From: a virus
Direction: 5' to 3' (one strand)
IMG/VR virus record: IMGVR_UViG_3300021961_000070
Location: 1 to 64,000 of that record
DNA: 64,000 nucleotides
Part shown: one piece after another, positions 1 to 64,000 of the stretch
Position numbering within the stretch: position 1 is the first letter of the stretch
Layout of the letters: each line of letters opens with the position of its first letter
Program-made: the position numbers and the translations under genes
Notes under the pieces: model-generated
Databases searched by the model: none
The model's input: the letters and a program-made list of their open reading frames with translations, nothing else
What the model was told of the DNA's origin: nothing

Positions 1-1310
1 CTACCCTGAAAACCAGGAACTCCAGGAGGTCCAGATCCACCTGCTGGTCCTTGTACGCCTTGGAAACCAGCGGTTACACCTTGTGGTCCCTGTGGACCTT
101 GAGTACCCTGTCTACCTTGAAAACCTGGGACACCTGGAGGTCCTGGTGATCCTGTTGGACCTTGTACGCCTTGAAACCCTGCTGTTGGACCAACAGGTCC
201 CTGTGGACCCTGAGTACCTTGAAAACCCTGGAATCCAGAAGTTGGTCCTTGAGCACCTTGTGGACCTTGAACTCCTTGTCTACCCTGAAAACCAGGAACA
301 CCAGGAGGTCCTGGTGATCCTGTGGGTCCTTGAGCACCTTGAAAACCAGTTGTTGGTCCTTGAGCACCTTGTGGACCTTGAGTACCTTGAAAACCTTGAA
401 AACCAGGAACTCCAGGAGGTCCAGGAGAACCCGTGGGTCCTTGAGCACCTTGGAAACCAGAAGTTGGACCAACAGGTCCCTGTGGACCTTGAGTACCTTG
501 AAAACCTTGGAATCCAGAAGTTGGTCCTTGAGCGCCTTGTGGACCTTGAGTACCCTGTCTACCCTGAAAACCAGGAACACCAGGAGGTCCTGGTGAACCT
601 GTTGGACCTTGTACGCCTTGGAAACCAGCGGTTACACCTTGTGGTCCCTGTGGACCTTGAGTACCTTGAAAACCTTGGAATCCAGAAGTTGGTCCTTGAG
701 CACCTTGTGGACCTTGAACTCCTTGTCTACCCTGAAAACCAGGAACACCTGGAGGCCCAGGAGGACCTATTGGTCCTTGTACGCCTTGGAAACCTGTTGT
801 TGGACCTTGAGCACCTTGTGGACCTTGAGTACCTTGAAACCCTTGAAAACCTGCTGTTGGTCCTTGAGCACCTTGGGGTCCTTGTACTCCTTGTCTACCC
901 TGAAAACCAGGAACTCCAGGGGGTCCTGGTGATCCAGTAGGACCTTGTGTACCTTGAAACCCTGTTGTTGGACCTTGAGCCCCCTGTGGGCCTTGTACAC
1001 CCTGAAATCCTTGAAAACCAGGAACACCTGAAGGTCCTGGAGATCCTGTCGGACCTTGTACCCCTTGAAAACCAGTTGTTGGTCCTTGAGCGCCTTGAGG
1101 TCCTTGAACGCCTTGGAATCCTTGGAAACCTGCTGTTGGTCCTTGAGCGCCTTGAGGTCCTTGAACGCCTTGGAATCCTTGGAAACCAGAAACGCCTGAA
1201 GGTCCTGGTGATCCTGTCGGACCTTGTACACCCTGAAATCCAGAATCGCCAGTTGATCCTAAAAGACCTTGAGCGCCCTGTGGTCCTTGAACTCCCTGCG
1301 GTCCTTGTGG
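1..1310 (-). repeat. Collagen Gly-X-Y coding repeat tract
   Basis: Nearly every codon triplet encodes Gly-X-Y, and longer blocks of roughly 130 bp recur with few changes (for example the block starting near 230 is repeated near 510 and 660). The tract keeps one open frame throughout. The other long frames seen here are by-products of the repeat. Such tandem DNA is prone to recombination that changes fibre length. Confidence 0.85.
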
Positions 1311-1418
1311 TCCTCTAATATTTGTAGTATCTCCAATCCAAACTGCATTAGATGCAACAACATCACTAATTTCAATTGTTAGTCCATTTTTAATTCTAAA
1401 ATTAGATGAAGTTGCCAA
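1..1418 (-). CDS. Collagen-like tail appendage protein (C-terminus outside window)
   Basis: The reading frame is open from a TTG start at 1418 to the window edge, giving at least 472 residues. The first ~34 residues (start MATSSNFRIKNGL) form a short cap that ends in AVWIGDTTNIRG. After it come near-perfect Gly-X-Y triplets (GPQ, GVQ, GFQ, GPT, GSP, GVP), arranged in a higher-order block of about 45 residues that repeats to the edge. Such tracts fold as trimeric collagen triple helices in phage fibres. The start is chosen because the same N-terminal pattern opens the next gene upstream (MANNSNFIIKTGL, also TTG), and AAAGG lies upstream at a suitable distance. No in-frame ATG precedes the collagen tract. 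It is the last visible gene of the fibre cluster. The C-terminal domain (perhaps a chaperone or receptor-binding tip) is not visible. Confidence 0.85.
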   Translation of the reverse strand, partial: MATSSNFRIKNGLTIEISDVVASNAVWIGDTTNIRGPQGPQGVQGPQGAQGLLGSTGDSGFQGVQGPTGSPGPSGVSGFQGFQGVQGPQGAQGPTAGFQGFQGVQGPQGAQGPTTGFQGVQGPTGSPGPSGVPGFQGFQGVQGPQGAQGPTTGFQGTQGPTGSPGPPGVPGFQGRQGVQGPQGAQGPTAGFQGFQGTQGPQGAQGPTTGFQGVQGPIGPPGPPGVPGFQGRQGVQGPQGAQGPTSGFQGFQGTQGPQGPQGVTAGFQGVQGPTGSPGPPGVPGFQGRQGTQGPQGAQGPTSGFQGFQGTQGPQGPVGPTSGFQGAQGPTGSPGPPGVPGFQGFQGTQGPQGAQGPTTGFQGAQGPTGSPGPPGVPGFQGRQGVQGPQGAQGPTSGFQGFQGTQGPQGPVGPTAGFQGVQGPTGSPGPPGVPGFQGRQGTQGPQGPQGVTAGFQGVQGPAGGSGPPGVPGFQG

Positions 1419-1424
1419 AATTTA

Positions 1425-3620
1425 TTACCTTTCTTTTATTTTATTTAACAGATCAGAAATTAATAACTGTTGCTCTTTAATCGCTTGTGTAATAATAGGT
1501 ATTAATTTTTCATATTGTACCGCTAAAAAGTTTTCGCCAGATATACTTTTATTTTTATCATCATCAAACGGAGCCCTCTTAACTACTTCAGGTACAGAGG
1601 TCTGTATTTGTTGAGCAATTAATCCAACCTTTCTAGAGTAATCTTTATAGCCATATTTTTCAGCTAATCTATTTTGTGTATAATATATTCCTGTCATACT
1701 TAATATTTTTTCTAAACAATTATCTATAACTCTTATTTTTGTTTTCAATCTTTCATCAGAATAACCGGCAGTAATATCACCAGATGCTCTTATTGATCCT
1801 GTCGGTCCTACTGCCGTATTGATTCCTAGTGCGGAAACATTTGGTGTTGATGTTGTTCCTTGAGGTCCTTGGGGTCCTTGAAAACCTGATGCATTCTGTG
1901 CTCCAACAGGACCTTGAACTCCTTGAGGACCTTGAGGACCAGAAACTCCTTGAAAACCAGAGACACCTGGAACGCCTGTTGATCCTGTTGAGCCTGTAGG
2001 TCCTTGAGGACCTTGAGCACCTGGTACACCTGTTGGTCCTGTAGGTCCCGCAAAACCTTGAAAACCTGCGACTCCAGGAACACCTGTTGGTCCTGTGGTT
2101 CCTGTTGGACCTTGAGGACCTTGAGCACCTGAAACACCTGTTGGCCCTGTAGGTCCCGCAAAACCTTGAAAACCCGAAACGCCTGGAACACCAGTAGGTC
2201 CAGGAAAACCTGGAACTCCTTGGAAACCAGAAACTCCTGGAACACCTGTTGGTCCTGTAGTTCCTGTTGGACCCTGCGGACCTTGAGCACCTGGTACACC
2301 TGTTGGTCCTGTAGGTCCCGCAAAACCTTGAAAACCCGAAATGCCTGGAACACCTGTTGGTCCTGTAGTTCCTGTTGGACCCTGCGGACCTTGTGCACCT
2401 GGTACACCTGTTGGTCCTGTAGGTCCTGGTACGCCTTGAAATCCAGAGACACCTGGAACACCAGTAGGTCCAGGAAAACCTGGAACTCCTTGAAAACCTG
2501 AAACACCTGGAACACCTGTTGGTCCTGTGGTCCCTGTTGGACCTTGAGGACCTTGAGCACCTGGTACACCTGTTGGTCCCGTTGGTCCTGGTACACCTTG
2601 AAAGCCTGGGACTCCAGGAACGCCTTGAGGTCCTGTCAACTGAAAAAAACCCTGAGGGCCTTGTGCACCTGGTACACCTGTTGGTCCTGTAGGTCCTGGT
2701 ACGCCTTGAAATCCAGAGACACCTGGAACACCAGTAGGTCCAGGAAAACCTGGAACTCCTTGAAAACCAGAGACACCTGGAACGCCTGTTGGTCCTGTGG
2801 TTCCTGTTGGACCTTGAGGACCTTGAGCACCTGGAACACCTGTTGAGCCTGTAGGACCTGCAAATCCTTGGAAACCAGAAATTCCTGGAACTCCTGTTGG
2901 TCCAGGAAAACCTGGAACTCCTTGGAAACCAGAAACTCCTGGAACACCGGTAGCTCCTGTAGGTCCTGTTGGACCTTGAGGACCTTGAGCACCTGATACA
3001 CCTGTTGAGCCTGTAGGTCCTGATACACCTTGAAAACCAGAAATGCCAGGAACACCGGTAGCTCCTGTAGGTCCTGGTACTCCTTGAAATCCAGAAACGC
3101 CAGGAACACCGGTAGCTCCTGTAGGTCCTGTTGGGCCTTGGGTACCTTGAGCACCTGGTACGCCTGTGGGTCCTGTAGGTCCTGGTACTCCTTGTAAACC
3201 AGAAACTCCTGGAACACCGGTAGCTCCTGTAGGTCCTGTTGGACCTTGAGGACCTTGAGCGCCTGGTACGCCTGTGGGTCCTGTAGGTCCTGGTACTCCT
3301 TGAAATCCAGAAACGCCAGGAACACCTGTCGGTCCTGTTGGTCCTGGTACGCCTTGAAAACCAAAGACACCTGGAACACCGGTAGCTCCTGTAGGTCCTG
3401 TTGGACCTTGAGGACCTTGAGCACCAGAAACGCCAGTAACGCCTTGAGGTCCTTGCGGGCCTTGTACGCCTTGAACTCCCGTTGAACCTGTGACTCCTTG
3501 AAATCCTGGGAAACCGACAATATTATTGCTTGGACCAATCCAATCACCAGCAGTATCAATGACTGTGGTTTCGTTTACTGCTAAACCAGTTTTTATTATA
3601 AAATTGGAATTGTTAGCCAA
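1425..3620 (-). CDS. Collagen-like fibre with C-terminal S74 intramolecular chaperone
   Basis: 731 residues. Residues 1-36 form a cap (MANNSNFIIKTGL... WIGPSNNIVG). Residues ~37-590 are Gly-X-Y collagen repeats rich in GPT, GVP, GFQ, GAQ and GPQ. Residues ~605-731 are a Peptidase_S74 / endosialidase-type chaperone: the YSDERLK motif (Ser ~621, Lys nearby) begins the domain, followed by GLIAQQIQ and VQYEKLIP and a terminal coiled coil. In this family the domain trimerises the fibre and cleaves itself off at the Ser. The collagen repeat is interrupted once (QGFFQLTGPQ). Start codon is TTG at 3620 with AAGGGG upstream; an ATG eight codons' length upstream is out of frame. The next gene starts 7 bases downstream, so the two collagen genes form one unit. 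Confidence 0.9.
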   Translation of the reverse strand: MANNSNFIIKTGLAVNETTVIDTAGDWIGPSNNIVGFPGFQGVTGSTGVQGVQGPQGPQGVTGVSGAQGPQGPTGPTGATGVPGVFGFQGVPGPTGPTGVPGVSGFQGVPGPTGPTGVPGAQGPQGPTGPTGATGVPGVSGLQGVPGPTGPTGVPGAQGTQGPTGPTGATGVPGVSGFQGVPGPTGATGVPGISGFQGVSGPTGSTGVSGAQGPQGPTGPTGATGVPGVSGFQGVPGFPGPTGVPGISGFQGFAGPTGSTGVPGAQGPQGPTGTTGPTGVPGVSGFQGVPGFPGPTGVPGVSGFQGVPGPTGPTGVPGAQGPQGFFQLTGPQGVPGVPGFQGVPGPTGPTGVPGAQGPQGPTGTTGPTGVPGVSGFQGVPGFPGPTGVPGVSGFQGVPGPTGPTGVPGAQGPQGPTGTTGPTGVPGISGFQGFAGPTGPTGVPGAQGPQGPTGTTGPTGVPGVSGFQGVPGFPGPTGVPGVSGFQGFAGPTGPTGVSGAQGPQGPTGTTGPTGVPGVAGFQGFAGPTGPTGVPGAQGPQGPTGSTGSTGVPGVSGFQGVSGPQGPQGVQGPVGAQNASGFQGPQGPQGTTSTPNVSALGINTAVGPTGSIRASGDITAGYSDERLKTKIRVIDNCLEKILSMTGIYYTQNRLAEKYGYKDYSRKVGLIAQQIQTSVPEVVKRAPFDDDKNKSISGENFLAVQYEKLIPIITQAIKEQQLLISDLLNKIKER
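1850..3520 (-). repeat. Second collagen Gly-X-Y coding repeat tract
   Basis: Tandem blocks encoding GPTGPTGVPGAQGPQ-type sequence recur about every 100-130 bp, some nearly identical (for example around 2240-2420 and 2690-2830). The sequence differs from the tract at 1-1310 in favoured triplets (GVP and GPT here, GVQ and GFQ there), so the two genes are paralogous in design but not recent duplicates. Confidence 0.8.
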
Positions 3621-3634
3621 GGTTCATTTTCCCC

Positions 3635-3656
3635 TTAACATATTTTAATATGTTAA
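3635..3656. other. Perfect AT-rich dyad between fibre genes
   Basis: A 10-base arm TTAACATATT at 3635-3644 and its exact complement at 3647-3656 flank two T bases. It covers the stop codon of the 1148-residue fibre gene and lies just before the start region of the collagen gene. It has few G:C pairs, so it is at best a weak terminator; mRNA processing or 3'-end protection are alternatives. Confidence 0.4.
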
Positions 3657-6600
3657 ACTGTTATTAGACTTCTCATTGCTTTAAATGTAGTTGTTGTTCC
3701 ATTTACTGGTGTAGCCAATATTCTGAATTGACCAGTAACTATCGAAGCATCAAATGTTGCAAGAGAGGTTCCAGTTTTTATTTCGCCATATTGAGCCAGA
3801 TAAACTGTAGTATCATCATGAACGAAACTTAGTTCAATTACATGATATGCTGTACCATTTGTAATTTGAATGAAGTATTTTCCAGAACGATAAGTCGATG
3901 CGCTGAAAAAATCCAAAATAAATTGTGATGTACTCGAAACTGATTGCTGAGTTGATTTAATATCTAATGATGTATTAACAGTAACATTGGTATTTGCAAC
4001 AAGTGAGGAACCCGTTAATGTTGAACTTGTAGTCAAAGCACCAGTCATTGTATCGCCAGCTTTTGCTACTTTTGCAATATTTACCGCACCAACATTAGCT
4101 TGATATCCATTAGTGACTATAATAAGACCAGCACCAACATTAGCCTCATAATTAGCCTTGGTTGTTATAAGGCCGGCACCAACGTTAGCTTCATAATTGG
4201 CCTTGGTTGTTATAAGTCCGGCGCCTACATTGGCTTGACTTGCCGCGGTATCGGCGATTCTGGCAGCACCAACATTTGCTTGATATGCATTCGTAACCGT
4301 TATAAGACCAGCACCGACATTGGCTTGAGATGTGGTTTGTATTGTATTCGCATAATCAAGAGGATCTAATCCTCTCAGCGTAATTACATTCGTTATAATA
4401 TTAGCACTTAAAGTTGCAACTCTTGTATTAGCAATATCAATAGTATTACCAGGTTCAGTTCCTGGTTTGTAACTGTCAAATAGGTAATATCTACCATCTG
4501 TAAATTTACGAATTAAACCAGTATGATTATTTGGTGTATTTGCATAATGACCAACAAAACCAATATCTAAAGTATCGGTTAGATTTTCAACACCAAGTTG
4601 AATAATCGTATCAGTGACTTTAAGTGATGAAACATTAATTGTTGTTGTATTGCCGGTAATTACAAGATTGCCAGTTATAGACAAGTCTCCAGAAATAGTT
4701 CCGCCAGTCTTATCAAGTTTTGTTAATAATCCAGCACCAACATTAGCCTCATAGTTAGCTTTTGTTGTTATAAGTCCGGCGCCAACATTGGCATCAGAAT
4801 CTAATTTATTTGAAATTAAACCTGCACCAACATTAGCCTCATAGTTAGCTTTTGTTGTTATAAGTCCGGCACCAACGTTGGCTTGCCCTGCTGCGGTATC
4901 AGTTATTCTTGCGGCACCAATATTTGCATAAAGACTATTGATATTATTGGTTAGATCGGTTCTAACACTTATTAAACCAGCACCGACGTTGGCTTGATAT
5001 GCGCCAGTAACCGTAATAAGTCCAGCACCGACGTTGGCTTGATATGCGCCAGTAACCGTAATGAGTCCAGCACCGACGTTGGCTTGACTTGCCGCAACAT
5101 CGGTAATCCTAGCAGAACCAACATTAGCATAAAGATCATTAACATTATTAGTTAAATCGGTTCTAACACTTATTAAACCAGCACCAACGTTAGCTTCATA
5201 ATTGGCCTTGGTTGTTATAAGTCCGGCGCCTACATTGGCTTGACTTGCCGCGGTATCGGCGATCCTGGCAGCACCGACATTGGCGTAGAGAGCATCTACA
5301 TCACCAAATAACTCTGCAATATCAACCTTTAAACTTATTAAACCGGCACCGACGTTGGCTTCCGAAACTGCTTTTGCCGATAACAATCCAGCACCAACGT
5401 TGGCTTGCGCCGCTGCGGTATCAGTTATTCTGGCCGCACCAACATTAGCGTAGAGAGCATCGACATTATTCGTTAAATCGGTTCTTACTGATATTAGTCC
5501 AGCGCCTACATTGGCTTGTCCAGAAGCAACATCAGCAATTCTAGCGGCACCAACATTAGCATATAGAGCATTGATGTTGTTGGTTAGATTAGTTGAAATT
5601 AGTAATAAACCAGCTCCAGTATTTCCTTGATGCCAAGTATTTGCAGTATCGGTATAATTTTTTGCATCAATTAATGCCGCACCAGTATTTGCTTGGCCTG
5701 ATGTAACATCCGTAATTCTAGCGGCACCAATGTTTGCATAAAGATTATTAACGTTATTGGTTAGATCAGTTCTAACATCAATCAAACCAGATCCAACATT
5801 AGCTTGGCTAGCCGCAACATCCGTAATTCTAGCGGCACCAATGTTTGCATAAAGATTATTAACGTTATTGGTTAGATCGGTTCTTACTGATATTAGTCCA
5901 GCGCCGACATTAGCCTGAGATGCATTCGTGACTGCTATATCTCCGGCGCCTACGTTAGCAGTTGTCGCAATTATGTATTGATCGGTATTATCTTTTAAAA
6001 CCCAATAATCATTCGTTTCATCATAGCGAATGTATACGTTTGAACCACCTCTATTGACAGTTATTCCTGCATTTTGAGTTGGAGTAACTCCTTCTTGCCA
6101 ATTTGAATTTAAAATAATTTCATTATCAGAAACATTTAATTCTGTAGTATTAATTGAAGTTACATTTCCTGTTACCGACAGATTGCCAGTGATTGTAACA
6201 TCACCACTTACCGTTCCACCAGATGAACTAAATCTTGTGTTAGCAAAATTATAAGCTGAATTTGCCCAAGAATATGCTAGATTTGCTTGATCAAAAGAAG
6301 AATTTGCTAAATCGGAAATACCTTTTAATCCAGGCGAATCTGAATTTGGTAAAACTAGATCGGTCGCTCCAGCAATAGAAATAGTACCTGATGTATTTCC
6401 TAATACTATACCACCAAGATTTATGGAACCTGGACCAACATAAATTGAATGCCAACGATTTGTTTCTGATCCGAGAAAGTAAACGTTATCAGTAGTCGGA
6501 AGAACATTTCCTGTAATATCGAGATTACCAGAAATTGTTCCGCCCGTTTTAGGTAAGAAAGTATTATCTGTATAATTTTTTAGATTAGTATTGGCTACAT

Positions 6601-7099
6601 CAACATAGTTCTTTAAGTTTGTGTTGGCAGTTGTTACTAAATTATCGGTGTAATTTTTTAGATTAGTATTAGCAGTTTCAGTGTCGATTCTTAAATCGCC
6701 GACATTAGCTTCATAATCGTTTCTAACAGAAATTAAACCAGCACCAACGTTAGCTTGATATGCACCCGTAACACTGATTAGACCGGCACCAACGTTAGCT
6801 TGTCCTGAAGTAACGGCGGAATTGGCAGCATCAAAAGCCTGCTGTGCTAAAATATTTGCTGAATTGGCTTTATTGAATGCTAAATTTGCTTGATCGAAGG
6901 CAGAATTAGCTTTACCTAAAGCTGCGGCAGCACCAGCAGAAGAACCTTGTTCTAGTGCTAGAGGGAAACCTCCAGGTGTTACGCCATCATGAACAACTAT
7001 AGTTTTCTTATCTGTGTCTACAGTAACTTCAGCAATAACACCAGTAAATACTGATGTCTGTGCTGTATTACCTCTTCTTAGTTGTAACTGGGTTGCCAT
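3653..7099 (-). CDS. Long tail fibre with QANVGAGLI repeats
   Basis: 1148 residues. The N-terminus (MATQLQLRRGNTAQTSVF ... VVHDGVTPGGFPLA) is the common phage fibre cap that attaches to other tail parts. Residues ~60-1000 are dominated by a short repeat of the form QANVGAGLI-x(1-6) alternating with RTDLTNNVNxLYANVGAARI, interrupted by two fibre modules of the type SGDVTITGNLSVTGN...INVSSLKVTDTIIQLG. The last ~120 residues are a non-repetitive β-rich tip (DIKSTQQSVSSTSQFILDFF...). Repeats like these build long trimeric β-structured or coiled fibres. There is no S74 domain. A late-promoter-like box (7123-7130) lies 24 bases upstream of its ATG. The function as host-binding fibre is inferred from architecture and position. 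Confidence 0.8.
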   Translation of the reverse strand: MATQLQLRRGNTAQTSVFTGVIAEVTVDTDKKTIVVHDGVTPGGFPLALEQGSSAGAAAALGKANSAFDQANLAFNKANSANILAQQAFDAANSAVTSGQANVGAGLISVTGAYQANVGAGLISVRNDYEANVGDLRIDTETANTNLKNYTDNLVTTANTNLKNYVDVANTNLKNYTDNTFLPKTGGTISGNLDITGNVLPTTDNVYFLGSETNRWHSIYVGPGSINLGGIVLGNTSGTISIAGATDLVLPNSDSPGLKGISDLANSSFDQANLAYSWANSAYNFANTRFSSSGGTVSGDVTITGNLSVTGNVTSINTTELNVSDNEIILNSNWQEGVTPTQNAGITVNRGGSNVYIRYDETNDYWVLKDNTDQYIIATTANVGAGDIAVTNASQANVGAGLISVRTDLTNNVNNLYANIGAARITDVAASQANVGSGLIDVRTDLTNNVNNLYANIGAARITDVTSGQANTGAALIDAKNYTDTANTWHQGNTGAGLLLISTNLTNNINALYANVGAARIADVASGQANVGAGLISVRTDLTNNVDALYANVGAARITDTAAAQANVGAGLLSAKAVSEANVGAGLISLKVDIAELFGDVDALYANVGAARIADTAASQANVGAGLITTKANYEANVGAGLISVRTDLTNNVNDLYANVGSARITDVAASQANVGAGLITVTGAYQANVGAGLITVTGAYQANVGAGLISVRTDLTNNINSLYANIGAARITDTAAGQANVGAGLITTKANYEANVGAGLISNKLDSDANVGAGLITTKANYEANVGAGLLTKLDKTGGTISGDLSITGNLVITGNTTTINVSSLKVTDTIIQLGVENLTDTLDIGFVGHYANTPNNHTGLIRKFTDGRYYLFDSYKPGTEPGNTIDIANTRVATLSANIITNVITLRGLDPLDYANTIQTTSQANVGAGLITVTNAYQANVGAARIADTAASQANVGAGLITTKANYEANVGAGLITTKANYEANVGAGLIIVTNGYQANVGAVNIAKVAKAGDTMTGALTTSSTLTGSSLVANTNVTVNTSLDIKSTQQSVSSTSQFILDFFSASTYRSGKYFIQITNGTAYHVIELSFVHDDTTVYLAQYGEIKTGTSLATFDASIVTGQFRILATPVNGTTTTFKAMRSLITV
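4086..5950 (-). repeat. Tandem repeat coding QANVGAGLI / YANVGAARI units
   Basis: A 27-30 bp unit (minus-strand sense caagccaatgtnggngcngg) occurs many times, with local near-identical copies separated by short variable linkers such as atcggttctaacacttatta. Copies are in frame within the fibre gene, so unit gain or loss would change fibre length without breaking the frame. Confidence 0.75.
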
Positions 7100-7122
7100 T
7101 AGTTATTTCCAAATTTTATTTT

Positions 7123-7130
7123 TATTTATG
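7123..7130 (-). promoter_or_regulatory. T4-type late promoter candidate (CATAAATA)
   Basis: Minus strand reads CATAAATA, one base from the T4 late consensus TATAAATA. It overlaps the stop codon of the 144-residue gene and lies 24 bases before the ATG of the 1148-residue fibre gene, a suitable distance. gp33, the late co-activator, is encoded at 42512-42733. Confidence 0.5.
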
Positions 7131-7560
7131 ACAGATTTCCGCAGTCAAACAGAGAGGGTGCTGGAACACCATCAGTTATAAATCCCAAATCTATAAAAGG
7201 AAAGCCACCTCCTGCGCCGCTGCCTGCATTTGCAGTATATTGTTTAGAACCATCAGCGAATTGTATGTAATTTCTTACGGCAACACTCTCAGAAGTTACA
7301 TTATCGGTTAATAAAACCTTATTTGTATAATCAAACTTTAAATTCGCTGAAGCTCCAAAAGAACCGAATGTATTGAATTGTATTTCAGTATCTAAGCCAG
7401 ATGGTTCTGTTATTACATCAAGTACGACGGCATAATTGGAACTATTTCCATAGTATAATTTTCCATCATAATAGTTAATAGCCAATTCGCCAGGGTATAA
7501 TGTACTAGGTACATTACCTGGAACGCCCGAATTTTTTAATTGAATTATTGTGTTAGCCAT
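7126..7560 (-). CDS. Small tail fibre-like structural protein
   Basis: 144 residues. The N-terminal cap MANTIIQLKNSGVPGNVPS and GELAINYYDGKLYYG match the attachment-domain style of T4-like phage fibres and resemble the cap of the 550-residue protein at 8157-9809 (MGSTVIQLKYSSL). The middle (FGASANLKFDYTNKVLLTDN...NYIQFADGSKQYT) is a typical short β-structured fibre module. The glycine-rich end (AGSGAGGGFPFIDLG) is probably a flexible or surface tip. It is likely a truncated or connector fibre. Receptor binding is not shown by sequence. Confidence 0.6.
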   Translation of the reverse strand: MANTIIQLKNSGVPGNVPSTLYPGELAINYYDGKLYYGNSSNYAVVLDVITEPSGLDTEIQFNTFGSFGASANLKFDYTNKVLLTDNVTSESVAVRNYIQFADGSKQYTANAGSGAGGGFPFIDLGFITDGVPAPSLFDCGNLS

Positions 7561-7568
7561 TTACCGAT

Positions 7569-8135
7569 TCAAAATGTTCCACCCGATTTCACCAAATCAT
7601 TTTCTTCATTTGTAGGTTCTGGAGATTCTGGTTGAACATTTTCACCGAGTCTAACTTTTTTTAGTTTCGCAGCCGGAACCGCCGATTCTAATCTGACGAT
7701 ATACTTATTTAATTCTTCAATAGTTTTGGTATTGCTCACTAATACTTCCTGTGATTCACTTTTCGTCTTTAGAATTTCTTTTCTTGCTTCTTCTAGTTGT
7801 CTCATGTAATCATTCACAGCACTTTGTAATCTATTTTTCTCCTGCATAACAGAATTCATATTATTCATTTGAGAATCTTTATTATTAATACTATTTTTTA
7901 AATCATTTCTCTCTGTTATTAAAACATTAATAGCCTTGTCTTTTTCAATGAGGGCTTTTTGCAATTCTTCATTTCTCGAAGATAGTTCTTGAACCCTTCT
8001 TTTAGATTCATTTACATCTTCTACTTCAGTTTTGTTTACCTCTAGTTGTGCTTGAAATAAAATATTTTGTTTTACTACCGCAACAAAGTTATCAAGAAGA
8101 ACTTGTGAATAAACATTTTGTAATTTTACATCCAT
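7569..8135 (-). CDS. Coiled-coil virion-associated protein ending in GGTF
   Basis: 188 residues. Residues ~30-160 are a long heptad-rich coiled coil (LSSRNEELQKALIEKDKAINVL... MRQLEEARKEILKTK). The end is acidic and flexible (ENVQPESPEPTNEEND) and closes with SGGTF. The same GGTF terminus is found on the two neighbouring structural proteins upstream. No catalytic motif is visible. Placement between fibre genes suggests a rod-like connector or assembly factor of the fibre; the coiled coil suggests a trimer or dimer. Function not recognised. Confidence 0.55.
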   Translation of the reverse strand: MDVKLQNVYSQVLLDNFVAVVKQNILFQAQLEVNKTEVEDVNESKRRVQELSSRNEELQKALIEKDKAINVLITERNDLKNSINNKDSQMNNMNSVMQEKNRLQSAVNDYMRQLEEARKEILKTKSESQEVLVSNTKTIEELNKYIVRLESAVPAAKLKKVRLGENVQPESPEPTNEENDLVKSGGTF

Positions 8136-8156
8136 AATGAATTCCTTTCATAATAT

Positions 8157-9809
8157 TTAAAATGTTCCACCGCTTAGATGAGCAAAAACAGGAACACCCG
8201 AAGAATCAATTTGAAGAATATGACCTGCTGTCGATGATGTTAATGCTCTTAATGCTCCAGTTGTTGATGCTGTATCAGAAACAATTACACCTTTAATATC
8301 AAAGGTTGAATTTCCTGTGCCGCCTCTAGCAATTCCTAATGTACCTGAAATTATCTGTGAAGTATCTATGGCAATGGCATTATTTGTTACTGAACTGACA
8401 CGACCATATGCATCAGTTGTCACAGTTAATGTTCTGCTCGCTTCGCCATATGTTCCAGCAGAACCAGTATTAGCTAATGTTGCAATCTTCGTGCCATCAT
8501 AGAATATTGCCGCTCCAGTGGTGTAAGTATCATTATTTGTACCACCACGATTGATTGCCATCAACCCAGAAATTACCTGAGAGCTATCAATTCCTATGGC
8601 ATTGTTTGTAATACTGCTAACGCGACCATAGCTATCTGTTGTAACAATTAATGTTCTACTATTTTCACCATAAGTTCCGGCTGTACCAGTATTTGCCAGT
8701 GTTTGTAAAGCACCAGTAGAATTACCAACTAAAATTGCTCCAGTTGTAAAACTTGTTGCTCCTGTACCGCCATTTGGAACTGTTAGAGCATTCGTTAATG
8801 TTAGTGTTCCGATTGTTGCAACTGTTGCATTCGCACTAATAGAAGTTAAGTTTGCATTTAAAGTTGCTAATCTGAAACTTGCGTGTGCAGGATTAATCGT
8901 ATTAGCGGTTGGCTCTTGATCATAATTATCGAAAATATAGAACTCTCCGTCGCCGGCATGTCTAAAAACACCTGCATGTCTACTAGTTCCGTCATTATAA
9001 TGTCCATAGAAACCAATATCTACCGCATCTGTAGTATTATTTTTTGCAAGACTAATTAGTGAGTCTTCAACACTTAAAGTATTTACATCAACAGTTGTTG
9101 TGTTGCCTGTAACAATAAGGTTGCCAGTAATTGTTATATCGCCATCAATAGTTTGATTTAAAGAAGCAGTATTTGCTCTGACAACAGTATCATCAACATC
9201 TATTCTTATAGTATCTGTTGGATCTATTACTGTGGTAATACCAGCACCACCAGAAACAGTTAAAGTTTCTGTGGCTAAATTAATTGTATTAGAGCCAGTA
9301 TCGGCAGATATATTTAAAGATGTCGCTATGCTAACATTCGCTGCATAAGATAAACGACCTTTCGAATCAACACTAAAAACTGGAATATTAGAAGAACCGC
9401 CATATGTACCGGCAGAAACTCCTGTAGTTTTTAAATTGCCTTGTAAAACTACATCAGCGGATCCGTTGAAAGAAACAGTTGATGAATCGACATCATCTCC
9501 GTTTATACTGAAATTTCTTCCTGTTTCTAATACAGTAGCACTATTAGCATTTCCATAAAGAGTAGCAGTAATTACATTTGCCGAGAAATTACCAGAGGTA
9601 TCTCTCTTAACTATCGTATTTGCGGTGAATGCGGATGTTGCAGCATCAACTCTATCCGTATAAGATTTACCAGCTATAGGAACAACACCTGTACCGTCAT
9701 CAATCCACAGAACACCAGATACATTAGAGTATGCTGGTTCTGCGACATTCAGCGTAGGTGGTTGAGAAGTTAAACTAGAATATTTTAGCTGAATTACTGT
9801 GCTTCCCAT
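8157..9809 (-). CDS. Tail fibre protein ending in GGTF
   Basis: 550 residues. Cap MGSTVIQLKYSSLTSQPPTLNVAEPAYSN...LWIDDGTG followed by fibre modules of the ITGNLIVTGNTTTVDVNTLSVEDSLISLAKNN type, then repeats of the form LANTGTAGTYGENSRTLIVTTDSYGRVSSITNNAI (two good copies at ~370-480). These are repeats of phage fibre shafts. The C-terminus is HLSGGTF. The next gene (GGTF-ended coiled coil) begins 22 bases downstream. A CATAAATA late box lies upstream at 9835-9842. Likely an adhesion or structural fibre subunit. Confidence 0.75.
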   Translation of the reverse strand: MGSTVIQLKYSSLTSQPPTLNVAEPAYSNVSGVLWIDDGTGVVPIAGKSYTDRVDAATSAFTANTIVKRDTSGNFSANVITATLYGNANSATVLETGRNFSINGDDVDSSTVSFNGSADVVLQGNLKTTGVSAGTYGGSSNIPVFSVDSKGRLSYAANVSIATSLNISADTGSNTINLATETLTVSGGAGITTVIDPTDTIRIDVDDTVVRANTASLNQTIDGDITITGNLIVTGNTTTVDVNTLSVEDSLISLAKNNTTDAVDIGFYGHYNDGTSRHAGVFRHAGDGEFYIFDNYDQEPTANTINPAHASFRLATLNANLTSISANATVATIGTLTLTNALTVPNGGTGATSFTTGAILVGNSTGALQTLANTGTAGTYGENSRTLIVTTDSYGRVSSITNNAIGIDSSQVISGLMAINRGGTNNDTYTTGAAIFYDGTKIATLANTGSAGTYGEASRTLTVTTDAYGRVSSVTNNAIAIDTSQIISGTLGIARGGTGNSTFDIKGVIVSDTASTTGALRALTSSTAGHILQIDSSGVPVFAHLSGGTF

Positions 9810-9834
9810 TTTCGTTCCTTTTTGGTTTATATTA

Positions 9835-9842
9835 TATTTATG
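9835..9842 (-). promoter_or_regulatory. T4-type late promoter candidate (CATAAATA)
   Basis: Minus strand CATAAATA, followed by an AT-rich start region, 26 bases before the ATG of the 550-residue fibre gene (start 9809). Spacing and sequence fit a T4 late promoter with one changed base. Confidence 0.55.
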
Positions 9843-9854
9843 ATAACCAATATC

Positions 9855-10109
9855 TTAAAAAGTGCCGCCCTGAATACTAGAAATTTGAACTACTACATCA
9901 CCTAATTTCTTATTCGTAAATTTTTCTTGTTCTGAATCATATGTAACCACATCTCCATCTTCCAAATTAGCCACTGTTGTATCTGCCAATTCAACTAAAG
10001 CAACATTAGGTTTTGGCTTAAATTTAGGATCTGCAATAGTGGTTCTAGGATTGGCAGAAACACTTACCTTGCCTATAGTTCCCTGATTTCTTATGGCAAC
10101 TTTAACCAT
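9855..10109 (-). CDS. Small conserved structural protein ending in GGTF
   Basis: 84 residues. The segment ELADTTVANLEDGDVVTYDSEQEKFTNKKL is typical of small virion proteins of aquatic T4-like phages, where a D-G-x-V-x-x-Y-D-S element precedes a short β tail. It ends SIQGGTF, matching the ends of the next two structural proteins. It starts one base after the upstream gene's stop, indicating co-translation. Likely an adaptor between fibre and baseplate; exact role unknown. Confidence 0.5.
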   Translation of the reverse strand: MVKVAIRNQGTIGKVSVSANPRTTIADPKFKPKPNVALVELADTTVANLEDGDVVTYDSEQEKFTNKKLGDVVVQISSIQGGTF

Positions 10110-10110
10110 A

Positions 10111-10443
10111 TTACCTCGTTACTGATGGTAAAACTGTTACTATTCCTTCCACAACTCTTGTAACCACCGATGTTGGAGAAGTTATGATTACATCATAAAC
10201 ATATCTTCCTGGTGTCAAGTTTGCTGTATTCGATGATGTCATTGATAAGGTCACTTCACCATTTGCTGTTCCCGTTACGGATGCAGTAATTGTTGTCGCT
10301 GAAGAAGAGTAATAAGATTTTCTCATTTGAGAATTTGCGGTATATGCATATAAATTTATTGCATTACCATAAGTATCTTCAACATTTAAAGTGCTACCAA
10401 AGGTAGCACCTTGTTCGATTACTATTTCTGAAAAGGCTGCCAA
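10111..10443 (-). CDS. Conserved β-sandwich structural protein (BppU-like)
   Basis: 110 residues. MAAFSEIVIEQGATF, then a β-rich domain with YTANSQMRKSYYSS and a TPGRYVYDVIIT motif close to the end. This pattern belongs to the small Ig-like or BppU-N-like proteins that recur next to fibres in phages. No signal peptide, no enzyme motif. It lies between the large S74 fibre and the GGTF-ended small protein with 1-2 base gaps, so it is part of the same operon and probably a baseplate or fibre-base component. Confidence 0.6.
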   Translation of the reverse strand: MAAFSEIVIEQGATFGSTLNVEDTYGNAINLYAYTANSQMRKSYYSSSATTITASVTGTANGEVTLSMTSSNTANLTPGRYVYDVIITSPTSVVTRVVEGIVTVLPSVTR

Positions 10444-10445
10444 AA

Positions 10446-13400
10446 TTAATCCTTTAATCTAGATTTAATTTCATCTAATTCAGTCTTCAATTCTTTAATT
10501 GCTTCAACTAAAAGAGGAACAATTTTTTCATATTGAACGGTTAAGAATGTGCTATCGACAGGAGCAGGAACAACAACTTCTGGTAATACTTTCTGAACTT
10601 CTTGTGCCGATAAACCAACCTGAACTTTATCATTGTAACCTAATGACTGAGCAAGATCATTTGGTCTATAGTAGAAACCTGTTAGTTCGGAAACTTTATC
10701 GAGAGCATTTGATATATTCGAAAGTTTAATTTTTAACTTATCATCTGAATAACCGGCTGAGATATCGCCTGTTGCTCTAATTTCTCCACTTATTCCTGAT
10801 GCTGCTGTACCAACACCAAGAGAATCAAATTGGGGTTGTCCAGTTGTACCCAATCTAGCCGCAGCGAGTGTTCCCGTTGTAATATTTGTTGCATTTGATG
10901 TATCTGTTGTCGCGGATGTGGCTAATCCGCTTACTGCTCCCGAAGCAATCGATATTGCTACATTGCCTGCATATGAAACGTGTCCAGTTGCATTAACGGT
11001 AAACACAGGAACTGTGGCAGCACCACCATAATTTGCTGCCGATACACCGGAATTATCATGTGAAACTGCTATTGCACCTGATGTAAGTGTGGCGGTTATT
11101 GGTGCTGTTCCGCTTGCACTTCTTGCGACTCTAACGCCAGTATCGAAAACTCCAGTTGTACCATAAACTGGTCCAGTTGAAACAACATTAGCCGACCACA
11201 AACTGGCCTGGGTGCTTATACCACCGGTAACCTTCAATGCCCCAGTTGTTGTTGATGTTGCGGCGGTGCTATTTGTTATCGATAAAGCACCAGACATACT
11301 TTCATCACCTGTCACGTTTACATAAGTCGAATCGTGATTATGGTTCGATAGAGAAACATAAGACGCTGATGCAGCATTAATATGACCAAAATTATCGATT
11401 TCTATATCAGTTATTGCACTCGTTACCCCTGATGGAAAAGGTCCTGTTAATCCTAAAAATCCCGCACTTAATGCCGAAGTATCCGAGTGAGAAATGGTTA
11501 TTGTTTTATCGGAACCCTGATTTAAGCCAAAAGTACCATCAGTGTTGCTTAGACCGGTGCCAGCAATAACTTTTATGACATTGTTAGATATAGAATCTTT
11601 AACACTCTTAACCGAGTTTGGTGTAGCAGCAGTTGTTGTGCTTGTACTTGTTACAGAATCCTCAAGTTGTACTATACCTGTTGCAGATGTTGTTCCAGAA
11701 CGTATTGCGGTATTAGTAACAGCAGTAACGTGACCTGTTGCATTTACTACAAAAACAGGAACATTGATACTTGATCCATAAGTAGTTGCAGTAACACCAG
11801 AATTATCATGAGAAACTGTTACTCTACCATTAGCCGCTAAATTAGTTGATATTGGTGCATTTCCTAGTGTGCTACTTGCAACTCTTACACCAGTATCAAA
11901 GACACCAGTGGCACCATAAACTGGACCTGTAGAGACTACATTAGCAGACCAAAGACTTACTTGGGTGCTAATGCCGCCAGTAACCTTTAATGCACCAGTT
12001 GTTGTTGATGTTGCATTAGTAGAATCTGATATTGCCAATGCACCGGACATTGTATCGCCGGCTTTGGATACTCTCCCATTGGCATTATCATTTGCACTTT
12101 TAACGGAGTTTGGTACAGCAGCAGTTGTTGTACTCGTGCTATTGACAGCATCCTCTAATTGTGTAACACCTGTTTGTGTAGTTGATGCTGGACGAATTGT
12201 TGTATTTGTAACAGCTGTAACATGACCTGTTGCATTTACTACAAAAACTGGAACAGCAATATTCGATCCATAAGTAGTAGCAGTAACGCCGGAAGTGTCA
12301 TGTGAAACTGTTACTCTACCATTAGCTGCTAAATTAGTTGATATTGGTGCATTTCCTAGTGTGCTACTTGCGACTCTAACGCCAGTATCGAAAACTCCAG
12401 TTGTACCATAAACTGGACCTGTAGAGACTACATTAGCAGACCAAAGACTTACTTGTGTGCTTATACCACCTGTAACTTTTAGAGCACCGGTAGTTGTTGA
12501 TGTTGCAGCAGTAGAATCTGTTATTGCTAATACACCGGACATTGTATCGCCGGCTTTGGATACTTTAGTGCTTATCGAGTTAGTTACGTTGGTATTGGCC
12601 GTATCAACATAATTCTTCATGTTGGTATTGGCCGTAGTTACTAGATTATCAGTATAAAGTTTAAGATTGGTATTGGCCGTACTTACTAGGGTATCCGTAT
12701 AGTTCTTAAGATTGGTATTGGCCGTACTTACTAGGGTATCCGTATAGTTCTTAAGATTGGTATTGGCCGTATCAACATAATTTCTCGTAGAAATTATTCC
12801 CTGCGTAGCATTTTCAGCAACAACCCAGTAATTATTTTGATTATCATAACGAATGAATACATTTGGAGAATTCGCTAATTGACCTCTATGAATCGTAATA
12901 CCTGCGTTTTGAGTAGGTAGAGAATTTACCGGCCAATCACTATTCAATACAATTTCATTATCTGCAATATTAACTTCATTTGAATTTATAAGTGTCGTTG
13001 TTCCCGATACTGTTAAATCTTGAGAAATTATTAAACTTCCCGTTATAGTTTGTGATGCTGCCGTAAGTTTTAGGAAAGTATTATCTGTATAATTCTTAAG
13101 GTTGGTATTGGCCGTATCAACATAATTCTTCATGTTGGTATTGGCCGTACTTACTAAGGTATCCGTATAATTCTTAAGATTGGTATTGGCCGTAGTTACT
13201 AGATTATCAGTATAAAGTTTAAGGTTGGTATTAGCGGTATCTACATAGTTCTTAAGGTTAGTGTTGGCTGTAGTGAGATTATCTTGAGCCGTTTTAACTG
13301 CTTTAGAAGAAGCTAAATTATTAGAACTGTCAAGAGATACACTATCACTTATTAAGTTTGCTGTTAAAATATTACTATAAGCCGTTGTATCATTTAAGTT

Positions 13401-16322
13401 ATTAGTATCTCTTAGTTGCCATTTTTTATTGATTTCATCCCAACGAATATCTGCATCAACATTATCTAAATCTTGAACTGCGGCATTACCTGTTCCGCTG
13501 AAATTAACTAGAGTAGGATAACCAGCAACAGTAGAAACTTTAAATGAATTAGTATCAACTGTAGTAATTCTATATGTTGTACCATTCGCTAAACCAGTTA
13601 TGCCAGTGCTAAGTGATGTAATTCTAACATTTTGACCATTAGTAAAACCGTGCCCGTTCATTGTGATGATATCAGTAGTGCCATTCAAGGCTACTAGTGA
13701 AACAGGTGTATTTGCTCTATTAACTGTTATGTAATCATAACCTGAGCCTATTGCCTGTTTAGTTACGGCCATCAATTTGATTCGATTTGTATCGATCAGT
13801 GATGCTCCAGTAACAGTAAAATCTCCACCAACAGTTAAACCACCAGTGATAGAGGCAGAAGCTATTGTAGTTGCGCCGGTTATACTAATTGGACTTGCGA
13901 TGGTTTGAGAAGAAGCGGAGCTAAGTTTTACAAATGTCGAATCTGAGTAATTTTTTAAGTTAGTATTAGCAGTAGTTACTAGAGTATCAGTATAATTCTT
14001 AAGGTTAGTATTAGCGGTAGTTACTAGATTATCGGCATAATTTTTAAGATTGGTATTTGCTGTATCAACATAATTCTTAAGATTTGTGTTAGCCGTATCA
14101 ACATAATTCTTGAGATTGGTATTGGCAGTAGTTACTAGATTGTCGGTATAATTCTTAAGATTCGTATTGGCCGTATCAACATAATTCTTGAGATTAGTAT
14201 TGGCTGTAGTTACTAGATTGTCGGTATAAAGTTTAAGATTCGTATTAGCCGTATCAACGTAGTTTTTAAGATCCGTATTAGCCGTATCAACGTAGTTTTT
14301 AAGATTCGTATTAGCCGTATCAACGTAGTTTTTAAGGTTAGTGTTGGCCGTAGTTACTAGATTGTCGGTATAAAGTTTAAGATTTGTGTTGGCCGTATCA
14401 ACGTAATTCTTGAGATTGGTATTGGCCGTATCAACGTAGTTTTTAAGATTTGTGTTGGCCGTATCAACGTAATTCTTGAGATTGGTATTGGCCGTATCAA
14501 CGTAGTTTTTAAGGTTAGTGTTTGCGGTAGTTACATGATTAACCGTAGGAGCTAAAGTTGTACTTGTTCCTCCCAATGTGTCTTCTAATTGCGTAACGCC
14601 TGTTTGAGTAGTTGATGCTGAACGTATTGTTGTATTCGTAACACTTGTAATATGTCCCGTAGAATTTATTATAATTACTGGTATTTGTATTGAAGTTCCG
14701 TGTGTGGCTGCGGTGACTCCAGAGGAATCGTGAGAAATTGCCAAAGCACCAGTAGCAGCATTCAGTGTTGTGGAAATCGGAGCAGTTGCGGATGCGGTTC
14801 TTGCAACTCTATTTCCATTATCATATAAAGCATTACCATGAATGTTCGAACTGACGGCTAAACCACCATTAATTTTTAATGCGCCTACAGATGTTTTGCT
14901 AGTGGATTCTAGTCCACTTCCGACAGTTAAATTTCCAGTGATTGTACCATTTCCATATAATGACAATGAACCATTGGCTCCACCATTCGCAGTATTTGCG
15001 GCATTAATAACTAAATTGCCTGCGCTATTGGTAGTTAAAGAAGAATCTCCAAGTACAATAGAAACTGTATTGTTTACAGCACCAGAAGCATCACCTTTTA
15101 CTGTGACATTACCAGAAATAAAAGCAGACTTGGAAACACCCAAACCGCCAGAAGTTATGATTGCTCCGACAGTATTGGATGTCGTTTCTGTTGTTGATGT
15201 AAATCTACCACTTGGAGCAACCGCTGATGTTGAAGCAACAAAATGTGCTGCTGTAGAATTTGCTGTAACTCTGGAACTATTCGATACGATAGATTCTGAA
15301 GCAACAAAATGAGCACCGGTTGTGTTAGCAGTGATTCTAGCATTATCGGCTACAACAGAACCAGATGCAACAAAATGAGCACCAGTTGTGTTAGCAGTGA
15401 TTCTAGCATTATCGGCTACAACTGAATTTGTAGCATTTAAGTCTGTGACATGAATATTGGCAGAAACTCCAAGACCGCCAGTAACAACAATTGCACCTGT
15501 GGTCTTACTCGTAGAAACTAGTCCACTTCCTACTGCTAGATTTCCAGTTATTGTTCCATTACCCTGTAAAGTCAAGGAACCATTTGCACCACCGTTTGCG
15601 GTGTTTGCGGCATAGATGTAAAGGTTACCTGCGGAATTCGCAACTAAATCACCAAGCAATAAAGAAACTTTACTATTTACGGTACTTTGAGCATCACCTT
15701 TTACTGTGACATTACCGGAAATGAATGCAGATTTAGAAACACCTACACCGCCAGCAACAAAAGCGGCTCCAGAAATATTTGATGTCGTTTCTGTCGTGTC
15801 ATTAACTCTTAAAGAACCTGTTGAAGTTGCATTTGCTGTAGTTAAATTTCCTGCTGTAGTATTACCTGTTATGACGGCGATACTATCAACAATTAAGTTG
15901 CCTGATTGTGTAGTGCCAGAAACAGTTACATTTGTATTTGTTGTAATATTATTGGTTGTTAACGTTTGAGTAACTTGTAAATCATTATTTACGGTCACAT
16001 TGTTTGCAACATATAGTGCTGTTCCACGACCATAAATGAAAACATTAGCACCAACAGTCAAGTTACCTGTTGCCGATCCTTCCGAGCCTAGCGATATATT
16101 TCTACCTACTGTGATATTAGAAGAGAAAAGAGCAGTATTTGATACCGTTAATGGAGTACCTTCTGCGGTTATCGCTAAGGTGGCGGTATTCGATACTATT
16201 AAAGTACCAGAAATTTTATTAAAATTGCCGGTTTCTAATTGATTAACAGCATTAGCTGATTGATTGGTCTGAATTCTCCATTCATCAACTGTGTTTACTC
16301 TAGTAATATTTTGTATAGGCAT
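10446..16322 (-). CDS. Giant tail fibre with TANTNLKNY repeats and S74 chaperone
   Basis: 1958 residues. N-terminus MPIQNITRVNTVDEWRIQTNQSANAVNQLE is the attachment region. The shaft contains modules of the NITVTGN / GALKVTGGISTQ type and three clusters of an 11-14 residue repeat (TANTNLKNYVD, TANTNLKLYTDNLVT), probably coiled-coil or helical linkers. A triplicated module (residues ~1290-1720) with STTTGALKVTGGIST...GTTGVFDTGVRVA recurs. The end (residues ~1858-1958) is an S74 chaperone: YSDDKLK, GFYYRPND, VGLSAQEVQKVLPEVV and VQYEKIVPLL, then a terminal coiled coil. S74 domains trimerise fibres and release themselves by autoproteolysis at the Ser of the YSD motif. Probably the long host-recognition fibre. 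Confidence 0.85.
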   Translation of the reverse strand: MPIQNITRVNTVDEWRIQTNQSANAVNQLETGNFNKISGTLIVSNTATLAITAEGTPLTVSNTALFSSNITVGRNISLGSEGSATGNLTVGANVFIYGRGTALYVANNVTVNNDLQVTQTLTTNNITTNTNVTVSGTTQSGNLIVDSIAVITGNTTAGNLTTANATSTGSLRVNDTTETTSNISGAAFVAGGVGVSKSAFISGNVTVKGDAQSTVNSKVSLLLGDLVANSAGNLYIYAANTANGGANGSLTLQGNGTITGNLAVGSGLVSTSKTTGAIVVTGGLGVSANIHVTDLNATNSVVADNARITANTTGAHFVASGSVVADNARITANTTGAHFVASESIVSNSSRVTANSTAAHFVASTSAVAPSGRFTSTTETTSNTVGAIITSGGLGVSKSAFISGNVTVKGDASGAVNNTVSIVLGDSSLTTNSAGNLVINAANTANGGANGSLSLYGNGTITGNLTVGSGLESTSKTSVGALKINGGLAVSSNIHGNALYDNGNRVARTASATAPISTTLNAATGALAISHDSSGVTAATHGTSIQIPVIIINSTGHITSVTNTTIRSASTTQTGVTQLEDTLGGTSTTLAPTVNHVTTANTNLKNYVDTANTNLKNYVDTANTNLKNYVDTANTNLKNYVDTANTNLKLYTDNLVTTANTNLKNYVDTANTNLKNYVDTANTDLKNYVDTANTNLKLYTDNLVTTANTNLKNYVDTANTNLKNYTDNLVTTANTNLKNYVDTANTNLKNYVDTANTNLKNYADNLVTTANTNLKNYTDTLVTTANTNLKNYSDSTFVKLSSASSQTIASPISITGATTIASASITGGLTVGGDFTVTGASLIDTNRIKLMAVTKQAIGSGYDYITVNRANTPVSLVALNGTTDIITMNGHGFTNGQNVRITSLSTGITGLANGTTYRITTVDTNSFKVSTVAGYPTLVNFSGTGNAAVQDLDNVDADIRWDEINKKWQLRDTNNLNDTTAYSNILTANLISDSVSLDSSNNLASSKAVKTAQDNLTTANTNLKNYVDTANTNLKLYTDNLVTTANTNLKNYTDTLVSTANTNMKNYVDTANTNLKNYTDNTFLKLTAASQTITGSLIISQDLTVSGTTTLINSNEVNIADNEIVLNSDWPVNSLPTQNAGITIHRGQLANSPNVFIRYDNQNNYWVVAENATQGIISTRNYVDTANTNLKNYTDTLVSTANTNLKNYTDTLVSTANTNLKLYTDNLVTTANTNMKNYVDTANTNVTNSISTKVSKAGDTMSGVLAITDSTAATSTTTGALKVTGGISTQVSLWSANVVSTGPVYGTTGVFDTGVRVASSTLGNAPISTNLAANGRVTVSHDTSGVTATTYGSNIAVPVFVVNATGHVTAVTNTTIRPASTTQTGVTQLEDAVNSTSTTTAAVPNSVKSANDNANGRVSKAGDTMSGALAISDSTNATSTTTGALKVTGGISTQVSLWSANVVSTGPVYGATGVFDTGVRVASSTLGNAPISTNLAANGRVTVSHDNSGVTATTYGSSINVPVFVVNATGHVTAVTNTAIRSGTTSATGIVQLEDSVTSTSTTTAATPNSVKSVKDSISNNVIKVIAGTGLSNTDGTFGLNQGSDKTITISHSDTSALSAGFLGLTGPFPSGVTSAITDIEIDNFGHINAASASYVSLSNHNHDSTYVNVTGDESMSGALSITNSTAATSTTTGALKVTGGISTQASLWSANVVSTGPVYGTTGVFDTGVRVARSASGTAPITATLTSGAIAVSHDNSGVSAANYGGAATVPVFTVNATGHVSYAGNVAISIASGAVSGLATSATTDTSNATNITTGTLAAARLGTTGQPQFDSLGVGTAASGISGEIRATGDISAGYSDDKLKIKLSNISNALDKVSELTGFYYRPNDLAQSLGYNDKVQVGLSAQEVQKVLPEVVVPAPVDSTFLTVQYEKIVPLLVEAIKELKTELDEIKSRLKD
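12589..12785 (-). repeat. Short tandem repeat coding TANTNLKNY units (cluster 1)
   Basis: Near-identical 39-42 bp units (minus sense taagtacggccaatacc and variants) repeat within the giant fibre gene. Identical copies sit side by side at ~12665-12750. A second cluster lies at ~13085-13275. Confidence 0.7.
13945..14530 (-). repeat. Short tandem repeat coding TANTNLKNY units (cluster 3)
   Basis: The longest cluster: about 15 units of 36-45 bp encoding TANTNLKNYVD, TANTNLKLYTDNLVT and TANTDLKNYVD. The unit sequences are alternately reused (gtatcaacgtagtttttaag / gtatcaacataattcttgag), indicating expansion by unequal recombination of unit pairs. Confidence 0.75.
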
Positions 16323-16555
16323 TATTCTTTACTCTGTTTCAGCAATGAGTTTAGTAAGTCTTTTATCTCTTTCATATCGGAAGAAAGATCGTCAACCTTC
16401 ATTTTAAGGTTATTTATCTCTTGATCCTTACCCTTAAGTTTTTCCGCCATCTTTTTTCTAGCCTCATTTTCTAAAATAGCACTCTTAGATGTCATCAAAA
16501 GGGCGCCGGTATTCATGTCTTTTACGAAATTTGTACCTTCAACTTTTACTTTCAT
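16322..16555 (-). CDS. Small coiled-coil structural protein
   Basis: 77 residues. N-terminal MKVKVEGTNFVKDMNTGALLMTSKSA is the signature of a small conserved protein found beside fibre genes in aquatic T4-like phages. Residues ~27-75 are a coiled coil (KLKGKDQEINNLKMKVDDL). Its stop overlaps the giant fibre start by one base (shared A of TAATG), so translation is coupled. It may chaperone or cap the fibre; function not established. Confidence 0.6.
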   Translation of the reverse strand: MKVKVEGTNFVKDMNTGALLMTSKSAILENEARKKMAEKLKGKDQEINNLKMKVDDLSSDMKEIKDLLNSLLKQSKE

Positions 16556-16558
16556 AAA

Positions 16559-19500
16559 TTAATCCGCAGGAAGAGCAATCACCCTCAAATCTTTCACTCT
16601 AGGTATTACCGCAGGATCAGAAGAGGTCAATACAATTTTAATTGAAAATGTCTTAAACGTATCATATGTAACACCCGAAATGGATGTGTAAGTCACATAA
16701 TTGTCTGTGATCGATGGTCTATATTCAAATTCAGTAAACTCAGTTGGCGATTTTGAAGGAACTGGACTTGGATTAATTAAAGTCATTTTTTGATATGGTC
16801 TATCTTTAAATGTTGTAGAATCAAATTGACTTAATAATTTATAATATATGTGAACTTCTGTTCCTTGTGGTTTGTTTGCAGAAAGATAAACACGCAGATC
16901 GCCAGCATCAAAACCATCAGCTAAAACAATTGGTTTTGTTATGTACCTAGCATCGCAAGGTCCACCAGATTCATCAAATTCGCTGTTAATGACAATACTT
17001 GCATTTGATGAAACTGTGTCTGAATTTCCGACAACTGGGTATAATATTGTAAAATCATCTGTATAACCAGAACCACCAGAATCAACGTATATAGAAAGAA
17101 CATTTCCATTTACATCAACTTTGGTCTCTACATTAGCAGAGGTTCCACTTGAGCTAACGACAATTACACTATTAGCATTAGTATATCCCCGACCCTGATC
17201 AATTATGGTAAAATCTTCAGAACTTATTTTTGCATTGTCAATAAAATTTTCCCAAACATTCAAATATAAATGTTGTAAAGAAACGACAGGAGAAACATGA
17301 TCCGTCGTTGTAGATAATATTAATTTTACCTTGAAATCGCCATGACTTGTAAGTTTTCTTCTTCTATTACCCACAGAATACTTTTGAGATTGTCCGTATT
17401 CATAAACTTCATGCGGAGAAATTTCTTCATATTCGGTTTCTTTTAATCCATTGGCTAATGTTGTAATTATCGAATAGTTTGTAAGTGCGACATCATTGGT
17501 AAAATTAGTTATTTCATTGGTCAACAAACGCAATCTATCAACATTGAATGAAAGTCCAGGATCCGTTAGAAGATTTGGTATATTTGTTCCTGGCTTTTCT
17601 GTATCAAAAACATAAGTTGCTGTAGATGATGTTGAGAATGAACATCTATTAATTCTAAACATCAAATCTTCATTAATAAATGGAACGTATTCCATTGTAT
17701 TTTGAGATTTATACAGAGTTCCCATATATGGCTGAGATGCAACATATTCATTATTTCTAGTTGTTGATCCTTTTTCAGCGACCCAAACAGAGTAATCTGG
17801 AGAATCTGTAATTATAACTAGAGCATATAATCCAGGTTTTAGATAAACTGGCGAATAAAATTTAAAGTTTGTTGCAGTCGAAGAAACGCCTAGAGAAGGT
17901 GTCTCTGAAGTTTTAACGTCTGATGGGTATAAAACAGATACCGATTCGGGATACCAAAAGTCTGAACTTGGTGATCCGTTTACGGTAGGCCTTATTTGAA
18001 CAGATACAGGAAGATTTTCATCATCTTTGGCTCTGAAGAAGAGGTCAACGCTATCTAAAAATAACCCATTAGGATAAACGGCTTCATCAACAAAGAAAGT
18101 TTGTGCTAAAGGATCTACTGCAAATTCACCGACTTCTGTTCTCGACGTTGTAGAAAGAACTCTATCACTCGTTAACTGTCCAAGAATTCTATTTTCAATA
18201 CCGACATTTAATACAGTATCAACTAAAGTAGTTTTTCTTACAGTTAATCCTGTAGATGTATATATGGTATCTGCAAATGATATCGAATCTGCATCATAAG
18301 TATTGTTGAAAGATTCTGTAACCCTAAAATTTCTCTGTCCAGAACGGAATGTTCCCGGTCTCATAAAGAAATAACCATTTAAACGACCGAAACGATCCGT
18401 TTTATTTTTTCCAATGCTATACAGAAACTTACCTGTTTTATTTGGTGTACCACTTAAAGTTGCAGTTCTAGTGGATCCATTATAAGCAGTAATAGTAAAC
18501 TGTTCATTGACCCAAGTATTCGGATCTGAAGTCTCTCTCATCAAAATATTAATTGTATTTGCATTATAATAGTTATTCACACTCGATGAATCTCTTGTTG
18601 TTCCTCCATATATTCCAGAAGTGGAGTCTCCAAGAACAATTGTATTTCCTACTACAAGACCATAACCAGCTCGGTGATTAACTGATGTTACTGTGAAAGC
18701 GCGACCAGATTCGACGCCATATAAACTAAGACCATTCATATCATACTGAGTAAATATTGTTGCAGTATTCGATGAAGAATCACTAAAACCAGCCGCTGCC
18801 CAGCCGATTCCTGTATTTCCTGGATTAGCTCTATATGAAGCGAGTTTATGGTTTAATGTTCCGGCGTTGTCATAAATGATTATTTTTTCGCCAGGTATAA
18901 ATTTAGGTAAATTGAAAGCTGGACCACCGGTAGTTGTAGTCAATAAAACTTCATTACCTAAATAAATGCTATCCTCGACATTTTTATCATCAAAGAAATG
19001 ATAAAATGTCGTATTTGGTCTTAACTGTTGTGCTGAGAAAAATATGCCAGTTTGCTTCATATAAGGCTGAATAGCCAAATCGCTAACAAACGATCCAACA
19101 TCTACTTGTGATGCTGATGTTGAAAATTGTTGTCCAGATATTTGTGTTCCAGCAGCAATAACATTATTAATTGAAGTTGTAGTGGCACTTTCCCATATAC
19201 CCGATCTTCTTCCATTAATCACAACACCATTATTAAAATCAGTTATTTGCGTTTCTGTTGTCGAAACTGCGACTCTTTGCTGAAACCAATCTTGACTTGA
19301 TATTTGAGCAAAAGGATTATTTCTATCTGTTAGCCAGTCAGTATCATTTAATGCTTGATATTGAATCAAACTATTAATTGCATTGAATGCTTGGTTTATA
19401 CCCTGTGTTGAATTTAGTGTAACTCTAGCAGTTGTACTTGTATCGACATTTCCTTCAAACTCAGGAAATAAAGAAACTTTTCCTTTAAAGTTAGCAAAAA

Positions 19501-22500
19501 GGGCATTCGCAACAACAACAGATTTAGTTGCAAATTGTTGTCTTGCCAATTCCGCTGTAGTATAATTTAAAGTTAAAACTTTCTTATCACCAACTCCATT
19601 AAACTTTGTTGATCCAGTTGTAAGAGAAGTATTCGATAAAAGTTTAACTGTTCTCATTAAAGAGGCAGGTTTTAATTCGCCGTTTTCAACTAAATTGCGA
19701 TTATCAAAACCAACTTCTTCTCTCGTTGCTTGTAAATCTTTTGTTGTAAAATTATCGACAAAAATACCATACTTTGAACGCTCAAGACCATTTGCATCCA
19801 AAACTTTTAGTGATAGTGTGTCTTTTTCTAAAGCATTCAATGAAACATAATATTCCAGTTGTCTCAGTCTGTTTTCAATTCTGTCGATATCTCTCATCGT
19901 ATATCTACGATGATTCTTAAAGTCTGCGCGAATTAACTCCACAGTATCCGTATATGGAGGAATATAAACAGTATAAAGAATCATGTCATCAATACCGACC
20001 GTTGCAGGTATTGGATTTACGGCAGACTTCCCTTGAGCAACCGCAAATTCTCTAGATGGCTTAATTACGATCTGATCGATTCTTCCAAGGAAATAATCAA
20101 AATCCATTGAAATATTTTCTAATGGCTCGGGATTTACCGCACCAGACAAAGATGTTCCACCAATTGCTCTCGTAGGTCTGAAATCAAAGGCTGATCTTAA
20201 AGGAACAATCTTCGCATCTTCAGTATTATTAAAATAAAATATCTGATCATAAGTGAAATTTGAACCTGTTTTCAAATAAGAATCGACAGTAAACAAACCA
20301 TCATTTTGGGGGCTTGGTGCGGACTGATGTTTTAAATATTTGTATTGAACAAAAACTCTACCTCTTGGAGGAGATACGCCTCTTTTTAATTTAATAGTAG
20401 CATGGTCATAATGTGTCTTTTTTTGCCCTGTATCAAATTCATAATTATTTGTTATATTATAAGAATCATTCGTTAACATCGAAGTAGTAACATTGGCCTG
20501 GACATTTTGTGAATCAGTAATTCTAACAATTTCAATAATATCGGGAACCTGCAAACTTACAACTTTTCCTGGTGTTCTTAAATCCGTAAGAATAGAAGTA
20601 TCGGTAAAGTTTGTTGCTCCAATGTCTTGGAAAACTATACCGCCAGTAAATGATGTATTAGTTACTGTATTTGCATCATCAAGTGTATTAGCCCCTCCCA
20701 TTTCGAAAGGAACTTTCGCATGAAGATTAGCGCCACTCGTAAGAGGTATTAATTGTTTTCCTCTAATTGCACCTGTTGTAGAATTATTAGCGTTGTTTAC
20801 TTTAGAGGTAATAAACAGGTCCACTTTAACGCCAGGCACAACAACATTAATATCGAAACTGGTAGTTGAAACAGATGTAACAGTGAAGAGATTGTTTGCG
20901 AGACCTAATATTTTTCCTGGGTATATTCCATATTGTGTATTTGCAACAGAATCAGTTCTAATAAAACACAAAATGTTTTCCGTAATCAAACTATCAGAAA
21001 TTGTTCCGCTTCCTGGAGAAAATGTGAAGGTATCTGTTCCTTCGGCGGTAATACCAATTTTTCCACCAGCATCCGATGTTTTATTCAAATAAGACTTTCT
21101 CGCAAAAAAACTCATATCAGAAATTGATCCTGCTTTGATTGCCGCAAAAGGTACTTCAAATATTCTGCTAGTTCTTTGAGGCTCAGAAATGAAGGCAAAT
21201 CCTGTACTCGGAACTATAGAATCTGAGTTTATATTGCCTGCAAAGGTTACACCAGATCCGCTATTCGCTACAAGCGATCTTGCAGATTTAAAGTCAGTTT
21301 TAATTTGAACCGTATTCGATGCAGGAATAAAAGGTAATGCAGATGAAAGATTAATTGTTGATGCATTAGAACTCGTAATTAATATCGGCGATACAACTGT
21401 TCCTAAACCATCGGAAATTTGAAAATACATGTTAGCATACGCATTAACTACATTTGGCGTTAACGTTATTGGTAAAGCTATAGTAGTTGCGGAAGAGCCT
21501 GAAGCAGGTAGTGTGCCTATTAATGGAATAGTATTTGCATTAAAAACATTTACCGTTAATGAGTGTGTATTTCCTAATGTTCTATCTGTTGAATCATTAT
21601 AACGCAACATTGATACATTTAAAGTTCCTATTTTAGTTTCATTATAATCATTTTGAGATGTATTATTAATTTTGTCTTGCGTTACACAATGAATATCTAA
21701 AGAGGGGTATGTTGTAATATCTAAAGTACCGAATACAGTATCTAAAACGACTGAACTTTCATAGTTGGTAGGTAGATCATAATTGGCAGCATTTGCTACT
21801 GATCTACCTCTGTCCATCGTTAATGTTGTTGGAGCTATTGTCTGAAATTCATACCCCGATACATATGCTTTTCCTGGATCCAGAACAACACTAAATTTTC
21901 CATTAGCTTCATCACCTTCTTCAATAGAAATCACAAAAGGATCAACAGTATAATTTCCTGATTCATCATAAGTTCTTCTCGCCAATGTTTTTTCTATTTC
22001 ACTATAAACTGGGTATTCTATTTCTTTCGTTTTAACATCATCAACTAGACGAATAACCTCAAAAAAGGTTGATATATCGGAAGAATCAATAGTTCTTTTT
22101 GAAAGTCTTGTAACGATCTGAAATCTATTGGCTCCTGGAGCCTGATAATTAAATGCTCCTTGAGCTGGGTCTAAAAGAGAAACATCATCAATTTCATCAA
22201 CAACATTTTCTTCAAACTCAACACCAATTTTATAAGACGGTTTAGCATTAATCGTAGAACTATTACCTAATCGATAATAAGTTTCAACAACTAAAAATTG
22301 AGGAGTAACTTTTACAAATTGCCCTTTAAAATAATAAACTCCCTCTTGGATACTTGCAACGAAGGATCCACCAGTAGCAGAGGTGCTTTTTAAAGTAGCA
22401 AAAATGTCTTGACCACGAATGCGAAGAGATTCGCTTTCAGCAAAACGATCTCCACTCAAATATTTTAAAATTAGAACAGGATTTGCCCCTGAAGTGTCTA

Positions 22501-22834
22501 TATCAATAACTTTGGCAACAACAGATTTTGATCCACCAAAAGAAACAATTGTTTTATCCAAAAATTGGGTTGGTGTTATATCAACACCGTTGTATTGAGT
22601 TTCTAAAACAATATAATTAGCTTTTCTATCTAAAGAAATTTTTCCACCAATAATCGGGCTTCCGTTTTTGAAAATATGATTGCCAAACTTTTCAATTTGA
22701 TTAGCTAGAATTGATTGAAGCTGCGTTAATTCTCTGGCCTGAACAGAATAACCTGGTCGAAATAAAACTCTCAAAAAGTTTTTATTTTCATCAAAGTCAT
22801 CATAGTATGGGTCGTAATTGAAAAGAGTTGTCAT
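16559..22834 (-). CDS. Giant virion structural protein, DUF4815-like
   Basis: 2091 residues. The N-terminus MTTLFNYDPYYDDFDENKNFLRVLFRPGYSVQARELTQLQSILANQIEKFGNHIF is the signature of the DUF4815 N-terminal domain of large baseplate-associated proteins of T4-like aquatic phages. Around residues 1030-1060 is a helical segment (YTMRDIDRIENRLRQLEYYVSLNALEKD). The remainder is β-rich, with YFMRPGTFRSGQRNFRV and DPLAQTFFVDEAVYPNGLFLDSVDLFF, the latter common in large baseplate or fibre-base proteins; the end carries DLRVYLSANKPQGTEVHIYYKLLS. Placed between gp8 and the fibres, it probably links baseplate periphery and fibres (the gp9/gp10/gp12 place in T4). Exact equivalence not shown. Confidence 0.75.
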   Translation of the reverse strand: MTTLFNYDPYYDDFDENKNFLRVLFRPGYSVQARELTQLQSILANQIEKFGNHIFKNGSPIIGGKISLDRKANYIVLETQYNGVDITPTQFLDKTIVSFGGSKSVVAKVIDIDTSGANPVLILKYLSGDRFAESESLRIRGQDIFATLKSTSATGGSFVASIQEGVYYFKGQFVKVTPQFLVVETYYRLGNSSTINAKPSYKIGVEFEENVVDEIDDVSLLDPAQGAFNYQAPGANRFQIVTRLSKRTIDSSDISTFFEVIRLVDDVKTKEIEYPVYSEIEKTLARRTYDESGNYTVDPFVISIEEGDEANGKFSVVLDPGKAYVSGYEFQTIAPTTLTMDRGRSVANAANYDLPTNYESSVVLDTVFGTLDITTYPSLDIHCVTQDKINNTSQNDYNETKIGTLNVSMLRYNDSTDRTLGNTHSLTVNVFNANTIPLIGTLPASGSSATTIALPITLTPNVVNAYANMYFQISDGLGTVVSPILITSSNASTINLSSALPFIPASNTVQIKTDFKSARSLVANSGSGVTFAGNINSDSIVPSTGFAFISEPQRTSRIFEVPFAAIKAGSISDMSFFARKSYLNKTSDAGGKIGITAEGTDTFTFSPGSGTISDSLITENILCFIRTDSVANTQYGIYPGKILGLANNLFTVTSVSTTSFDINVVVPGVKVDLFITSKVNNANNSTTGAIRGKQLIPLTSGANLHAKVPFEMGGANTLDDANTVTNTSFTGGIVFQDIGATNFTDTSILTDLRTPGKVVSLQVPDIIEIVRITDSQNVQANVTTSMLTNDSYNITNNYEFDTGQKKTHYDHATIKLKRGVSPPRGRVFVQYKYLKHQSAPSPQNDGLFTVDSYLKTGSNFTYDQIFYFNNTEDAKIVPLRSAFDFRPTRAIGGTSLSGAVNPEPLENISMDFDYFLGRIDQIVIKPSREFAVAQGKSAVNPIPATVGIDDMILYTVYIPPYTDTVELIRADFKNHRRYTMRDIDRIENRLRQLEYYVSLNALEKDTLSLKVLDANGLERSKYGIFVDNFTTKDLQATREEVGFDNRNLVENGELKPASLMRTVKLLSNTSLTTGSTKFNGVGDKKVLTLNYTTAELARQQFATKSVVVANALFANFKGKVSLFPEFEGNVDTSTTARVTLNSTQGINQAFNAINSLIQYQALNDTDWLTDRNNPFAQISSQDWFQQRVAVSTTETQITDFNNGVVINGRRSGIWESATTTSINNVIAAGTQISGQQFSTSASQVDVGSFVSDLAIQPYMKQTGIFFSAQQLRPNTTFYHFFDDKNVEDSIYLGNEVLLTTTTGGPAFNLPKFIPGEKIIIYDNAGTLNHKLASYRANPGNTGIGWAAAGFSDSSSNTATIFTQYDMNGLSLYGVESGRAFTVTSVNHRAGYGLVVGNTIVLGDSTSGIYGGTTRDSSSVNNYYNANTINILMRETSDPNTWVNEQFTITAYNGSTRTATLSGTPNKTGKFLYSIGKNKTDRFGRLNGYFFMRPGTFRSGQRNFRVTESFNNTYDADSISFADTIYTSTGLTVRKTTLVDTVLNVGIENRILGQLTSDRVLSTTSRTEVGEFAVDPLAQTFFVDEAVYPNGLFLDSVDLFFRAKDDENLPVSVQIRPTVNGSPSSDFWYPESVSVLYPSDVKTSETPSLGVSSTATNFKFYSPVYLKPGLYALVIITDSPDYSVWVAEKGSTTRNNEYVASQPYMGTLYKSQNTMEYVPFINEDLMFRINRCSFSTSSTATYVFDTEKPGTNIPNLLTDPGLSFNVDRLRLLTNEITNFTNDVALTNYSIITTLANGLKETEYEEISPHEVYEYGQSQKYSVGNRRRKLTSHGDFKVKLILSTTTDHVSPVVSLQHLYLNVWENFIDNAKISSEDFTIIDQGRGYTNANSVIVVSSSGTSANVETKVDVNGNVLSIYVDSGGSGYTDDFTILYPVVGNSDTVSSNASIVINSEFDESGGPCDARYITKPIVLADGFDAGDLRVYLSANKPQGTEVHIYYKLLSQFDSTTFKDRPYQKMTLINPSPVPSKSPTEFTEFEYRPSITDNYVTYTSISGVTYDTFKTFSIKIVLTSSDPAVIPRVKDLRVIALPAD

Positions 22835-22845
22835 TTATTCCTCGT

Positions 22846-24171
22846 TTAAAAGCTCAATACGAAACGAATTCTTTCTGTTTGAGATGCATCCCTACTTATG
22901 GGCAATTTATCAGATATGTATAATATTTTTCCTGAATAAGGTTTGAGATTTGGATTTAAAAATGAATTTACAACCCTAATCGAACCTGAAGTTAATCCCC
23001 AAATTGTTTTATTGGTTTCTAAAGTGCCTTTTATATTATTCAAAAAAATGAAATTTTCAACAGGATCAAAAGAAATTACATCGGCACTAAAGGTAGATGT
23101 TGCATAAGAGTCACCCTGATAAACGATTTCATCGGTACTGAAATCTCCAACACCAGGAGAAACTTTGACTTTCGTGTATAGTGTATATTTAGAAGCAGAT
23201 GCTAAAGTTGTTGATCCGTACAACAGAGGATTTTGAACTAAAACTACTTCTCGAAAATCATTATCGACAGGTAAAGTAGAAGTTTCACTCTGATCAAAAT
23301 CTACCGTGAACATTACCGAAGAAGCACCTAATTCATAAACTGGATCATATCCGTGACCATCAACTGGAGCAATAGAAACGACAGCACTTGCATCTGAACC
23401 TACTCCGCCTGTTACATCTTGAAAAGTTAAATTGGCGAAAGTATAATTTGTTCCTCTATTCTGAATAATAATATTTTGAACTTGTCCGTTAGCCACATTA
23501 GCTTTAAGTATAGCGCCAGTACCATCACCTTCTATACTTATTATGCCTTGTGTTCCACCGTTAGTATAATTGTTACCTGAATTTGTTATTGTAACGACAT
23601 CTATTGATCCTGGTTCGGCTGCGGCACGAACGAATTTATTATATACAACCGGCATCCATTCTTGCGTTAAGAATTTCTGTTTTTGTAAAGACGTTAATGT
23701 CAACATATACTTCCACTTATAACCATCGGAAGTTTGAACGTAAGGTTCTTCTAGAGAAGTTGTCGATAAAGTTAGTTGAGGCTCATCTGTGGAAGCAACA
23801 GAACTATTATTTGATAAACATTTAAATACTTGATCTTTGGAATTTAAAACATAAAAATTTGAACTTGATTCGTATGTATTATAAACAGTATTCGATGTCC
23901 AATTTATTCTAGGAACAACTAGAGAAGAATTCTCAATAGACAATTGTTTAGCGTAAATTCCTCTTTTATAGTAGTCGTTTTGTGCTACTATAGATTGTTG
24001 TGGAGTTGGAGCAACTTCGGTGCCAGTGTTCCAAGGTAATTGTTTACCTATAAAAGCATAGACATAAGATTTTTTTTCTGCCGGCAAATAGGAATTAGCA
24101 CCAATTTCAAGTAAATTATATACTTGTTTGGCTAATGTTATTTTGAAATTATTAGTAATAATAGATGGCAT
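22846..24171 (-). CDS. gp8: Baseplate wedge protein gp8-type
   Basis: 441 residues. MPSIITNNFKITLAKQVYNLL, YVYAFIGKQLPW, INWTSNTVYNTYESS, FYVLNSKDQVFKCLSNN and SDGYKWKYMLTLTS form the characteristic series of the gp8 wedge family in T4-like aquatic phages. gp8 joins the gp7-gp6-gp10 wedge of the baseplate. It lies immediately downstream of the gp7-type gene with a 9-base gap, as in related genomes. It is somewhat longer than T4 gp8 (334 residues), as usual for this branch. Confidence 0.75.
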   Translation of the reverse strand: MPSIITNNFKITLAKQVYNLLEIGANSYLPAEKKSYVYAFIGKQLPWNTGTEVAPTPQQSIVAQNDYYKRGIYAKQLSIENSSLVVPRINWTSNTVYNTYESSSNFYVLNSKDQVFKCLSNNSSVASTDEPQLTLSTTSLEEPYVQTSDGYKWKYMLTLTSLQKQKFLTQEWMPVVYNKFVRAAAEPGSIDVVTITNSGNNYTNGGTQGIISIEGDGTGAILKANVANGQVQNIIIQNRGTNYTFANLTFQDVTGGVGSDASAVVSIAPVDGHGYDPVYELGASSVMFTVDFDQSETSTLPVDNDFREVVLVQNPLLYGSTTLASASKYTLYTKVKVSPGVGDFSTDEIVYQGDSYATSTFSADVISFDPVENFIFLNNIKGTLETNKTIWGLTSGSIRVVNSFLNPNLKPYSGKILYISDKLPISRDASQTERIRFVLSF

Positions 24172-24179
24172 GTTTTTAT

Positions 24180-27100
24180 TTATCTAACTTTTTGAATGGT
24201 TGCTGAAAGATTGCTTCCACTTGCTTTAAATTTAGTCGTAGTTATAATAGTATTTGCATTTACTGAATTTGCTTTAGCTACTTCAGAATAGACTAAATTC
24301 ATAGTTGCTGAGGTTGAAGTGACATTAATTGTTGTACTTAGTAATGCAAAATTAGAATTGGTTATGGACTGTATCGTAACGGTATTTCCTGTTGATAGGT
24401 AGATTGTATCACCTTCTTGTAAGTCATTAATAAAATTGACATCGTTTGCGATACCAGTTAGTACATTGGATCCACTAGTTACATTTACTGTATTTTGCAG
24501 GGTTTTGTGAACATTTGAAAGTATAATTATATCACCAACATTTACTAATTGCTGTAGATTTGCTGAAACATTTGTTGTCGTTATTGTGTTCGAATTTATT
24601 CCTATATTATAACTATCTGCTAAAGAAGTTACTGTAATAAAATCTGAAGAATTGGATGTCGGAATAATTTCGAAATTATCAATATTTCGAACGACAAGAG
24701 TTTTTGTACCGATAGGATGAACAAGATCATTCAAAGGCTTCTTAAAATCTGCATAATCGGTTTCGGATTTTATTACATAAGAGAAGTTGTGATATTTTTC
24801 CGAATCTTGCAATTTCTTATCAGCACTAACTTGACCATCAGTGTTGAGGTAAATACCTGGATATCTTATCAAGCCATTTTCAAATTTAGCAGTGGCTTTC
24901 GCAGTTCCATCTCCATAAGCAACAAAAGACGTTACATTCGAACTTACTGCATTTAAAGAAATTGAGCTATCGTATATCAATCTTCTTGCTGTGTTGATAG
25001 TACCGATATAATCAAAAACTCTGAGCAAACCGCTAGACTGATTAAATGAATCTACTGTGGCTTTAAATGAAAAGTTTGAATTTGATGTACCTTGATAAAC
25101 TGTGGTATTTGCAACAAAAAGAGTTCCTGGTGTTATACCAGTTGTTTGAATGTCTGCATTTCTCAATGAAACTTTAGGTGAAGAAATATAATCATAACCG
25201 TAACTTATAACTCTAATGCTGGAAATTGCTCCAACTCTAGATGTCGTTAATGAATAGGATTCACCATCACCAGTTATTTCCGAAACGGTAAGATTGGCAC
25301 CTGTACCACCAGATGTCTGTATGGTTAGAGTAGGTAAAGATGTTCTACTATAACCCTCACCTCCAATTACATATGCGTTTGAAGAATGATTATTTAAAGT
25401 TACTCCTACTATTGATCCTAGAGCATTTACTGTTACATATCCATTCGCACCATAGCCACTACCTCCAGTAAAAATTAAAACTTCTCCGTTGGCATAATTT
25501 AAACCAGGAGAATTTATAGAAATTCTACCTAGAGATCCAAGTTTATATAAATCTCTTCTATTAACTTTATACACTCTAGCCAAAACATCATTAGCGAATG
25601 GCTCAGAAAAATATAAAGTATTACTATCGACATATTCAACTTCTCGAATCTCTTCACCGATTTGAGTTCCTGCCTGAGAAATATAACTTATTCTTACATA
25701 GTCTCCAGTTTCGATAAGAGAAGGTAAATTTCCTGTTGATGTTGCATTATTCGATACTAGCGAAGTGCCTTTTACAATAGATACACTACCTAATATTAAA
25801 TCATCTGTATACTCTTCCAAATAAAAACTATAAGTCTCAACTTGTGGCTTACTTCTATAACCACCACCAGATCCATCAATCGTTACAAATGATATTGGAT
25901 AAACATTTATACTATTAAAAGAAGATAAATTACTAATTAATTGTGATCTAATATTAGCAATTACTCCTCCTGCTTTGATGAGAGAGACTCCACTTGTTGT
26001 AGTTGGAAAATTATTTGCTACCTCTAATGTTGTATTGTTTGTTATGAGTGTAACTTCTTGAAGGAAACCACCAAAATATACCGCATCTCCAACTGATAAT
26101 TGTGTAGTAAATGAAGTCCCTGATCCTGTAACTACATTTCCCGTCGATGAAATGCTTGCAGTACCAGTTAATGTTACATTTGATCCCGTGATAATATTAG
26201 AAACGATTGTGCTAGTGAGATTCATCGTTCTAACTATATCTTCATCAATAAGAGAAATGTTTGCTCTGGCTTCTTGTCCAAATGCGGTATTTTCAAAACC
26301 GCCCTGGAAATCTATTAAAGAAGATCCTGGAAAATCTATCTGACTTCTAAATCCAAACCCACCATTTTCAACAACAATATCAGTAATTGAGCCTTTAGTA
26401 ACATCACCAACATAAGCTAATGCACCTATAGGATTAGCAGATTCAGGATTTAAACCTCCAACAATACTAACAGGATCACCATCATAATTATTTTCTGGTT
26501 CATAACCTCTATAGAGAAGACCTCTATTGCTGGGATTTATTTTAATTTCTGATAGAGAACCAATCAAACGTCCTGTAACTGTTACAGGTAATTCAGTTAT
26601 TGAATCGTTATAAGTTGCTGTGACCGTCTCACCCGTTTCATAAAGTCTTTCAATATTTGAAATGTAAACTTCAATATAAGAGACACCTAACTGTCTATCT
26701 ACAGATCGTATTACTTTCTCAACTATAGACGTTGCTTTAGAAGAAACTCCTTGCAAAATACATTTTTCAATATTAAAAATATTATTATCATTCGTATCAA
26801 TACGAAGGGCTAAAGGTAAAACCCATTTACCATCAGAAGCTTTTAGAATATCTTCTTTAGGATAATAAATTTCTATGTCATCATTATATAATGCTTTGAA
26901 TAAAAATTTAAGAGATTCTTGAGTTCCGCTAGACTTATAAAAATTAGAAACGAGTTTTAAAAATAATCTCTTATCTGCTATTACATTAGCTGGAAAATAA
27001 GGTAATAAATCTTGTTTTAATTTTTCAATATAGAAAGAATCAGCAGTATCGACATCATGCGAATCTTTTAGTGCATCGATCTCATAGTATACTTTATCGG

Positions 27101-27215
27101 TTTGTTCTAACCATTCATAATATTTTTCTAAAAAAGTTACGAATGTAGGATGATCACTTCTTACAAAATCCGGTAATTGTCTTTTTACCAGAGATGATGT
27201 TTTAAAATTTTGCAT
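24180..27215 (-). CDS. gp7: Baseplate wedge initiator gp7-type
   Basis: 1011 residues. Begins MQNFKTSSLVKRQLPDFVRSDHPTFVTFLEKYYEWLEQ, then LKQDLLPYFPANVIADKRLFLKLVSNFYKSSGTQESLKFLFKALY. This is the hallmark N-terminal helical domain of gp7 in aquatic T4-like phages. Multiple GGxGY-type β elements (VENGGFGFRS, INSPGLNYANGEVLIFTGGSGYGANGYV, GGEGYSRTSLP) occur in the middle. gp7 forms the wedge core with gp10, gp8 and gp6. Stop and the preceding gene's start overlap by one base (ATAATG style junction at 27215), so it is translationally coupled to gp6. Confidence 0.8.
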   Translation of the reverse strand: MQNFKTSSLVKRQLPDFVRSDHPTFVTFLEKYYEWLEQTDKVYYEIDALKDSHDVDTADSFYIEKLKQDLLPYFPANVIADKRLFLKLVSNFYKSSGTQESLKFLFKALYNDDIEIYYPKEDILKASDGKWVLPLALRIDTNDNNIFNIEKCILQGVSSKATSIVEKVIRSVDRQLGVSYIEVYISNIERLYETGETVTATYNDSITELPVTVTGRLIGSLSEIKINPSNRGLLYRGYEPENNYDGDPVSIVGGLNPESANPIGALAYVGDVTKGSITDIVVENGGFGFRSQIDFPGSSLIDFQGGFENTAFGQEARANISLIDEDIVRTMNLTSTIVSNIITGSNVTLTGTASISSTGNVVTGSGTSFTTQLSVGDAVYFGGFLQEVTLITNNTTLEVANNFPTTTSGVSLIKAGGVIANIRSQLISNLSSFNSINVYPISFVTIDGSGGGYRSKPQVETYSFYLEEYTDDLILGSVSIVKGTSLVSNNATSTGNLPSLIETGDYVRISYISQAGTQIGEEIREVEYVDSNTLYFSEPFANDVLARVYKVNRRDLYKLGSLGRISINSPGLNYANGEVLIFTGGSGYGANGYVTVNALGSIVGVTLNNHSSNAYVIGGEGYSRTSLPTLTIQTSGGTGANLTVSEITGDGESYSLTTSRVGAISSIRVISYGYDYISSPKVSLRNADIQTTGITPGTLFVANTTVYQGTSNSNFSFKATVDSFNQSSGLLRVFDYIGTINTARRLIYDSSISLNAVSSNVTSFVAYGDGTAKATAKFENGLIRYPGIYLNTDGQVSADKKLQDSEKYHNFSYVIKSETDYADFKKPLNDLVHPIGTKTLVVRNIDNFEIIPTSNSSDFITVTSLADSYNIGINSNTITTTNVSANLQQLVNVGDIIILSNVHKTLQNTVNVTSGSNVLTGIANDVNFINDLQEGDTIYLSTGNTVTIQSITNSNFALLSTTINVTSTSATMNLVYSEVAKANSVNANTIITTTKFKASGSNLSATIQKVR

Positions 27216-29287
27216 TATACGATAACTGTTTTAACTACTATGCTTGAGGAATCGTCAGTATCGATGACAAGCATATGATTTAATTTGGATTGAATTACGT
27301 TTATTTTTGGCTTTATATGAATCATGATATCACCAAAGCTATTATTTACTGCCGTAGGATAAAAATTATCTATGTATATTTTTCCTAAGAAGTAATCAAT
27401 TGTTCCTGTAATACCATTATTTCTATTTCTGTTGATAACAACTTTCGTACTCTGACTACTGATTTCATCTGTTTTGTAATAAGATATTCTTATTTGTCCA
27501 TATCGACCTTCTAAAACCGCAGAAGCGGCACCTAAAAAACCTCCACCACCAATTATTTGAATTGCGGCAGTAGTATAGCCGACGCCTGGATTGGTCACTT
27601 CTATCTTTGATAATTTTCCATTAACTATTGTTGCAACGGCAACTGCTCCTTCTCCATCTCCAACAACTGTTACTGTTGGAGTGGAAGTATAACCATATCC
27701 TGGATTCGTAATTGTAACAGATTCTAGTCCTGTAAATGATGATGGTATTTCTTCAAAAAAACATTGTCTAGAGATGCCTTCTTCATCAACAATCGTAAAG
27801 TCGGGAGATGAATAAAAATTATCGCTAGTAGTGCCTCTTGACAATTCGAAACCAAAATCTAAAACATAACTATCTGATTGTCCTAAAACTGGTCTAAATT
27901 TTTTAGCCACAAATAATTCGACCTCATTCGAAAAGATCGATGAACTATAAGAATCTATTGCGGTTTCTAAACCAGAATATTTAAAATATGAATTAAATTT
28001 ATTTAAATTATTATTACAATAATTTGAGATAACTGTCTTTATTGAATTTTTTAAATCCTCATCGGACTGAGTTGTTTTATTTCTATCATAAAATACGGTA
28101 GTTGTTACCTTCAAGTAATTATAATCTACATCAATTATTTCTGGAGTTACGGTCAACATACTAATGGGTTTCAATACATTCTCAACAACAAATTCTTTTT
28201 CGGTTTGTGTAATTTCAAAACCTAATTTTGGTTTTGCCGAAATGAAAACCTTGCCATAAATTGGAGGATCATTTTCCTCTCCACCCCACACATTGACTGC
28301 CTCGAATGCAGGATATTTTTGCTGTATCAATCTTATATAATCGTTTTTAGTGACTGCACGATTTTGTGATAATAAGGATAATGGTGCTGCAAACTTGATC
28401 TGTTCAACTGTTTCAGCAGGAGAACCACCTGAAGCAGCAGATAAAGGATTGACAACTATTGTGGAAAAACCACCTATAGGTGCCGAAGTAGTAAATGTAT
28501 TTGCTTTATTTGCCAAATCAGCATTTGTAATCAAGTATTCTAATGTAACAACTCCGCCATCAGGAATCCTTTTACTCAGAACATTATCTCCAAAATAAAC
28601 ATCATACTGACTGTTTCTACCTTCTTGTAAATAATAAACTTCAGAATTCGCAGTCAATTCTAAAATGTTTTCTGCTTTAGTAAATACAGTAACTTGAGAA
28701 TTAGAAGTTGATTGTCTAACACTAATCTTTAAGGTTTTTGTATCAACTTCAGAATCTTGTATAGTAAAAAGTTGTCGAGGATTTTCAGCATAACTGTTTA
28801 TGTAACTATATGATACTAACTGACCTTCATAAATTGGTATTGAAGTAAACACAAAATTGTTGCCAGTTTTAGATACGGTATAAGTTTCTAATGTTACAAA
28901 CTTATATGATGCGCCGTCGATTTTAGAAGAAAGAAAAACATAACCTTTAGGTAAAGTCAAAGTACCTGGATTAGAATTGTCTGTTTGTACGGTAATATTT
29001 ACAATTGCTTTTGCAGCAGATTTTGATCTAGGTGTATAACCTAATTTTTTAGCATGTGATACTACAGAGTTTCTTAAAACTGCGGTATCTAGGAATGATT
29101 CATTTGCTATCGCATTCAAATAAAAAGCATTATAGTGTGTATTGTATGCCAACACATCCAACAGTATGTTTAAACCAGAACCTTCAAAATCATAATCTTC
29201 AAATTCTGATTGTTGTTTCAAAAAGTTTTTGAGATTAGTTTTAATTGAATCGAAATCCAATTCCGTGACATTTAGACGATCTGCCAT
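27215..29287 (-). CDS. gp6: Baseplate wedge subunit gp6
   Basis: 690 residues, close to T4 gp6 (660). MADRLNVTELDFDSIKTNLKNFLKQQSEFEDYDFEGSGLNILLDVLAYNTHYNAFYLNAIANESFLDTAVLRNSV is the typical gp6 N-terminus, and the central AAPLSLLSQNRAVTKNDYIRLIQQKYPAFEAVNVWGGEENDPP is its baseplate-J-like core. gp6 forms the inner ring that holds the wedges together. A GGxGY β insert (TNPGYGYTSTPTV) follows residue ~525. Follows gp25 with a two-base gap. Confidence 0.92.
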   Translation of the reverse strand: MADRLNVTELDFDSIKTNLKNFLKQQSEFEDYDFEGSGLNILLDVLAYNTHYNAFYLNAIANESFLDTAVLRNSVVSHAKKLGYTPRSKSAAKAIVNITVQTDNSNPGTLTLPKGYVFLSSKIDGASYKFVTLETYTVSKTGNNFVFTSIPIYEGQLVSYSYINSYAENPRQLFTIQDSEVDTKTLKISVRQSTSNSQVTVFTKAENILELTANSEVYYLQEGRNSQYDVYFGDNVLSKRIPDGGVVTLEYLITNADLANKANTFTTSAPIGGFSTIVVNPLSAASGGSPAETVEQIKFAAPLSLLSQNRAVTKNDYIRLIQQKYPAFEAVNVWGGEENDPPIYGKVFISAKPKLGFEITQTEKEFVVENVLKPISMLTVTPEIIDVDYNYLKVTTTVFYDRNKTTQSDEDLKNSIKTVISNYCNNNLNKFNSYFKYSGLETAIDSYSSSIFSNEVELFVAKKFRPVLGQSDSYVLDFGFELSRGTTSDNFYSSPDFTIVDEEGISRQCFFEEIPSSFTGLESVTITNPGYGYTSTPTVTVVGDGEGAVAVATIVNGKLSKIEVTNPGVGYTTAAIQIIGGGGFLGAASAVLEGRYGQIRISYYKTDEISSQSTKVVINRNRNNGITGTIDYFLGKIYIDNFYPTAVNNSFGDIMIHIKPKINVIQSKLNHMLVIDTDDSSSIVVKTVIV

Positions 29288-29289
29288 TT

Positions 29290-29694
29290 TTATCTATCTC
29301 TTTGCAAGAAAAAATCTATTGTTATTGGTTCTGTTCTGTTTATAATATAAAAAGTCATACCTATAGAATATCCATTATTATCAAAATCTGGAGAAACTTC
29401 TACTTTTTGAACATTTACTCTAGGTTCAAAATTCTGTATTGTTTGTTTTATTTCTCTTTCCAAAACTCTGGCCGTAACGATATCCATATTTTCAAATAAT
29501 AAACCTCTAACTCCAGAACCTATTTCTGGATGAAAGGGCTTTTCATAATAGCTCAAAGATAACAAATTTTTGAGAGCATTTATAACAGCCATCTCATCAG
29601 TATGTTTATTGACATCATTTCTAACTGGATGTCTAGTAAAAGACAAATCCAGGTCTTTATATCTTTTTGCGGTTTGTGCGACTATGCTTGCCAT
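29290..29694 (-). CDS. gp25: Baseplate wedge subunit gp25
   Basis: 134 residues, the size of T4 gp25 (132). Contains the GPW/gp25 family elements AVINALKNLLSLSYYEKPFHPEIGSGVRGLLFENMD and YSIGMTFYIINRTEPITIDFFL. gp25 initiates sheath polymerisation at the baseplate; the E-P-H-type lysozyme-like fold has no catalytic role. It sits directly upstream of gp6 as in T4-like genomes. Confidence 0.92.
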   Translation of the reverse strand: MASIVAQTAKRYKDLDLSFTRHPVRNDVNKHTDEMAVINALKNLLSLSYYEKPFHPEIGSGVRGLLFENMDIVTARVLEREIKQTIQNFEPRVNVQKVEVSPDFDNNGYSIGMTFYIINRTEPITIDFFLQRDR

Positions 29695-29704
29695 TTCTTA
29701 TTTA

Positions 29705-30568
29705 TTATGTGTTTGCCGAAATCTTGTTTATATATGAATCAGTTCCAATAAGATTTTTTACCAGATATTCTTGGGTTTGTCCTACATCTTCAAATTTGGT
29801 AACCTTATTGTAGTCTTCCATCAATTTCAAACCCTCTCGATAATAGTTCCAATCGTGTTCTCTTCTACCACCAATTAAAGTATTTGCCGTTTTAATTTGT
29901 AAAAGTATACTATTTGATGTCGTTCCAGATATATTTGAATATACATTATATCCTCCACCAACAGAAACGAGTCTAATACTATTGTTAATTGTTGTATTTG
30001 CAGTAACAATTATAGGGTTATTATTTTGAATATCATTTTTTATAAAAAGGCTTGTCATACTTCCCAAAACTGGAGTAGCATTTTGAATTCCGTCTGTGGA
30101 ATTAAGTAACATTACCAAATCTCTTCCTATCGATATTGCTTTTTCATAGTCGGGATATTCAATAACCACAGTAGAATTTTCTATTGTATCTCCGAAAGAA
30201 CTGGTTACTCCAGAAATATTATCTGAATGTTTTTTCATCATATCAATTTGAACGATCAAATTGCTAGTTTCGGAAACTATATTAGCAGTCTGTACATTCG
30301 GAAAATCAAAAAATTCTACAGAAATAAAAGTGTTGTATAAATTATAAACATTTGATCTCAGTTGACTCAAAACATTTACTAAAGGATTTTTGTAGTAATC
30401 CGTCACAACAATCGTGCCATTGGCTAAATCGGATTTTTGCCAATCCGTCAAAACTACAGGACTAGTATTTAAAAAGTCTTTTGTTCCTTGACTTAAATTG
30501 GCCGCCTCACCAAATTTACTCGTATCGAAACTAAAACTTAAACGATTAAAAACATTCGCTCCAGACAT
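29705..30568 (-). CDS. Conserved virion structural protein
   Basis: 287 residues. MSGANVFNRLSFSFDTSKFGEAANLSQGTKDFLN and a C-terminal helical region GGRREHDWNYYREGLKLMEDYNKVTKF are conserved features of an uncharacterised structural protein encoded between gp25 and the spike genes in aquatic T4-like phages. No signal peptide or enzyme motif. Residues ~85-185 are mixed helix/strand. The neighbours are all baseplate parts, so a baseplate role is likely. Function not known. Confidence 0.55.
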   Translation of the reverse strand: MSGANVFNRLSFSFDTSKFGEAANLSQGTKDFLNTSPVVLTDWQKSDLANGTIVVTDYYKNPLVNVLSQLRSNVYNLYNTFISVEFFDFPNVQTANIVSETSNLIVQIDMMKKHSDNISGVTSSFGDTIENSTVVIEYPDYEKAISIGRDLVMLLNSTDGIQNATPVLGSMTSLFIKNDIQNNNPIIVTANTTINNSIRLVSVGGGYNVYSNISGTTSNSILLQIKTANTLIGGRREHDWNYYREGLKLMEDYNKVTKFEDVGQTQEYLVKNLIGTDSYINKISANT

Positions 30569-30576
30569 TCATCACC

Positions 30577-31413
30577 TCAAATCATTTTCTTTAATGGAGT
30601 AGAAGTTGGACCTTTAAAGGCCATATGATTGTGTATATTGTGCTGAAATCTCATGGTCATCATTGTTCCCATAGAATCTCGGACAACAGTACCATTAATT
30701 AATGGTGAGTTAACTGAAAGAGCCGCATTTACCTGAAGCGGGGTTGCAACAGGTACTCCAACAGCCAATCCACCACTTTCAGTTACAAATCCCAAAGGTC
30801 CCGCATTAACTTGTGTTCCAGCATTTACTTTAGTTACAGATGTTATCATATCGGCAGCGACAGAACCTTCAACATTCAAGTCACTATCAACAGAAACGAA
30901 ATCGCCTGCTCTAAAAATCATAATACCATCAGGTATTAAAGATTCTGGGTTGCCGGCATTTAATGATAAAGTTCCTAAACTACTTGTTGTACTGTCACCC
31001 ACAACTGTTTGTGTAAATCTACCTCTTACTTCCTGTATATAATCTCCATCGATTCTTTCATACTTATTACCTTTAACATGAAGGACAGAATCGCCTTCTA
31101 TTGTTATATTACAGACACCTTTTATTAAGACATTATTTCTTCCCGCAATAATTTCATAATTGTCTTTAATTACTTTAGTGACCATATCACCATTCGATTG
31201 CATTTCGAAAAATGTACCCTCACCGTTAGTTTTTGCACCACCGTGTTGAAGGCGAACTCTCTCTCTACCTTTCGTATCATCCATTTCAAATGAATGACCA
31301 GAATCAGTAACAGTGGCCTTATTATAAGGATAAGTCGGTGGGTTTTCTATTGAGGCTTCAGATTCGGGTTCTGTCCAACCATAGTCCCATGATGGTTTTT
31401 CTAGTTCGCTCAT
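30577..31413 (-). CDS. gp5: Baseplate central spike, β-helix part (gp5 C-terminal type)
   Basis: 278 residues. A short linker (WDYGWTEPESEASIENPPTYPYN) leads to GHSFEMDDTKGRERVRLQHGGAKTNGEGTFFEMQSNGDMVTKVIKDNYEIIAGRNNVLIKG and then regular short β-strand repeats (NITIEGDSVLHVKGNKYERIDGDYIQEVRG), as in the triple β-helix spike of gp5 and VgrG. The tip contains several His residues (QHNIHNHMAF) that could bind metal. The start overlaps the stop of the preceding gene in ATGA. No lysozyme domain is present. Together with the next gene it makes up a split gp5. Confidence 0.75.
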   Translation of the reverse strand: MSELEKPSWDYGWTEPESEASIENPPTYPYNKATVTDSGHSFEMDDTKGRERVRLQHGGAKTNGEGTFFEMQSNGDMVTKVIKDNYEIIAGRNNVLIKGVCNITIEGDSVLHVKGNKYERIDGDYIQEVRGRFTQTVVGDSTTSSLGTLSLNAGNPESLIPDGIMIFRAGDFVSVDSDLNVEGSVAADMITSVTKVNAGTQVNAGPLGFVTESGGLAVGVPVATPLQVNAALSVNSPLINGTVVRDSMGTMMTMRFQHNIHNHMAFKGPTSTPLKKMI

Positions 31414-32405
31414 ATTTTGAATGCTTTCGCAGTTTGTGTTGCGGCACCAACGGTTGCGATAGTTGATGCAGTTAATGCAGCCGACTCTGCTGCTTTTCCT
31501 GCGGTTTCTACAGCAACTCCTACAGTTTTCTGTACTTCTTTTGCAACTTCCGCTATCGAAGAGAAATCAGAACTACCACCAACATCTTTAAATAATTCTG
31601 TAAATCCTTTAGATAGGGAAGAGTATAAGTTACTTAGGCATTCTTGGAGCATAGCTAAAAGTTTGGCAGGAAGAGATAAAATATATTTGATCAAATCATT
31701 TACTTTTTTTATAAAATTATTAAAAACAGCAATCGCATCTTGCACATCTTTTAATACTTTCTGAACTTTTTTAAGTTCATTCGACACTGCTTTAGCTAAT
31801 TCCTGAAATCTGGATGAAACACCATCTGGTGATGTTCCTAATGCTTTAAGTAATGCTCTAATTCCTTTTCTGATTAGGTCCATAAATTCGCTAAATTTAA
31901 GTCTAACCCATGAGGCTGCTCGCGTCATTTCATTTGAGATGTCGCAAACGTGTTCTCTTTTATTGTTTGCGATTTCAATTGGCGTACCAGTAACAACTCC
32001 TCTTGTCGATCTGGGAATAGTAGGCTCACCCACTTTACCAACGACAATTTCTTTTGCGGGCTCTGGTGCCTTCAATATTTGTACAGGAGTTACCTGTCTA
32101 GAAAATCCAGTTTCGATACTAGGCTGTATCTCTTTTATAGCAGGCAAAACTCCCATAACAACAGGTCTTTGAGCATTAGGTCCATCAGAGAAAAACCCTA
32201 TCACCCAATCCTCTTCTTTTACATTTAAATAAGTCGATCCATTGGATGCAAATAAAACTTCAGCCCAAGGTAAATCAGTAGATGGAAGAAGATTCAGATT
32301 TTCTGTATGATAATTAATGATCCTTACTCTCAATCTTCCTATCTTTAAAGGATCGTCGATATTTTCTACGACACCTATCCACCATATAAAGTTCATATTA
32401 TGCAT
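31410..32405 (-). CDS. gp5: Baseplate hub OB-fold protein (gp5 N-terminal type)
   Basis: 331 residues. Residues ~1-100 form a gp5/VgrG OB-fold: FIWWIGVVENIDDPLKIGRLRVRIINYHT, LPWAEVLFAS, VKEEDWVIGFFSDGPNAQRPVVMGVLP. Residues ~160-330 are helical and amphipathic (KALGTSPDGVSSRFQELAKAVSNELKKVQKV ... LSLPAKLLAMLQECL), unlike the lysozyme domain that T4 gp5 carries at this place. The start ATG overlaps the gp27 stop; a second ATG three codons on is possible. It would plug the gp27 ring and carry the separate β-helix spike encoded next. Confidence 0.75.
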   Translation of the reverse strand: MHNMNFIWWIGVVENIDDPLKIGRLRVRIINYHTENLNLLPSTDLPWAEVLFASNGSTYLNVKEEDWVIGFFSDGPNAQRPVVMGVLPAIKEIQPSIETGFSRQVTPVQILKAPEPAKEIVVGKVGEPTIPRSTRGVVTGTPIEIANNKREHVCDISNEMTRAASWVRLKFSEFMDLIRKGIRALLKALGTSPDGVSSRFQELAKAVSNELKKVQKVLKDVQDAIAVFNNFIKKVNDLIKYILSLPAKLLAMLQECLSNLYSSLSKGFTELFKDVGGSSDFSSIAEVAKEVQKTVGVAVETAGKAAESAALTASTIATVGAATQTAKAFKI

Positions 32406-33723
32406 AATCTGCTATAGCTCCATCTTGCATGTTCGTACTATAGTAGTAATTATCTCTATTCGTGGAATCTGTTGCAACTTCTACAACTGTAATATGTTTA
32501 TTATACGAAATTATCTGTCTGGATGCAATAATCAAATATTTACCGCTTAATGAATAATCTATTGCATCTTCAGTAGGAGATTGTTCTGATCTATTAGGTA
32601 TTATTATATTTGCCGTGGTGCCTGATGTTAAATCGAAATTACCTGGCATCGCTAATTTTAATCTTTGAGTTAAAAGAGACCTGAGTGATGCTTCTCTTTG
32701 AAAAACATAATTATATGTATCATCATCATAATTAATCATCTCAGGAAAATTTTGTTTTATATAACTACTTTTCGAAGAAAATACAGAGCAAGGAAAAACT
32801 GTAATTTTAGAATTGTACATATCTGTGCTTTTTATTCCTGCTCGATTCTCGGTCACGCCTATATTCGGAACTTTATTTGCCAAACCATTCGATGCATACA
32901 ATTCATTATAGTTGATGTACTGTTTAACAATAGTTCTTGTTGTAGGATCAAACCCAATAAAAGTTCCTGAATATACACCATCAGTTATACTTTTGTTTAC
33001 ATCAAACTGAGAAACGACTTCATACTTCATTGCACCCATCATTTCAGTGTCATTCTGGACTATATTCTTAGGTTCAAAATTTATGGTATGAATGGCATTC
33101 TGTTTAATCAAAGATGATGTAGTGACAAAATTATATCCTACTTTATTTTCGAAAAACAAAAATGTAGGTGAACCATTAATGTTTATGGCTCTTCGAGCAC
33201 ACAAATCTATAGCATCAAAAGGAGTCTTCATTGGAACAACCATCTTTCTGACACCCACAGAATCTTCAATTACACTCAGAGACTTAGATTTTATTCCAAG
33301 ATAATTCTCCAAAATATTCATTACCATCTGCGTATATGTGCCAACAAATGATTGCGATATTCTGTTTTGTTGTGATAACAAATATTCATCGGAAATAAAA
33401 TGTAAAATATATCTCTCTGAATTATTGTTTAAGGATTGTCTATCGCTCTGTTTATAAATTCTAAAAGATTTTCTGAAAACGGCATCCTCATCGGTCTTAC
33501 CCATATGAATAACTAAAACTTCTGAGCCATCTAATGCAAGTCTACTTGTTAATCCTAATGTATCATTTATAACTATTTTTCCCGTTATAGACGGAAAGAA
33601 AATACAATCAAATATATCCAACTCTTCAAATAATCCAGTGATGTCTATTTTACCGATTTTCGATACGATAGATAAATCTTTTATTTTATATTGTGTGGTT
33701 TTAGTGACTAAACTATCTGTCAT
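32398..33723 (-). CDS. gp27: Baseplate hub gp27-type
   Basis: 441 residues (T4 gp27 is 391). IDITGLFEELDIFDCIFFPSITGKIVINDTLGL, VLVIHMGKTDED, YILHFISDEYLLSQQNRISQSF and the later IIASRQIISYNKHITVVEVATDS correspond to the hub-domain layout of gp27/VgrG trimers. gp27 forms the trimer on which the spike sits. The gene overlaps gp53 by one codon at its start and gp5 at its end. Assignment rests on layout and neighbours more than on a single motif. Confidence 0.75.
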   Translation of the reverse strand: MTDSLVTKTTQYKIKDLSIVSKIGKIDITGLFEELDIFDCIFFPSITGKIVINDTLGLTSRLALDGSEVLVIHMGKTDEDAVFRKSFRIYKQSDRQSLNNNSERYILHFISDEYLLSQQNRISQSFVGTYTQMVMNILENYLGIKSKSLSVIEDSVGVRKMVVPMKTPFDAIDLCARRAININGSPTFLFFENKVGYNFVTTSSLIKQNAIHTINFEPKNIVQNDTEMMGAMKYEVVSQFDVNKSITDGVYSGTFIGFDPTTRTIVKQYINYNELYASNGLANKVPNIGVTENRAGIKSTDMYNSKITVFPCSVFSSKSSYIKQNFPEMINYDDDTYNYVFQREASLRSLLTQRLKLAMPGNFDLTSGTTANIIIPNRSEQSPTEDAIDYSLSGKYLIIASRQIISYNKHITVVEVATDSTNRDNYYYSTNMQDGAIADYA

Positions 33724-34355
33724 TTCATAACTCTTTGAAACTCAGCATAGACGGGATTAATATATTCTGACTTCATTATTTTTAATTGTCTTTTCGCCTC
33801 ATTTTCTTGAACTTCATAGTCATAGTATGTTATAAAAGATTTTGCAACATCTATTTTAAGTACGGAATTGTCGGCTAGGGTATATTGATTCGTACTAGAA
33901 GTTAAATTTGCATATGTATTGGAGTCTATTCTTGTCTTGATGACTTTACTTTCCGTAGAATTAGGAAAGGATTGAGTTTCTATTTTGTAATACGAATGTG
34001 TGGTTTCTTTTGCCCAATCTAGACCAGTATCTCCTGGAGATGCATTGTTTGCATACTTGTCTTCTATACATTTAATTAAAGTTTCCTGATCTAAAGGCCA
34101 ATCGTTTTTGATATCCACGATATCATTCATTTTCATAATAATCCAATGATACTCGGATGATCCATAAATTTTATGCGATAGGTTTTCTGGTGTATCACCA
34201 TCTTTTACTGTATACTCTTGATAAAGTATCGAGTTATTGGAAAAGGTTTTATCTAGTGAAAACCCAACCGTCAAATTAGTTATTGTTTCTAATGAAGTCG
34301 AATTATTAGAAGCAATATAAAATGTCTTTGGAAAATTTGTAAAATATTTTGACAT
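33720..34355 (-). CDS. gp53: Baseplate wedge subunit gp53
   Basis: 211 residues (T4 gp53 is 196). The N-terminal half contains the LysM-like element YTVKDGDTPENLSHKIYGSSEYHWIIMKMNDIVDIKNDWPLDQ, the hallmark of gp53. gp53 closes the wedge and bridges to gp25. The C-terminal helix (QENEAKRQLKIMKSEYINPVYAEFQRVMK) is also family-typical. Four-base overlap with gp27; gp48 lies 4 bases upstream. Confidence 0.88.
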   Translation of the reverse strand: MSKYFTNFPKTFYIASNNSTSLETITNLTVGFSLDKTFSNNSILYQEYTVKDGDTPENLSHKIYGSSEYHWIIMKMNDIVDIKNDWPLDQETLIKCIEDKYANNASPGDTGLDWAKETTHSYYKIETQSFPNSTESKVIKTRIDSNTYANLTSSTNQYTLADNSVLKIDVAKSFITYYDYEVQENEAKRQLKIMKSEYINPVYAEFQRVMK

Positions 34356-34359
34356 TATT

Positions 34360-35619
34360 TTATCTGGTAAATTTTATTTCTGGAGAGGCAAATCCTGCTC
34401 TCAATTGATGATTGAATTTTGTCATAATTTCAGTTTCTTGGAAACCTAATGTTAATCTAATAGCAAAAGGCATACCCGTTCTACCAATTGACGGATAATT
34501 TTCTCCTGGAACTTCGAATGAATGAAATCCTGATGGAGCATAATCTGTCTGAAGGCTTGTCAATACACAAGTTGAAATTGTAGGAATATTAGGATTTTCA
34601 TAGCCATTATAGAAAAATGTAATATCGAACTCAGAAGGAGGAACAAGAAAATATCCTGCGGTACCAGTCATAATTTCTGGAGCTTGGTGAAATCTCAGTA
34701 CATTAATAATATTTTGAACTTCAGTGGCTTCCTTTTCACTTCTAGGATAAAACATAAATTGAAACTGGAAACTTCTAAAATCTGGAGAATTGTATATTAA
34801 TTCAAGTCTAGAATTTTGCACACCTCCGATAGCAGAAGCAAATACACCAGCCATCGTATTTGGACTAGAAGCGAATCTTCCTATTCTATTTGATATAGTT
34901 TGTGCTATAAATGGTGTAAAGTTTCTAGCAACCTCGGAAGCGTTGATTTTGCCATTAACAGAATCGCTTAAAATTGATGCGAGAGATCCTAGATAATTTA
35001 GAGTCTCTCCTCCTGTACCTAAAGGATTAAATTGCTGTCTTTCATCAAAGTTGAGAGTCTCTGGCATGTAAAGAGCAATACAATCAGTTATCTTGTCTGT
35101 CGTTCTCAAAAATTTGGCATTATTTAATCGACCTAACATTTGTTCTGCTTCATTTCCTACTTCCTTCGTTACTTCTAAAATTTTATCTCCAACAGGAGTA
35201 CCTTCGATAGCACCTTTAACATTAGAAATAGAATCTGCTAAATAACTTGCATATTTTTCGTCTAGACCGAAACGTTCTTTTGCTTGTTGAGTACCTGCAT
35301 TAGCTAAAGTGCCTACTGTTGAACCTAAATTTTGCATTACTCCGCCAGCATTTAAAGCACCTGTCTGCCCCGCTAAACCAATACGATTTCTTTGTACATT
35401 AGAATAAGGATCATTGGCCATATCAAAAGAATAAGCACTCTTTTCTTGCTTGTGAATGTTAATCATCATGTAATGTGCTCTATCAACATTACCTATATCT
35501 ATGGGATATCTGTAAACATTCGGAGCGGAGAGTTTCGACCTATTACTTAAAAAGTCTAATGTATCTCGATTTTCGATAGGCTTATTGAAATTTATATCGC
35601 CTAGAGTAAAAAGTGCCAT
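34360..35619 (-). CDS. gp48: Baseplate tail-tube cap gp48-type
   Basis: 419 residues (T4 gp48 is 364). The N-terminus (NVYRYPIDIGNVDRAHYMMINIHKQEKSAYSF) and the C-terminal tube-fold part (NSRLELIYNSPDFRSFQFQFMFYPRSEKEATEVQNIINVLRFHQAPE...YGYENPNIPTISTCVLTSLQTDYAPSGFHSFE) are typical of gp48 and its relatives. With gp54 it starts the tail tube on the hub. It is the first gene of the large minus-strand baseplate unit, with an exact late promoter box 25 bases upstream. Confidence 0.82.
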   Translation of the reverse strand: MALFTLGDINFNKPIENRDTLDFLSNRSKLSAPNVYRYPIDIGNVDRAHYMMINIHKQEKSAYSFDMANDPYSNVQRNRIGLAGQTGALNAGGVMQNLGSTVGTLANAGTQQAKERFGLDEKYASYLADSISNVKGAIEGTPVGDKILEVTKEVGNEAEQMLGRLNNAKFLRTTDKITDCIALYMPETLNFDERQQFNPLGTGGETLNYLGSLASILSDSVNGKINASEVARNFTPFIAQTISNRIGRFASSPNTMAGVFASAIGGVQNSRLELIYNSPDFRSFQFQFMFYPRSEKEATEVQNIINVLRFHQAPEIMTGTAGYFLVPPSEFDITFFYNGYENPNIPTISTCVLTSLQTDYAPSGFHSFEVPGENYPSIGRTGMPFAIRLTLGFQETEIMTKFNHQLRAGFASPEIKFTR

Positions 35620-35643
35620 GGCTATCCTTAGATGTTGACTACA

Positions 35644-35651
35644 TATTTATA
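35644..35651 (-). promoter_or_regulatory. T4-type late promoter, exact TATAAATA
   Basis: Minus strand TATAAATA, exact match to the T4 late box, 25 bases before the ATG of gp48. It would drive the whole leftward baseplate and fibre unit. It lies across the start codon of gp4 on the plus strand, so the two divergent units share this spot. Confidence 0.75.
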
Positions 35652-36100
35652 TGGCATACGGAAATAATACTTACAAGGGTTGGTTCCGACCACAAAACCC
35701 TCAAAAATACAACGGAAACCCAGAAAATATCATTTATCGATCTTCCTGGGAACTTCGTTGTATGAAATACTTTGATGATCATCCAGATATAATCTGGTGG
35801 TCTTCAGAGGAATTAGCTATTCCTTATATCTCACCTGTTGATGGTAAAAGACATAGATACTTTCCAGACTTCATCATAAAGGTCAAAAGAAAAGATAATA
35901 CCGTTATGACCTTTGTTATTGAGGTTAAACCAGAAGCACAGACAAAGAAACCTACACAAAAGAAAAAGACTAAAAGGTTTCTACAAGAAGCAGCAACATA
36001 TGCTATAAATCAAATGAAGTGGAAAGCAGCAGATGAATTCTGCCATGAACATGGATGGCAATTCAAGATTCTAACGGAGAAGGATCTAGGATTAATTTGA
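35651..36100 (+). CDS. gp4: Head completion protein gp4
   Basis: 149 residues, same size as T4 gp4 (150). MAYGNNTYKGWFRPQNPQKYNGNPENIIYRSSWELRCMKYFDDHPDIIWWSSEELAIPYISPVDGKRHRYFPDFIIKV and FVIEVKPEAQTKKP reproduce the gp4 pattern Y-R-S-x-W-E ... E-x-x-x-I-P-Y ... R-Y-x-x-D ... E-I/V-K-P. This is a PD-(D/E)XK-like nuclease core (E, D, ExK). gp4 acts at the filled head before tail joining. No clear Shine-Dalgarno lies before the ATG. Confidence 0.92.
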   Translation: MAYGNNTYKGWFRPQNPQKYNGNPENIIYRSSWELRCMKYFDDHPDIIWWSSEELAIPYISPVDGKRHRYFPDFIIKVKRKDNTVMTFVIEVKPEAQTKKPTQKKKTKRFLQEAATYAINQMKWKAADEFCHEHGWQFKILTEKDLGLI

Positions 36101-36170
36101 TCCAGGACACCAATACTTATATACAAAATGACAGGAAACCCAGGTAATCATAAGGCAAATAAATAGCACC

Positions 36171-36749
36171 ATGGCTTACTTAATGGACAGAATCAATCAA
36201 CAGTTATCTAAAACTGGGTATCAAGCTCGCTCAAAGCAAGCTAGAGACTGGCTTCGTTCAAAATTACCTGATCTGAATCCTACATCCAGAAAGTTGATGA
36301 ATGATAATACTAGAAAAACGGATACAAATTTAATAGGCCACATGTATTTCTTTTACTATGATCCGAAAACGAAAGATACTTTGCCATACTACGATAGGTT
36401 CCCATTGGTTATACCAATTCAACTATACCCAGACGGTTTTCTAGGGCTGAATTTACATTACATTCACCCAAAGCATCGTATCATTCTTTTGGATAAATTG
36501 AGTCATTTTGCATCAAATAAGGCCTATGACCAAAGCACAAAGCTTAGGATGAATTATCAGGTACTACAAGCTTTTTCTATGGCATATGAAGCAACGCCTT
36601 GCATTAAAAGATATTTGTCGAGCCACGTTCAATCTAAATTTTTAGAAATTCATGCTAATGAATGGGACATAGCCGCTTTACTTCCCGTCGAACAATTTGA
36701 AAAGGCTAGTACAAGTAAAGTATGGTCTCAATCAAGGAAAAAATTCTAA
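36171..36749 (+). CDS. Conserved T4-type virion protein, possible gp2-like DNA end protector
   Basis: 192 residues. Highly conserved style: MAYLMDRINQQLSKTGYQARSKQARDWLRSKLPDL, then YYDRFPLVIPIQLYPDGFLGLNLHYIHPKHRIILLDKLSHFA and CIKRYLSSHVQSKFLEIHANEWDIAALLP, ending VWSQSRKKF. Proteins with this YYDxFPLxxPxxxxxDGFLGxNxHY core accompany gp4 in T4-like phages and I recall them being annotated as DNA end protectors (gp2), but I cannot confirm this here. Basic N-terminus fits DNA contact. Preceded by AATAAATA at ~36158, a possible weak late box. Confidence 0.55.
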   Translation: MAYLMDRINQQLSKTGYQARSKQARDWLRSKLPDLNPTSRKLMNDNTRKTDTNLIGHMYFFYYDPKTKDTLPYYDRFPLVIPIQLYPDGFLGLNLHYIHPKHRIILLDKLSHFASNKAYDQSTKLRMNYQVLQAFSMAYEATPCIKRYLSSHVQSKFLEIHANEWDIAALLPVEQFEKASTSKVWSQSRKKF

Positions 36750-37516
36750 TGGCATTCTTACCTCAACTATTTTTATCTAATATAAAAGCCAAAGAAGGTT
36801 TGGCTAGACCAAACCGTTTTCAGGTTATATTGCCTATTCCTCAATATATTAGCAACTTTGTTGAATCAAGTTTAATTGAAAGACTATTAAATTTGCCTAA
36901 TACAATTTTTTCTGATATCACCACAAGAGTGAAGGGTGAAACGGGAAATGCTAGTTATAATCCGACAATGTCCAGATATTTGGCTCTACAGTGTGAAAGT
37001 GCTGAATTACCTGGAAAATCAATACAAACACAAACAGTCAGTATTTACGGTCCAAGTTTCGAAGTTCCATACTTGACAGCATATGCCGATACCAATTTTA
37101 CCTTTCTTTGCACCAATGAATTTTATGAGAGAAAATTGTTTGACAAATGGATGGAAGCAATGATTCCGAATGATACTCATAACATTCGGTTCCCCAAAGG
37201 TCAAGGAACAAATTATCTAACGAATATAAAAATAATTCAATATGATGACACTATAAAACAAATATATGCAGTAGAACTTTTAGATGCTTTTCCTAAGGCC
37301 ATAGGATCCCAAGGACTAAGTTGGTCTGATGATGGTTTTCATAGATTGACCGTTTCATTTACCTACCACAAATATCGAACAATATATGAAGGTGGTTATG
37401 ATTTTGCGGCATTTTCTTCTGCTCTATTAGGAGCAGGAATAGCAGGATCGCCAACTGCTACAGCAATCAAAAACCAACTAAAAGGAACAACTGCACAAAT
37501 ATTCAGTTTATTTTAA
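36749..37516 (+). CDS. gp54: Baseplate-tail tube initiator gp54-type
   Basis: 255 residues. The start at 36749 overlaps the previous stop (TAATG) and has AAGGA upstream; an ATG nine codons earlier is less likely. The C-terminal half CTNEFYERKLFDKWMEAMIPNDTHNIRFPKGQGTNYLTNIKIIQYDDTIKQIYAVELLDAFPKAIGSQGLSWSDDGFHRLTVSFTYHKYR is the tail-tube fold shared by gp19, gp48 and gp54. The N-terminal part (PNRFQVILPIP, YLALQCESAELPGKSIQTQTVSIYGP) is also tube-like. Position after gp4 and before gp26 favours gp54 rather than the main tube gp19. Confidence 0.75.
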   Translation: MAFLPQLFLSNIKAKEGLARPNRFQVILPIPQYISNFVESSLIERLLNLPNTIFSDITTRVKGETGNASYNPTMSRYLALQCESAELPGKSIQTQTVSIYGPSFEVPYLTAYADTNFTFLCTNEFYERKLFDKWMEAMIPNDTHNIRFPKGQGTNYLTNIKIIQYDDTIKQIYAVELLDAFPKAIGSQGLSWSDDGFHRLTVSFTYHKYRTIYEGGYDFAAFSSALLGAGIAGSPTATAIKNQLKGTTAQIFSLF

Positions 37517-37528
37517 TTTGGAGAATGT

Positions 37529-38260
37529 ATGTTACCTAAAATTGATGTGCCACTATACAATATTACTTTACCATTGTCAGGTAAAAAAATAAAGATAAGA
37601 CCTTTTCTAGTAAAAGAAGAAAAGATTTTGTTGATGGCAATTGAATCCCAGGATGAAGAAGCGGTTCTTTTAGCAATAAAGCAAATCGTTAATAATTGTT
37701 GCGTGGATAATTTAGATGTTGATGAATTGCCTGTCTTAGATTTGGAGTATATTTTTCTCCAGCTAAGAGCAAGATCGATTGGTGAAATAGTAGATTTGCA
37801 GTATCGTTGTAACAATGATGTAAAAGGTGAAAACGAAGAACTTACAAAATGTAATAGTATGATTAAACTTCAATTTAATTTGCTTGAAGTAGAAATCGAA
37901 AAACGAACAGAGAAAAATAAGAAAATAGAGTTGACGAAAAAGCTTGGTGTAGTAATGAAGTATCCAAATTTCAATACTATTAAAAAGACTGAAGGTTTAT
38001 CGGAAGCAGAAGCAACAGCGAAATTGATTACAAGTTGTATTGATTATGTGTATGACTCAGAATCGATATACTATGCCAAAGATGTAAGTGAAAAAGAGTT
38101 AGAAGATTTTATTGATAGTTTAAATCGGGAACAATTTTCGAAAATACAAGCTTTCTTCGAAGATATTCCTAAGATCAGTAAAAAATTATTATTTAAGTGT
38201 AGCAAATGTAAGTATGAAGAAGAACTTTTATTAGAAGGAATCCAAAGTTTTTTCGTATAA
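37529..38260 (+). CDS. gp26: Baseplate hub assembly protein gp26-type
   Basis: 243 residues. The family elements are SGKKIKIRPFLVKEEKILLMAIES, DVDELPVLDLEYIFLQLRARSIGEIVDLQYRCNND, and the C-terminal CSKCKYEEELLLEGI. Four Cys (C in RCNN, C in KCNS, C-x-x-C near the end) could form a zinc site. This is the T4 gp26/gp51 baseplate hub assembly family. The ATG has GGAG upstream. The last codons AGT TTT TTC GTA TAA contain a slippery heptamer and the -1 frame stays open for 65 more codons into a gp51-like sequence, so a 307-residue fusion is probably also made. Confidence 0.8.
   Translation: MLPKIDVPLYNITLPLSGKKIKIRPFLVKEEKILLMAIESQDEEAVLLAIKQIVNNCCVDNLDVDELPVLDLEYIFLQLRARSIGEIVDLQYRCNNDVKGENEELTKCNSMIKLQFNLLEVEIEKRTEKNKKIELTKKLGVVMKYPNFNTIKKTEGLSEAEATAKLITSCIDYVYDSESIYYAKDVSEKELEDFIDSLNREQFSKIQAFFEDIPKISKKLLFKCSKCKYEEELLLEGIQSFFV
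38248..38254 (+). promoter_or_regulatory. Probable -1 ribosomal frameshift site TTTTTTC
   Basis: The heptamer T TTT TTC is in the right phase of the gp26 frame, two codons before its stop. After a -1 slip the frame runs from 38254 to the stop at 38449-38451 without interruption. The downstream part has no Shine-Dalgarno of its own. A stimulating RNA structure is not obvious by eye. Confidence 0.65.
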
Positions 38261-38310
38261 CATTTCGTCATGATAGTTTGAGCAATCATTATCAAACAAA
38301 CTTTGCTTTA

Positions 38311-38451
38311 ATGCAGCATCACAAGTACAGTTTAAGTGATTTAGAAAATATGATGTCCTGGGAAAGAAACATTTATATTACCATGCTTATTCAGCATATA
38401 GAAGAAGAGAATGAGAAGTTGAAACAACAAATACAATCGAGAAAAAAATAA
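38311..38451 (+). CDS. gp51: gp51-like tail of the gp26 frameshift product
   Basis: From the first ATG in this frame the product is 46 residues: MQHHKYSLSDLENMMSWERN, then IYITMLIQHIEEENEKLKQQ and a basic end. The H-x-K-Y-S-L-x-x-L-E-N-M-x-x-x-E-R-x-I-Y pattern is that of small gp51-like or tail-assembly C-terminal segments of T4-like phages. The frame is open upstream to the slippery site (…RITFRHDSLSNHYQTNFAL), and those extra residues read like real protein. Start ATG lacks an SD. Therefore expression mainly as a -1 fusion with gp26 is inferred. Its stop abuts the ATG of the next gene. Confidence 0.65.
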   Translation: MQHHKYSLSDLENMMSWERNIYITMLIQHIEEENEKLKQQIQSRKK

Positions 38452-40449
38452 ATGGCAACATCTAACTCATCCAGATTCGCGCAAATCTATAAGCAAGAAC
38501 TCAAAAGCCAAGGAGTTCTTAGTTCTCTAGGATCTACGATTCTAAAAAGAACAAAAGAAAGATTTGATCCTCGAAACATATTATTTGGCGGCACTGGTAT
38601 AATTTCATCTACTGGTCAAAAAATATTCGGTAAAGGTTTCCAAGCATTATCTTCCGGCAAAAAAATATCGGATGGCGAATCTCTAAAGTCTGAGGCTCTC
38701 TCACAACTTCTCGAATCTTCTAAAGCACAGAATGATTTATTAAGACGACAAGATACCAGACTAGCAATTATTGGAAAAAATACAATGCCTCTTCGAGCCA
38801 TGGCAAGAGACATGAATGTGATGAGACAAAATATTATTAAACTAGTCAAGATGGGTGGAGGAACTGCAACAAATAAAGCAGATATGTTTTTTAGAAAGAC
38901 CGCAGAAGAAGAAGCCGCATATGAAGGAAAATTCAGAGCCGAAAGTAAAGTGGAACAAATTAAACCTGTTGATTCTACAGGTAAAAAAGAAGAGTCTGTA
39001 TTAGATAAAGCGAAAGGTCTTGGGTCATTAGCATTAATAGGTGCTCTTTCTGGATTAAAAACTATTCTAGTTGATTTACCAAATAAAATAAAAGATGTTA
39101 TAACACTAAAAAATATTTTTGGTTTAGCTGACGCGGCCGGTGGTGCAGTAGGAGCGGCCGCAAGGATAACTGGTAAGGCACTATGGGGTTTATTGAGAGG
39201 TGCATTACCTCTTCTTTTATCGCCTGCCGGTATTGCAGTATTAGGTGCAGCAGGTATAGCTTGGTTGGTCAATAAATTTATTGAAGAAGAACAAGAAGGA
39301 ATGCCAAAGATATCTGGTGAACCTTTACCCAGAAATGACGTAACTGGTGTTCCAACAGATGAAGGAGCGGCAATCGCAAGAATGCGACAAATCGAAGCAA
39401 AAATAAAGGCAAGAAAAGTAACGGCAGCCTCAGAGACAGGAGGTGAAAGAATATCCTTAGGAGATGTTTCTGGACAAGAAAAGTATTTAAGATATCTTGA
39501 AGACTACGGTAGCGAACTTGATGCTGAAGCCGCAGCCAGATATAGAGCAGAACAAACTGGTGCTTCTCTCGAAGATATAATGAGTCAGGTAAGAGAAAGA
39601 AGAGAAATGATTAGAGCAGCAGATAATTATAGCGGTTCAGTAAACTCTTCTGTTGAACGTTTCGAACGTAAGCCTCAAGATATCGGTGGTCCAGTTAGAC
39701 CAACACCTGAAAGAATTCCAGAAGGAATGATGGATCCTGGAAAAAAGAAATTGCTCAATGAAATAGGAGCAAAAGAATCAAAAGGAGATTATAATGCTCT
39801 TGTTTATGGTAAAAATACCCCAAAGAGAGCAGCCCTTGTGAATATGACTATAGATGAAGTTTTGGAATATCAAAAAGGAATGGTTGGTAGTGGACATGCA
39901 AGTACCGCTGTAGGAAAATATCAATTTACACGCGATACATTAAAAGAGTTCGCAGCAAAAGCAGGATTTTCTGGATCAGATAAATTTACACCAATCGTAC
40001 AAGATCAAATTGCTTCAAAACTATTAGATGAACTAGGTTACCAAGATTTCAAAACAGGTAGAATAAGCCTAGAGGATTTTCAAAATAAAGTAGCGAGAAG
40101 ATGGGCTGCTATGCCTACAACTGATGATAGATCATTCTATCAAGGCGATGCCGCTGGAAACAAAGCACTAATGTCTTCAAATGATTTTCAGAGATTGTTA
40201 TCGAGCGTTAAATCGCAACCAACACTAGGTCAAACATTAGTTGCCGCAACTGAACAAAGAGCAGACCTACAAACTGTAGCCTCAAATATTGTTCCAACCG
40301 TAAACATGATAACACCGCCGACAGCATCACCAAGTCAAGGCAAAAGTATCAGAGATACTGGAGGAATTCCTTCTGCGTTTAATAGTGATATGCTTGTAGA
40401 TTTTCTTGTTGCTAAAGCATCTGGAGATTTAGTTCACAAATCATTCTAA
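38452..40449 (+). CDS. gp29: Tape-measure/hub protein with C-terminal muramidase domain
   Basis: 665 residues. N-terminal ~170 residues are helical and polar (SNSSRFAQIYKQELKSQGVLSSLGSTILKRTKERFDPRNILFG). Residues ~185-285 hold hydrophobic stretches (LGSLALIGALSGLKTILV, LLRGALPLLLSPAGIAVLGAAGIAWLV), as in tail tape-measure proteins. Residues ~425-575 look like a lambda-type muramidase: LLNEIGAKESKGDYNALVYG (candidate catalytic Glu ~441), STAVGKYQFTRDTLKEFA, FTPIVQDQIASKLL. Position after gp26/gp51 matches T4 gp29 (590 residues), which lacks such a domain. It would cut peptidoglycan as the tail penetrates. Assignment to gp29 is by place and layout. Confidence 0.7.
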   Translation: MATSNSSRFAQIYKQELKSQGVLSSLGSTILKRTKERFDPRNILFGGTGIISSTGQKIFGKGFQALSSGKKISDGESLKSEALSQLLESSKAQNDLLRRQDTRLAIIGKNTMPLRAMARDMNVMRQNIIKLVKMGGGTATNKADMFFRKTAEEEAAYEGKFRAESKVEQIKPVDSTGKKEESVLDKAKGLGSLALIGALSGLKTILVDLPNKIKDVITLKNIFGLADAAGGAVGAAARITGKALWGLLRGALPLLLSPAGIAVLGAAGIAWLVNKFIEEEQEGMPKISGEPLPRNDVTGVPTDEGAAIARMRQIEAKIKARKVTAASETGGERISLGDVSGQEKYLRYLEDYGSELDAEAAARYRAEQTGASLEDIMSQVRERREMIRAADNYSGSVNSSVERFERKPQDIGGPVRPTPERIPEGMMDPGKKKLLNEIGAKESKGDYNALVYGKNTPKRAALVNMTIDEVLEYQKGMVGSGHASTAVGKYQFTRDTLKEFAAKAGFSGSDKFTPIVQDQIASKLLDELGYQDFKTGRISLEDFQNKVARRWAAMPTTDDRSFYQGDAAGNKALMSSNDFQRLLSSVKSQPTLGQTLVAATEQRADLQTVASNIVPTVNMITPPTASPSQGKSIRDTGGIPSAFNSDMLVDFLVAKASGDLVHKSF

Positions 40450-40450
40450 A

Positions 40451-40475
40451 AGCCCCCTTTCGGGGGCTGTTTTTA
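40451..40475 (+). terminator. Rho-independent terminator, usable from both sides
   Basis: AGCCCCC-TTTC-GGGGGCT hairpin (40451-40468) followed by GTTTTTATT. It ends the rightward tail unit. The reverse strand gives the same stem followed by TTTAGA, so it can also stop leftward gp32 transcripts converging here. Confidence 0.9.
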
Positions 40476-41375
40476 TTACTGTTCTTCGGCTAGTGATTTG
40501 AAGAAATTCAAATCTTCGTCATCATCAGCAACGGTTACAGGTTTAACATTACTGATAGTACCTTTTGGTTTGACAGACTGAATTGCCACATCTTCTGCAC
40601 GAGTTTGTGCAATAACAGGTTCACCATCAAAACCAAGAACCTTATCAAGACGAGCTTTCAGAGTATCATATGGCTTGAAATTCTTTTTCTCAAGAAACTC
40701 TTTCAATGAATGTTCTTGCGAATAAATCTTTTCAAGTTTAGCATCATCACCATCAAGCAAAGCAGATTTATCAGCAAACTCAGATTTATCGTAGTTGCGA
40801 TAACCTTCAACATTACGAATCTTTAGTTTGAAGTTAGCACCTTCCCACATATCGAAGGGATTTACAGGTTCTTCATCAGCAAACTCAGGATTCATTGCTT
40901 CAGTAAGTTTATCAAAGATTTTCTTACCAAATTTGAACAGACGAACAGTACCTTCATTTTCAGGATTTGAAGGATCTGAGACAACATAAACATTAGCAAT
41001 ATAACTAAGTTTACGTTTTTGTTTACGAACGATTTCTTTATTGGCTTCGATACCAGAATTCCATAGAGAATTGTTATGCTCACAAACTGGACATTTTTCA
41101 TTCAGAGTGGTCAAACAGTTATCGATGAACCATCCGCCAGGTCCTTGAAAACCATGACTAAATGTACGAATCCAAGGAAGACCATCTTCACCATCTACAG
41201 AAGGTGCGGGAAGAAATCGGATAACGGCCATGCCATTACCCGATTTATCTACACTTGGTTGCCAGAGTCGGGTATCGTCTTTGGAGCCGGCTTCTGCGGC
41301 TTGGGCGGTAGTCTCAATTGCTTTCGTAAGTTTTTCGAGACTATTGCGATTACGTTTTAGATTTGCGAAACTCAT
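40476..41375 (-). CDS. gp32: Single-stranded DNA-binding protein gp32
   Basis: 299 residues (T4 gp32 is 301). Begins with the basic cooperativity element MSFANLKRNRNSLEKLTKAIE. The core carries the zinc site FSHGFQGPGGWFIDNCLTTLNEKCPVCEHN (His, then three Cys), and KLSYIANVYVVSDPSNPENEGTVRLFKFGKKIFDKL. The C-terminus is acidic (VADDDEDLNFFKSLAEEQ), where partner proteins such as gp59 bind. It coats ssDNA in replication, recombination and repair. Has its own sigma70-like promoter and converges on the terminator at 40451. Confidence 0.95.
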   Translation of the reverse strand: MSFANLKRNRNSLEKLTKAIETTAQAAEAGSKDDTRLWQPSVDKSGNGMAVIRFLPAPSVDGEDGLPWIRTFSHGFQGPGGWFIDNCLTTLNEKCPVCEHNNSLWNSGIEANKEIVRKQKRKLSYIANVYVVSDPSNPENEGTVRLFKFGKKIFDKLTEAMNPEFADEEPVNPFDMWEGANFKLKIRNVEGYRNYDKSEFADKSALLDGDDAKLEKIYSQEHSLKEFLEKKNFKPYDTLKARLDKVLGFDGEPVIAQTRAEDVAIQSVKPKGTISNVKPVTVADDDEDLNFFKSLAEEQ

Positions 41376-41397
41376 ATTATTTCCTTTCGTATGTCGT

Positions 41398-41426
41398 AGT
41401 ATAAACGGAATATTTTTTATTGTCCA
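41398..41426 (-). promoter_or_regulatory. Sigma70-like promoter of gp32
   Basis: -35 TGGACA at 41421-41426 and -10 TATACT at 41398-41403 (minus strand), spaced 17 bp, with AAAGGA before the gp32 ATG at 41375. Confidence 0.75.
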
Positions 41427-41445
41427 CAGTATGCATTATATACTG

Positions 41446-41937
41446 TTATTTAGCAACATTCAAGATACGCTCCAACTTCTTTACCGTATCAGGGGTATTT
41501 TTGTGGAGAATACCATAACCACCTGCTGCATTAAAGGCATCAATCACATCTGGTGTATCATCAATCAAAACTGCCCTAGAATTGGCAAACTTTGCTTTGT
41601 TTGTTCTTCCAGGAACAATATTAGCTTTGACGAGAATACCATTTGTTTGAAGCCAATGTTTCTTTTGAGCTTCTACTTTTTCGTGATGTTTTTTGCCTCC
41701 TGATGAAGATAAAATTTCATAATCAATATCAGCATCAGTGATCACTTTAAGTAAAGTTTTTCCGCCAGGATTCCAATCAAGAGTTTTGAACTGTTCAGTC
41801 TCAACGAAAACATTCCAATTCGCGGACCACTCTTTCATCTCTCGGGAATACGCCGGCAATTCACCGAACAATTTCTCATAGCGTGATTCAAAATCACACA
41901 GAACACCATCCATATCCAAATAAATTTTTTCAATCAT
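41446..41937 (-). CDS. HAD-superfamily phosphatase / 5'(3')-deoxyribonucleotidase-like
   Basis: 163 residues. Motif I KIYLDMDGVLCDF (Asp8 nucleophile, Asp10), motif II SSSGG, a lysine in HHEKVEAQKKHW, and motif IV VLIDDTPDVIDAF are the four HAD motifs. The DMDGV(L)CDF form and small size fit NT5C-like nucleotidases or the phosphatase of polynucleotide kinases. It would dephosphorylate nucleotides or nucleic acid ends. Its start overlaps the gp59 stop by four bases (ATGA). Substrate cannot be told from sequence. Confidence 0.82.
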   Translation of the reverse strand: MIEKIYLDMDGVLCDFESRYEKLFGELPAYSREMKEWSANWNVFVETEQFKTLDWNPGGKTLLKVITDADIDYEILSSSGGKKHHEKVEAQKKHWLQTNGILVKANIVPGRTNKAKFANSRAVLIDDTPDVIDAFNAAGGYGILHKNTPDTVKKLERILNVAK

Positions 41938-42515
41938 TTCAAACCTTCTAAGGCAAGTTTTTTAAATTTAGACCTATCAAACTCTATGAATGGAGTATAA
42001 CACATCCATTTCTTATATAAAAGAGGCCAGCGAATTGTATCCCTTATTTTCCTACTCCAAACGGGCAAAAAATTAACAAGGCAATTAAGTATACAAACGG
42101 TTTCATCCGAAATATCCCCCTGTGTTGTCATTGTAAGCAAAAGAGGGTAATCACCATTTGTTTTTAAAGCTTCATTCAAATCTGTTTTTTCTCTTATGAA
42201 TAAACAATCATTTTTAAATTTATAAGACAAAGACTGTATTCTAGACATTCTAGACATATGAATATCATTTGCTGTTTCTTCTAGCAAATTGCCTGCCCAG
42301 ATATTAGGATCTTTAAGTAAGTTAGAGATTATGAATTGTTTATAGTCATCAACATCATATTTTCTAGACAACTTATAAAAATGATACTTGTCTTTTCGCT
42401 TCTCAAAAGTTTCTATTGAAATATTACATTTACCATTATACTTAAAATAATCATAATTAGTGGTAAAGTGCAACTTTAAAACATGAAATGTACTGAATGC
42501 TTCATAACCTGTCAT
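41934..42515 (-). CDS. gp59: Replicative helicase loader gp59-type
   Basis: 193 residues (T4 gp59 is 217). The N-terminal pattern LKLHFTTNYDYFKYNGKCNISIETFEKRKDKYHFYKLSRKYDVDDYKQFIISNLLKDPNIWAGNLLE aligns by eye with T4 gp59 (KYDVIKYN…KRRDKYFFQKLSEKY…FISNL…WIGD). gp59 loads gp41 helicase on forked DNA covered by gp32. The neighbour gp32 supports this. It overlaps gp33 (start ATGA) and HAD genes at both ends. Confidence 0.8.
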   Translation of the reverse strand: MTGYEAFSTFHVLKLHFTTNYDYFKYNGKCNISIETFEKRKDKYHFYKLSRKYDVDDYKQFIISNLLKDPNIWAGNLLEETANDIHMSRMSRIQSLSYKFKNDCLFIREKTDLNEALKTNGDYPLLLTMTTQGDISDETVCILNCLVNFLPVWSRKIRDTIRWPLLYKKWMCYTPFIEFDRSKFKKLALEGLK

Positions 42516-42733
42516 ATTGGAAGTCTGTGTGTTTTGGGAAGCAAATTGAGTTCTTGAGCATCAATTTCGATTTTGGCTTTTAAATCTTTATTTACCAAAG
42601 ATGATGCTACTTCGATTTCCATACCAGTTCGATTACAATACTCAACAATTGCTTCCATATAATTGTAATCAGTTCCAGAAATTAATTTCTCAATTTCTTC
42701 TTGAAATTTAAACATTTCTTCTTTAGTAGGCAT
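42512..42733 (-). CDS. gp33: Late transcription co-activator gp33-type
   Basis: 73 residues (T4 gp33 is 112). MPTKEEMFKFQEEIEKLISGTDYNYMEAIVEYCNRTGMEIEVASSLVNKDLKAKIEIDAQELNLLPK: the YMEAIVxYCxxTGxEIEVASxLxNxxLKxKIExxAQELNLL block is the conserved gp33 core that binds the RNA polymerase flap and links to the sliding clamp. It predicts TATAAATA late promoters, which are present in the window. Placement beside gp59 is as in T4. Confidence 0.78.
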   Translation of the reverse strand: MPTKEEMFKFQEEIEKLISGTDYNYMEAIVEYCNRTGMEIEVASSLVNKDLKAKIEIDAQELNLLPKTHRLPI

Positions 42734-42734
42734 A

Positions 42735-43007
42735 TTACTTTACGATAGTCTCATAGAGTTGTTCGAATTGTTCATGTGTAGCCACTTCTTCATCATAATT
42801 CTGTTTGTGATAGACTTTCACTAGGCGATTCACGAGTCGTTTAGGCAATTTGAGTTCTTCACAAACTGCCTTCACGGTTTCTTTAATCAAATCTTTTTCA
42901 GCAGAAATGCGAGTCATAGAATCTGAACATTCACGAATGGCACTCAGAAGTTTTTTCCTGTCTGCCTCATTTGAAATCTGATTAATACTAAATTGTTGTA
43001 CGGCCAT
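42735..43007 (-). CDS. dsbA: dsDNA-binding late transcription factor DsbA-type
   Basis: 90 residues from the ATG at 43007, chosen because TAAGGAG lies 8 bases upstream; the frame is open 12 codons further up without signals. LPKRLVNRLVKVYHKQNYDEEVATHEQFEQLYETIVK matches the C-terminus of T4 DsbA (NRLLALYHKDNRD...ELYDTV) in pattern and length (89). DsbA binds dsDNA near late promoters. One base from gp33, so the two late regulators are co-expressed. Confidence 0.72.
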   Translation of the reverse strand: MAVQQFSINQISNEADRKKLLSAIRECSDSMTRISAEKDLIKETVKAVCEELKLPKRLVNRLVKVYHKQNYDEEVATHEQFEQLYETIVK

Positions 43008-43017
43008 AATAAACTCC

Positions 43018-44157
43018 TTAAATAAAACCAAGTTTGCGACCAATTTTTTTGTTTTGGTCAGTTAATGTTTGCTTATTAAAAACTTCTGCAATTGTAAAAC
43101 TATCCTTATCATCTGTCAAGTTTACTCCGACCTTAGTCGCAAGTTTCACCGCATCTTCTTTTTGCAAATTATCAAATGTAAGAATATCGAAACACCGACC
43201 AGGACGAACTAGTGCAGGATCAATATCAAGAACAGAAGGAAGATTTGTTGAGAAAATTAGCTTCTTACCTTTTGTTGTCACAAGACCATCGCCCACATTT
43301 AAAAAACGATGCATCATAGTGTTACCATCTTGACGAGCATTTAGGAAATTATCAGAATCTTCTAAGACCATGATGTCATTATTGTCTTCAATAAATCTGG
43401 CAAAAACATAGTCTTTTTCCAAAATCGCCGCATCATATGTGACGAGGGCAGATGAATTGCTATGAGCAATAAGCCCTCGAATAAATGTGGTCTTGCCCGT
43501 ACCAGGCGGACCGATCAACAAAAGAATGTTTGCTGTCGAATTTAAAAACCTATCATAATATTCTTGCAGAGTTTCATCTTTAAGAAATGGATACATTTCA
43601 TCGATGGGCAATTTGTCCATATTTAACGGAATTGTTACGGTGTCACCATTCGCACTATATACCCATTCGATATAAGATGTGACGATTTCAAAATTGTTCA
43701 ATACAAACTCTTCCGATTGATCGATAAATTTCAACGAACCATAAATTTCGACAGTAATCGAATTCGAACTAACGCTATATCTAAAAAATCCATCTTCAGT
43801 AATAATATAGCCTGAATTGTCGTTGATTTCTAGAATCTTTTGATTCTCATAATTAGATTCAATAAAGTTATACCAGCGGCGACGATTGCCATGCAATTTA
43901 ATTTCACGATTAAAAAGAGATAATTTTTTATCTTCAAAATTATTCACCAGATTACAAAATACGAAATCTGAATAATCGGATGCGCCAATAAAAATTCTAT
44001 CTTTGTTTTTTTCCATAATATTCATCGGTAGTTGATATGATTCCCAGCAATATTTTTTTAAAACTCTTTTATTCGATCTTCGTTTAGGTCTTCGTCGCAG
44101 CGTAGCAACATCAACTCTAATTCTCGCCAAAAAATTTTCCAATTCATAATCGTCCAT
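43018..44157 (-). CDS. AAA+ ATPase (BCS1-like)
   Basis: 379 residues. Residues 1-200 are family-specific with a basic start (RRRPKRRSNKRVLKKYC). Walker A IGPPGTGKTT at ~215-224, Walker B DIMVLEDSD at ~261-269, sensor IFSTNLPSV and arginine-finger region DPALVRPGRCFDIL. This is the layout of BCS1-type AAA+ proteins seen in several T4-like aquatic phages. It likely remodels a protein complex; the target is unknown. It lies between the lysin and late regulators in the same leftward series. Confidence 0.8.
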   Translation of the reverse strand: MDDYELENFLARIRVDVATLRRRPKRRSNKRVLKKYCWESYQLPMNIMEKNKDRIFIGASDYSDFVFCNLVNNFEDKKLSLFNREIKLHGNRRRWYNFIESNYENQKILEINDNSGYIITEDGFFRYSVSSNSITVEIYGSLKFIDQSEEFVLNNFEIVTSYIEWVYSANGDTVTIPLNMDKLPIDEMYPFLKDETLQEYYDRFLNSTANILLLIGPPGTGKTTFIRGLIAHSNSSALVTYDAAILEKDYVFARFIEDNNDIMVLEDSDNFLNARQDGNTMMHRFLNVGDGLVTTKGKKLIFSTNLPSVLDIDPALVRPGRCFDILTFDNLQKEDAVKLATKVGVNLTDDKDSFTIAEVFNKQTLTDQNKKIGRKLGFI

Positions 44158-44160
44158 AAT

Positions 44161-44697
44161 TTATGCCAAAATAAATTTTTCTTTATTAATTCTTTCGTAT
44201 CTATTTCTATAAAATATGTGTTGTCCTATTTGACTAGTTTTTTGTAATTTCCATCTCGGATTAACTCTGACGGAATGAAAATGTGTGGCTCCTTTGGAAA
44301 CATCTTCTATAAAATGATAATAAACCGCAAGAAACACTGCCAAATCCAAGATATCATTATACAATGAAGTGGATCTTATTGTCAACCTTTTCTTAGCAGT
44401 GGTTGGATCACAATACCAAGAAAATTGACAAATTCCTCTTATCTTTTGATGTACAACTCCGCAAACTGTATTTGGATAGTTTCCTGTTGAAACGCGATTT
44501 AGTGTGACAAATCCAACAGCCATTTTGCCGTTATGAGATTCGCTGGCTGCTTCAAAATAGATGTTATCTGCTAAACATACGACCTGCTTCTGCGCTTCTG
44601 CGGTAAGATCCCTGAAGAGAATCGTATTTGGTATAGCGTAAACGTTTTTCACTATAAGCATAAAAAAAATCACACTAAGAAAAGTTAAACTTTTCAT
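44161..44697 (-). CDS. SleB-type cell wall hydrolase with signal peptide
   Basis: 178 residues. Residues 1-22 form a signal peptide (MKSLTFLSVIFFMLIVKNVYA). The Hydrolase_2 (SleB/CwlJ) core follows: VVCLADNIYFEAASESHNGKMAVGFVTLNRVSTGNYPNTVCGVVHQ, CQFSWYCD, and THFHSVRVNPRWKLQ. The Glu of YFEA (~49) is the catalytic residue of the family. It is likely the endolysin, exported by the host Sec system, which would avoid the need for a classical holin. RBS AGGAGG lies 6-7 bases before the ATG. It is the first gene after the tmRNA. Confidence 0.85.
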   Translation of the reverse strand: MKSLTFLSVIFFMLIVKNVYAIPNTILFRDLTAEAQKQVVCLADNIYFEAASESHNGKMAVGFVTLNRVSTGNYPNTVCGVVHQKIRGICQFSWYCDPTTAKKRLTIRSTSLYNDILDLAVFLAVYYHFIEDVSKGATHFHSVRVNPRWKLQKTSQIGQHIFYRNRYERINKEKFILA

Positions 44698-44718
44698 TTG
44701 ATACCTCCTAGTAGTGAT

Positions 44719-45062
44719 GGTGGGTTATTCTGTTACGAGGAAACCCACCGAAACCCTAAGCCGTGTTTAGGCGGCTAATGCAAAGATTTCTTCATTTGCG
44801 TTTATTGAATTTACTTTTTACGACTCTCTGTGTCGGATCGTCCATGTCTCTACTTATTGCCCTGTCGAAACCAGGTCAGGCCCATTAGTAAACTCTCTGC
44901 GATACTCGAAATCACGGTGACCCTACTTCCTGGCTGGTTCTTGCTTTAGTCGACTTTGGCAAGTGTTGCAGTTGTTCCAGTGTAGTCACTCAAAGAGTTT
45001 ACTGGTGGACCTGGGCGGAATCGAACCGCCGTCCAGAACACCTTTCGATCTACTTCATACGA
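44719..45062 (-). ncRNA. ssrA: Circularly permuted (two-piece) tmRNA, tag ANEEIFALAA
   Basis: On the minus strand the 3' (acceptor) piece comes first: T-arm GGCGG-TTCGATT-CCGCC (45014-45030), acceptor strand CAGGTCC, A, CCA (45003-45013). After a 119-base segment the 5' end begins at 44883 with GGGCCTGACCTGGTTTCGAC. GGGCCTG pairs with CAGGTCC over 7 bp and gives the G3-U70 pair that makes tmRNA a substrate of alanyl-tRNA synthetase. The tag frame at 44799-44767 reads ANEEIFALAA then TAA, aligning residue for residue with ANDENYALAA of E. coli, and is followed by a stop-containing hairpin (CCTAA/TTAGG). A strong stem (44719-44749) marks the probable 3' end of the coding piece. The 5' end of the acceptor piece is approximate. 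Confidence 0.92.
44884..45002 (-). ncRNA. Structured segment removed from the tmRNA precursor (element A)
   Basis: It lies between CCA of the acceptor piece and the 5' end of the coding piece. Its ends pair perfectly over 9 bp (44888-44896 with 44994-45002). Inside are GTGAC/GTCAC (44985-44989 with 44917-44921), CTGG/CCAG, CTTGC/GCAAG and a T-loop-like hairpin GTGAT-TTCGAGT-ATCGC (44899-44915). It can be aligned along its whole length with element B at 62828-62951 in the tRNA array, with base-pair changes that keep the helices. Confidence 0.75.
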
Positions 45063-45077
45063 TCATAGCTTTATTTA

Positions 45078-45266
45078 TTACCACCAACCTTTAGAATCTG
45101 TTCTTCCATAAAAACAATGACCAACCATTTCTCTACCTTTTAGTTCATATTCTTTTCTTTTAGCAATCAGTGCTTTCTGACAATCTTCTTTAGTCTCAAA
45201 TTTAGCGATTCTTGAATGTTCAGGATTGGTACCTAATAATGTGATGGATAATATCCAAACCCACAT
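45078..45266 (-). CDS. Small hypothetical protein with N-terminal hydrophobic segment
   Basis: 62 residues: a hydrophobic start (MWVWILSITLLGTN) that could be a signal or anchor, then EHSRIAKFETKEDCQKALIAKRKEYEL and a C-terminus with Cys and Trp (HCFYGRTDSKGWW). The F-x-T-x-E-x-C-x-x-A-L pattern resembles many tiny phage and bacterial secreted proteins. It lies 4 bases after the 2OG oxygenase gene and just upstream of the tmRNA. No function recognised. Confidence 0.55.
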   Translation of the reverse strand: MWVWILSITLLGTNPEHSRIAKFETKEDCQKALIAKRKEYELKGREMVGHCFYGRTDSKGWW

Positions 45267-45269
45267 TAC

Positions 45270-46001
45270 TTATCTTGGAGTTTTCCAAACAACTGGATGA
45301 AATGGTGCTTTCTCATGTTCTGGTCTATCCTCTGTGTAATAATACAATGCCAAAGAATACCTGTCAACACCTTGAGGGGTATTTAGTGGGTGAGGATGAC
45401 CATGAAAAGCATCATCAGTGATTCTAAAAATTATAGCACGATTGAATATTGGTTTGACTTGAACGCAACATTTGCTCATGTCTTTTTCCCAAAGTTCGAG
45501 ATTGCCACCCCATTGATCTTGCCAATTCTCATTCAAATAAATCAGCATATTCAATCTACGATGAAGATTATTTTTAAACTGAATATTGAAATCTGCATGT
45601 ATACCTAATTTACCCCCAGTCAAAACACGATGAACGCCACCACCCAAAAACGTATCATCGCCAATCAGTGTTTTTATGCCTGTAAGTTTTTCTAAAAAAT
45701 TTAATGTATCCGAACTATTCAAATAGTCTAAAGTAAATTTTGTGATTGGGCAATCTCTGTTCAGAGCATTTAGAGTAGAAAGATCAAAGACATCTGGTGT
45801 ATAATATTTGTTTATTTGATAATCTTTTACTTCATCAGTTGTATCACAAGACCAATGCTGATACTGTTTTAATTCTTCAACGATCCTTTTTGCAACAAAC
45901 TCATTTAAAAAATTATCTATGACAACATAAGGAAAAGGGTATGCAGAATCATAGTTGACTTTTAAAGAGTCAGACAAATTCAGTACGGTTTGATTTATCA
46001 T
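45270..46001 (-). CDS. 2OG-Fe(II) oxygenase, prolyl-4-hydroxylase type
   Basis: 243 residues from ATG 46001 (a TTG four codons upstream is possible). Iron ligands H135-x-D137 in GIHADFN and H200 in DDAFHGHPHPL; 2-oxoglutarate binding R214 in DRYSLALYYYT. The order and the F-x-x-L-N-W-GG-x-L-x-L-W block (YLNENWQDQWGGNLELWEKD) are those of the P4H-like family. Uses O2, Fe(II) and 2-oxoglutarate to hydroxylate a protein or small substrate. It overlaps the end of the RecB-like gene. With two collagen-like fibres in this genome, prolyl hydroxylation of them is a possible role, but not shown. Confidence 0.85.
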   Translation of the reverse strand: MINQTVLNLSDSLKVNYDSAYPFPYVVIDNFLNEFVAKRIVEELKQYQHWSCDTTDEVKDYQINKYYTPDVFDLSTLNALNRDCPITKFTLDYLNSSDTLNFLEKLTGIKTLIGDDTFLGGGVHRVLTGGKLGIHADFNIQFKNNLHRRLNMLIYLNENWQDQWGGNLELWEKDMSKCCVQVKPIFNRAIIFRITDDAFHGHPHPLNTPQGVDRYSLALYYYTEDRPEHEKAPFHPVVWKTPR

Positions 46002-46659
46002 AATAACGGTCAATATATTCTTTTAGAGGTAAATAATGATCAGCAGTTTTTTCAACAAATACTTGTCCATTATCTTCTTCAACACCAATCAATACAACTG
46101 ATTGATGTATGGGTGTTCCAGTCAATTCATAAAACATCTCGGCATATGCGGTGCATTGCATAAAATAATTACCAATTGATTCTTTTTTCTTTGCTTTAGT
46201 TGAAGACTTAAAATCAATTACAGATAACACTCCATTCCACTCTGCAATACAATCTACTCGACCAGCAATTCGTAGATGATCCGAGTACAACGCTTGTTCT
46301 AGAGTATATACTTTCGAAATGTTTTTGTCAATATAAGGTTTAACTTTAAGAAATAATTCTTTAATATTAGGCATCATCGAGCGCATTTTCAATTCAGTCA
46401 TCTCATTCAAAAGATACTTTTCACATACACTATGAAGTTTTGTACCTCGACGAGAAGCCCTACCTGATATTTTATTCGCTTCTTCATTACCGACTCTCTC
46501 ACGCCACTCTGCGATAGCTTTAGAGTTATAGTGTGACAGAACAGTAGTAACGGAGGGATATTTCTTGCCACTTGGAGTCAGATACAATCTACCAGAATCA
46601 CTAGTTTGTGCTTCTAAATCAAATTGCAATTCTGGTATTTTTACATGTTCAAACAACAT
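45970..46659 (-). CDS. RecB-like PD-(D/E)XK exonuclease
   Basis: 229 residues. YPSVTTVLSHYNSKAIAEWRERVGNEEANKISGRASRRGTKLHSVCEKYL is the start of the Cas4/RecB-like phage nuclease family. The active core is LRIAGRVDCIAEWNGVLSVIDFKSSTKAKK (D, D-x-K) followed by NYFMQCTAYAEMFYELTG (Q-x-x-x-Y motif). Degrades or trims DNA ends in recombination. It overlaps PhoH (start) by 11 bases and the oxygenase (end) by 32 bases. Confidence 0.85.
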   Translation of the reverse strand: MLFEHVKIPELQFDLEAQTSDSGRLYLTPSGKKYPSVTTVLSHYNSKAIAEWRERVGNEEANKISGRASRRGTKLHSVCEKYLLNEMTELKMRSMMPNIKELFLKVKPYIDKNISKVYTLEQALYSDHLRIAGRVDCIAEWNGVLSVIDFKSSTKAKKKESIGNYFMQCTAYAEMFYELTGTPIHQSVVLIGVEEDNGQVFVEKTADHYLPLKEYIDRYYDKSNRTEFV

Positions 46660-47392
46660 GGTCTTCGTATCTAAGTTTAGCCAAGATATAATCTTTCACC
46701 AATGAAGAACGAACAATATCATCAGGTGTAAACTCGATCTTAGTAAATGCATCCATATGCATTGCGATATCAAAAAATTTCAAAATGCCGCTCATGTCAT
46801 TTTTCTTTTTATTCAAATCCGTTTGTCTATAATCGCCACACCAAATAATCTTTGAACGATATCCAACACGAGTCATTACAGTATCAATCTCTTCGAAGGT
46901 AAGATTCTGCATTTCATCAACAATAATAATTGCATCATCAAAACTCATACCTCGAATAAATGATGTCGAAATAAATTCAACATATCCTTGTTCTTCAAGT
47001 CTTTGATATGCATCTTTACGACCAAATAGAGTTTCACAAATTTGTCTATAAGGTTGCTGATAGATTTCCATCTTCTCAGTTACATCGCCTGGCAAATGTC
47101 CGATTTCTCTAGATTGAACTGCCGAACGAACGAGAATTATCTTATTAAAAGGATTTGATTTGTCTAGAACTTCTTCAAGGGCTTTATACATCGCACAAAA
47201 TGTTTTTCCTGTGCCTGCTACACCATGAAGTGCTACAAAATAATCACCTCTTTTGTATGCATCAAAAAACTTTTTTTGATTTTGAGTTAGAGGATCAAAT
47301 GTTTTTAGATCGTCTATCTTAATTCTTAATGTATGTCCGTTTTTTGTTTCTTCTTCTACTAATTTTATTTTTGTATTGGCTTTTCTAGACAT
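46649..47392 (-). CDS. phoH: PhoH-like ATPase
   Basis: 247 residues. Walker A ALHGVAGTGKTFCAMYKAL at ~55-72, LVRSAVQSREIGHLPGDVTEKMEIYQQPYRQ, Walker B AIIIVDEMQNLTFEEIDTVMTRVG and SKIIWCGDYRQTDL. This is the PhoH family (P-loop NTPase, RNA-linked), widespread in aquatic phages. Its role in infection is not settled. Starts 18 bases after the upstream gene, with AAAGG before ATG. Confidence 0.92.
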   Translation of the reverse strand: MSRKANTKIKLVEEETKNGHTLRIKIDDLKTFDPLTQNQKKFFDAYKRGDYFVALHGVAGTGKTFCAMYKALEEVLDKSNPFNKIILVRSAVQSREIGHLPGDVTEKMEIYQQPYRQICETLFGRKDAYQRLEEQGYVEFISTSFIRGMSFDDAIIIVDEMQNLTFEEIDTVMTRVGYRSKIIWCGDYRQTDLNKKKNDMSGILKFFDIAMHMDAFTKIEFTPDDIVRSSLVKDYILAKLRYEDHVV

Positions 47393-47410
47393 TGATGACC
47401 TTTTAAAAAA

Positions 47411-47728
47411 TTATGTTTTCACTCCCGTCACCCTTTCAACGTGTTTCTTTACAACTTGGTCCGTTTTAATCTGTTTGATAGATTTTTTACCATGTTTTTC
47501 AGCCACACCGCTGCTGGGATGAGCTTCAGAAATTTTAGAAAGCACCTCCTTGAACCCATCGGGAACCCGATTTTGATTTGAAGTGGAAACACCAGATAGA
47601 ATTGCTGGTGCGGTAAGAACTGGTTGAATGTGTGGATTTTCAACCAGAAAGGTATCACGCTCGGAAATTTTCATCATCATTTCGAACGCTTCACCCGTTT
47701 CACAATTAAAAAAAGTATAAGTTGGCAT
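47411..47728 (-). CDS. Conserved phage protein, FmdB-like N-terminus without zinc ligands
   Basis: 105 residues from ATG 47728, which follows the stop of the previous gene by 4 bases; an upstream extension would overlap it. MPTYTFFNCETGEAFEMMMKISERDTFLVENPHIQPVLTAPAILSG resembles the start of small FmdB-type regulators (MPTYEYxCxxC), but only one Cys is left. The end DGFKEVLSKISEAHPSSGVAEKHGKKSIKQIKT is conserved in T4-like aquatic phages. Function unknown. Confidence 0.6.
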   Translation of the reverse strand: MPTYTFFNCETGEAFEMMMKISERDTFLVENPHIQPVLTAPAILSGVSTSNQNRVPDGFKEVLSKISEAHPSSGVAEKHGKKSIKQIKTDQVVKKHVERVTGVKT

Positions 47729-47732
47729 ATCT

Positions 47733-48275
47733 TTATATAGCCTGATACCATTCGGGAGTTGGTCGATTTTTCCAAGATGCAAGATGAGTTTTGTTGCGAT
47801 TGTAATAGTTACGATAAGACGCTAGAGAATTACCTGGAACTTTTACATTATCTGGCATTGCGGGTGTTGGTGGAAAGAATTCACTACTCACGATATTAAT
47901 TGGAGGAAGATACAATGCGTTAGACATTCTTTTTTCTACCGCATGGATTTTATCATATCGATAGGTATATTCTTTGCAAAGATAATACCACATACAATAC
48001 AACCAATTGTAATTTTGGCGATTTGAACGAGTCCATACGGCTGAAGGATGATTGATATGAGAAGCCTTCATCATGACGGTTTCGTTTTCACCTTCAAGGC
48101 GCCAACGTTTGATTGAACGACCATTAGCAGTCTTATCGAGATAAGGAACGCCATCGAGCAATCGGTGTGCAGTGGACATAAGTTGGGCATATTCGATAAT
48201 CATTTTCACGGTATGCTTATCGTTATGCATTTCCGCACAAATTTTAGGTTCATTATGTAGATAGAATATGTTCAT
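47733..48275 (-). CDS. Conserved phage protein (MNIFYL… NHPSAVW family)
   Basis: 180 residues. MNIFYLHNEPKICAEMHNDKHTVKMIIEYAQLMSTAHRLLDG, KASHINHPSAVWTRSNRQNYNWLY and PPTPAMPDNVKVPGNSLASYRNYYNRNKTHLASWKNRPTPEW are hallmarks of a protein found in many phages, sometimes labelled as a pyrimidine-dimer glycosylase relative. Conserved His, Lys and Glu near the N-terminus could form an active site. No SD is seen; a terminator hairpin ends 3 bases before the start codon. Function uncertain. Confidence 0.6.
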   Translation of the reverse strand: MNIFYLHNEPKICAEMHNDKHTVKMIIEYAQLMSTAHRLLDGVPYLDKTANGRSIKRWRLEGENETVMMKASHINHPSAVWTRSNRQNYNWLYCMWYYLCKEYTYRYDKIHAVEKRMSNALYLPPINIVSSEFFPPTPAMPDNVKVPGNSLASYRNYYNRNKTHLASWKNRPTPEWYQAI

Positions 48276-48277
48276 AG

Positions 48278-48303
48278 TAAAAAAGCCTGGAGTTTACCAG
48301 GCT
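48278..48303 (-). terminator. Rho-independent terminator
   Basis: Minus strand AGCCTGG-TAAACT-CCAGGCT followed by TTTTTTACT. It ends the unit transcribed from the promoter at 48724-48751 after the 120-residue gene. The next ATG is only 3 bases beyond the T run, so read-through or another start mechanism must serve that gene. Confidence 0.85.
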
Positions 48304-48329
48304 GAAAGTTACAACAAGGAGAATAAAAA

Positions 48330-48692
48330 TTACTGAGCAATTTCTGTAACTTCGAGAACTTCTGTATCAGAAACTTTTTCCGCTTTAAGGTCAGAAAGTT
48401 TCTCAACGGGAGGTTTTACACTCAAAAGAATACCGCGATCTTTAAGATACTTTTCAATATCTTTCACATTAACAAGTTGGTATCCAACGACACGCCGGCC
48501 GTCTTTAGTTACGCGAATGACACCACCAACTTCAGTCTTGATATACCACATATAAGTCGAAATTCGATACATCTCAATTTCTGTACCAAGTCGATCATTG
48601 ATTTGGTCTTTGGTGAAAATATCACCAGTAATCAAAAGATTGAGAAGTTTCTCAGCAGGTTTAAGTTTGAGGGTCTTTGCAGGTTTAGCCAT
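48330..48692 (-). CDS. Hypothetical protein, winged-helix-like
   Basis: 120 residues. LKPAEKLLNLLITGDIFTKDQINDRLGTEIEMYRISTYMWYIKTEVGGVIRVTKDGRRVVGYQLVNVKDIEKYL reads as a helix-turn-helix with a β wing (KDGRRVVGYQLV), as in small DNA-binding proteins. The tail is acidic and flexible. It has its own strong promoter 32 bases upstream, a GGAG site and a terminator after it, so it is a single-gene unit, fitting an early regulatory protein. DNA binding is inferred only. Confidence 0.55.
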   Translation of the reverse strand: MAKPAKTLKLKPAEKLLNLLITGDIFTKDQINDRLGTEIEMYRISTYMWYIKTEVGGVIRVTKDGRRVVGYQLVNVKDIEKYLKDRGILLSVKPPVEKLSDLKAEKVSDTEVLEVTEIAQ

Positions 48693-48723
48693 AATAAACT
48701 CCGATTTAAATTAAGGAAACAAT

Positions 48724-48751
48724 ATTTTAGCACAGAGGATGCAAAAGTCAA
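48724..48751 (-). promoter_or_regulatory. Sigma70-like early promoter
   Basis: -35 TTGACT (48746-48751) and -10 TAAAAT (48724-48729) on the minus strand, spaced 16 bp; drives the 120-residue gene. Confidence 0.8.
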
Positions 48752-48785
48752 GAGATTTTTTCATATGTTGCATAAAAACAACGTT

Positions 48786-48908
48786 TTACAAACGAAACAA
48801 TAAAATGACAATCAAGGCTCCAGCCAACACAAAGAAAGTCAACATTCTACCTAGGACAGCACCTAGGAACGCACCGGAGACAAAAATTGTGATGGTATGA
48901 AGGTCCAT
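48786..48908 (-). CDS. Tiny membrane protein
   Basis: 40 residues: MDLHTITIFVSGAFLGAVLG, then RMLTFFVLAGALIVILLFRL. It is almost wholly hydrophobic, with room for one or two short membrane segments joined by Arg. The ATG lies one base after the stop of the previous gene (TGATATG), so it is probably translated by re-initiation. A holin-like or accessory lysis role is possible but unproven. Confidence 0.5.
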   Translation of the reverse strand: MDLHTITIFVSGAFLGAVLGRMLTFFVLAGALIVILLFRL

Positions 48909-48909
48909 A

Positions 48910-49254
48910 TCAACGGCGCATATTCGCTTGATCCAAAGCTTCCTGGTCAGTGAAGATTGGAACCGCGTTACTCTTATGTAACGTTCCGATACCTTTCATT
49001 AGACTACCAGTATATACCTTACCGTGAATGGGCTTAGTGGTCGAACCACCGCCAGTGTCTACGCTTGGATATTTTGGCGTTTCGCGTCCAGGAGGAACTT
49101 TTGGCAAATAAACTGGCTTCGCAACTTTTCGAACGGGAGTCTTAGAAAATCCAGTTCTTTGTTGGCTCAAACTATCGAGCCAAGCTTGATACTCAGCCTG
49201 TTGTTTTTTAGTTGGCGACTTCATCTTAGAACGGTCGCGTACATAAATCATCAT
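48910..49254 (-). CDS. Conserved hypothetical phage protein
   Basis: 114 residues from ATG 49254, which overlaps the previous stop as ATGA. MMIYVRDRSKMKSPTKKQQAEYQAWLDSL is a basic, helical start conserved in small proteins of T4-like aquatic phages; the rest is Pro/Gly-rich (VYLPKVPPGRETPKYPSVDTGGGSTTKPIHGKVYTGSLMKGIGTLHKSNAVPIFTDQEALDQANMRR) and largely unstructured. The HKSNAVPIFTDQEA end is well conserved in such proteins. No function known. Confidence 0.55.
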   Translation of the reverse strand: MMIYVRDRSKMKSPTKKQQAEYQAWLDSLSQQRTGFSKTPVRKVAKPVYLPKVPPGRETPKYPSVDTGGGSTTKPIHGKVYTGSLMKGIGTLHKSNAVPIFTDQEALDQANMRR

Positions 49255-49358
49255 CGTAGTGCCCAGGTTTTCCAATCTTTACGATAAATTTTTTTGATAT
49301 CGATATTGTTTTTATAACAAAAAAGCCAAGCTTCTAGAAAAAAAGCAAATTCATTCAT
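49251..49358 (-). CDS. Small protein in coupled operon
   Basis: 35 residues: MNEFAFFLEAWLFCYKNNID, then IKKIYRKDWKTWALR. The start overlaps the previous stop (ATGA) and the stop overlaps the next start (ATGA), and GAGGGAA lies 8 bases upstream. The coupling on both sides supports it as a real gene despite its size. Amphipathic helix likely; function unknown. Confidence 0.5.
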   Translation of the reverse strand: MNEFAFFLEAWLFCYKNNIDIKKIYRKDWKTWALR

Positions 49359-49504
49359 TGAAAATTTCCCTCGATATTATAACCTTCTAGCAAGACCTGT
49401 TCAACAAATTCCATAGAGTCTGTTGTTTCCAAGCCACGACTAGCTTGAAGTTTTTCTTGATCACTTTGAACAAAATAATTAACAAGCATCGTAAACTGAT
49501 CCAT
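49355..49504 (-). CDS. Small protein in coupled operon
   Basis: 49 residues: MDQFTMLVNYFVQSDQEKLQ, then a helical middle and QVLLEGYNIEGNFQ. It begins one base after the SWIM-protein stop, with GGAAT in the overlapping region as SD, and its own stop forms ATGA with the next gene. Acidic helical protein of unknown role. Confidence 0.5.
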   Translation of the reverse strand: MDQFTMLVNYFVQSDQEKLQASRGLETTDSMEFVEQVLLEGYNIEGNFQ

Positions 49505-49505
49505 A

Positions 49506-49886
49506 TCATTCCTTATCTATAACTGCGGTAATGTGTTTGCATTTTGAATGATACTTAAAACCGATACAAGTACAGGAATATTGTTTGCCTGTTTTTGTCA
49601 CGGTATAAGAACCACCTTTTCCTTGAACTTGAAACTTGCGAATATTAAGAGAGTCACCTCCAGACAAAAATTTTAGATTATGCACTTTACCAGAATGTAT
49701 AATCTTGATTGGAAATTGCGAGTCTTCAGTCTGAAGAGTAAAACTCTCCGCATCAACCCACTTCGCACTTTTCACGACCATACCAACATAAGTTCGCTCA
49801 TCCCAGGGCTGATTTGCATAGAGATAAACCGACTTGTGTCGGACAGTCACAGAAATTTTAGAACCAACTGAAGGAATATTCATCAT
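49506..49886 (-). CDS. SWIM zinc-finger protein
   Basis: 126 residues. The C-terminus YSCTCIGFKYHSKCKHITAV is a SWIM finger (C-x-C-x(8-9)-C-x-H), used for DNA or protein contacts. The N-terminal ~85 residues form a β-rich domain (VGSKISVTVRHKSVYLYANQPWDERTYVGMVV). The family is seen in aquatic T4-like phages. The promoter -10 box ends only 6 bases before the first ATG (MM start), so the mRNA may have no leader. Confidence 0.75.
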   Translation of the reverse strand: MMNIPSVGSKISVTVRHKSVYLYANQPWDERTYVGMVVKSAKWVDAESFTLQTEDSQFPIKIIHSGKVHNLKFLSGGDSLNIRKFQVQGKGGSYTVTKTGKQYSCTCIGFKYHSKCKHITAVIDKE

Positions 49887-49892
49887 TCACAA

Positions 49893-49920
49893 AGTATATC
49901 ATAACCAAACAATCTGTCAA
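49893..49920 (-). promoter_or_regulatory. Sigma70-like early promoter, probable leaderless transcript
   Basis: -35 TTGACA (49915-49920), 16 bp spacer, -10 TATACT (49893-49898) on the minus strand. Transcription would begin at about 49886, which is the first base of the SWIM gene ATG. Drives the coupled run 49886-48786. Confidence 0.8.
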
Positions 49921-49942
49921 GTTACTGTTGTTTTTTTACAAC

Positions 49943-50107
49943 TTAACCTTTTAGTAATTGTCTATTGTCACTCTCACGCAAATCTTCCTCAAATTCTTGC
50001 ATTCGAAGATTATGTAATTGTTTCTTGAGTTCCTTCAAATCGCCGTGTTGACTGGCAATCTGTTCTTCAAGTTCTTCGATTTTCTTTTTGATATAATTCG
50101 AGTTCAT
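49943..50107 (-). CDS. Small coiled-coil protein
   Basis: 54 residues: MNSNYIKKKIEELEEQIASQ followed by heptads (GDLKELKKQLHNLRMQEFEEDL). AGAGGA lies 6 bases before ATG. It overlaps the preceding basic small gene by 41 bases in another frame. Probably dimeric; function unknown. Confidence 0.55.
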   Translation of the reverse strand: MNSNYIKKKIEELEEQIASQHGDLKELKKQLHNLRMQEFEEDLRESDNRQLLKG

Positions 50108-50240
50108 GGTCTTCCTCTCTCACCATACGGTATGTTGTTTTATCGTGGTGTTTTTTCTTTTTACTGCTATAACTCTCTTGGTCTCTTTCTTTACGAAATT
50201 TAGTTTTTTGGACCCTCTCTACTCTAATACCACCAATCAT
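50067..50240 (-). CDS. Small basic protein
   Basis: 57 residues: MIGGIRVERVQKTKFRKERD, then SSKKKKHHDKTTYRMV and a charged end. Very rich in Lys, Arg and His, so likely binds nucleic acid. AGGAGG is 11 bases before the ATG, a long spacing. It lies between the ClpP-like gene and the coiled-coil gene. The 41-base overlap with the next gene lowers certainty about its end. Confidence 0.5.
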   Translation of the reverse strand: MIGGIRVERVQKTKFRKERDQESYSSKKKKHHDKTTYRMVREEDHELELYQKENRRT

Positions 50241-50257
50241 TTTCGGTCTTTCCTCCT

Positions 50258-50845
50258 TTAAAGTATTTGATCGGCTACACCTAGTTGCACCAATTCTTCA
50301 GCAGACATCCAAACATCGCTCGGTGTAAGTAGCTTTGTTTTAACCCGACTTTCGGTCATGCCAGTGGCATCCTGAAGAATTTTCATCATTCTTTTATTTG
50401 TTAATTCTGCCTCTTTGGCAAATGATTTGAGGTCATGATGTTTACCTTCATAAACATCCGTATACTGATGGCACATTATTCCACAATTTCTTGTGATATA
50501 ACGATGACCTCTTTCACCAGAAGCAAAGATGAGAAATGCCGCTGACATAACAGCACCAATACCAATAGTGTGTATTGGATTGTTACTAAGTCTCATGACA
50601 TCTATCAAACCTAAAGCTTGATACAAATCTCCTCCAATAGAATTAACATATAATTTTAATACTTTATTATTAGTATTCTCTTGGGTGTTTTCGTAAATAA
50701 TCCACTGAATCGTTTTGTTGATGTTTATCTCATCGATCTCACCATACAAAAAGTGTACATTATTATTTAAAAAACAATTGTCTAGTTTATCTTGTACGGT
50801 AAAAGAAATATCCTTTTCATCGGGATCTTTTCTTCTCCCACTCAT
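50258..50845 (-). CDS. clpP: ClpP-like serine protease
   Basis: About 195 residues from ATG 50845; an in-frame ATG at 50887 is also possible and neither has a clear SD. VHFLYGEIDEININKTIQWIIYENTQ, LKLYVNSIGGDLYQALGLIDVMR, HTIGIGAVMSAAFLIFASGERGHRYI (catalytic Ser), CGIMCHQYTDVYEGKHHDLKSFAKE (His) and LLTPSDVWMSAEELVQLGVADQIL (Asp) give the full ClpP Ser-His-Asp set. Phages use such proteases for protein processing, for example head maturation, or to act with host Clp ATPases. Overlaps galE. Confidence 0.88.
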   Translation of the reverse strand: MSGRRKDPDEKDISFTVQDKLDNCFLNNNVHFLYGEIDEININKTIQWIIYENTQENTNNKVLKLYVNSIGGDLYQALGLIDVMRLSNNPIHTIGIGAVMSAAFLIFASGERGHRYITRNCGIMCHQYTDVYEGKHHDLKSFAKEAELTNKRMMKILQDATGMTESRVKTKLLTPSDVWMSAEELVQLGVADQIL

Positions 50846-51761
50846 AGGCAGATTTAATGATTGAATCGATTTTGTGTTGTGGTTCATAATTTAACAATTC
50901 TTTAGCAAGAGTTATATCAGCAACAAGACGACTTGGATCGCCTTCTCTCCTGGGAGCAATCTGATAATTTAATTTTAGTCCGATTTCCTTCTCGATAATA
51001 TCTATAATTTCTAAAACAGAGTAACCTTGTCCAGATCCTAAATTTACAATTACATTCTCTTTATTATCATCAAGATATTTTACTGCTTCAATATGAGCAT
51101 TCACTACATCTGAAACATGTACATAATCTCTTATGCACGTTCCATCGGGAGTATCATAATCATTACCATATATTTGAAAACTATTTAGATTTTGAAGAAT
51201 TCTAGGAATCAGGTGAGTTTCTGGCTCATGATTTTCACCTAAATTATCATCTGCTCCGGCCAAATTGAAGTATCTGAAGATCACAAAATCCAGACCAGAA
51301 TCTTCAATAGCATATTCGCAGGATAATTTTGTATTTGAATATACGGAATTGTTTGTGGTCGCTTCATCTTCAGGAATCATAATTCCGCTAGAAAAATAAA
51401 CACCGGCAGTAGAAGAAAAAATAATTTTGTTGACGCCATGCTTTTTCATGGCATTCAATACAATCAAAGTTCCACCGACGTTCACTTCCCAAAACTCAGT
51501 AGGATTCTTTTCAGATTCACCAACTTCAATTCTACCAGCTAGATGAAAAACGACATTGATATTTTCCTCAGAAAAAACGGTATTTACCATTTCTCGATTC
51601 AGTATATCATCTATAATAAGAGAATCGAAGTAAGTATGTGTTGGAGGTTTTTTGTCATATACGACGACCCTCCAGCCTTCTTTTTTAAGTTTTTTGCTTA
51701 GAAAAGAACCGAGATACCCGGCCCCACCCGTAACGAGTGCGGTTCTGATGTTTTCTTCCAT
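50817..51761 (-). CDS. galE: UDP-glucose 4-epimerase-like (extended SDR)
   Basis: 314 residues. NAD-binding TGGAGYLGS (11-19), SST (116-118) and catalytic Y141-x-x-x-K145 (VYSNTK). FRYFNLAGADDN, HLIPRIL, YGNDYDTPDGTCIRDYVHVSDV and RREGDPSRLVADITLAKELL are GalE-specific. Interconverts UDP-glucose and UDP-galactose, supplying sugars for glycan or DNA/virion glycosylation. Overlaps the glycosyltransferase gene by 64 bases at its start and the ClpP-like gene at its end; together they form a sugar pair. Confidence 0.88.
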   Translation of the reverse strand: MEENIRTALVTGGAGYLGSFLSKKLKKEGWRVVVYDKKPPTHTYFDSLIIDDILNREMVNTVFSEENINVVFHLAGRIEVGESEKNPTEFWEVNVGGTLIVLNAMKKHGVNKIIFSSTAGVYFSSGIMIPEDEATTNNSVYSNTKLSCEYAIEDSGLDFVIFRYFNLAGADDNLGENHEPETHLIPRILQNLNSFQIYGNDYDTPDGTCIRDYVHVSDVVNAHIEAVKYLDDNKENVIVNLGSGQGYSVLEIIDIIEKEIGLKLNYQIAPRREGDPSRLVADITLAKELLNYEPQHKIDSIIKSAYEWEKKRSR

Positions 51762-52456
51762 GGTAAAATTCCATTATAACGTTCTAGATTTGCTTCGTTG
51801 CCTTTTTCAAAAAACTCTTTACTGACTGAGTTAGGATTTCCATCAAGCCTATAACATAAAGAATGATTCATTGAACAATCATATTTCGGAAAATATTTGC
51901 TAAGATTGAAAAAGAATTTTCTATCTGCACCCCATTGTCCATACCAAGAATGACCAATTCGAGTAGCAACATTCTGCTTTACGGCGAAACTGGAAGTATC
52001 AATATGATATTGATCTTCAGAAAAATAAATGGGCCATTTTCCCAGAGATTCGCAATTATCTTCACACAGATAATTGCCTTCTTTATCATAAATTTTTCTA
52101 AAACTATAGGCCCAATCTAAATTTTCTTCAGTAATAATTTTGACAAGACTTTCTACATGATCTTTTTCGAACCAATTGTCTTCATCAAGATAAAAAATAA
52201 TATCAGCATTCACTAAAAAAGAACATGCAGCATAGACTCGGTGACCATACCATCCTTTTCCAATGTTCTCTTCGAGTCGGATGGTTTTAATCCTGGATGC
52301 TCCCTCTAACTGGCGCCAAATTTTATTTCCATATTGTTTCTCACCATCTAAGAAAATATAATGAGTAAGATTATCATATGTTTGTTCATCTATACTTTGG
52401 ACACAATCAGAAAGATATCGTGTGCCAATAGTGGGAGTTACAACTGCAACTTTCAT
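51698..52456 (-). CDS. Family 2 glycosyltransferase
   Basis: 252 residues. GT-A start MKVAVVTPTIGTRYLSDCVQSIDEQTYDNLTHYIFLDG; nucleotide-sugar/metal motif ADIIFYLDEDNWFEKDHVESLV (DED). The region EENIGKGWYGHRVYAACSFL follows the GT-2 fold. Acceptor unknown: could be virion protein, host surface glycan or DNA. Starts at ATGA overlap with the previous gene and runs into galE by 64 bases, so both are produced together. Confidence 0.82.
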   Translation of the reverse strand: MKVAVVTPTIGTRYLSDCVQSIDEQTYDNLTHYIFLDGEKQYGNKIWRQLEGASRIKTIRLEENIGKGWYGHRVYAACSFLVNADIIFYLDEDNWFEKDHVESLVKIITEENLDWAYSFRKIYDKEGNYLCEDNCESLGKWPIYFSEDQYHIDTSSFAVKQNVATRIGHSWYGQWGADRKFFFNLSKYFPKYDCSMNHSLCYRLDGNPNSVSKEFFEKGNEANLERYNGILPWKKTSEPHSLRVGPGISVLF

Positions 52457-52887
52457 ACACCCAGATCCAAATCAGGAAAAGCTTCTTTAATAAGTTTTGG
52501 AGTTAGAAAGGGAACTTTTAAATCTTTATTGATACAACGAATCATTAAATCCGCTTCATCTTTATGAAGAGATTCCAAAACGGAAATGAGCAAACTTTTC
52601 TGTTTTGCTGCGGTTAGTCCATGAGGTCTACGAGGATGATCTTTGATGAATCTATACATTCTCTGGATTTCACTATGAAGATACAAATCATTTAGACCGG
52701 CAGGAATAATTGATGGATTGTACGAAGGAATTTCAACATCAAAAACTATTCGTGGATCAAAAGCCATCTTCAGAAAATTAACGAAATTAACATCAGCATG
52801 TTTTCGTAATACTTCAATTTTTTCCGAACGTTTTTCCGTTTTTTGAAAAAGTTCAATTATTTCATGATACATCAGATTAGAACTCAT
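52453..52887 (-). CDS. Conserved T4-type protein of unknown function
   Basis: 144 residues from ATG 52887, which has GAGG 6 bases upstream and overlaps the RNase H stop. LMYHEIIELFQKTEKRSEKIEVLRKHADVNFVNFLKMAFDPRIVFDVEIPSYNPS, then LHSEIQRMYRFIKDHPRRPHGLTAAKQKSLLISVLESLHKDEADLMIRCINKDLKVPFLTPKLIKEAFPDL is a strongly conserved series in aquatic T4-like phages, always near rnh. All-helical. It resembles a helical adaptor of replication or ligation but no function is established. Confidence 0.6.
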   Translation of the reverse strand: MSSNLMYHEIIELFQKTEKRSEKIEVLRKHADVNFVNFLKMAFDPRIVFDVEIPSYNPSIIPAGLNDLYLHSEIQRMYRFIKDHPRRPHGLTAAKQKSLLISVLESLHKDEADLMIRCINKDLKVPFLTPKLIKEAFPDLDLGV

Positions 52888-53716
52888 CGATAACCTCAAG
52901 TAAATTTTTCAACCGATTTGCAATCATATAATTCATAAACTGTTGACGACTAGCCGGCTTCGTTTCGTTATATGTACTTATAATACTTTCTGAGATGGTT
53001 TCTGGAATCATAGACAAGTCAATCAATATCTCATTACGCGACCAATTACGATTAAGAGTGTCATTAAATTTGGATGTTCCATTTTCTGCGAACTCTGAAA
53101 GAAATTTTTTCGTAACTGGTTTTTGGCGAATGCCATCAATTATAGAATTGTCTGGAGAAAGAATATTTGGAATGCCATCACCTGTATCACCAGTGACAAT
53201 CAATTCTTTCAGTTGTTTAATCGGATCATCCGCTTTAATATATTTCTTTAAAGTTGGTGAATATTGTTTTACGTTTTTATAAGTTTGTAACTGTACAAAG
53301 TCTTTATCGGATGAAAGAATCATAATTGGTTCTTTATCTGCATACTTGTGTACCAGAGCACCAATTACATCATCAGCCTCGGCACCATCAACATCAATCA
53401 CTTTATACGGTGAATGATCTTTAAGTTCTTGGCGAATCTTGGACATACATTCGAAAATGGTTGTCCAATCATGACCAGAAGCCTCACGATTCTTTTTGCG
53501 ATGAGCTTTATAAGGAGGAAAAACTTCGCGGCGCCAGTAACGCTTATTATCGCAAGCAATAATTACTTCACCATACTCTCGAAATTTTCGGATATGCGCT
53601 CGAATGGTATTCAATACCATATGTCGAACAAGACCTTCATCTACAGGCTGTTTAGAATAGCCAATCTGTTCCATCAAATTGGCTAGAACTACCTGGTTGA
53701 AATCAAAAATTAACAT
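52877..53716 (-). CDS. rnh: RNase H / 5'-3' exonuclease (T4 Rnh type)
   Basis: 279 residues (T4 Rnh is 305). MLIFDFNQVVLANLM, VRHMVLNTIRAHIRKFREYGEVIIACDNKRYWRREVFPPYKAHRKKNREAS, VIDVDGAEADDVIGALV, MILSSDKDFVQLQTYKNVKQYSP and VTGDTGDGIPNI are the conserved acidic metal sites (D5, D in ACD, EADD, SSDKD, GDTGDG) of the FEN-like T4 Rnh. It removes RNA primers from lagging strands. The C-terminal region (TISESIISTYNETKPASRQQFMNYMI) aligns in style with T4. Confidence 0.92.
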   Translation of the reverse strand: MLIFDFNQVVLANLMEQIGYSKQPVDEGLVRHMVLNTIRAHIRKFREYGEVIIACDNKRYWRREVFPPYKAHRKKNREASGHDWTTIFECMSKIRQELKDHSPYKVIDVDGAEADDVIGALVHKYADKEPIMILSSDKDFVQLQTYKNVKQYSPTLKKYIKADDPIKQLKELIVTGDTGDGIPNILSPDNSIIDGIRQKPVTKKFLSEFAENGTSKFNDTLNRNWSRNEILIDLSMIPETISESIISTYNETKPASRQQFMNYMIANRLKNLLEVIDEF

Positions 53717-53726
53717 GTTATCTCTT

Positions 53727-54764
53727 TTAAATAATTCGAAGTAGTATTGTATCTTTATTTAAACGTCCTGTCAAGAAGCTTTCTTTAGTGGCAACTTTAC
53801 CCAAAATGTTTCGAAGAGTAACTTTACCTCCGTTCAATACCTCAGATAATACTTTCTCAGGTTTACGAAGGCGCTTAGTTACAGATTTCATTTCTGAAAA
53901 GTTTTGTAAGGTAGAACCTTTCACGGAAAATCCCGAGGCATCTTCGGCATGATAAACACCGAGAGCCTTGGTTTTAACATTAAAAACCCATAATTGAGTA
54001 GCACCAAGAATTTGCTTTGGCATCACCGATTTGAGTTTAAATTCTTTAGACTCTTCTAGATAATTCAATTTACCTAGCAACTGATCGGCAGTCTTGGCTT
54101 TACGCTTTCGAGGTTTACGAGTAGCCTTAGCTTCACCTGAAATTTTAAGTGCATCAGTGATGATCGAATCGCAATAAGCAATAATTTTCTTGATTTGAGG
54201 TTTAGTGAAATTAGAATAACCTTCTTTCACTTGGGTATCTTTCGAATTCAATACCTCATCAAACTCCGCTCGACGACGTTTAAAAATTTCGATCAAACGA
54301 GTAGCATGTAAACCTTTTGTTCGATCCTGCATCAAAGCAAAAGGAGATTTCGAATCTTTAAATCCGCTGAGAATATAATCATCGATTGCGCCTTCAAGAT
54401 CGCCGGCAATTTCTGAAACTTTTTCTTTCAATCGTTCTTGAATACTTACAACTGGTGTCGCATCTTGGACAACCGTCTTTTCGATACGAACCATACTCTT
54501 CAATTTATTGATGAGATATTTTTTTCCGTATGAGCCAAGATCATTACCATTCATCTCAGCCCGACATAACCATGCAATGGTCAGAAAACTTTCGGTACTC
54601 GATATGCGACCATCAATTCTATTCTTCTTACAATAATCTTGAATGTATTTTACGGCATCTTTATTTTCTTTATTTGAATGATACCAATTCAAACACTCAA
54701 TCAGTTGAATTTTGGAAAGAGTGCCTTGAAATTTAGGTTCTTCAATCTTTGGAATACGCACCAT
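53727..54764 (-). CDS. Conserved hypothetical protein
   Basis: 345 residues from ATG 54764 (GAGGA 8 bases upstream). LSKIQLIECLNWYHSNKENKDAVKYIQDYCKKN is helical; a middle acidic/helical domain (KEKVSEIAGDLEGAIDDYILSGFKDSKSPFALMQ) and a basic stretch (EAKATRKPRKRKAKTADQLL) follow. The end LRKPEKVLSEVLNGGKVTLRNILGKVATKESFLTGRLNKDTILLRII recurs in T4-like aquatic phages. The basic patch suggests nucleic-acid binding. It sits between rnh and small genes in the DNA metabolism region. Function unknown. Confidence 0.6.
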   Translation of the reverse strand: MVRIPKIEEPKFQGTLSKIQLIECLNWYHSNKENKDAVKYIQDYCKKNRIDGRISSTESFLTIAWLCRAEMNGNDLGSYGKKYLINKLKSMVRIEKTVVQDATPVVSIQERLKEKVSEIAGDLEGAIDDYILSGFKDSKSPFALMQDRTKGLHATRLIEIFKRRRAEFDEVLNSKDTQVKEGYSNFTKPQIKKIIAYCDSIITDALKISGEAKATRKPRKRKAKTADQLLGKLNYLEESKEFKLKSVMPKQILGATQLWVFNVKTKALGVYHAEDASGFSVKGSTLQNFSEMKSVTKRLRKPEKVLSEVLNGGKVTLRNILGKVATKESFLTGRLNKDTILLRII

Positions 54765-55032
54765 CACGGAGTTCCTCAAAGGAAAAATTACGATAATCAG
54801 TTAGTGTGCGAATGCCATCAGGCAATTCGCGGTAAGATTTTGCTATTACTCGGGCACATTCTCGGGCTTCAACTTCGGTCATTGGAACACAAAAGCCAAA
54901 AGCCTCAACAAATTTTTCTTTGTTGAGGTATCGAATCATACTGGGTGAGTAGCCTTCAAAAAGTTCTTCATAATCGCGGAGGGCAGCCACTCGGCAGCCA
55001 TCCCGCAATATTATAATATAAATTCCTTGCAT
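54742..55032 (-). CDS. Hypothetical protein
   Basis: 96 residues from ATG 55032 with GGAAG 6 bases upstream. MQGIYIIILRDGCRVAALRDYEELF, YLNKEKFVEAFGFCVPMTEVEARECARVIAKSYRELPDGIRTL. The middle is an amphipathic helix pair. It overlaps the start of the 345-residue gene by 23 bases, so the two are coupled. Function not recognised. Confidence 0.55.
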   Translation of the reverse strand: MQGIYIIILRDGCRVAALRDYEELFEGYSPSMIRYLNKEKFVEAFGFCVPMTEVEARECARVIAKSYRELPDGIRTLTDYRNFSFEELRDGAYSKD

Positions 55033-55034
55033 TG

Positions 55035-55160
55035 TCAACTTCCTACATCAGGTTCATCCTCTCCATACCATTTAGCCATTTCATCGATCTCGTTTTCAGT
55101 CGGAAAGGGCAATTCTGGAGAGTCAAACATAACAGAATCAAGGGTATCGTTCTCAAACAT
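55035..55160 (-). CDS. Small acidic protein
   Basis: 41 residues: MFENDTLDSVMFDSPELPFP, then TENEIDEMAKWYGEDEPDVGS. Its start overlaps the stop of the upstream gene (TGATG), and its stop precedes the next ATG by two bases. Strongly acidic with a short helix; could mimic DNA or bind a basic partner, but nothing shows this. Confidence 0.5.
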   Translation of the reverse strand: MFENDTLDSVMFDSPELPFPTENEIDEMAKWYGEDEPDVGS

Positions 55161-55588
55161 CACTTAACCTCATAAGGTTTGTTCCACTTACCGACATTAA
55201 CGTCGATATAGAACGCAGTATTAAAATAATCAGTCTGAATATCGGACTCATCATACCAGCTACCACCTTTTTTGATAGCCGCGAAAATCTCAGTTAGAGC
55301 CGCTTTTGCTTTGCCAGAAAAGTGCTCATGAAACCAGTAAGGATTAATATCCAGATGGCTCTGATTACGAATCGTTGAAACTTGATCCGAACTCAAATGA
55401 CGAGCGTAGGGTTTTTCCGCATCAACTTTTATATAATTCTCAATAAAATCGATTTTGCCAGATTTTAAGGTCAGAGAAATCGTAGAATGATTTCGAACCG
55501 CAAAAGTACCGCTCAAACCATATTTTTTCAGAACAGGCTTAACAGCAGCAACGATTTTTGCTTTGGTTTCTTGAGAGACATAAGCCAC
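55160..55588 (-). CDS. Conserved protein of phage and bacterial mobile DNA
   Basis: 142 residues from GTG 55588. TAAGGAG lies 6 bases before this GTG; there is no ATG nearby, and an upstream TTG has no site. AYVSQETKAKIVAAVKPVLKKYGLSGTFAVRNHSTISLTLKSGKIDF, then DINPYWFHEHFSGKAKAALTEIFAAIKKGGSWYDESDIQTDYFNTAFYIDVNVGKWNKPYEV. The NPYW-x-HEHFSGKA...DIQTDYF-x-x-x-(W/F)Y-x-DVN-x-G-x-W-(N/D)KPY pattern occurs in many phages and plasmid proteins as a small domain of unknown function. First gene of its leftward unit, with a strong promoter. Confidence 0.65.
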   Translation of the reverse strand: MAYVSQETKAKIVAAVKPVLKKYGLSGTFAVRNHSTISLTLKSGKIDFIENYIKVDAEKPYARHLSSDQVSTIRNQSHLDINPYWFHEHFSGKAKAALTEIFAAIKKGGSWYDESDIQTDYFNTAFYIDVNVGKWNKPYEVK

Positions 55589-55621
55589 AGAAAACTCCTT
55601 ATTAATCAATCAACAGAATCA

Positions 55622-55649
55622 ATTATACAGACATCCAGGAAAACGTCAA
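55622..55649 (-). promoter_or_regulatory. Strong sigma70-like early promoter
   Basis: -35 TTGACG (55644-55649), 16 bp, -10 TATAAT (55622-55627) on the minus strand. The bases after -10 (TGATTCTGTTGAT) are nearly the same as those after the tRNA promoter at 63775-63802 (AGATTCTGTTGAT). Confidence 0.88.
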
Positions 55650-55716
55650 GTTGTATTTTTGCAACACTTCCAAACTGTTGTTTTTATGAGACATTTTCAT
55701 TATGTGTAAATAATAA

Positions 55717-55724
55717 CATAAATA
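55717..55724 (+). promoter_or_regulatory. T4-type late promoter candidate (CATAAATA)
   Basis: Plus strand CATAAATA in an AT-rich stretch, 53 bases before the ATG at 55777. Back to back with the early promoter at 55622-55649, so this 167-base gap divides a leftward early and a rightward late unit. Confidence 0.6.
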
Positions 55725-55776
55725 GTTTCAGTTGTCAATCATGTTGTTCTAGGACAACATCTATAGGAAGTCAAAA

Positions 55777-56325
55777 ATGTACAAAAAGTTAACCTTTTTG
55801 GTGCTTTTTGTTATTTCTTCGTTAAGTTTTGCTCAATCTGATGTGATAGTAACAGATTCTAAAAGTTCGAGCACCGTTACCACAAATAGTAATAGCGTAA
55901 ACGAAACTACAGTAAGGTCTCCTCCAGCGACGGCAGTTTCTCCTTCTTTTAATGTACTGAACAACGACCTTTGTACTGTCGGCGTTGGTGGCGCTGTTCA
56001 GACTCAAATTCTCGGTATCTCTGGCGGAACAATGGTTAGAGATATGAACTGCGAAAGATTGAAACTAGCCAAAAATCTTTATGATATGGGTATGAAAGTT
56101 GCTGCCGTATCTACTCTCTGTCAAGATGATAGAGTTTTCCAAGCGATGATGAATGCAGGAACACCTTGTCCAATAGATGGTAAAATTGGTGAAGAGGCTA
56201 AGAAAGTTTGGGATGCAAATCCAGATCGTAAACCTCAACCTCTAAGCGAGAGTTCGAATGCAAGTTTCTGGCAAAAAATTTCTGCTGGGCTTGGCGTCTT
56301 GGCTGTTCTTCTCCTTCTACTCTAA
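55777..56325 (+). CDS. Secreted/anchored structural protein with signal peptide and C-terminal membrane segment
   Basis: 182 residues. Signal peptide MYKKLTFLVLFVISSLSFA (1-19). The body CTVGVGGAVQTQILGISGGTMVRDMNCERLKLAKNLYDMGMKVAAVSTLCQDDRVFQAMMNAGTPCPIDGKIGEEA has four Cys and is conserved in aquatic T4-like phages. C-terminal membrane segment KISAGLGVLAVLLLLL. TAGGAAG lies before ATG. Sec export and anchoring suggest a protein delivered to the host envelope, or mounted in the virion, late in infection. Function unknown. Overlaps the next gene by 68 bases. Confidence 0.65.
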   Translation: MYKKLTFLVLFVISSLSFAQSDVIVTDSKSSSTVTTNSNSVNETTVRSPPATAVSPSFNVLNNDLCTVGVGGAVQTQILGISGGTMVRDMNCERLKLAKNLYDMGMKVAAVSTLCQDDRVFQAMMNAGTPCPIDGKIGEEAKKVWDANPDRKPQPLSESSNASFWQKISAGLGVLAVLLLLL

Positions 56326-57937
56326 CGCCCAAGATATTCAAACATCCAGTAATATTGTCAATCAATCAGGTTGGCAGGGATGTTTGACTCAGCACAATGG
56401 AATGATATGGGGTGGAACGACAGGAGGACCATGTCCAGTCCAAAGATCGGCTGACGGAGCTATACTTTTTAGCTACGGCGGTTCAGTATTATATCAGAGC
56501 ATAGCAGTCAATCAGGCGTTGAATGGTACTGGCATTATCGTCAGAGGATATCAATACGGATGGACTATAAAAAACGCTAACGCAGGAGCTTATCAAACTC
56601 AATCTTTCGATCCATTAGGTATTCGCGTGTCTCTTTATGATTCCACAAATGCGAACATCATAGAAAGTAAAACTTATGATTACAGTAGACGAATAAACGA
56701 TTGGACTCGCTTTACTGGAACTGAAGACTTTGCTAACAAGTATAGTCTAGCATCTTTAGGTAATGTTTACATATCGATATCGAGCAGAGATGAGGGAAAT
56801 TGGAAAGGATATTACGGCCCTGAGATAAGAGATATAGATATTCGATTGAGATATTCACTGGATCCATGCGGTGCGAATCCTCTCGCTTCACCAACGTGCG
56901 AAGGTTATCAGCAAGCGTACTTGCAGCAACAATGTGCGATTAACCAACTATTCAGTCAGTCTTGTCCAGGTTGGCAACAAGCATGGTTTAATCAGCAATG
57001 CTCATCAAATCCTCTATTTGCAACCAATTGCCCAGGATACGCAGTTGCTTATCAAGCACAGCAATGTAGTTTAAACTCACTATTTTCTCCTACTTGTCCA
57101 GAGTATCAACAAGCATTTTTGCAACAACAATGTACAGCAAATCCGTTATACAATTCAACCTGTCCAGGATATGCTAAAGCATTATTCGATAAGAACTGTA
57201 ATGAGAACCCATTGTCCAATACATCGTGTCCACTGTATGAATCAGCTTACTTGAATCAACAGTGTACCGCTAATCCCCTTTTTTCAACATCGTGTCCTCT
57301 TTATCAACAAGCGTTTTTCAATCAGCAATGTATGGCAAACCCTCTATACAATTCTGGTTGCCCAGGATATGCAGACGCTTTTAGAAAGAAGCAGGTGATT
57401 GAGACAGTAACACAACCAATTACGACAGCAGTAACCTCTGTCGTTTCTTCTCCACTAAATGTGCCGTCTGTTGGGAACGAGGATGTAGCGAAGTTATTAA
57501 CTACGCCACAAGCTACGAGTGATCCAATTGTAAATCAGATTATCTCCAAACCTGAAGAAAAGATACAAACGCCTCAACCACTTGGACAAGGATTATCGGT
57601 ATCACCATCATCAACAGGTGGATCGCAATCACCGTCAAGAAACACAACACAGCAACAGCAATCAAGAAATAGTGCAAGGGAGACTGCGAGAGCAGCCGCT
57701 GTTGCCGCTCAAAGAAGCAGTCAGAGAGATCCACAAGACGTTGCTTTAGCTTCAATGGCGGAGGTTCCTGGATTTAGTCAATACTTAGAAGTAAAAATAC
57801 CTGATGTGCCGTTCTACAAATCTGAAGATATTTATAAACGTGTGACGATACAAGACAATGCTAGAGCATTAAGACAACTCAATCAACGTTCAGATAGAAT
57901 TCATAGGGAGATGGTAGATGAGCAGTACAGAAGATAA
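56258..57937 (+). CDS. Exported Cys-repeat protein (22-residue repeats)
   Basis: 559 residues. Signal peptide to ~24 (FLLGLASWLFFSFYSNA). Residues ~30-205 form a β-rich domain (GWQGCLTQHNGMIWGGTTGGPCP... VYISISSRDEGNWKGYYGPEIRDIDIRLRYS). Residues ~207-382 are eight repeats of about 22 residues: C-x-x-N-P-L-(Y/F)-x-x-x-C-P-x-Y-x-x-A-(Y/F)-x-x-Q-Q, each with two Cys. The C-terminal third is Pro/Gln/Ser-rich, ending in a charged helix. Repeats resemble a disulfide-stapled rod. Likely exported to the periplasm or outer surface. No enzyme motif; function unknown. Confidence 0.65.
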   Translation: MQVSGKKFLLGLASWLFFSFYSNAQDIQTSSNIVNQSGWQGCLTQHNGMIWGGTTGGPCPVQRSADGAILFSYGGSVLYQSIAVNQALNGTGIIVRGYQYGWTIKNANAGAYQTQSFDPLGIRVSLYDSTNANIIESKTYDYSRRINDWTRFTGTEDFANKYSLASLGNVYISISSRDEGNWKGYYGPEIRDIDIRLRYSLDPCGANPLASPTCEGYQQAYLQQQCAINQLFSQSCPGWQQAWFNQQCSSNPLFATNCPGYAVAYQAQQCSLNSLFSPTCPEYQQAFLQQQCTANPLYNSTCPGYAKALFDKNCNENPLSNTSCPLYESAYLNQQCTANPLFSTSCPLYQQAFFNQQCMANPLYNSGCPGYADAFRKKQVIETVTQPITTAVTSVVSSPLNVPSVGNEDVAKLLTTPQATSDPIVNQIISKPEEKIQTPQPLGQGLSVSPSSTGGSQSPSRNTTQQQQSRNSARETARAAAVAAQRSSQRDPQDVALASMAEVPGFSQYLEVKIPDVPFYKSEDIYKRVTIQDNARALRQLNQRSDRIHREMVDEQYRR

Positions 57938-58586
57938 AGTAGATTTAAACAAAAAGGTAGAAGCCGCAGAAGCGGCTATGAAAAAGTATGCGAGTAAAGA
58001 TACCGTTATCAGCATTGGTGGATATGAGTTTACACCTGCAAAACTCATGATTGCATTTGGTATTGTTTCATCAGTTATAGGTGGACTATATGGATGTTTT
58101 GAAGCATACAATGATTATATGGGAATGAAAAAGAAAATAGCGAATTATGTCGCACCAGATTTCAGCGAATATGAAGCAAGAATTATTAAACTAGAAGAAA
58201 ATAGCGAAAAGGTGGTTGGTTATACTCGTGATATCAATCAGAACCTTAAAGGTGATATTCGTAGAACAGAAGGTGTATTGGAAGGCGTAGAAAGAAGCAG
58301 TAAGGTCGCACAGAGAGAAGTTGAGAGAGCGGTTATTGAAGTTCGCAGACAAGTTGAAGTTGACTTCAAAGAAATTCGTAAGCAAGTTGATGGGGAAATA
58401 AAAGAAATTCGTAGATCAACAGATTCATCTGTGCGAGAAATGCAAAAGCAAGTAGATGCGACAGTTCAAGGAGTTAATGAAAGGGTAAATCGAATTGAAC
58501 GTGAAACGAATAATGAAATAAGAACAATTCGCCGTGAAGTTGATGATAAGATTAAAAAAGCATTAGATAATCCATTGGCGAACTAA
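57918..58586 (+). CDS. Membrane-anchored coiled-coil protein
   Basis: 222 residues. TM segment ~40-62 (LMIAFGIVSSVIGGLYGCF) after a cytoplasmic acidic start, then a long coiled coil (~75-220) with 11-residue-like repeats (VEVDFKEIRKQVDGEIKEIRRSTDSSVREMQKQVDA). It overlaps the repeat-protein gene by 20 bases and the next gene by one base (TAATG). Together they look like a membrane-spanning complex. Function unknown. Confidence 0.6.
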   Translation: MSSTEDKVDLNKKVEAAEAAMKKYASKDTVISIGGYEFTPAKLMIAFGIVSSVIGGLYGCFEAYNDYMGMKKKIANYVAPDFSEYEARIIKLEENSEKVVGYTRDINQNLKGDIRRTEGVLEGVERSSKVAQREVERAVIEVRRQVEVDFKEIRKQVDGEIKEIRRSTDSSVREMQKQVDATVQGVNERVNRIERETNNEIRTIRREVDDKIKKALDNPLAN

Positions 58587-59104
58587 TGGATCCCGTAACA
58601 CTTCTTGCAGCAACAACTGCCGCCTTCAATGGAATCAAGAAGGCGATTGCCGTTGGAAGAGAGGTACAAGATATTTTCGGACAACTAAACAAGTGGGCAG
58701 ACTCAGCAGGTCAACTACAAGACTTCATAAACAAGTCGAGAGATCCTAATCATCAGAAAAAACCTGGCATCTTTCAAAAAATTGGATTCGCTAAAAGTGA
58801 TACGGCTGAAGCGATGGACATTTATGCCGCTCAACAAAAACTTAGAGAGATGGAAGCGGAAATTCAACACATGTTTTATTATGGTGCTTTACAGCATCTA
58901 AGTCAAGAAGGATATCGAGAATTCATAGCTATCCGAAAAAAAGTTAGAGAAGAAAGAGAGAAAGCAATTAGAGATCAAGCCCAAAGAAGAAAGAAATTTA
59001 TAGAAAATGCCTTTTGGGGAACTTTACTTATCATAAGCATTACTGTTGCAATTAAATTTTTCGTTTGGTTTTATGAGTATGGAAGAAGTGCTGGAAAATG
59101 GTAA
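58586..59104 (+). CDS. Small helical protein with C-terminal membrane anchor
   Basis: 172 residues. Glycine/alanine-rich N-terminus (MDPVTLLAATTAAFNGIKKAIAVG), helical middle (EAMDIYAAQQKLREMEAEIQHMFYYGAL ... IAIRKKVREEREKAIRDQAQRRKKF) and one TM helix ~141-165 (AFWGTLLIISITVAIKFFVWFY). Translationally coupled to the coiled-coil gene (TAATG). Could be part of a lysis or envelope complex; no match to a known holin is claimed. Confidence 0.6.
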   Translation: MDPVTLLAATTAAFNGIKKAIAVGREVQDIFGQLNKWADSAGQLQDFINKSRDPNHQKKPGIFQKIGFAKSDTAEAMDIYAAQQKLREMEAEIQHMFYYGALQHLSQEGYREFIAIRKKVREEREKAIRDQAQRRKKFIENAFWGTLLIISITVAIKFFVWFYEYGRSAGKW

Positions 59105-59143
59105 CTACATAACTAATCAAATACTTTTCATAAGGGCTTGATC

Positions 59144-59455
59144 ATGAAATATCTAATAGTATTAATGGCTCTTCTAACCTCTTTAACCGCAAATGCTCAA
59201 ACTAGGTTATTACCAGTAGAATGTGGTAATTTGAAAGATTTAACGGCAGTGATGGTAGAATTTAATGAAAAACCTTTTGCTGCCGGAGAAACAGTTAGAT
59301 CGACAAATAATAGAACTATAGTCGAATCGGTAGTAATATTTTTTCTAAATAAAAGAACTAAAACGTGGACCGTTGTCGAAAAAATCTCCGAGGATCTTTA
59401 TTGCGTGGTTTCATCAGGAAAGAATTTCAACATCGTAGAAGACACACCAACCTAA
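59144..59455 (+). CDS. Small secreted protein
   Basis: 103 residues from ATG 59144 (AAGGG 8 bases upstream). Signal peptide MKYLIVLMALLTSLTANA, then a small β domain (TRLLPVECGNLKDLTAVMVEFNEKPFAAGETVRS ... VIFFLNKRTKTWTVVEKISEDLYCVVSSGKNF). The CG-N-L and YCVVSSGK features are shared with small periplasmic proteins of many phages. Two Cys may pair. Function unknown. Confidence 0.6.
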   Translation: MKYLIVLMALLTSLTANAQTRLLPVECGNLKDLTAVMVEFNEKPFAAGETVRSTNNRTIVESVVIFFLNKRTKTWTVVEKISEDLYCVVSSGKNFNIVEDTPT

Positions 59456-59465
59456 GGACATAAAA

Positions 59466-59726
59466 ATGACAAGCGTAGACGATTTTTTATTTGACGATAT
59501 TACAGCAACAGATGGTTTCTTTAATGAAAATGAAGTTGATATTATGAACTCTGTTGTAAACGGAGGGACAGGCGTTTATAAGTTAACGATGGTACAGAGC
59601 CTATTCGTAAGTGCTGAGAAAGTTGAAGAAATCGCAGAAGAAAATGTAGAAATTGAAAATGGAAGAATCACCATTCTGGGAGAAACTGATGGTGATTGCA
59701 CACTATACGTTAAGTTTGTAGTATAG
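59466..59726 (+). CDS. Small acidic hypothetical protein
   Basis: 86 residues. MTSVDDFLFDDITATDGFFNENEV... acidic start, then VYKLTMVQSLFVSAEKVEEIAEENVEIENGRITILGETDGDCTLYVKFVV. AAGGA lies 6-7 bases before the ATG. Probably cytoplasmic; the last gene of the rightward unit, converging on the tRNA array one base away. No function recognised. Confidence 0.5.
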   Translation: MTSVDDFLFDDITATDGFFNENEVDIMNSVVNGGTGVYKLTMVQSLFVSAEKVEEIAEENVEIENGRITILGETDGDCTLYVKFVV

Positions 59727-59727
59727 G

Positions 59728-59802
59728 TGGCCCGACCGCCAGGAATCGAACCTGGAATCTGGGTTTAGAAGACCCATGTTATATCCATTTAACTACGGTC
59801 AG
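59728..59802 (-). tRNA. tRNA-Arg(UCU)
   Basis: Acceptor CTGACCG/CGGTCGG with encoded CCA, anticodon stem TGGGT/ACCCA and loop CTTCTAA, T-loop TTCGATT. Its CCA end starts 2 bases from the stop of the convergent gene. Confidence 0.9.
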
Positions 59803-59806
59803 GTTG

Positions 59807-59896
59807 TGGTGCAGGAGGCGGGACTTGAACCCGCAAGGCGTTTTTAGTGCCGGTGGATTTTAAGTCCACTGAGTTTACCGATTTCTCCACTCCTGC
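59807..59896 (-). tRNA. tRNA-Leu(UAA)
   Basis: Acceptor GCAGGAG/CTCCTGC, anticodon stem GTGGA/TCCAC with loop CTTAAAA, long variable arm (class II, as expected for Leu), T-loop TTCAAGT, encoded CCA. Confidence 0.92.
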
Positions 59897-59897
59897 T

Positions 59898-60434
59898 TTA
59901 ACTATAGTGAAGACAACTCATCATAATATACTTATCATTGTCTGTCGGTGTTTCACCTGAATGAGGAAACATCCAAAACGGAGGAAACATAATCATACTT
60001 CCTTGTTTTGGTTTGAAAGACAATCCTAGATTAGGAAAAGTTGTACATCCATTGTTATCATTTAAATACAAAATAAAAATCAAATATCGAACTGCCGAAT
60101 CTTTATCATCAACATCAACATGAGTTTTGAATTTATAATCTGATCCTTTCAGATATTTTTTGATGCGTACATTTTCAAAACCTCGAATCTTAACATAAGG
60201 TTCAACACTCAACAAACTAATATAATTTTTCAGATATGGTACGACCTGTTGTATAAATGCTTTCGCTAAAAGTTGATTGCCAGATGTATTTAAATCTAAC
60301 TGATCAAACTTGTAATGCTCATTATCGTATTGAGTGATATGTGAACGATTGTTCTCAAATTCTTGGATTATTCGTTCGCAAGTTTGGGGGCTCAATACAT
60401 TTTCATAATGTTTGACAAAAGATTTAAGTTCCAT
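59898..60434 (-). CDS. 2OG-Fe(II) oxygenase, prolyl-4-hydroxylase type
   Basis: 178 residues. Iron ligands H105-x-D107 (KTHVDVDD) and H158 (MFPHSGETP), 2OG ligand K168 (NDKYIMMSCLHYS). SFVKHYENVLSPQTCERIIQEFE, RIKKYLKGSDYKFKTHVDVDD, YLIFILYLNDNNGCTTFPNLGLSFKPKQGSMIMFPPFW form the complete P4H-like fold; the YLNDNN-GC-T-F-P and P-K-x-G-S-M-I-M-F-P blocks are diagnostic. It is a lone protein gene inside the tRNA array. Candidate substrate: the collagen-like fibres or host proteins; unknown. Confidence 0.88.
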   Translation of the reverse strand: MELKSFVKHYENVLSPQTCERIIQEFENNRSHITQYDNEHYKFDQLDLNTSGNQLLAKAFIQQVVPYLKNYISLLSVEPYVKIRGFENVRIKKYLKGSDYKFKTHVDVDDKDSAVRYLIFILYLNDNNGCTTFPNLGLSFKPKQGSMIMFPPFWMFPHSGETPTDNDKYIMMSCLHYS

Positions 60435-60451
60435 TCATTTATATAAAAATA

Positions 60452-60528
60452 TGGAGCGGGTAATCGGATTCGAACCGATACTGTCAGCTTGGAAGGCTGT
60501 CGTGCTAGCCATTAAACACCATACCCGC
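60452..60528 (-). tRNA. tRNA-Gly(UCC)
   Basis: Acceptor GCGGGTA/TACCCGC, anticodon loop CTTCCAA in stem ACAGC/GCTGA, T-arm ATCGG-TTCGAAT-CCGAT, encoded CCA. Confidence 0.93.
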
Positions 60529-60530
60529 AA

Positions 60531-61001
60531 TTAAGCTACTAAACTTTTCAATCTATCGGCTGCATATGAAGCCGCAAAAGCATTTGGTTTTACAAGAGGA
60601 ACAACATTACACATTCCTTTTATGTAGCCAATCGCCTCATTGATTACAATATTTGAATTATACTCTTCATTTGGATTGATGTCAAGATGAACTTCAATTT
60701 CAACATCAATCATTGCCGCTAATTCAAGATACATCTCGGCAACTTTATATACTTCATTCATCAATCGCATTCTTGGTTTATTTCGTGCTTGGTCATAATC
60801 ACGTTCACGAGTAATTTGACCGAAAATTTTACAACCATGCTTGCTGTTCATATGTACAACAATGGCTATAATATAATCCGCATGCCATACACCATTAATT
60901 TTAACTTTCTCAGAATCGCATCCAAGATAAACTTTGGTATTAGGACCACAACTATCGATGAATGCTTTCACTTCATTTAAATTAATTTTTTTGTTGTACA
61001 T
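60531..61001 (-). CDS. RNase H-like nuclease, YkuK/DUF458 family
   Basis: 156 residues. TKVYLGCDSEKVKINGVWHADYIIAIVVH (first Asp), RERDYDQARNKPRMRLMNEVYKVAEMYLELAA, IEVHLDINPNEEYNSNIVINEAIGYIKGM and KPNAFAASYAADRLK make up the RNase H-like fold of this family, with Asp/Glu/Asp metal ligands. Expected to act on RNA or DNA; in Bacillus the family is of unknown precise role. Lies between tRNA-Gly and tRNA-Trp, 2 bases from the former. Confidence 0.78.
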   Translation of the reverse strand: MYNKKINLNEVKAFIDSCGPNTKVYLGCDSEKVKINGVWHADYIIAIVVHMNSKHGCKIFGQITRERDYDQARNKPRMRLMNEVYKVAEMYLELAAMIDVEIEVHLDINPNEEYNSNIVINEAIGYIKGMCNVVPLVKPNAFAASYAADRLKSLVA

Positions 61002-61018
61002 ATCTCACTCCTATAAAA

Positions 61019-61093
61019 TGGCCTCGGTGTACGGACTCGAACCGCATCTTGGAGTTTTGGAGACTCTCGTGCTGCCATTAACACTACACCGAG
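61019..61093 (-). tRNA. tRNA-Trp(CCA)
   Basis: Acceptor CTCGGTG/ACACCGAG, anticodon loop CTCCAAA (stem AGAGT/ACTCC, one mismatch), T-loop TTCGAGT, discriminator G, encoded CCA. Confidence 0.92.
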
Positions 61094-61098
61094 ATTGA

Positions 61099-61173
61099 TG
61101 GTACCCCGTAATGGTATCGATCCATTCTCTACGCCTTATCAAGACGTTGCTAATCCATCTCAGCTAACGGGGC
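61099..61173 (-). tRNA. tRNA-Ile(GAU)
   Basis: Acceptor GCCCCGT/ACGGGGT, anticodon loop TTGATAA in stem ACGTC/GGCGT. The T-loop is ATCGATA, lacking the usual TT start. Encoded CCA. Confidence 0.85.
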
Positions 61174-61178
61174 ATAAT

Positions 61179-61254
61179 TGGCCGGTCCTGAGAGAATCGA
61201 ACTCCCGTCTCCTCGTTCGTAGCAAGGGATTCTAATCCATTGAACTAAGGACCG
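61179..61254 (-). tRNA. tRNA-Arg(ACG)
   Basis: Acceptor CGGTCCT/AGGACCG, anticodon loop CTACGAA (ACG), T-loop TTCGATT, encoded CCA. Its 5' 23 bases overlap the end of the DUF3445-like gene on the same strand. Confidence 0.93.
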
Positions 61255-61972
61255 TTTTAATTTCTTTTAAATTTTTATATTGAATAATCGCATCACTCAT
61301 AGAATCAATACTCTCTTTAATTAGTGGTGACCAAACATTTTTTAATGGAACAACTTCAACTTTCACAAAAAACAAACTAGTCTTACCATCATTCAATGGT
61401 AATGTTGTTTGTTTCTCCAATCTAAAATAGAGATTATCGAATGTTAATTCTGCATCATCATAATTTTGTTTTACTTCAGGATGATTACTTAAATCTGGAA
61501 CTTTTGTAATAGTCCATACATATCTAAGAAAACTTCCTAGAATAGGATCTGCCATTGTCTTTGTAAGTTTCGAACTTACACGCCGAAGATGATCACCATC
61601 AGCCACAGGTCGGTGTATTTCTTCCAGTGTTTTGTCTAGACCGTAAAAAGGAATCCAAGAACTGGGAAAACAAAAACAAATTGCAGACAAAACACCATGG
61701 TGCATAATCGCAATATCTTCTTCAAAGTTCATTGCGAAATCTACGATATCACCAGTTACAGGTTTACCTAAAAAAGATTCACATTTTTCAATAACTTTTT
61801 CTGTAATGCAAGGTATATTCATACCATACAAATCATAACCAAATTTATCTAATTGAATTTTCTTCTCTTCAAAATATTTTTTATCGGGAGTTTTATTAAA
61901 AACTTCACCAGTATTTCGTATCATTCTTGGTTGTGTTGTATATGGTACTTTAACAATTTCGTCAATATTCAT
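61232..61972 (-). CDS. DUF3445-like haem-dependent oxidative N-demethylase family
   Basis: 246 residues from ATG 61972 (AGGAG 7 bases upstream); a longer frame would run into a tRNA. IVDFAMNFEEDIAIMHHGVLSAICFCFPSSWIPFYGLDKTLEEIHRPVADGDHLRRVSSKLTKTM is the core of the DUF3445 (HODM-type) family, in which the conserved H-x-P-V-(P/A)-D/G segment follows CFPSxW. Members bind haem and oxidatively demethylate amines. In a phage it might alter host nitrogen metabolism or modify a small molecule; no other haem or amine gene is seen here. Its last 23 bases lie within tRNA-Arg. Confidence 0.72.
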   Translation of the reverse strand: MNIDEIVKVPYTTQPRMIRNTGEVFNKTPDKKYFEEKKIQLDKFGYDLYGMNIPCITEKVIEKCESFLGKPVTGDIVDFAMNFEEDIAIMHHGVLSAICFCFPSSWIPFYGLDKTLEEIHRPVADGDHLRRVSSKLTKTMADPILGSFLRYVWTITKVPDLSNHPEVKQNYDDAELTFDNLYFRLEKQTTLPLNDGKTSLFFVKVEVVPLKNVWSPLIKESIDSMSDAIIQYKNLKEIKTVLSSMD

Positions 61973-61981
61973 AATATCTCC

Positions 61982-62056
61982 TGGTGGTTCAAAGTGGTAA
62001 CGCTCCACTCTCCTCGGCTTATGAAACCGGTACGCATCTTTCTACGTCATTGAACC
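61982..62056 (-). tRNA. tRNA-Met-like (CAU) with aberrant D- and T-loops
   Basis: 75 bases fold as a cloverleaf: acceptor GGTTCAA/TTGAACC, D-stem ACGT/GCGT, anticodon CGGT-TTCATAA-GCCG, T-stem AGTGG/CCACT, CCA encoded. The D-loop (AGAAAGAT) has no GG and the T-loop is AGCGTTA instead of TTCRANN, so the usual D-T loop contact is absent. Could be a degenerate or specialised tRNA. Confidence 0.7.
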
Positions 62057-62062
62057 GTAACT

Positions 62063-62136
62063 TGGTAGCGGATGATGGAATCGAACCACCAACTGGAGCT
62101 TATGAGACTCCCGAGATACCTTTTCTCCAACCCGCA
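62063..62136 (-). tRNA. tRNA with CAU anticodon (Met or initiator/Ile2)
   Basis: Acceptor TGCGGGT/ATCCGCT with unpaired U1-U72, D-loop with GG, anticodon loop CTCATAA in stem GGAGT/GCTCC, T-loop TTCGATT, encoded CCA. The 1-72 mismatch is an initiator feature; three G:C pairs in the anticodon stem are missing. Confidence 0.8.
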
Positions 62137-62144
62137 TCTGAAAT

Positions 62145-62223
62145 TGGCTCCGCATCAGGGAATCGAACCCTGCTAACCATTGATTAACAGTCAAGCCCAT
62201 GCACCTTGCTCGGGTTCTGCGGA
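62145..62223 (-). tRNA. tRNA-Asn(GUU)
   Basis: Acceptor TCCGCA/TGCGGA, anticodon loop CTGTTAA, T-arm CAGGG-TTCGATT-CCCTG, encoded CCA. A second, better-paired Asn tRNA lies at 63029. Confidence 0.85.
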
Positions 62224-62231
62224 ATAGAAAC

Positions 62232-62309
62232 TGGTCCGAGTGGTGTGATTCGAACACACGATTTCCTGCTCCCAAAGCAGGCGGAATAACCGGACTATCC
62301 TACACTCGG
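62232..62309 (-). tRNA. tRNA-Pro(UGG)
   Basis: Acceptor CCGAGTG/CACTCGG, anticodon stem CCTGC/GCAGG with loop TTTGGGA, T-loop TTCGAAT, encoded CCA. Confidence 0.93.
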
Positions 62310-62316
62310 TAAAACT

Positions 62317-62391
62317 TGGTGCCCCCACCTGGAATCGAACTAGGAATTGATGCTTACAAGGCAACTGTTATAGCCATTTAACTATAGGGGC
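62317..62391 (-). tRNA. tRNA-Thr(UGU)
   Basis: Acceptor GCCCCTA/TGGGGGC, anticodon loop CTTGTAA in stem GTTGC/GCATC (one mismatch), T-loop TTCGATT, encoded CCA. Confidence 0.9.
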
Positions 62392-62399
62392 GAAAAACT

Positions 62400-62474
62400 T
62401 GGTGGACCGCTGGAGGATCGAACTCCAACCTCCGCCGTGCAAAGGCGGCGTGCTCCCATTATCACTAGCAGCCC
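62400..62474 (-). tRNA. tRNA-Ala(UGC)
   Basis: Acceptor GGGCTGC/GCGGTCC with the G3-U70 identity pair, anticodon loop TTTGCAC in stem CCGCC/GGCGG, T-loop TTCGATC, encoded CCA. Confidence 0.94.
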
Positions 62475-62487
62475 AATACATTATATA

Positions 62488-62565
62488 TGGTGGGCCCCCG
62501 CGGAGTCGAACCGCGCACCAACGAATTATGAGTTCGCTGCTCTAACCAACATGAGCTAGAGGCCC
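62488..62565 (-). tRNA. tRNA-Met(CAU), elongator type
   Basis: Acceptor GGGCCTC/GGGGCCC, D-arm with GTTGG, anticodon loop CTCATAA in stem GCGAA/TTCGT, T-loop TTCGACT, encoded CCA. Close to the copy at 63448; one of them may serve as Ile2. Confidence 0.92.
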
Positions 62566-62576
62566 GAAAAGGTATG

Positions 62577-62704
62577 GTTACCATCACCCGTTTAAGAGTC
62601 CTCTTGGACTCCCCTATTCTCCACTCCTCGTTGGCAAGACGTTCAATAGGGTTAAGTAGTCGCCCTGATGGTTGGGCGGATTTGCCATCATCAATTTTGC
62701 AGAA
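62577..62704 (-). ncRNA. Structured tRNA spacer with H-type pseudoknot (element E)
   Basis: On the minus strand TGATGG (62685-62690) pairs with CCATCA (62666-62671) and CGCCC (62674-62678) with GGGCG (62661-62665) in crossed order, an H-type pseudoknot. It is followed by a CCCTATT/AATAGGG hairpin (62612-62651) and a GAGTCC/GGACTC hairpin (62596-62611). No protein frame or tRNA fits. Confidence 0.55.
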
Positions 62705-62826
62705 CCATATTGAAACGCACTGAGATAACCGTGACCAGCGGGGCCTTTTTACATCTCTCTACAAGTATACGCACCAGGCAGTCACTCCTGTTCTGAGTAT
62801 ACTATCGATTATGCGCTTCAATATGG
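62705..62826 (-). ncRNA. Structured tRNA spacer closed by CATATTGAAAC stem (element C)
   Basis: Ends 62705-62719 and 62812-62826 pair over 15 bp with one G-U. Inside, AGTATAC/GTATACT (62764-62770 with 62797-62803) forms a hairpin whose loop base run GTGAC (62781-62785) can pair with GTCAC (62731-62735) outside it. Confidence 0.6.
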
Positions 62827-62827
62827 T

Positions 62828-62951
62828 CATATTGAAACATTCTGTGGCACTTGAATCCGCGATAGCCCCTCTTCACGGCTGATCCTTGCTTTGTCTAGAA
62901 TTGGCAAGCAATCAGTTGTTCCGCTGTAGCTACTCAGAATATTTCAATATG
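62828..62951 (-). ncRNA. Structured tRNA spacer homologous to the tmRNA insert (element B)
   Basis: Ends 62828-62844 and 62935-62951 pair over 17 bp with one G-U. The interior aligns base for base with the segment inside the tmRNA gene (44888-45002): shared GGAACAACTG, CTTGCC and AAAGCAAG, and helices whose pairs change together (GTGAC/GTCAC there, GTAGC/GCTAT here; CTGG/CCAG there, GCGG/CCGT here). Confidence 0.72.
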
Positions 62952-63026
62952 GTGCCCTCTCTCAGATTCGAACTGAGACTTTACGGCTTCTAAGACCGTC
63001 CTCTCTACCAATTGGAGTAAGAGGGC
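62950..63026 (-). tRNA. tRNA with UAG anticodon, class I shape (Leu by anticodon)
   Basis: Acceptor GCCCTCT/AGAGGGC, anticodon loop CTTAGAA in stem ACGGT/GCCGT, short variable loop, T-arm CTCAG-TTCGAAT-CTGAG, encoded CCA. UAG would read CUA (Leu), but bacterial Leu tRNAs have a long variable arm, as the Leu(UAA) copy at 59807 does. Confidence 0.8.
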
Positions 63027-63028
63027 TT

Positions 63029-63104
63029 TGGCTCCGGAGGTTGGGATCGAACCAACGACAGGCGCATTAACAGTGCGCTGCAACTACCGCTGTGCTACTC
63101 CGGA
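63029..63104 (-). tRNA. tRNA-Asn(GUU)
   Basis: Acceptor TCCGGAG/CTCCGGA, anticodon stem GCGCA/TGCGC with loop CTGTTAA, T-loop TTCGATC, encoded CCA. Canonical second Asn tRNA. Confidence 0.95.
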
Positions 63105-63110
63105 TCATTC

Positions 63111-63185
63111 TGGCGGTCCCAACGGGACTCGAACCCGTTCCTGCGCCGTGACAGGGCGCTATACTCGCCGATATACTATGGAACC
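63111..63185 (-). tRNA. tRNA-Asp(GUC)
   Basis: Acceptor GGTTCCA/TGGGACC, anticodon loop CTGTCAC in stem GCGCC/GGCGC, T-loop TTCGAGT, discriminator G, encoded CCA. Confidence 0.94.
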
Positions 63186-63186
63186 G

Positions 63187-63275
63187 ATTAAGGGGCGCAA
63201 TTGGATGTCCTCTCGACATTCTTTTGCTGTCGTTTAAGACTGAGCGATGTTACTCGCTAGACCCCCATCTAAACT
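63187..63275 (-). other. tRNA-like structured spacer (element F)
   Basis: Between tRNA-Tyr and tRNA-Asp. GGGG (63262-63266 region) can pair with CCCC (63192-63195), enclosing hairpins GCGA/TCGC (63244-63257) and ATGTC-GAGAG-GACAT (63205-63219). The arrangement recalls a tRNA with D- and T-like arms, but no acceptable anticodon or TTC loop is present. Possibly a decayed tRNA. Confidence 0.4.
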
Positions 63276-63362
63276 TGGTGGATGCGGATGGATTCGAACC
63301 ACCAGCGTTTCTTATGTCACGGGTTTACAGCCCGCTGCCGTCAACCATTTGGCTACGCATCC
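63276..63362 (-). tRNA. tRNA-Tyr(GUA)
   Basis: Acceptor GGATGCG/CGCATCC, anticodon loop CTGTAAA in stem GCGGG/CCCGT, long variable arm (class II as in bacteria), T-loop TTCGAAT, encoded CCA. Confidence 0.94.
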
Positions 63363-63367
63363 ATATT

Positions 63368-63441
63368 TGGTACGGGCACCGAGAATCGAACTCGGATTTA
63401 CTGGTTAAAAGCCAGTTACTTTACCACTAAGTTATACCCGC
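63368..63441 (-). tRNA. tRNA-Lys(UUU)
   Basis: Acceptor GCGGGTA/TGCCCGT with two G-U pairs, anticodon stem ACTGG/CCAGT with loop CTTTTAA, T-loop TTCGATT, encoded CCA. Confidence 0.93.
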
Positions 63442-63447
63442 GAATTT

Positions 63448-63523
63448 TGGTGGGCCCAGTAGGTTTCGAACCTACGACCAATGAATTATGAGTTCACTGC
63501 TCTGACCTCTGAGCTATAGGCCC
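63448..63523 (-). tRNA. tRNA-Met(CAU), elongator type
   Basis: Acceptor GGGCCTA/TGGGCCC, anticodon loop CTCATAA in stem GTGAA/TTCAT, T-loop TTCGAAA, encoded CCA. Resembles the copy at 62488. Its 5' end touches the stem of element D. Confidence 0.93.
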
Positions 63524-63655
63524 ATATTGAAACACACTCGACCGTCTCTCTTTTACACAGCAGACCGGAGCGACCGGGGCTTGAACTGTTTATGCGATAT
63601 CCCGTTTTAAACCAGGGACGGACAAAGCGCCACAGTGTAAGTGTGTTTCAATATG
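63523..63655 (-). ncRNA. Structured tRNA spacer closed by CATATTGAAAC stem (element D)
   Basis: Ends 63523-63538 and 63640-63655 pair perfectly over 16 bp. It fills the gap between tRNA-Glu and tRNA-Met, so the stem would bring the two tRNAs together. Inside are TTACAC/GTGTAA, GTCCC/GGGAT and a CCGG-TCGCT-CCGG hairpin, and CCGTC can pair with GACGG across the second stem. Confidence 0.6.
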
Positions 63656-63728
63656 GTACACCGTACGAGAATCGAACTCGTCTTTCCAGCGTGAAAGGCT
63701 AGCGTCCTAACCGATAGACGAACGGTGC
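63654..63728 (-). tRNA. tRNA-Glu(UUC)
   Basis: Acceptor GCACCGT/ACGGTGT, anticodon loop CTTTCAC in stem CTAGC/GCTGG, T-loop TTCGATT, encoded CCA. First tRNA after the array promoter. Confidence 0.94.
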
Positions 63729-63774
63729 ATCGAACAACAGTTTTTAAAGAGCATTTACATCATCAACAGAATCT

Positions 63775-63802
63775 ATTATACAGATTCCACAAACTATGTC
63801 AA
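63775..63802 (-). promoter_or_regulatory. Consensus sigma70 promoter of the tRNA array
   Basis: -35 TTGACA (63797-63802), 16 bp spacer, -10 TATAAT (63775-63780) on the minus strand, both exact consensus. About 40 bases upstream of tRNA-Glu. Bases after -10 match those of the promoter at 55622-55649. Confidence 0.92.
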
Positions 63803-63831
63803 CAACTTTTTTGTTGTTGTTTTTTTACAAC

Positions 63832-63909
63832 TGGAGCACAGGGTCGGATTCGAACCGACGGTTTTAGAGTTTTGCAGACTCTTGCATTGGGCCACTCTGC
63901 CACCTGTGC
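63832..63909 (-). tRNA. tRNA-Cys(GCA)
   Basis: Acceptor GCACAGG/CCTGTGC, discriminator U73 (Cys identity), anticodon stem AGAGT/ACTCT with loop CTGCAAA, T-loop TTCGAAT, encoded CCA. Lies upstream of the array promoter, so it belongs to another transcript. Confidence 0.94.
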
Positions 63910-63916
63910 ATGAATT

Positions 63917-64000
63917 TGGTAGTAGGTAAGAGATTCGAACTCTTCCGTTTCAGCCCATCTGACCGATCTCCCGAGCTTATAAGACTCAGCCGCACACCAG
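63917..64000 (-). tRNA. Partial tRNA, anticodon probably UAU, long variable arm
   Basis: 3' acceptor strand ACCTACT with CCA and T-arm AAGAG-TTCGAAT-CTCTT are clear; the 5' end is outside the window. The anticodon region reads TGAGT-CTTATAA-GCTCG (UAU), followed by a long variable region with a TCAG/CTGA hairpin. Ile(UAU) tRNAs are normally class I, so identity is uncertain. Confidence 0.6.

Follow-up and report, generated by a model that had tools for sequence, protein, structure and literature searches.

Collagen-like genes and oxygenases in the window

The stretch of DNA analysed in this work (the window, 64,000 nucleotides) is the first 64 kb of an IMG/VR record of 70,647 bases (G000), and it begins with two collagen-like genes, P0004 and P0003 (Table 1). 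A sequence-only reading of this DNA had described both genes and their long Gly-X-Y (GXY) tracts with Pro, and profile matches to PF01391 confirmed them. In P0003, which has a TTG start and 730 aa after it, the match reached 285.8 bits (E 6e-87, above the curated score), the C-terminal PF13884 (Peptidase_S74) match scored 42 bits, and the protein falls in phrog tail fiber families. P0004, also with a TTG start, is a real gene of at least 472 aa, although it occupies positions from base 3 and not from base 1 and, being open at the first base of the record, is truncated by its edge, so that any genes after P0004 are not visible in this record. The tracts hold 179 (P0003) and 141 (P0004) triplets, and their Y positions carry 23.5% and 16.3% Pro, 34% and 15% Thr, and 27% and 62% Gln, respectively, with no Lys at Y in either tract. 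We consider it likely, jointly with the whole explanation developed below, that P0003 and P0004 serve as tail fibres in an aquatic myovirus of the T4-like type, related to Kyanoviridae.

The two P4H-fold 2OG-Fe(II) oxygenases reported in the same reading are both intact, with PF13640 scores above the curated cutoff and complete HxD...H...R/K sites. P0001 (OxA) has the motif HxD...H...R, which is invariant throughout the OxA family, and its neighbours are a PDDEXK exonuclease on one side and a cell-wall hydrolase on the other, while P0002 has HVD...H...K.

Table 1. Features of the window, with position, strand and supporting evidence
Feature	Position	Strand	Evidence
P0004, collagen-like fibre, truncated by record edge	3..1418	-	PF01391 185.3 bits (1e-55)
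P0003, collagen-like fibre: short N-terminal cap, ~179 GXY triplets, S74 intramolecular chaperone	1425..3620	-	PF01391 and PF13884
Peptidase_S74 domain of P0003, residues 620-680	1578..1760	-	Profile search
Tail/fibre protein with repeats, encoded upstream of the collagen genes	3653..7099	-	Match to phrog_9648 (tail protein), confined to the N-terminal 49 residues
P0001 (OxA), 2OG-Fe(II) oxygenase, protein-prolyl-hydroxylase-like fold (Tpa1/OGFOD1, PHD2)	45270..46001	-	PF13640 69.6 bits
Nucleotide-sugar epimerase/dehydratase, possible sugar-donor source	50817..51761	-	PF01370 157 bits, PF16363 124 bits
GT2-family glycosyltransferase	51698..52456	-	PF00535 37.3 bits
P0002, phrog_61-type cyanophage 2OG oxygenase	59898..60434	-	PF13640 32.7 bits

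Enzyme genes behind the collagens of other phages

In relatives of this phage, three collagen fibre genes are followed by OxC, OxB, GT1, sometimes OxA (the P0001 family), GT2 and then head-tail connector genes. This cassette is on the same strand as the collagen cluster and directly downstream of it, its order is kept in dozens of contigs, and we found no report of it in open-licence papers. A same-strand collagen gene at most 3 kb upstream, and in nearly all cases at 1 kb or less, accompanies 20/32 OxB and 35/47 OxC genes, compared to 4/313 control ORFs, and after thinning at 65% identity collagen is upstream of 12 of the 16 OxB and 14 of the 20 OxC genes. Among the records of baseplate-anchored relatives, which are fragmentary and related to one another, five hold collagen and oxygenase, three collagen only, one oxygenase only and eight neither (p ~0.04, one-sided, calculated by hand), a tendency that agrees with the linkage. 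It should be considered that tblastn with a collagen query matches the S74 domain only, because low-complexity masking hides the GXY tracts.

The N-terminus of P0004 is identical at 32 of 45 positions to the last collagen of two relatives (G002 and G011) and at 14-24 to other collagens. Judged by sequence, P0004 is orthologous to the final collagen in the relatives' cluster, the one directly before OxC, and all three of its closest orthologues are followed by OxC. The cassette is predicted to be present in the window's own phage, beyond the start of the record, and we regard the collagen genes described here as probably part of a conserved fibre-modification locus, the enzyme half of which would lie just outside the record.

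The HxD...H...R motif is invariant in OxA, OxB, OxC and the DUF6445 domain of GT1. The latter protein joins a SunS-like peptide glycosyltransferase to TPRs and this 2OG oxygenase domain. Residues 1-323 share the fold of the peptide-glycosylating SunS/ThuS glycocin glycosyltransferases (Z ~20; 20.8 against SunS), from which GT1 differs by the extra TPRs and the C-terminal oxygenase domain. The DUF6445 domain (residues 384-569) has a DSBH fold, matches OGFOD1 with Z 14.2 over 161 residues and conserves the motif in all 55 sequences. No GT1 relatives were found in the bacterial genome collection at the sensitivity of the search used. The GT2 of the cassette combines a glycosyltransferase and a methyltransferase.

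A second arrangement is found in the cultured cyanophages S-CAM9, S-PRM1 and S-8S53 and in the Roseobacter phage CRP-6, in which a three-domain enzyme stands behind a collagen fibre. This S-CAM9-type protein, represented by YP_009322466 in S-CAM9 and predicted to be active on the adjoining collagen, is composed of a COLGALT-type GT25, a PLOD-type glycosyltransferase (GT_PLOD, PF25342, 7.5e-47) and a lysyl hydroxylase (LH) domain, and it matches LH3 (5e-33) and COLGALT1 (1e-19). Lys occupies 37-44% of the Y positions in the fibres that precede the enzyme, with two further lineages at 18% and 26%; among other phage collagens it reaches at least 10% in only 8/246. Enzyme type and Y-Lys content covary, although three records of these eight Y-Lys-rich collagens contain no PF25342, which indicates that Y-Lys is not always a sign of the enzyme. 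In the window phage there is neither PF25342 in G000, an incomplete record, nor Y-Lys in P0003 or P0004, and we rejected Y-Lys as the substrate in this lineage on account of the latter.

The prolyl nature of the hydroxylation, as put forward in the sequence-only reading, is not established, since some OxB- or OxC-linked collagens are nearly Pro-free in their GXY tracts. The cognate collagens do not always offer Pro: the OxB-linked L268 collagen has 0% at X and Y, the OxB-linked L302 collagen has 0% at Y and 1% at X, and the L358/L419 collagens have 2-3%. Pro as a general substrate was rejected because several OxB-linked collagens lack it.

Alternative readings of the oxygenases and the cassette

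The most probable alternative, which we nevertheless find unlikely, is that the targets of the cassette are glycans of the host or the phage (LPS/capsule, superinfection exclusion), its adjacency to the fibres reflecting no more than an insertion hot-spot. In T4-like phages the fibre region is known as a hypervariable cluster for host recognition, in which glycosyltransferases of LPS type also accumulate, and in marine T4-like phages the usual interpretation of such genes is that they modify LPS (PMC7029224). In line with this, enzymes like P0001 are widespread among bacteria, where GT2-type genes recur as neighbours at some loci, and certain OxB-GT1-GT2 sets belong to sulfation/glycan islands that contain no collagen. 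Collagen is missing from 18 OxB loci whose upstream sequence extends for at least 2.5 kb, and several of those examined lie within glycan islands (sulfotransferase, cytidylyltransferase, glycosyltransferases, methyltransferases), suggesting that OxB may act on other targets. However, most loci have an immediate same-strand junction with collagen genes, the glycosyltransferase domain of GT1, which is fused to a domain resembling protein hydroxylases, has its closest counterparts in peptide glycosyltransferases, and the Lys content of the collagens tracks the lysyl-hydroxylase-type enzyme.

It is less probable still that P0001 and/or P0002 hydroxylate prolines of P0003 and P0004, as the sequence-only reading had it. 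The richness of these fibres in Y-Pro would agree with such a role, and so would the AF2 model of P0001 (pLDDT 95.6), whose closest folds are protein prolyl hydroxylases, namely the ribosomal Tpa1/OGFOD1 and HIF-PHD (PHD2) enzymes (Z 23 and 19; 23.0 over 223 residues for Tpa1), albeit at only ~20% identity. The nearest PDB sequence to P0002, although a weak match (E 8e-4), is the Bacillus anthracis P4H, which together with the BclA collagen is an example of a prokaryotic collagen accompanied by a P4H-family enzyme (PMC8968730); P0002, in contrast, is not linked to fibres. The fibre cassette of three to four other phages does hold P0001 orthologues (three, and a fourth, truncated, beside GT2), so that a minority of OxA genes is collagen-linked elsewhere, but in the window P0001 and P0002 are each more than 40 kb from the fibre genes and the cassette already has dedicated oxygenases. 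The co-occurrence across genomes that had been proposed as a check was observed for OxB and OxC, most of which are next to collagens, but not for the bacterial relatives of P0001, which number in the hundreds (collagen in 0/80 loci), or for P0002 loci (0/45 ORFs). Both enzymes are weak candidates for collagen modification, and P0002 was rejected as a fibre hydroxylase, being a phrog_61 cyanophage oxygenase with homologues in 433 phage records, many of them beside uvsX. In a simple BLASTP comparison, P0002 and the lysyl hydroxylase of S-CAM9 showed no relationship, though both are in phrog_61.

The least probable reading takes the oxygenases for auxiliary genes of metabolism or DNA modification that have nothing to do with collagen. 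Cyanophage 2OG oxygenases are usually interpreted in terms of nitrogen/2OG metabolism or DNA repair (PMC3037559), and P0002 fits this well, but the reading leaves the OxC/OxB/LH gene order and the Y-Lys covariation unexplained.

Probable hydroxylation and glycosylation of phage collagens

Fibre genes followed by oxygenase and sugar-transfer genes, together with homologues of animal enzymes in cultured phages, suggest that bacteriophages probably modify their own collagen. Such hydroxylation and glycosylation, predicted from gene content in this lineage and others, are well supported by genomics; the proposal of a phage hydroxylating its own fibre draws its support from the genes behind the collagens of relatives, and not from P0001 and P0002. 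The explanation that we favour, and hold to be reasonably probable, is that tailed bacteriophages hydroxylate and glycosylate their collagen tail fibres by means of enzymes whose genes directly follow those of the fibres, in at least two systems: the three-domain protein homologous to PLOD3/COLGALT1 on Y-Lys collagens, and the phage-restricted cassette of OxC, OxB, the GT-oxygenase fusion and the GT-methyltransferase on Lys-free collagens like those of the window. While the virion is being assembled, side chains of the fibre would be hydroxylated by the small 2OG oxygenases, and GT1 and GT2 would attach sugars to them and methylate the sugars. The decorated triple-helical fibre may be more stable, better protected or different in its receptor binding. 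In the cultured cyanophages and CRP-6, the single GT25/PLOD-type GT/LH protein would play the parallel role on Lys-rich collagen.

To our knowledge, collagen hydroxylation and glycosylation are regarded as animal traits with a giant virus as the exception, while the collagens of bacteria and phages are taken to be mostly unmodified. If cultured cyanophages do carry a complete hydroxylysine-galactose-glucose enzyme set, the question would be directly testable by mass spectrometry. It would also explain what some of the numerous 2OG oxygenases and glycosyltransferases without an assigned role in aquatic phages do, bear on the origin of the PLOD/COLGALT domains and offer compact enzymes for making modified collagen. 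A viral P4H acting on tail collagen has been mused on only as a possibility (PMC9301287).

The GT_PLOD, lysyl hydroxylase and GT25 domains of human LH3/PLOD3 and COLGALT1 are homologous to those of the S-CAM9-type protein, but in animals they are in separate proteins acting in the ER whereas in the phages they are fused, and in the alignment the phage LH domain has Lys in place of the 2OG-binding Arg. Mimivirus is likewise a virus with collagens and with enzymes that hydroxylate and glycosylate them, the lysyl hydroxylase-glycosyltransferase L230 and the collagen glucosyltransferase R699. In contrast to it, the systems described here belong to tailed bacteriophages and are beside tail fibres, the S-CAM9 type fuses GT25, GT_PLOD and LH, and the window lineage uses other enzymes and has collagens that lack Y-Lys. 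The S-CAM9-type protein matches both the LH domain of L230 (6ax6, 1e-8) and R699 (9dyt, 4e-32).

The fibre locus and its predicted downstream cassette

The left end of the window is a T4-like tail module on the minus strand, in which baseplate wedge and hub genes are followed by repetitive tail/fibre genes and then by the collagen-like fibre genes P0003 and P0004. The sequence-only reading had reported these genes together with two 2OG-Fe(II) oxygenases, P0001 and P0002, and all four were confirmed, the oxygenases having complete facial triads and PF13640 scores of 69.6 and 32.7 bits, respectively. In both collagens proline and threonine are abundant at the third Gly-X-Y position (Y) and lysine is absent. 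As P0004 crosses the edge of the record (70,647 bases, the first 64 kb being the window), the sequence downstream of it is unreadable there. The window also codes for a nucleotide-sugar epimerase, a GT2-family enzyme and an HODM_asu-like protein unusual in phage, for which the PHROG search gave no match.

Collagen and PF13640 searches across whole records of relatives, most of them genome fragments, revealed oxygenases directly behind collagens. In IMGVR 3300042453_003817 and 3300042402_005186 (baseplate gene 77% and 80% identical to that of the window), three collagens are followed by the small oxygenases OxC (190 aa in mapped cassettes) and OxB (∼240 aa), the glycosyltransferase fusions GT1 and GT2, and connector genes, all on a single strand with short or overlapping junctions (in 3300042453_003817, 14 bases separate the collagen from the OxC start). 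IMGVR 3300042691_019551 shares this order and adds OxA, the P0001 orthologue, between GT1 and GT2. The collagen preceding OxC is the P0004 orthologue (32/45 N-terminal identities), and OxC follows all three of the closest P0004 orthologues among those compared; from this gene order, a cassette is predicted just beyond the window edge.

IMG/VR was searched for OxB, OxC, and GT1 by sequence alone. Counting only distinct genes preceded by 5 kb or more of sequence, a same-strand collagen lay within 3 kb upstream of 20 of 32 OxB genes (19 within 1 kb) and 35 of 47 OxC genes (34 within 1 kb), compared to 4 of 313 control ORFs from loci selected by baseplate gene. After thinning at 65% identity the counts were 12/16 (Fisher p ∼1e-15) and 14/20 (p ∼6e-17), p-values to be read as orders of magnitude only because seeds came mainly from collagen-linked loci and the related loci make the comparison sets phylogenetically non-independent. 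Collagen was absent from 18 OxB loci with sufficient upstream sequence, and several of those read lay in glycan or sulfation islands. OxB-GT1-GT2 sets at L238, L253, L254, and L305 lie without collagen in islands with sulfotransferases, cytidylyltransferase/mannose-6-phosphate isomerase, methyltransferases, and an APS-kinase-like protein, possibly for a phage-encoded sulfated glycan.

HxD...H...R is an invariant motif of OxA, OxB, and OxC as well as of the DUF6445 domain within GT1. In the GT1 model (pLDDT 90.9), residues 1-323 are SunS-like (Z 20.8) and residues 384-569 form an OGFOD1/PHD2-like oxygenase (Z 14.2); TPRs are also present. GT2 combines a glycosyltransferase and a methyltransferase. 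Modelled fold and motif indicate that DUF6445 is a 2OG oxygenase, against the "minor coat protein" label (phrog_1644; S-SSM7 YP_004324316.1) that it carries at two loci.

Coordinates of the features discussed
Feature	Position	Strand	Remarks
P0003 collagen gene	1425-3620	-	Pfam Collagen 285.8 bits; Peptidase_S74 chaperone at end
P0004 collagen gene	3-1418	-	Pfam Collagen 185.3 bits; cut by record edge
P0001 oxygenase	45270-46001		
P0002 oxygenase	59898-60434		
HODM_asu-like protein	61232-62008	-	PF11927, 68.8 bits (haem-dependent oxidative N-demethylase alpha subunit)
GT25+GT_PLOD+lysyl-hydroxylase fusion	L446:9555-11396 (NC_031922.1 34413-36254)		cultured phage
Same fusion	L447		cultured phage
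Same fusion	L448		cultured phage
Same fusion	L462:9926-11695		cultured phage
DUF6445, "minor coat protein"	L175:12651-14357		
DUF6445, "minor coat protein"	L449:10001-10507		
Fibre locus, Synechococcus phage DSL-LC02	L450 (OR032571.1 40969-51199)		
Four-gene run, Streptomyces phage KimJongPhill	L452:3990-6463		no collagen
Three-oxygenase run	L180/L181 (G025, 14843-18099)		

Lysyl-hydroxylase fusions in cultured phages

The cultured cyanophages S-CAM9, S-PRM1, and S-8S53, reached through OxC, have a second and clearer system, and share the order GXY-tract fibre, 124-128 aa protein, two oxygenases, and a ∼615 aa protein entered in databases as hypothetical or 2OG oxygenase. This last protein contains a Glyco_transf_25 domain, for which procollagen galactosyltransferase 1 is the best solved match (1e-19); a GT_PLOD domain (7.5e-47), which matches LH3 (5e-33) and mimivirus R699 (4e-32); and, at the C terminus, a lysyl-hydroxylase domain that matches LH3 and, at 1e-8, mimivirus L230. 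In the neighbouring collagens, with sequence of the type GPKGEKGQKG..., lysine takes up 37-44% of Y positions; other loci with this LH protein have 18% (an environmental relative) and 26% (Roseobacter phage CRP-6, a 45-kb phage without T4-like annotation), and of the 246 remaining phage collagens no more than 8 have 10% or above. Enzyme type and substrate residue covary, the best evidence in this analysis for collagen as the substrate. The LH protein is present in eleven phage records; collagen is absent from the short stretch covered at L459 and L463, and the L458 sequence begins just upstream. In L463 (MH319756.1, single-cell marine virus AG-345-L05) the three-domain protein precedes a shorter GT25/PLOD copy.

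Viral collagen modification is already known in mimivirus (L230; R699). A Baltic Sea study raised tail collagen as a possible target of viral P4HA, whose use it termed cryptic (PMC9301287), and the roles usually given to cyanophage 2OG oxygenases are in nitrogen metabolism or in DNA repair (PMC3037559). We found no open-licence literature joining phage collagens to OxC/OxB/GT cassettes or PLOD/COLGALT homologues.

The window oxygenases and the target residue

It had been proposed that P0001 and P0002 hydroxylate prolines of the phage's own fibres. For P0002 this was not borne out: it belongs to phrog_61, with homologues in 433 phage records, chiefly Synechococcus myophages and many adjoining uvsX, and no fibre link was found among them. 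The same phrog groups the LH fusions with such small oxygenases. P0001, without a PHROG match, is a protein-prolyl-hydroxylase-like enzyme as judged from its AlphaFold model (pLDDT 95.6; Tpa1/OGFOD1-like, Z 23; PHD2-like, Z 19). Three further phages have its orthologue within the fibre cassette, between GT1 and GT2, and one more has a truncated orthologue adjoining GT2. In the window lineage P0001 adjoins an exonuclease gene, and no collagen was near its bacterial relatives (0/80 loci), which are present in hundreds of genomes. The OxA clade (support 100/100) holds both placements without resolution between them.

Nor did proline hold as the general target, since some OxB- or OxC-linked collagens are nearly devoid of it (0 to 32% proline at Y across cassette loci). 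In the window lineage, threonine, glutamine, and non-collagenous caps are possible modified sites.

A candidate for another fibre-decoration locus is that of the freshwater isolate DSL-LC02, where three collagen-like fibres adjoin a mannosyltransferase-annotated gene, a protein with FkbM methyltransferase and radical SAM/SPASM parts, and a DUF6445 oxygenase that stands alone. The KimJongPhill run comprises an OxB-like oxygenase, a glycosyltransferase, a methyltransferase, and a glycosyltransferase, and in one phage contig (L180/L181) three consecutive, distinct P4H-type oxygenases lie beside several collagen-rich proteins.

Follow-up and report, generated by a model that had tools for sequence, protein, structure and literature searches.

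A tmRNA gene that is split into two pieces in permuted order leaves a segment between them, and the locus described here raises the question of whether such a segment can be an RNA gene in its own right. The window (the whole stretch of DNA that was analysed, 64,000 nucleotides) comes from a virus record of 70,647 bases (G000); a second, near-identical record is longer (77,977 bases). Judged from the open reading frames, the structural genes of this phage look T4-like, and a tRNA array runs along the minus strand from about 59.7 kb to past the end of the window. The sequence-only reading had proposed that the segment cut from the tmRNA precursor is a conserved RNA element which also occurs in this tRNA array, and had suggested a processing signal, a small ribozyme or a free regulatory RNA as its function.

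The segment within the tmRNA gene and its counterpart

The permuted tmRNA gene lies on the minus strand at 44767-45064 (RF04321, 126.3 bits; RF01850, 132.8 bits), or at 44676-45095 as called by ARAGORN. Its match to RF01850 is of the betaproteobacterial type and its tag peptide is ANEEIFALAA. Element A, on the minus strand at 44884-45002, exactly the interval that had been proposed, takes up everything that separates the CCACCA of the acceptor piece from the GGGCC of the coding piece; the form of the gene suggests that it would be excised from the tmRNA precursor. Element B, also on the minus strand at 62830-62949, is closed by a helix termed P1 and lies immediately 3' of the CCA of a tRNA-Leu(tag) gene (62950-63026, ARAGORN). 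As had been suspected, the two are related: they align over their full length and have five helices and a T-arm in common. A single covariance model, CM R1, which has both among its ten training sequences, matches each end to end, with 130.3 bits for A and 132.4 bits for B (E of about 1e-28 or lower).

The minus-strand sequence of A is GUAAACUCUUUG-A-GUGAC-UACA-CUGG-AACAA-CUG-CAACA-CUUGC-CAAA-GUCGAC-UAAA-GCAAG-AAC-CAG-CCAG-GAAG-UAGG-GUCAC-CG-UGAU-UUCGAGU-AUCG-CAGAGAGUUUAC. The alignment and pair counts place the 5' strand of P1 (GUAAACUCUUUG) at 44991-45002, opposite the 3' strand (CAGAGAGUUUAC) at 44888-44899, and UAAU joins the latter to the coding piece. The helices of A and B that had been singled out as compensatory (GTGAC/GTCAC against GTAGC/GCTAT, and CTGG/CCAG against GCGG/CCGT) are real and covary family-wide. 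The hairpin described as T-loop-like is also borne out by sequence and alignment, as UUCGAGU in A (44904-44910) and UUCAAGU in B (62849-62855), and its stem pairs covary in the family. One point had to be corrected, in that CTTGC and GCAAG, which were taken to be unpaired, pair with each other as helix P5, while CTG pairs with CAG as P4. The most telling feature of the element was absent from the sequence-only reading. This is a self-complementary apical hexamer, a proposed kissing loop, which alignment together with palindrome and covariation tests places at 44949-44954 in A (GUCGAC) and at 62894-62899 in B (UCUAGA).

Relatives of the window phage, found through its baseplate protein, mostly lack the element, and several of them have a permuted tmRNA. 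The intervening segments of permuted tmRNAs in sister and other phages are 56-126 nt long, those of sister phages 56-75 nt, and have a similar closing helix without the core of the element. Thus, P1 appears to belong to a general 'closed spacer' architecture, in which the core is cargo. An unannotated permuted tmRNA with the tag VAANDADYSVARYA was observed in Xanthomonas phage X1 (L003, OQ427096.1, about 120978-121428). X1 was rejected as a carrier of the element: the tmRNA region has its sole blastn match there, in the acceptor piece, and the 126-nt intervening segment of X1 lacks the element.

An RNA family with a covarying fold and a palindromic loop

At least 33 distinct members were found in about 40 IMG/VR phage records, through seven pattern scans of IMG/VR on different conserved stretches and through CM R1; more than 20 of the 33 were found with the model, after it had been built. 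Full-length members score 68-148 bits, and the range from 25 to 67 bits is empty except for members cut by the end of a locus, which separates members cleanly from background. Members beyond the 33 listed are likely to exist. Weak second matches in loci L212 and L275 (21-25 bits) belong to a different P1-closed cassette. The carriers are diverse, with a T4-type major capsid protein (PF07068) in six of the 26 records examined; the records reach 285 kb, and most, including that of the window, are fragments.

A distant blastn search with several members or the consensus against 50,697 GenBank phages returned no match, and there is consequently no known isolate or host. Two matches to a main-clade pattern among 84,980 bacterial and archaeal genomes were rejected by the covariance model as chance. 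Rfam release 15, scanned down to weak matches (E<=5), contains nothing that matches over A or B except host tmRNA models spanning A; no HDV-like ribozyme was matched over either. For the members in L212, L262, L133, L117 and L013 (E<=1), only the neighbouring tRNA, tmRNA and GOLLD sequences match. The elements are called as tRNA neither by ARAGORN nor by RF00005, only P1 and the T-arm being tRNA-like, and YrlA RNA (RF02553) has no match over them, its only trace being a weak one over the tRNAs at 63384-63496 (26 against 69 bits). 5S-like RNA and prohead RNA were dropped on the Rfam scans. No description of the element was found in the open-access literature. The element, which the sequence-only reading could not match to a known class, has no match in Rfam either, and the evidence strongly supports A and B as two copies of an undescribed family of phage noncoding RNAs of about 105-120 nt.

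The consensus is a nested three-way junction in which P1, of 7-15 bp, encloses an arm made of P2 to P5 and, immediately 5' of the 3' strand of P1, a T-arm. In a divergent clade P1 has just 7-9 bp and the leader is short. Within the arm, P2 has 5 bp, P3 4 bp, P4 3 bp (CUG/CAG, CAC/GUG or CUC/GAG) and P5 5 bp. A conserved internal loop (UACA / GAAG(AG)nnGG) separates P2 from P3, the one-sided loop AACAA follows P3 within a conserved GGAACAA, and the apical loop spans 13-16 nt. The T-arm has a tRNA-type loop, UUCRAGY, and is placed against the 3' strand of P1 as the T-arm of a tRNA lies beside the acceptor stem. Neither edge of the element, nor any site nearby, is conserved in sequence or distance.

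In the alignment of 33 sequences, 92.7% of paired cells can pair, compared with 72.5% in shuffles, and 29 of 36 pairs show changes on both sides; the covariation score is 0.583, against 0.230, and is lost when the partner is slid by 1-3 columns. As this alignment had been fitted to the structure, an R-scape-like test with a tree-based null was added, in which parsimony substitutions on a FastTree tree were redistributed over columns, with a G-test, average-product correction and 60 null alignments. At E<=0.05 the test picks out 13 pairs among 7,021 pairs of columns, and all 13 belong to the proposed fold, coming from P1, P3, P4, P5, the T-stem and the apical palindrome, which contributes all three of its pairs. 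The suggestion that selection acts on RNA structure is thus upheld. Many members have a weak T-stem, with about 70% of cells paired in this helix and a loop-closing pair that is usually non-standard, and thermodynamic folding alone often favours another fold, by 1-8 kcal/mol.

The palindrome is maintained while its sequence changes. Counted anywhere within the loop, a palindrome of at least 6 nt is present in 24 of 25 distinct apical loops; in 20,000 shuffles the count averaged 4.4 and never exceeded 12. Nine hexamers are found (UCUAGA, GUCGAC, AACGUU, UCCGGA, CUGCAG, CUCGAG, CCGCGG, ACCGGU and GCCGGC), and four members have GCCGGU, which is self-complementary only with wobble pairs. The exception, in L222, is a remodelled 30-nt apical loop. 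When the first ten members were aligned with MAFFT, without consideration of the palindrome, each of the ten showed a palindrome in one and the same set of columns, four sequences being represented. On a tree made without the loop, the hexamer has switched at least some 13 times, with 40 single-base changes, and every switch ends in a self-complementary sequence; for this test the hexamers of longer and shorter loops were registered by hand, the register being fixed within one loop-length class.

As adjacent central bases of a palindrome cannot pair within one molecule, the pairing must be intermolecular, and a palindrome that is kept while its sequence changes and its columns covary is the signature of a palindromic kissing-loop homodimer. 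Two molecules of the element are expected, from their sequences, to join through a kissing loop of six base pairs into a symmetric dimer. Natural RNA homo-oligomers are rare. The one proposed here is predicted from covariation alone, is small enough to solve and is found in many phages, and the natural palindrome variants are built-in compensatory mutants with which the dimer interface could be tested directly. A palindromic apical kissing loop is known to drive homodimerisation in HIV-1, at the DIS (PMC7357161), and the predicted self-duplex energies of the element's hexamers, -3.5 to -11.7 kcal/mol, span those of the DIS hexamers. In the window, duplexes of -7.5 kcal/mol for A with A and -5.2 kcal/mol for B with B are predicted, against +0.3 kcal/mol for A with B, and by this calculation the two hexamers cannot pair with each other.

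Genomic placement and proposed mode of action

Nearly all members lie within tRNA arrays or beside or inside a split tmRNA. Intervening segments of permuted tmRNAs house those of L013, L029/L030 and L162 as well as A, and in L202 the element lies 3 nt upstream of a permuted tmRNA. The member in L241 stands directly 3' of a tmRNA-like acceptor piece; in this locus an apparent acceptor piece (3158-3250) is followed by the element and then by tRNA-Val, with no coding piece behind, which looks like a decayed or rearranged split tmRNA. Parsimony on the tree gives four changes between tRNA arrays and tmRNA. For at least 20 of the 33 members, the start lies no more than a few bases 3' of the CCA of a tRNA or tmRNA. 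The next tRNA often follows the 3' end directly (L004, L166, L173, L212 and L156), and in several cases the element fills the entire gap, as between tRNA-Trp and tRNA-Gly in L166 and between tRNA-Arg and tRNA-His in L212. Members in L005, L117, L222 and L248 do not adjoin a CCA, and ARAGORN finds no tRNA immediately beside the element in L186 and L222. Each of the 40 element-bearing records has one strong copy, with the exception of the window phage, which has two, and the arrays concerned can hold 10-38 tRNAs.

Other helix-closed spacers were observed in the same surroundings. Closing arms of a common style (TATTGAAA...TTTCAATATG, TATAAAAACAC...GTGTTTCTATATGG) enclose unrelated interiors in the window and in other phages. 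On the minus strand of the window, cassettes C (62701-62828) and E (63524-63653) have similar long terminal helices (TATTGAA...TTCAATATG) around interiors unrelated to those of A and B; E exactly fills the gap from the CCA of tRNA-Glu to the tRNA-Met 5' end, while C directly follows element B, rather than a tRNA, and is absent at the same place in the related L131 record. Segment D (62566-62700, minus strand; GCAAAATTGATGATGGCAAATCCGCC...), downstream of B and C, is conserved at 7865-8000 of L131 beside the element of that record, and is possibly another structured RNA. A 90-nt spacer between tRNA-Tyr and tRNA-Asp (63186-63275, minus strand) resembles a degenerate tRNA, with GGGGG...CCCC ends and no ARAGORN call. 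In other phages, a second closed-helix family with the core GAUACCUGGCAACUGGACGCAGGGGCUAUC..AAAGAGUAGGGC occurs in tRNA arrays (L212, 1280-1418; L275, 10613-10749, minus strand; L242, 2497-2617), and in L216 and L242 the element is directly preceded by a 3' arm in the style of this family; a further spacer type, GTTTTAGGATAC...GTATCCTGTTATT, is repeated between tRNAs in L014, L004 and L022. The spacer between tRNA-His and tRNA-Trp in L212 (1958-2044) reaches 45.8 bits with the tRNA-Sec model, which has a cut-off of 47, and may be a phage selenocysteine-type tRNA.

Of the three functions that had been put forward, the free regulatory RNA fits best, since phages carry a single copy, the conserved core lies well away from the ends, and both ends and contexts vary. 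It is probable, on sequence grounds, that the element is an RNA gene of the phage whose product, in part tRNA-shaped, is released by the processing of tRNA or tmRNA precursors, dimerises and acts in trans as a free RNA. Since such precursors are cut at 5' ends and at the CCA, cleavage could set a P1-closed spacer free in one piece. The element would be carried in tRNA or split-tmRNA transcripts and freed as the neighbouring tRNA and tmRNA ends are trimmed; closed by P1 and ending at the processing sites, it would be protected, and with A the product would be the very piece that the tmRNA precursor discards. Freed molecules would then pair through their apical hexamers to form a homodimer, in which each P1/T-arm end may pass for one half of a tRNA with proteins that recognise the acceptor-T minihelix. 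The dimer would act in trans, most probably by mimicking a tRNA and engaging a factor of translation or of tRNA handling. In that event, what a split tmRNA discards, and the spaces that separate phage tRNA genes, can be genes themselves.

Much of the placement would also suit a signal acting in cis, with the P1/T-arm end mimicking a pre-tRNA, RNase P or a double-strand RNase cutting where P1 ends and thereby making the upstream 3' end, and the core as scaffolding. P1 stacked on a T-arm has the shape of a minimal RNase P substrate, the short P1 and leader of the divergent clade fit this role, and so do the frequent starts beside a CCA and the contact with the next tRNA. However, one copy in an array of tens of tRNAs does not serve every site that needs processing, some members are not beside a CCA, and the segments of related permuted tmRNAs manage without the element, which weakens the processing signal as it had been proposed. 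The most conserved parts (the long arm, the internal loops and the palindrome) would moreover be superfluous, and we consider this reading unlikely. A still smaller chance is given to the idea that the loop only pairs two tRNA or tmRNA precursors and so controls their processing, with no free RNA formed. Nearly all members do lie inside such transcripts, and the differing hexamers of A and B would keep the two transcripts of the window phage apart, but a single copy, a conserved core and a T-arm are more than mere tethering calls for, and a P1 flush with the mature ends suggests release.

The third function, a small ribozyme, is without positive evidence and appears very improbable, although a new self-cleaving RNA that frees tRNA or tmRNA ends would account for highly conserved internal loops and for a position directly 3' of tRNAs, like that of theta ribozymes (PMC10879173); some ribozymes (Hatchet, VS) also dimerise (PMC7357161). 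Against it stand the want of any Rfam ribozyme match, a consensus without a nested double pseudoknot, the variability of sequence and distance at and near both edges, and neighbouring tRNAs that encode their CCA, whereas theta ribozymes mostly follow tRNAs that do not. Both the ribozyme and the processing signal are thus less likely than a free RNA gene. Least probable of all, and scarcely to be expected, is that the palindrome is a site in the DNA, for protein binding, nicking or recombination, or that the element is a mobile insertion module with an incidental RNA fold. The hexamers are classic type II palindromes, the family has moved between tRNA arrays and tmRNA, and P1-closed cassettes with unrelated interiors have arm sequences in common. 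Nevertheless, a protein site would retain its sequence, while here the sequence changes and the place is constant, namely the very loop that caps a covarying RNA helix; neither a target duplication nor an encoded protein was seen.

Comparison with known systems

The intervening sequences of permuted tmRNAs are normally spacers, absent from the mature RNA. Element A is such a sequence, but it belongs to a conserved RNA family whose members lie outside tmRNA as well. Another case of unusual cargo is an intact tRNA-Ala gene within the intervening sequence of a permuted tmRNA (PMC11915505). Theta ribozymes, which are HDV-like and lie at the 3' ends of phage tRNAs, occur mostly with tRNAs that lack an encoded CCA, only 4.5% having one (PMC10879173); their HDV fold contains a pseudoknot, and the element differs from it in fold, its consensus having none. 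The dimerisation loops of the HIV-1 DIS and the oskar 3'UTR likewise present a six-nt palindrome in an apical loop (PMC7357161), and the DIS hexamers have similar predicted energies. These loops are parts of long mRNAs or genomes and have no T-arm, whereas the element is a small phage RNA that has one.

GOLLD and ROOL are encoded by phages near tRNA islands and form homo-oligomers in which kissing loops, among other contacts, hold the molecules together and the intermolecular pairs covary (PMC12286853). They are hundreds of nucleotides long, compared with about 115 for the element, and form a cage, whereas a single palindromic loop predicts a two-fold dimer; in whole-Rfam scans neither GOLLD (RF02032) nor ROOL matches over the element. 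GOLLD is found beside the element in only three of the 40 records, 65-95 nt upstream of it, in two lineages (G003:134321-134781; G054:89368-89831 and G055:113833-114296). In G054, a small helix-closed spacer of element-like style was observed on each side of GOLLD. A bolder version of the preferred reading, possible but doubtful, would make the element a small counterpart of GOLLD and ROOL, an RNA machine of about 115 nt that has tRNA-like ends, dimerises by its kissing loop and in infection acts in trans on the tRNA or translation system, for instance as a decoy that occupies tRNA-handling enzymes or host defence enzymes that cleave tRNA.

The nearest functional parallel to the element appears, by analogy, to lie in the stable RNAs that phages encode in their tRNA islands. 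Species 1 and 2 of T4 (rnaC and rnaD; AF158101, 70908-71171) are small stable RNAs at the end of the phage tRNA cluster, and the element likewise sits in tRNA arrays. rnaD starts directly after tRNA-Arg, as the element often does after a tRNA, and rnaC (species 1) ends in a canonical T-arm, which the element has too. Homology was rejected, since CM R1, run with filters off over the T4 tRNA region, gave a best score of 7.9 bits, at neither rnaC nor rnaD, and we know of no comparable covarying palindrome in species 1 or 2. The element offers a compact case in which to ask what structured RNAs beside phage tRNA islands, T4 species 1 and 2, GOLLD and ROOL among them, do.

Follow-up and report, generated by a model that had tools for sequence, protein, structure and literature searches.

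Many different small RNAs share one closing helix in the tRNA arrays of uncultured T4-like phages

What occupies the gaps between tRNA genes in phage tRNA arrays, and why should gaps that differ in sequence begin and end alike? The question is raised by a stretch of virus DNA of 64,000 nucleotides (hereafter the window), which belongs to a virus record of 70.6 kb and whose baseplate region resembles that of T4-like phages (best match Pelagibacter phage HTVC008M, 72% over 249 bases). A minus-strand tRNA array (ARAGORN) occupies the right end of the window; in it, three RNA elements, B, C and D, are read in the same direction as the tRNAs and are closed by stems of 16-18 bp of the CATATTGAAAC type (Table 1). 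The original prediction that three stem-closed elements exist here was borne out: their arms, 16-17 nt long, are complementary, and the whole-element folds of B, C and D are more stable than all of their shuffled versions.

Only D fits exactly between two tRNAs: it starts at the CCA of tRNA-Glu, and base +1 of tRNA-Met serves as the last G of its stem. The CCA of tRNA-Leu is the starting point of C, which is followed by B, and no tRNA adjoins B. The suggestion that the stem joins two tRNAs thus holds only for a minority, the elements of the D type, since only 143 of 320 elements start at the CCA of a tRNA, only 46 of 320 end at base +1 of the next, and neither C nor B connects two tRNAs. The predicted fold of the D precursor contains the stem and both tRNAs next to one another, and at the abutting tRNA a CCA-UGG pairing would compete with the acceptor stem of the tRNA that follows. 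Homologues of D were found at 12 loci (86-100% identity), those of B at nine (80-100% identity) and those of C at four, one of them partial (the named loci are L168, L202 and L236). L168 is the same as the window in every stretch compared, and it alone shares with the window two unframed spacers that may also be structured.

Table 1. Promoter-like and boxA-like motifs, tRNA genes, framed elements and unframed spacers of the tRNA array in the window.
Feature	Position	Strand	Remark
-35-like TTGACA upstream of tRNA-Glu	63797..63802	-	sequence
-10-like TATAAT upstream of tRNA-Glu	63775..63780	-	sequence
boxA-like motif GCTCTTTAAAAACTG before tRNA-Glu	63738..63752	-	3 mismatches to GCTCTTTAACAATTT
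tRNA-Glu(ttc)	63654..63728	-	ARAGORN
Element D, framed RNA between tRNA-Glu and tRNA-Met	63523..63655	-	17 bp closing stem, fold z -3.9
D 5' arm of closing stem, overlapping CCA of tRNA-Glu	63640..63656	-	17 nt, complementary throughout to 3' arm, without G-U
D 3' arm of closing stem (63523 = base +1 of tRNA-Met)	63522..63538	-	17 nt, complementary throughout to 5' arm, without G-U
tRNA-Met(cat)	63448..63523	-	ARAGORN
Unframed spacer between tRNA-Tyr and tRNA-Asp, possibly structured	63186..63275	-	fold z -3.0; besides window only in L168
tRNA-Leu(tag)	62950..63026	-	ARAGORN
Element C, framed RNA following tRNA-Leu	62828..62951	-	closing stem, fold z -3.7
C arms	62828-62844/62935-62951	-	17 nt, one G-U
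Element B, framed RNA directly after C	62706..62825	-	closing stem, fold z -4.8
B arms	62704-62719/62812-62827	-	16 nt, one G-U
Unframed spacer between B and tRNA-Met, possibly structured	62566..62704	-	fold z -2.1, weak; besides window only in L168

Elements of this kind are not peculiar to the window: hundreds of framed small RNAs occupy the gaps of tRNA clusters in uncultured T4-like phages. Viral contigs contain 61 stretches with the exact pattern CATATTGAAAC-N70-100-GTTTCAATATG; tRNA genes are present in 60 of them, and the reversed-letter version of the pattern gave no match. When related phages were searched for similarly flanked spacers, with up to three mismatches allowed in the arms, the fetched loci yielded 346 framed elements in 163 loci of phage tRNA arrays, and the reversed-letter control yielded none in the same loci. 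Looser scans with Y/R in the arms had chance matches in coding DNA among the matches listed, and pairing and tRNA context served to sift them. Scans of 17 larger phage records over their full length showed that the arms nearly always form inward-facing pairs 50-140 bases apart. All element sequences come from uncultured phages, and their contigs may be fragments. About half of the elements have no recognised tRNA directly upstream. At some loci the RNA directly upstream of a framed element is a non-canonical tRNA-like one whose end is CCA or GCA (L213 near 7503, L177 before 6643, L092 before 7837 and L102 at 5564-5626).

Outside this group the frame was not encountered. GTDB contained no match to the D core or to the frame pattern (84,980 genomes for the latter), and blastn against 50,697 phage records gave no match in cultured phages for D, B plus C, the cargo EL0 or the bare frame. 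Among cultured relatives with large tRNA arrays, a CCA-anchored stem follows none of 134 tRNAs. Relatives that keep the tRNAs and lack the stems, which the original prediction regarded as evidence against itself, do therefore exist; they indicate that the stems are dispensable for tRNA function and leave the frame unrefuted.

What is conserved in the frame is the helix rather than its letters. We compared 311 distinct arm pairs, picked by similarity to the consensus and not by pairing, with shuffles in which partners were dealt anew. Standard pairs made up 93.3% of positions against 83.3% in the shuffles, and double changes numbered 555 against 149. The wobble pattern is one-sided, with T opposite G on one strand only, and it agrees with the tRNA strand 156:0, supporting the earlier view that RNA, not DNA, is the form under selection. 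In a test independent of letters, which accepted any stem starting at the CCA of 1611 distinct tRNA 3' ends, a stem of 15-23 bp follows 149 of them, mostly with 17-21 pairs; shuffled sequences gave none in that range and none above 14 bp. The sequence is quite different in 24 of these 149 stems (e.g. CCATTTGTTTAGTGTTATCA). Moreover, when the cargo EL0 was sought by its interior alone, every complete copy proved to be stem-closed, several of them by stems of other letters, including a copy at L274 closed by the unrelated stem CCATAGTCAATAACATT; this count leaves out two copies cut by contig ends, and two copies misregistered by the script were read by eye. Within the frame, position 6 (the G of TTGAAAC; e.g. 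window 62711 and 63528) is the only stem position that often allows an A-C mismatch (35 of 311), and position 14 is preferentially U-G (226 of 311 arm pairs).

The same data bear on the possibility that the arms are DNA-level signals, namely the ends of mobile or exchangeable cassettes (MITE-like, attC-like or short recombination homologies), with the RNA stem as a by-product. Such signals would suit the one dominant arm sequence seen across many phages, as well as the occurrence of different interiors at the same site and of the same interior at different sites, but they are at odds with the strand-specific wobble pairs, with the replacement of the whole arm sequence in compensatory fashion and with the confinement of the elements to tRNA arrays, always on the tRNA strand. 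We consider this explanation improbable. The arms presumably also differ from integron attC core sites. A resemblance to CRISPR repeats or handles (ATTGAAAC) was rejected because the arms are inverted, not direct, and because frames without the ATTGAAAC letters have the same architecture.

There is strong support for the further prediction that one frame can be reused around different RNA cores. Elements of 55-140 nt enclose interiors of 25-125 nt, which under generous linking form about 160 clusters in one frame, 107 of them seen once, and the pairing of tRNAs with interiors varies both ways: in nine tRNA groups different interiors come after the same tRNA gene, and EL0 is found after at least seven kinds of tRNA. 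Loci L105 and L248 match almost completely through tRNA-Glu and tRNA-Lys, then diverge exactly at the CCA, one being empty and the other carrying an element. Judged by such comparisons, the interiors are interchangeable and have been swapped between phages.

By folding energy, interiors taken by themselves do not exceed random segments in stability, that of whole elements coming mostly from the frame. We therefore dropped fold energy as evidence for the cargo, and interior structure is established only where a family has enough members. In EL0 the inner helices covary, with 70 double changes against 15.6, and none of 500 shuffles reaches that number. A T-arm, mostly adjoining the frame, is present in 28 of 263 interiors, compared with 2 in shuffled controls, and one framed interior, at L219, lies above the Rfam tRNA threshold. 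These two observations would fit elements that are decayed tRNA genes with a paired leader and trailer, kept without function. Most interiors, however, have no T-arm and are not tRNA-like, and the covariation within EL0, the 86-100% identity of D in a dozen loci from different samples and the maintenance of the frame by compensatory change all argue against decay, which makes this origin very unlikely.

We propose that the helices are processing stems through which small structured RNAs are freed from tRNA precursors, a reading to which we assign a probability of roughly 45%. The elements would then be small RNA genes within the phage tRNA transcription unit, and the array would be transcribed from a leader with a σ70-like promoter and often a boxA-like antitermination site. 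Many arrays do start with a σ70-like TTGACA/TATAAT promoter together with a boxA-like motif that precedes a tRNA by a few bases. Class-wide, 66 boxA-like motifs lie on the array strand versus 7 on the other strand, and 36 of the 66 lie no more than 120 nt upstream of a tRNA, where reversed-letter controls gave none. The window shows the same arrangement ahead of tRNA-Glu, its boxA match being weaker. In the cultured phages tested, the boxA-like leader was absent save for two weak matches in L251.

BoxA is a mark of rRNA-type antitermination, and in bacterial rRNA operons RNase III stems surround 16S and 23S rRNA, with tRNAs in the precursor and boxA in the leader. The phage arrays are similar in that a long stem closes each RNA in a tRNA-bearing precursor headed by a boxA-like leader. 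They are different in that the cargo is not rRNA, the stem is shorter and anchored at the CCA, and the cleavage is a proposed one. Covariation and position indicate that a helix of about 17-21 bp closes each small RNA, often beginning at the upstream RNA's CCA. This helix would be cut, like the 16S and 23S rRNA stems, by a double-strand-specific RNase, most likely the RNase III of the host, freeing the 3' trailer of the upstream tRNA and releasing the interior as a separate structured RNA. The predominant stem length is about two helix turns, as expected of an RNase III processing stem. None of the 18 phage records contains an RNase III gene, so a host enzyme would have to act. Any RNA placed inside the stem would be released, which would make interiors interchangeable, and the short common frame may let phages swap them by recombination. 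We infer transcription, cleavage, release and stability of the cargo from sequence.

Several observations count against a processing stem: the letters of CATATTGAAAC are conserved beyond what a plain RNase III site needs, no recognised tRNA precedes about half of the elements, cultured relatives are stemless, the energy of the interiors is unremarkable, and the CCA-UGG pairing competes with an acceptor stem. The main rival holds that the helix is left uncut as the terminal clamp of a stable RNA, protecting it from exonucleases and preventing misfolding with neighbouring tRNAs, and that RNase P, acting at the next tRNA, and a 3' nuclease, acting at the CCA, separate the pieces where the helix ends. 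Because elements often begin exactly at the CCA and in some cases reach base +1 of the following tRNA, ordinary tRNA processing would indeed yield a blunt-ended hairpin RNA, and the position of the stem beside both folded tRNAs in the predicted D precursor also agrees with a clamp. Left unexplained by it are the narrow range of 17-21 bp and the presence of the same helix length in elements that touch no tRNA; we regard an uncut clamp as a serious though doubtful alternative to processing stems.

Small RNAs in phage tRNA clusters are already known (T4 species 1 and 2, GOLLD, ROOL and theta ribozymes), as are rRNA processing stems. Like the elements described here, the T4 species 1 and 2 stable RNAs (rnaC and rnaD) are structured RNAs, 119-139 nt long, that immediately follow a tRNA within a T4-type tRNA cluster, and rnaC shares with some interiors a T-arm near its 3' end. 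In contrast to the hyperdiverse set found here, they are two single RNAs with no common frame; T4 has no frame-like sequence, and a CCA-anchored long closing stem follows none of its eight tRNAs. Theta ribozymes are HDV-like, occur at the 3' ends of phage tRNAs that mostly lack an encoded CCA, in phages of gut Bacteroidota and Bacillota, and have been proposed to mature the 3' trailer (PMC10879173). They too are structured RNAs that sit precisely at the 3' ends of phage tRNAs, whereas here the CCA is encoded, the two ends of the element form a stem with one another and ribozyme families gave no match. GOLLD and ROOL are phage RNAs of unknown function often found near tRNA islands, with GOLLD often exceeding 800 nt (PMC12286853). 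Each of these families has one architecture of its own, unlike the many interiors of short elements in one frame.

In an Rfam comparison of the window, 15 related loci and T4, framed elements matched tRNA only, the other hits being weak chance matches and one group I intron outside any frame, and no ribozyme, GOLLD or ROOL model matched in the window or the related loci (for one scan, among the best 150 of 221 matches). Bacterial Y RNAs, including YrlA, likewise have both ends paired into a stem, with an interior that is sometimes tRNA-like. Rfam gave no YrlA match near threshold, and a TROVE/Ro60 gene was present in none of the 18 phage records; the host could supply Ro60. We found no description of such elements in the literature searched, which left most subscription journals and bioRxiv outside its coverage, and we know of no class that reuses one closing helix around many unrelated RNAs.

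Taken slightly further, and more tentatively than release by processing stems, the arrays may constitute an RNA cassette system, in which an interchangeable helical frame in rRNA-operon-like tRNA units with boxA leaders releases unrelated small RNAs, drawn from a very large pool, and exchanges them between phages, plausibly as an anti-defence arsenal. It is speculation that the released RNAs act as decoys or inhibitors against host RNA-targeting defences, a role that would fit their diversity. If processing stems are the correct reading, phage tRNA arrays would double as small-RNA gene arrays with a common release module, and the RNA types would be far from exhausted by the clusters in our sample. 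The frame would then also give a handle on the old question of what non-tRNA stable RNAs such as T4 species 1 and 2 do in phage tRNA clusters, supply a sequence signature for retrieving many more such RNAs from metagenomes, and could serve as a practical scaffold for releasing chosen RNAs.

Protein-coding genes also lie within these arrays. An RNase H-like protein (PF04308) is encoded at window 60531-61001, inside the tRNA array, and in or near the array in 12 of 18 element-bearing records; it was rejected as a specific partner of the elements because homologues also occur in arrays of cultured phages without stems. A protein like haem-dependent oxidative N-demethylase (PF11927) is encoded between tRNA genes at window 61232-62008. 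Two further RNAs were seen: an unframed group I intron match in a phage tRNA array (L175:4150-4348, Rfam) and, at window 44676-45095, a tmRNA gene with the tag ANEEIFALAA (ARAGORN).
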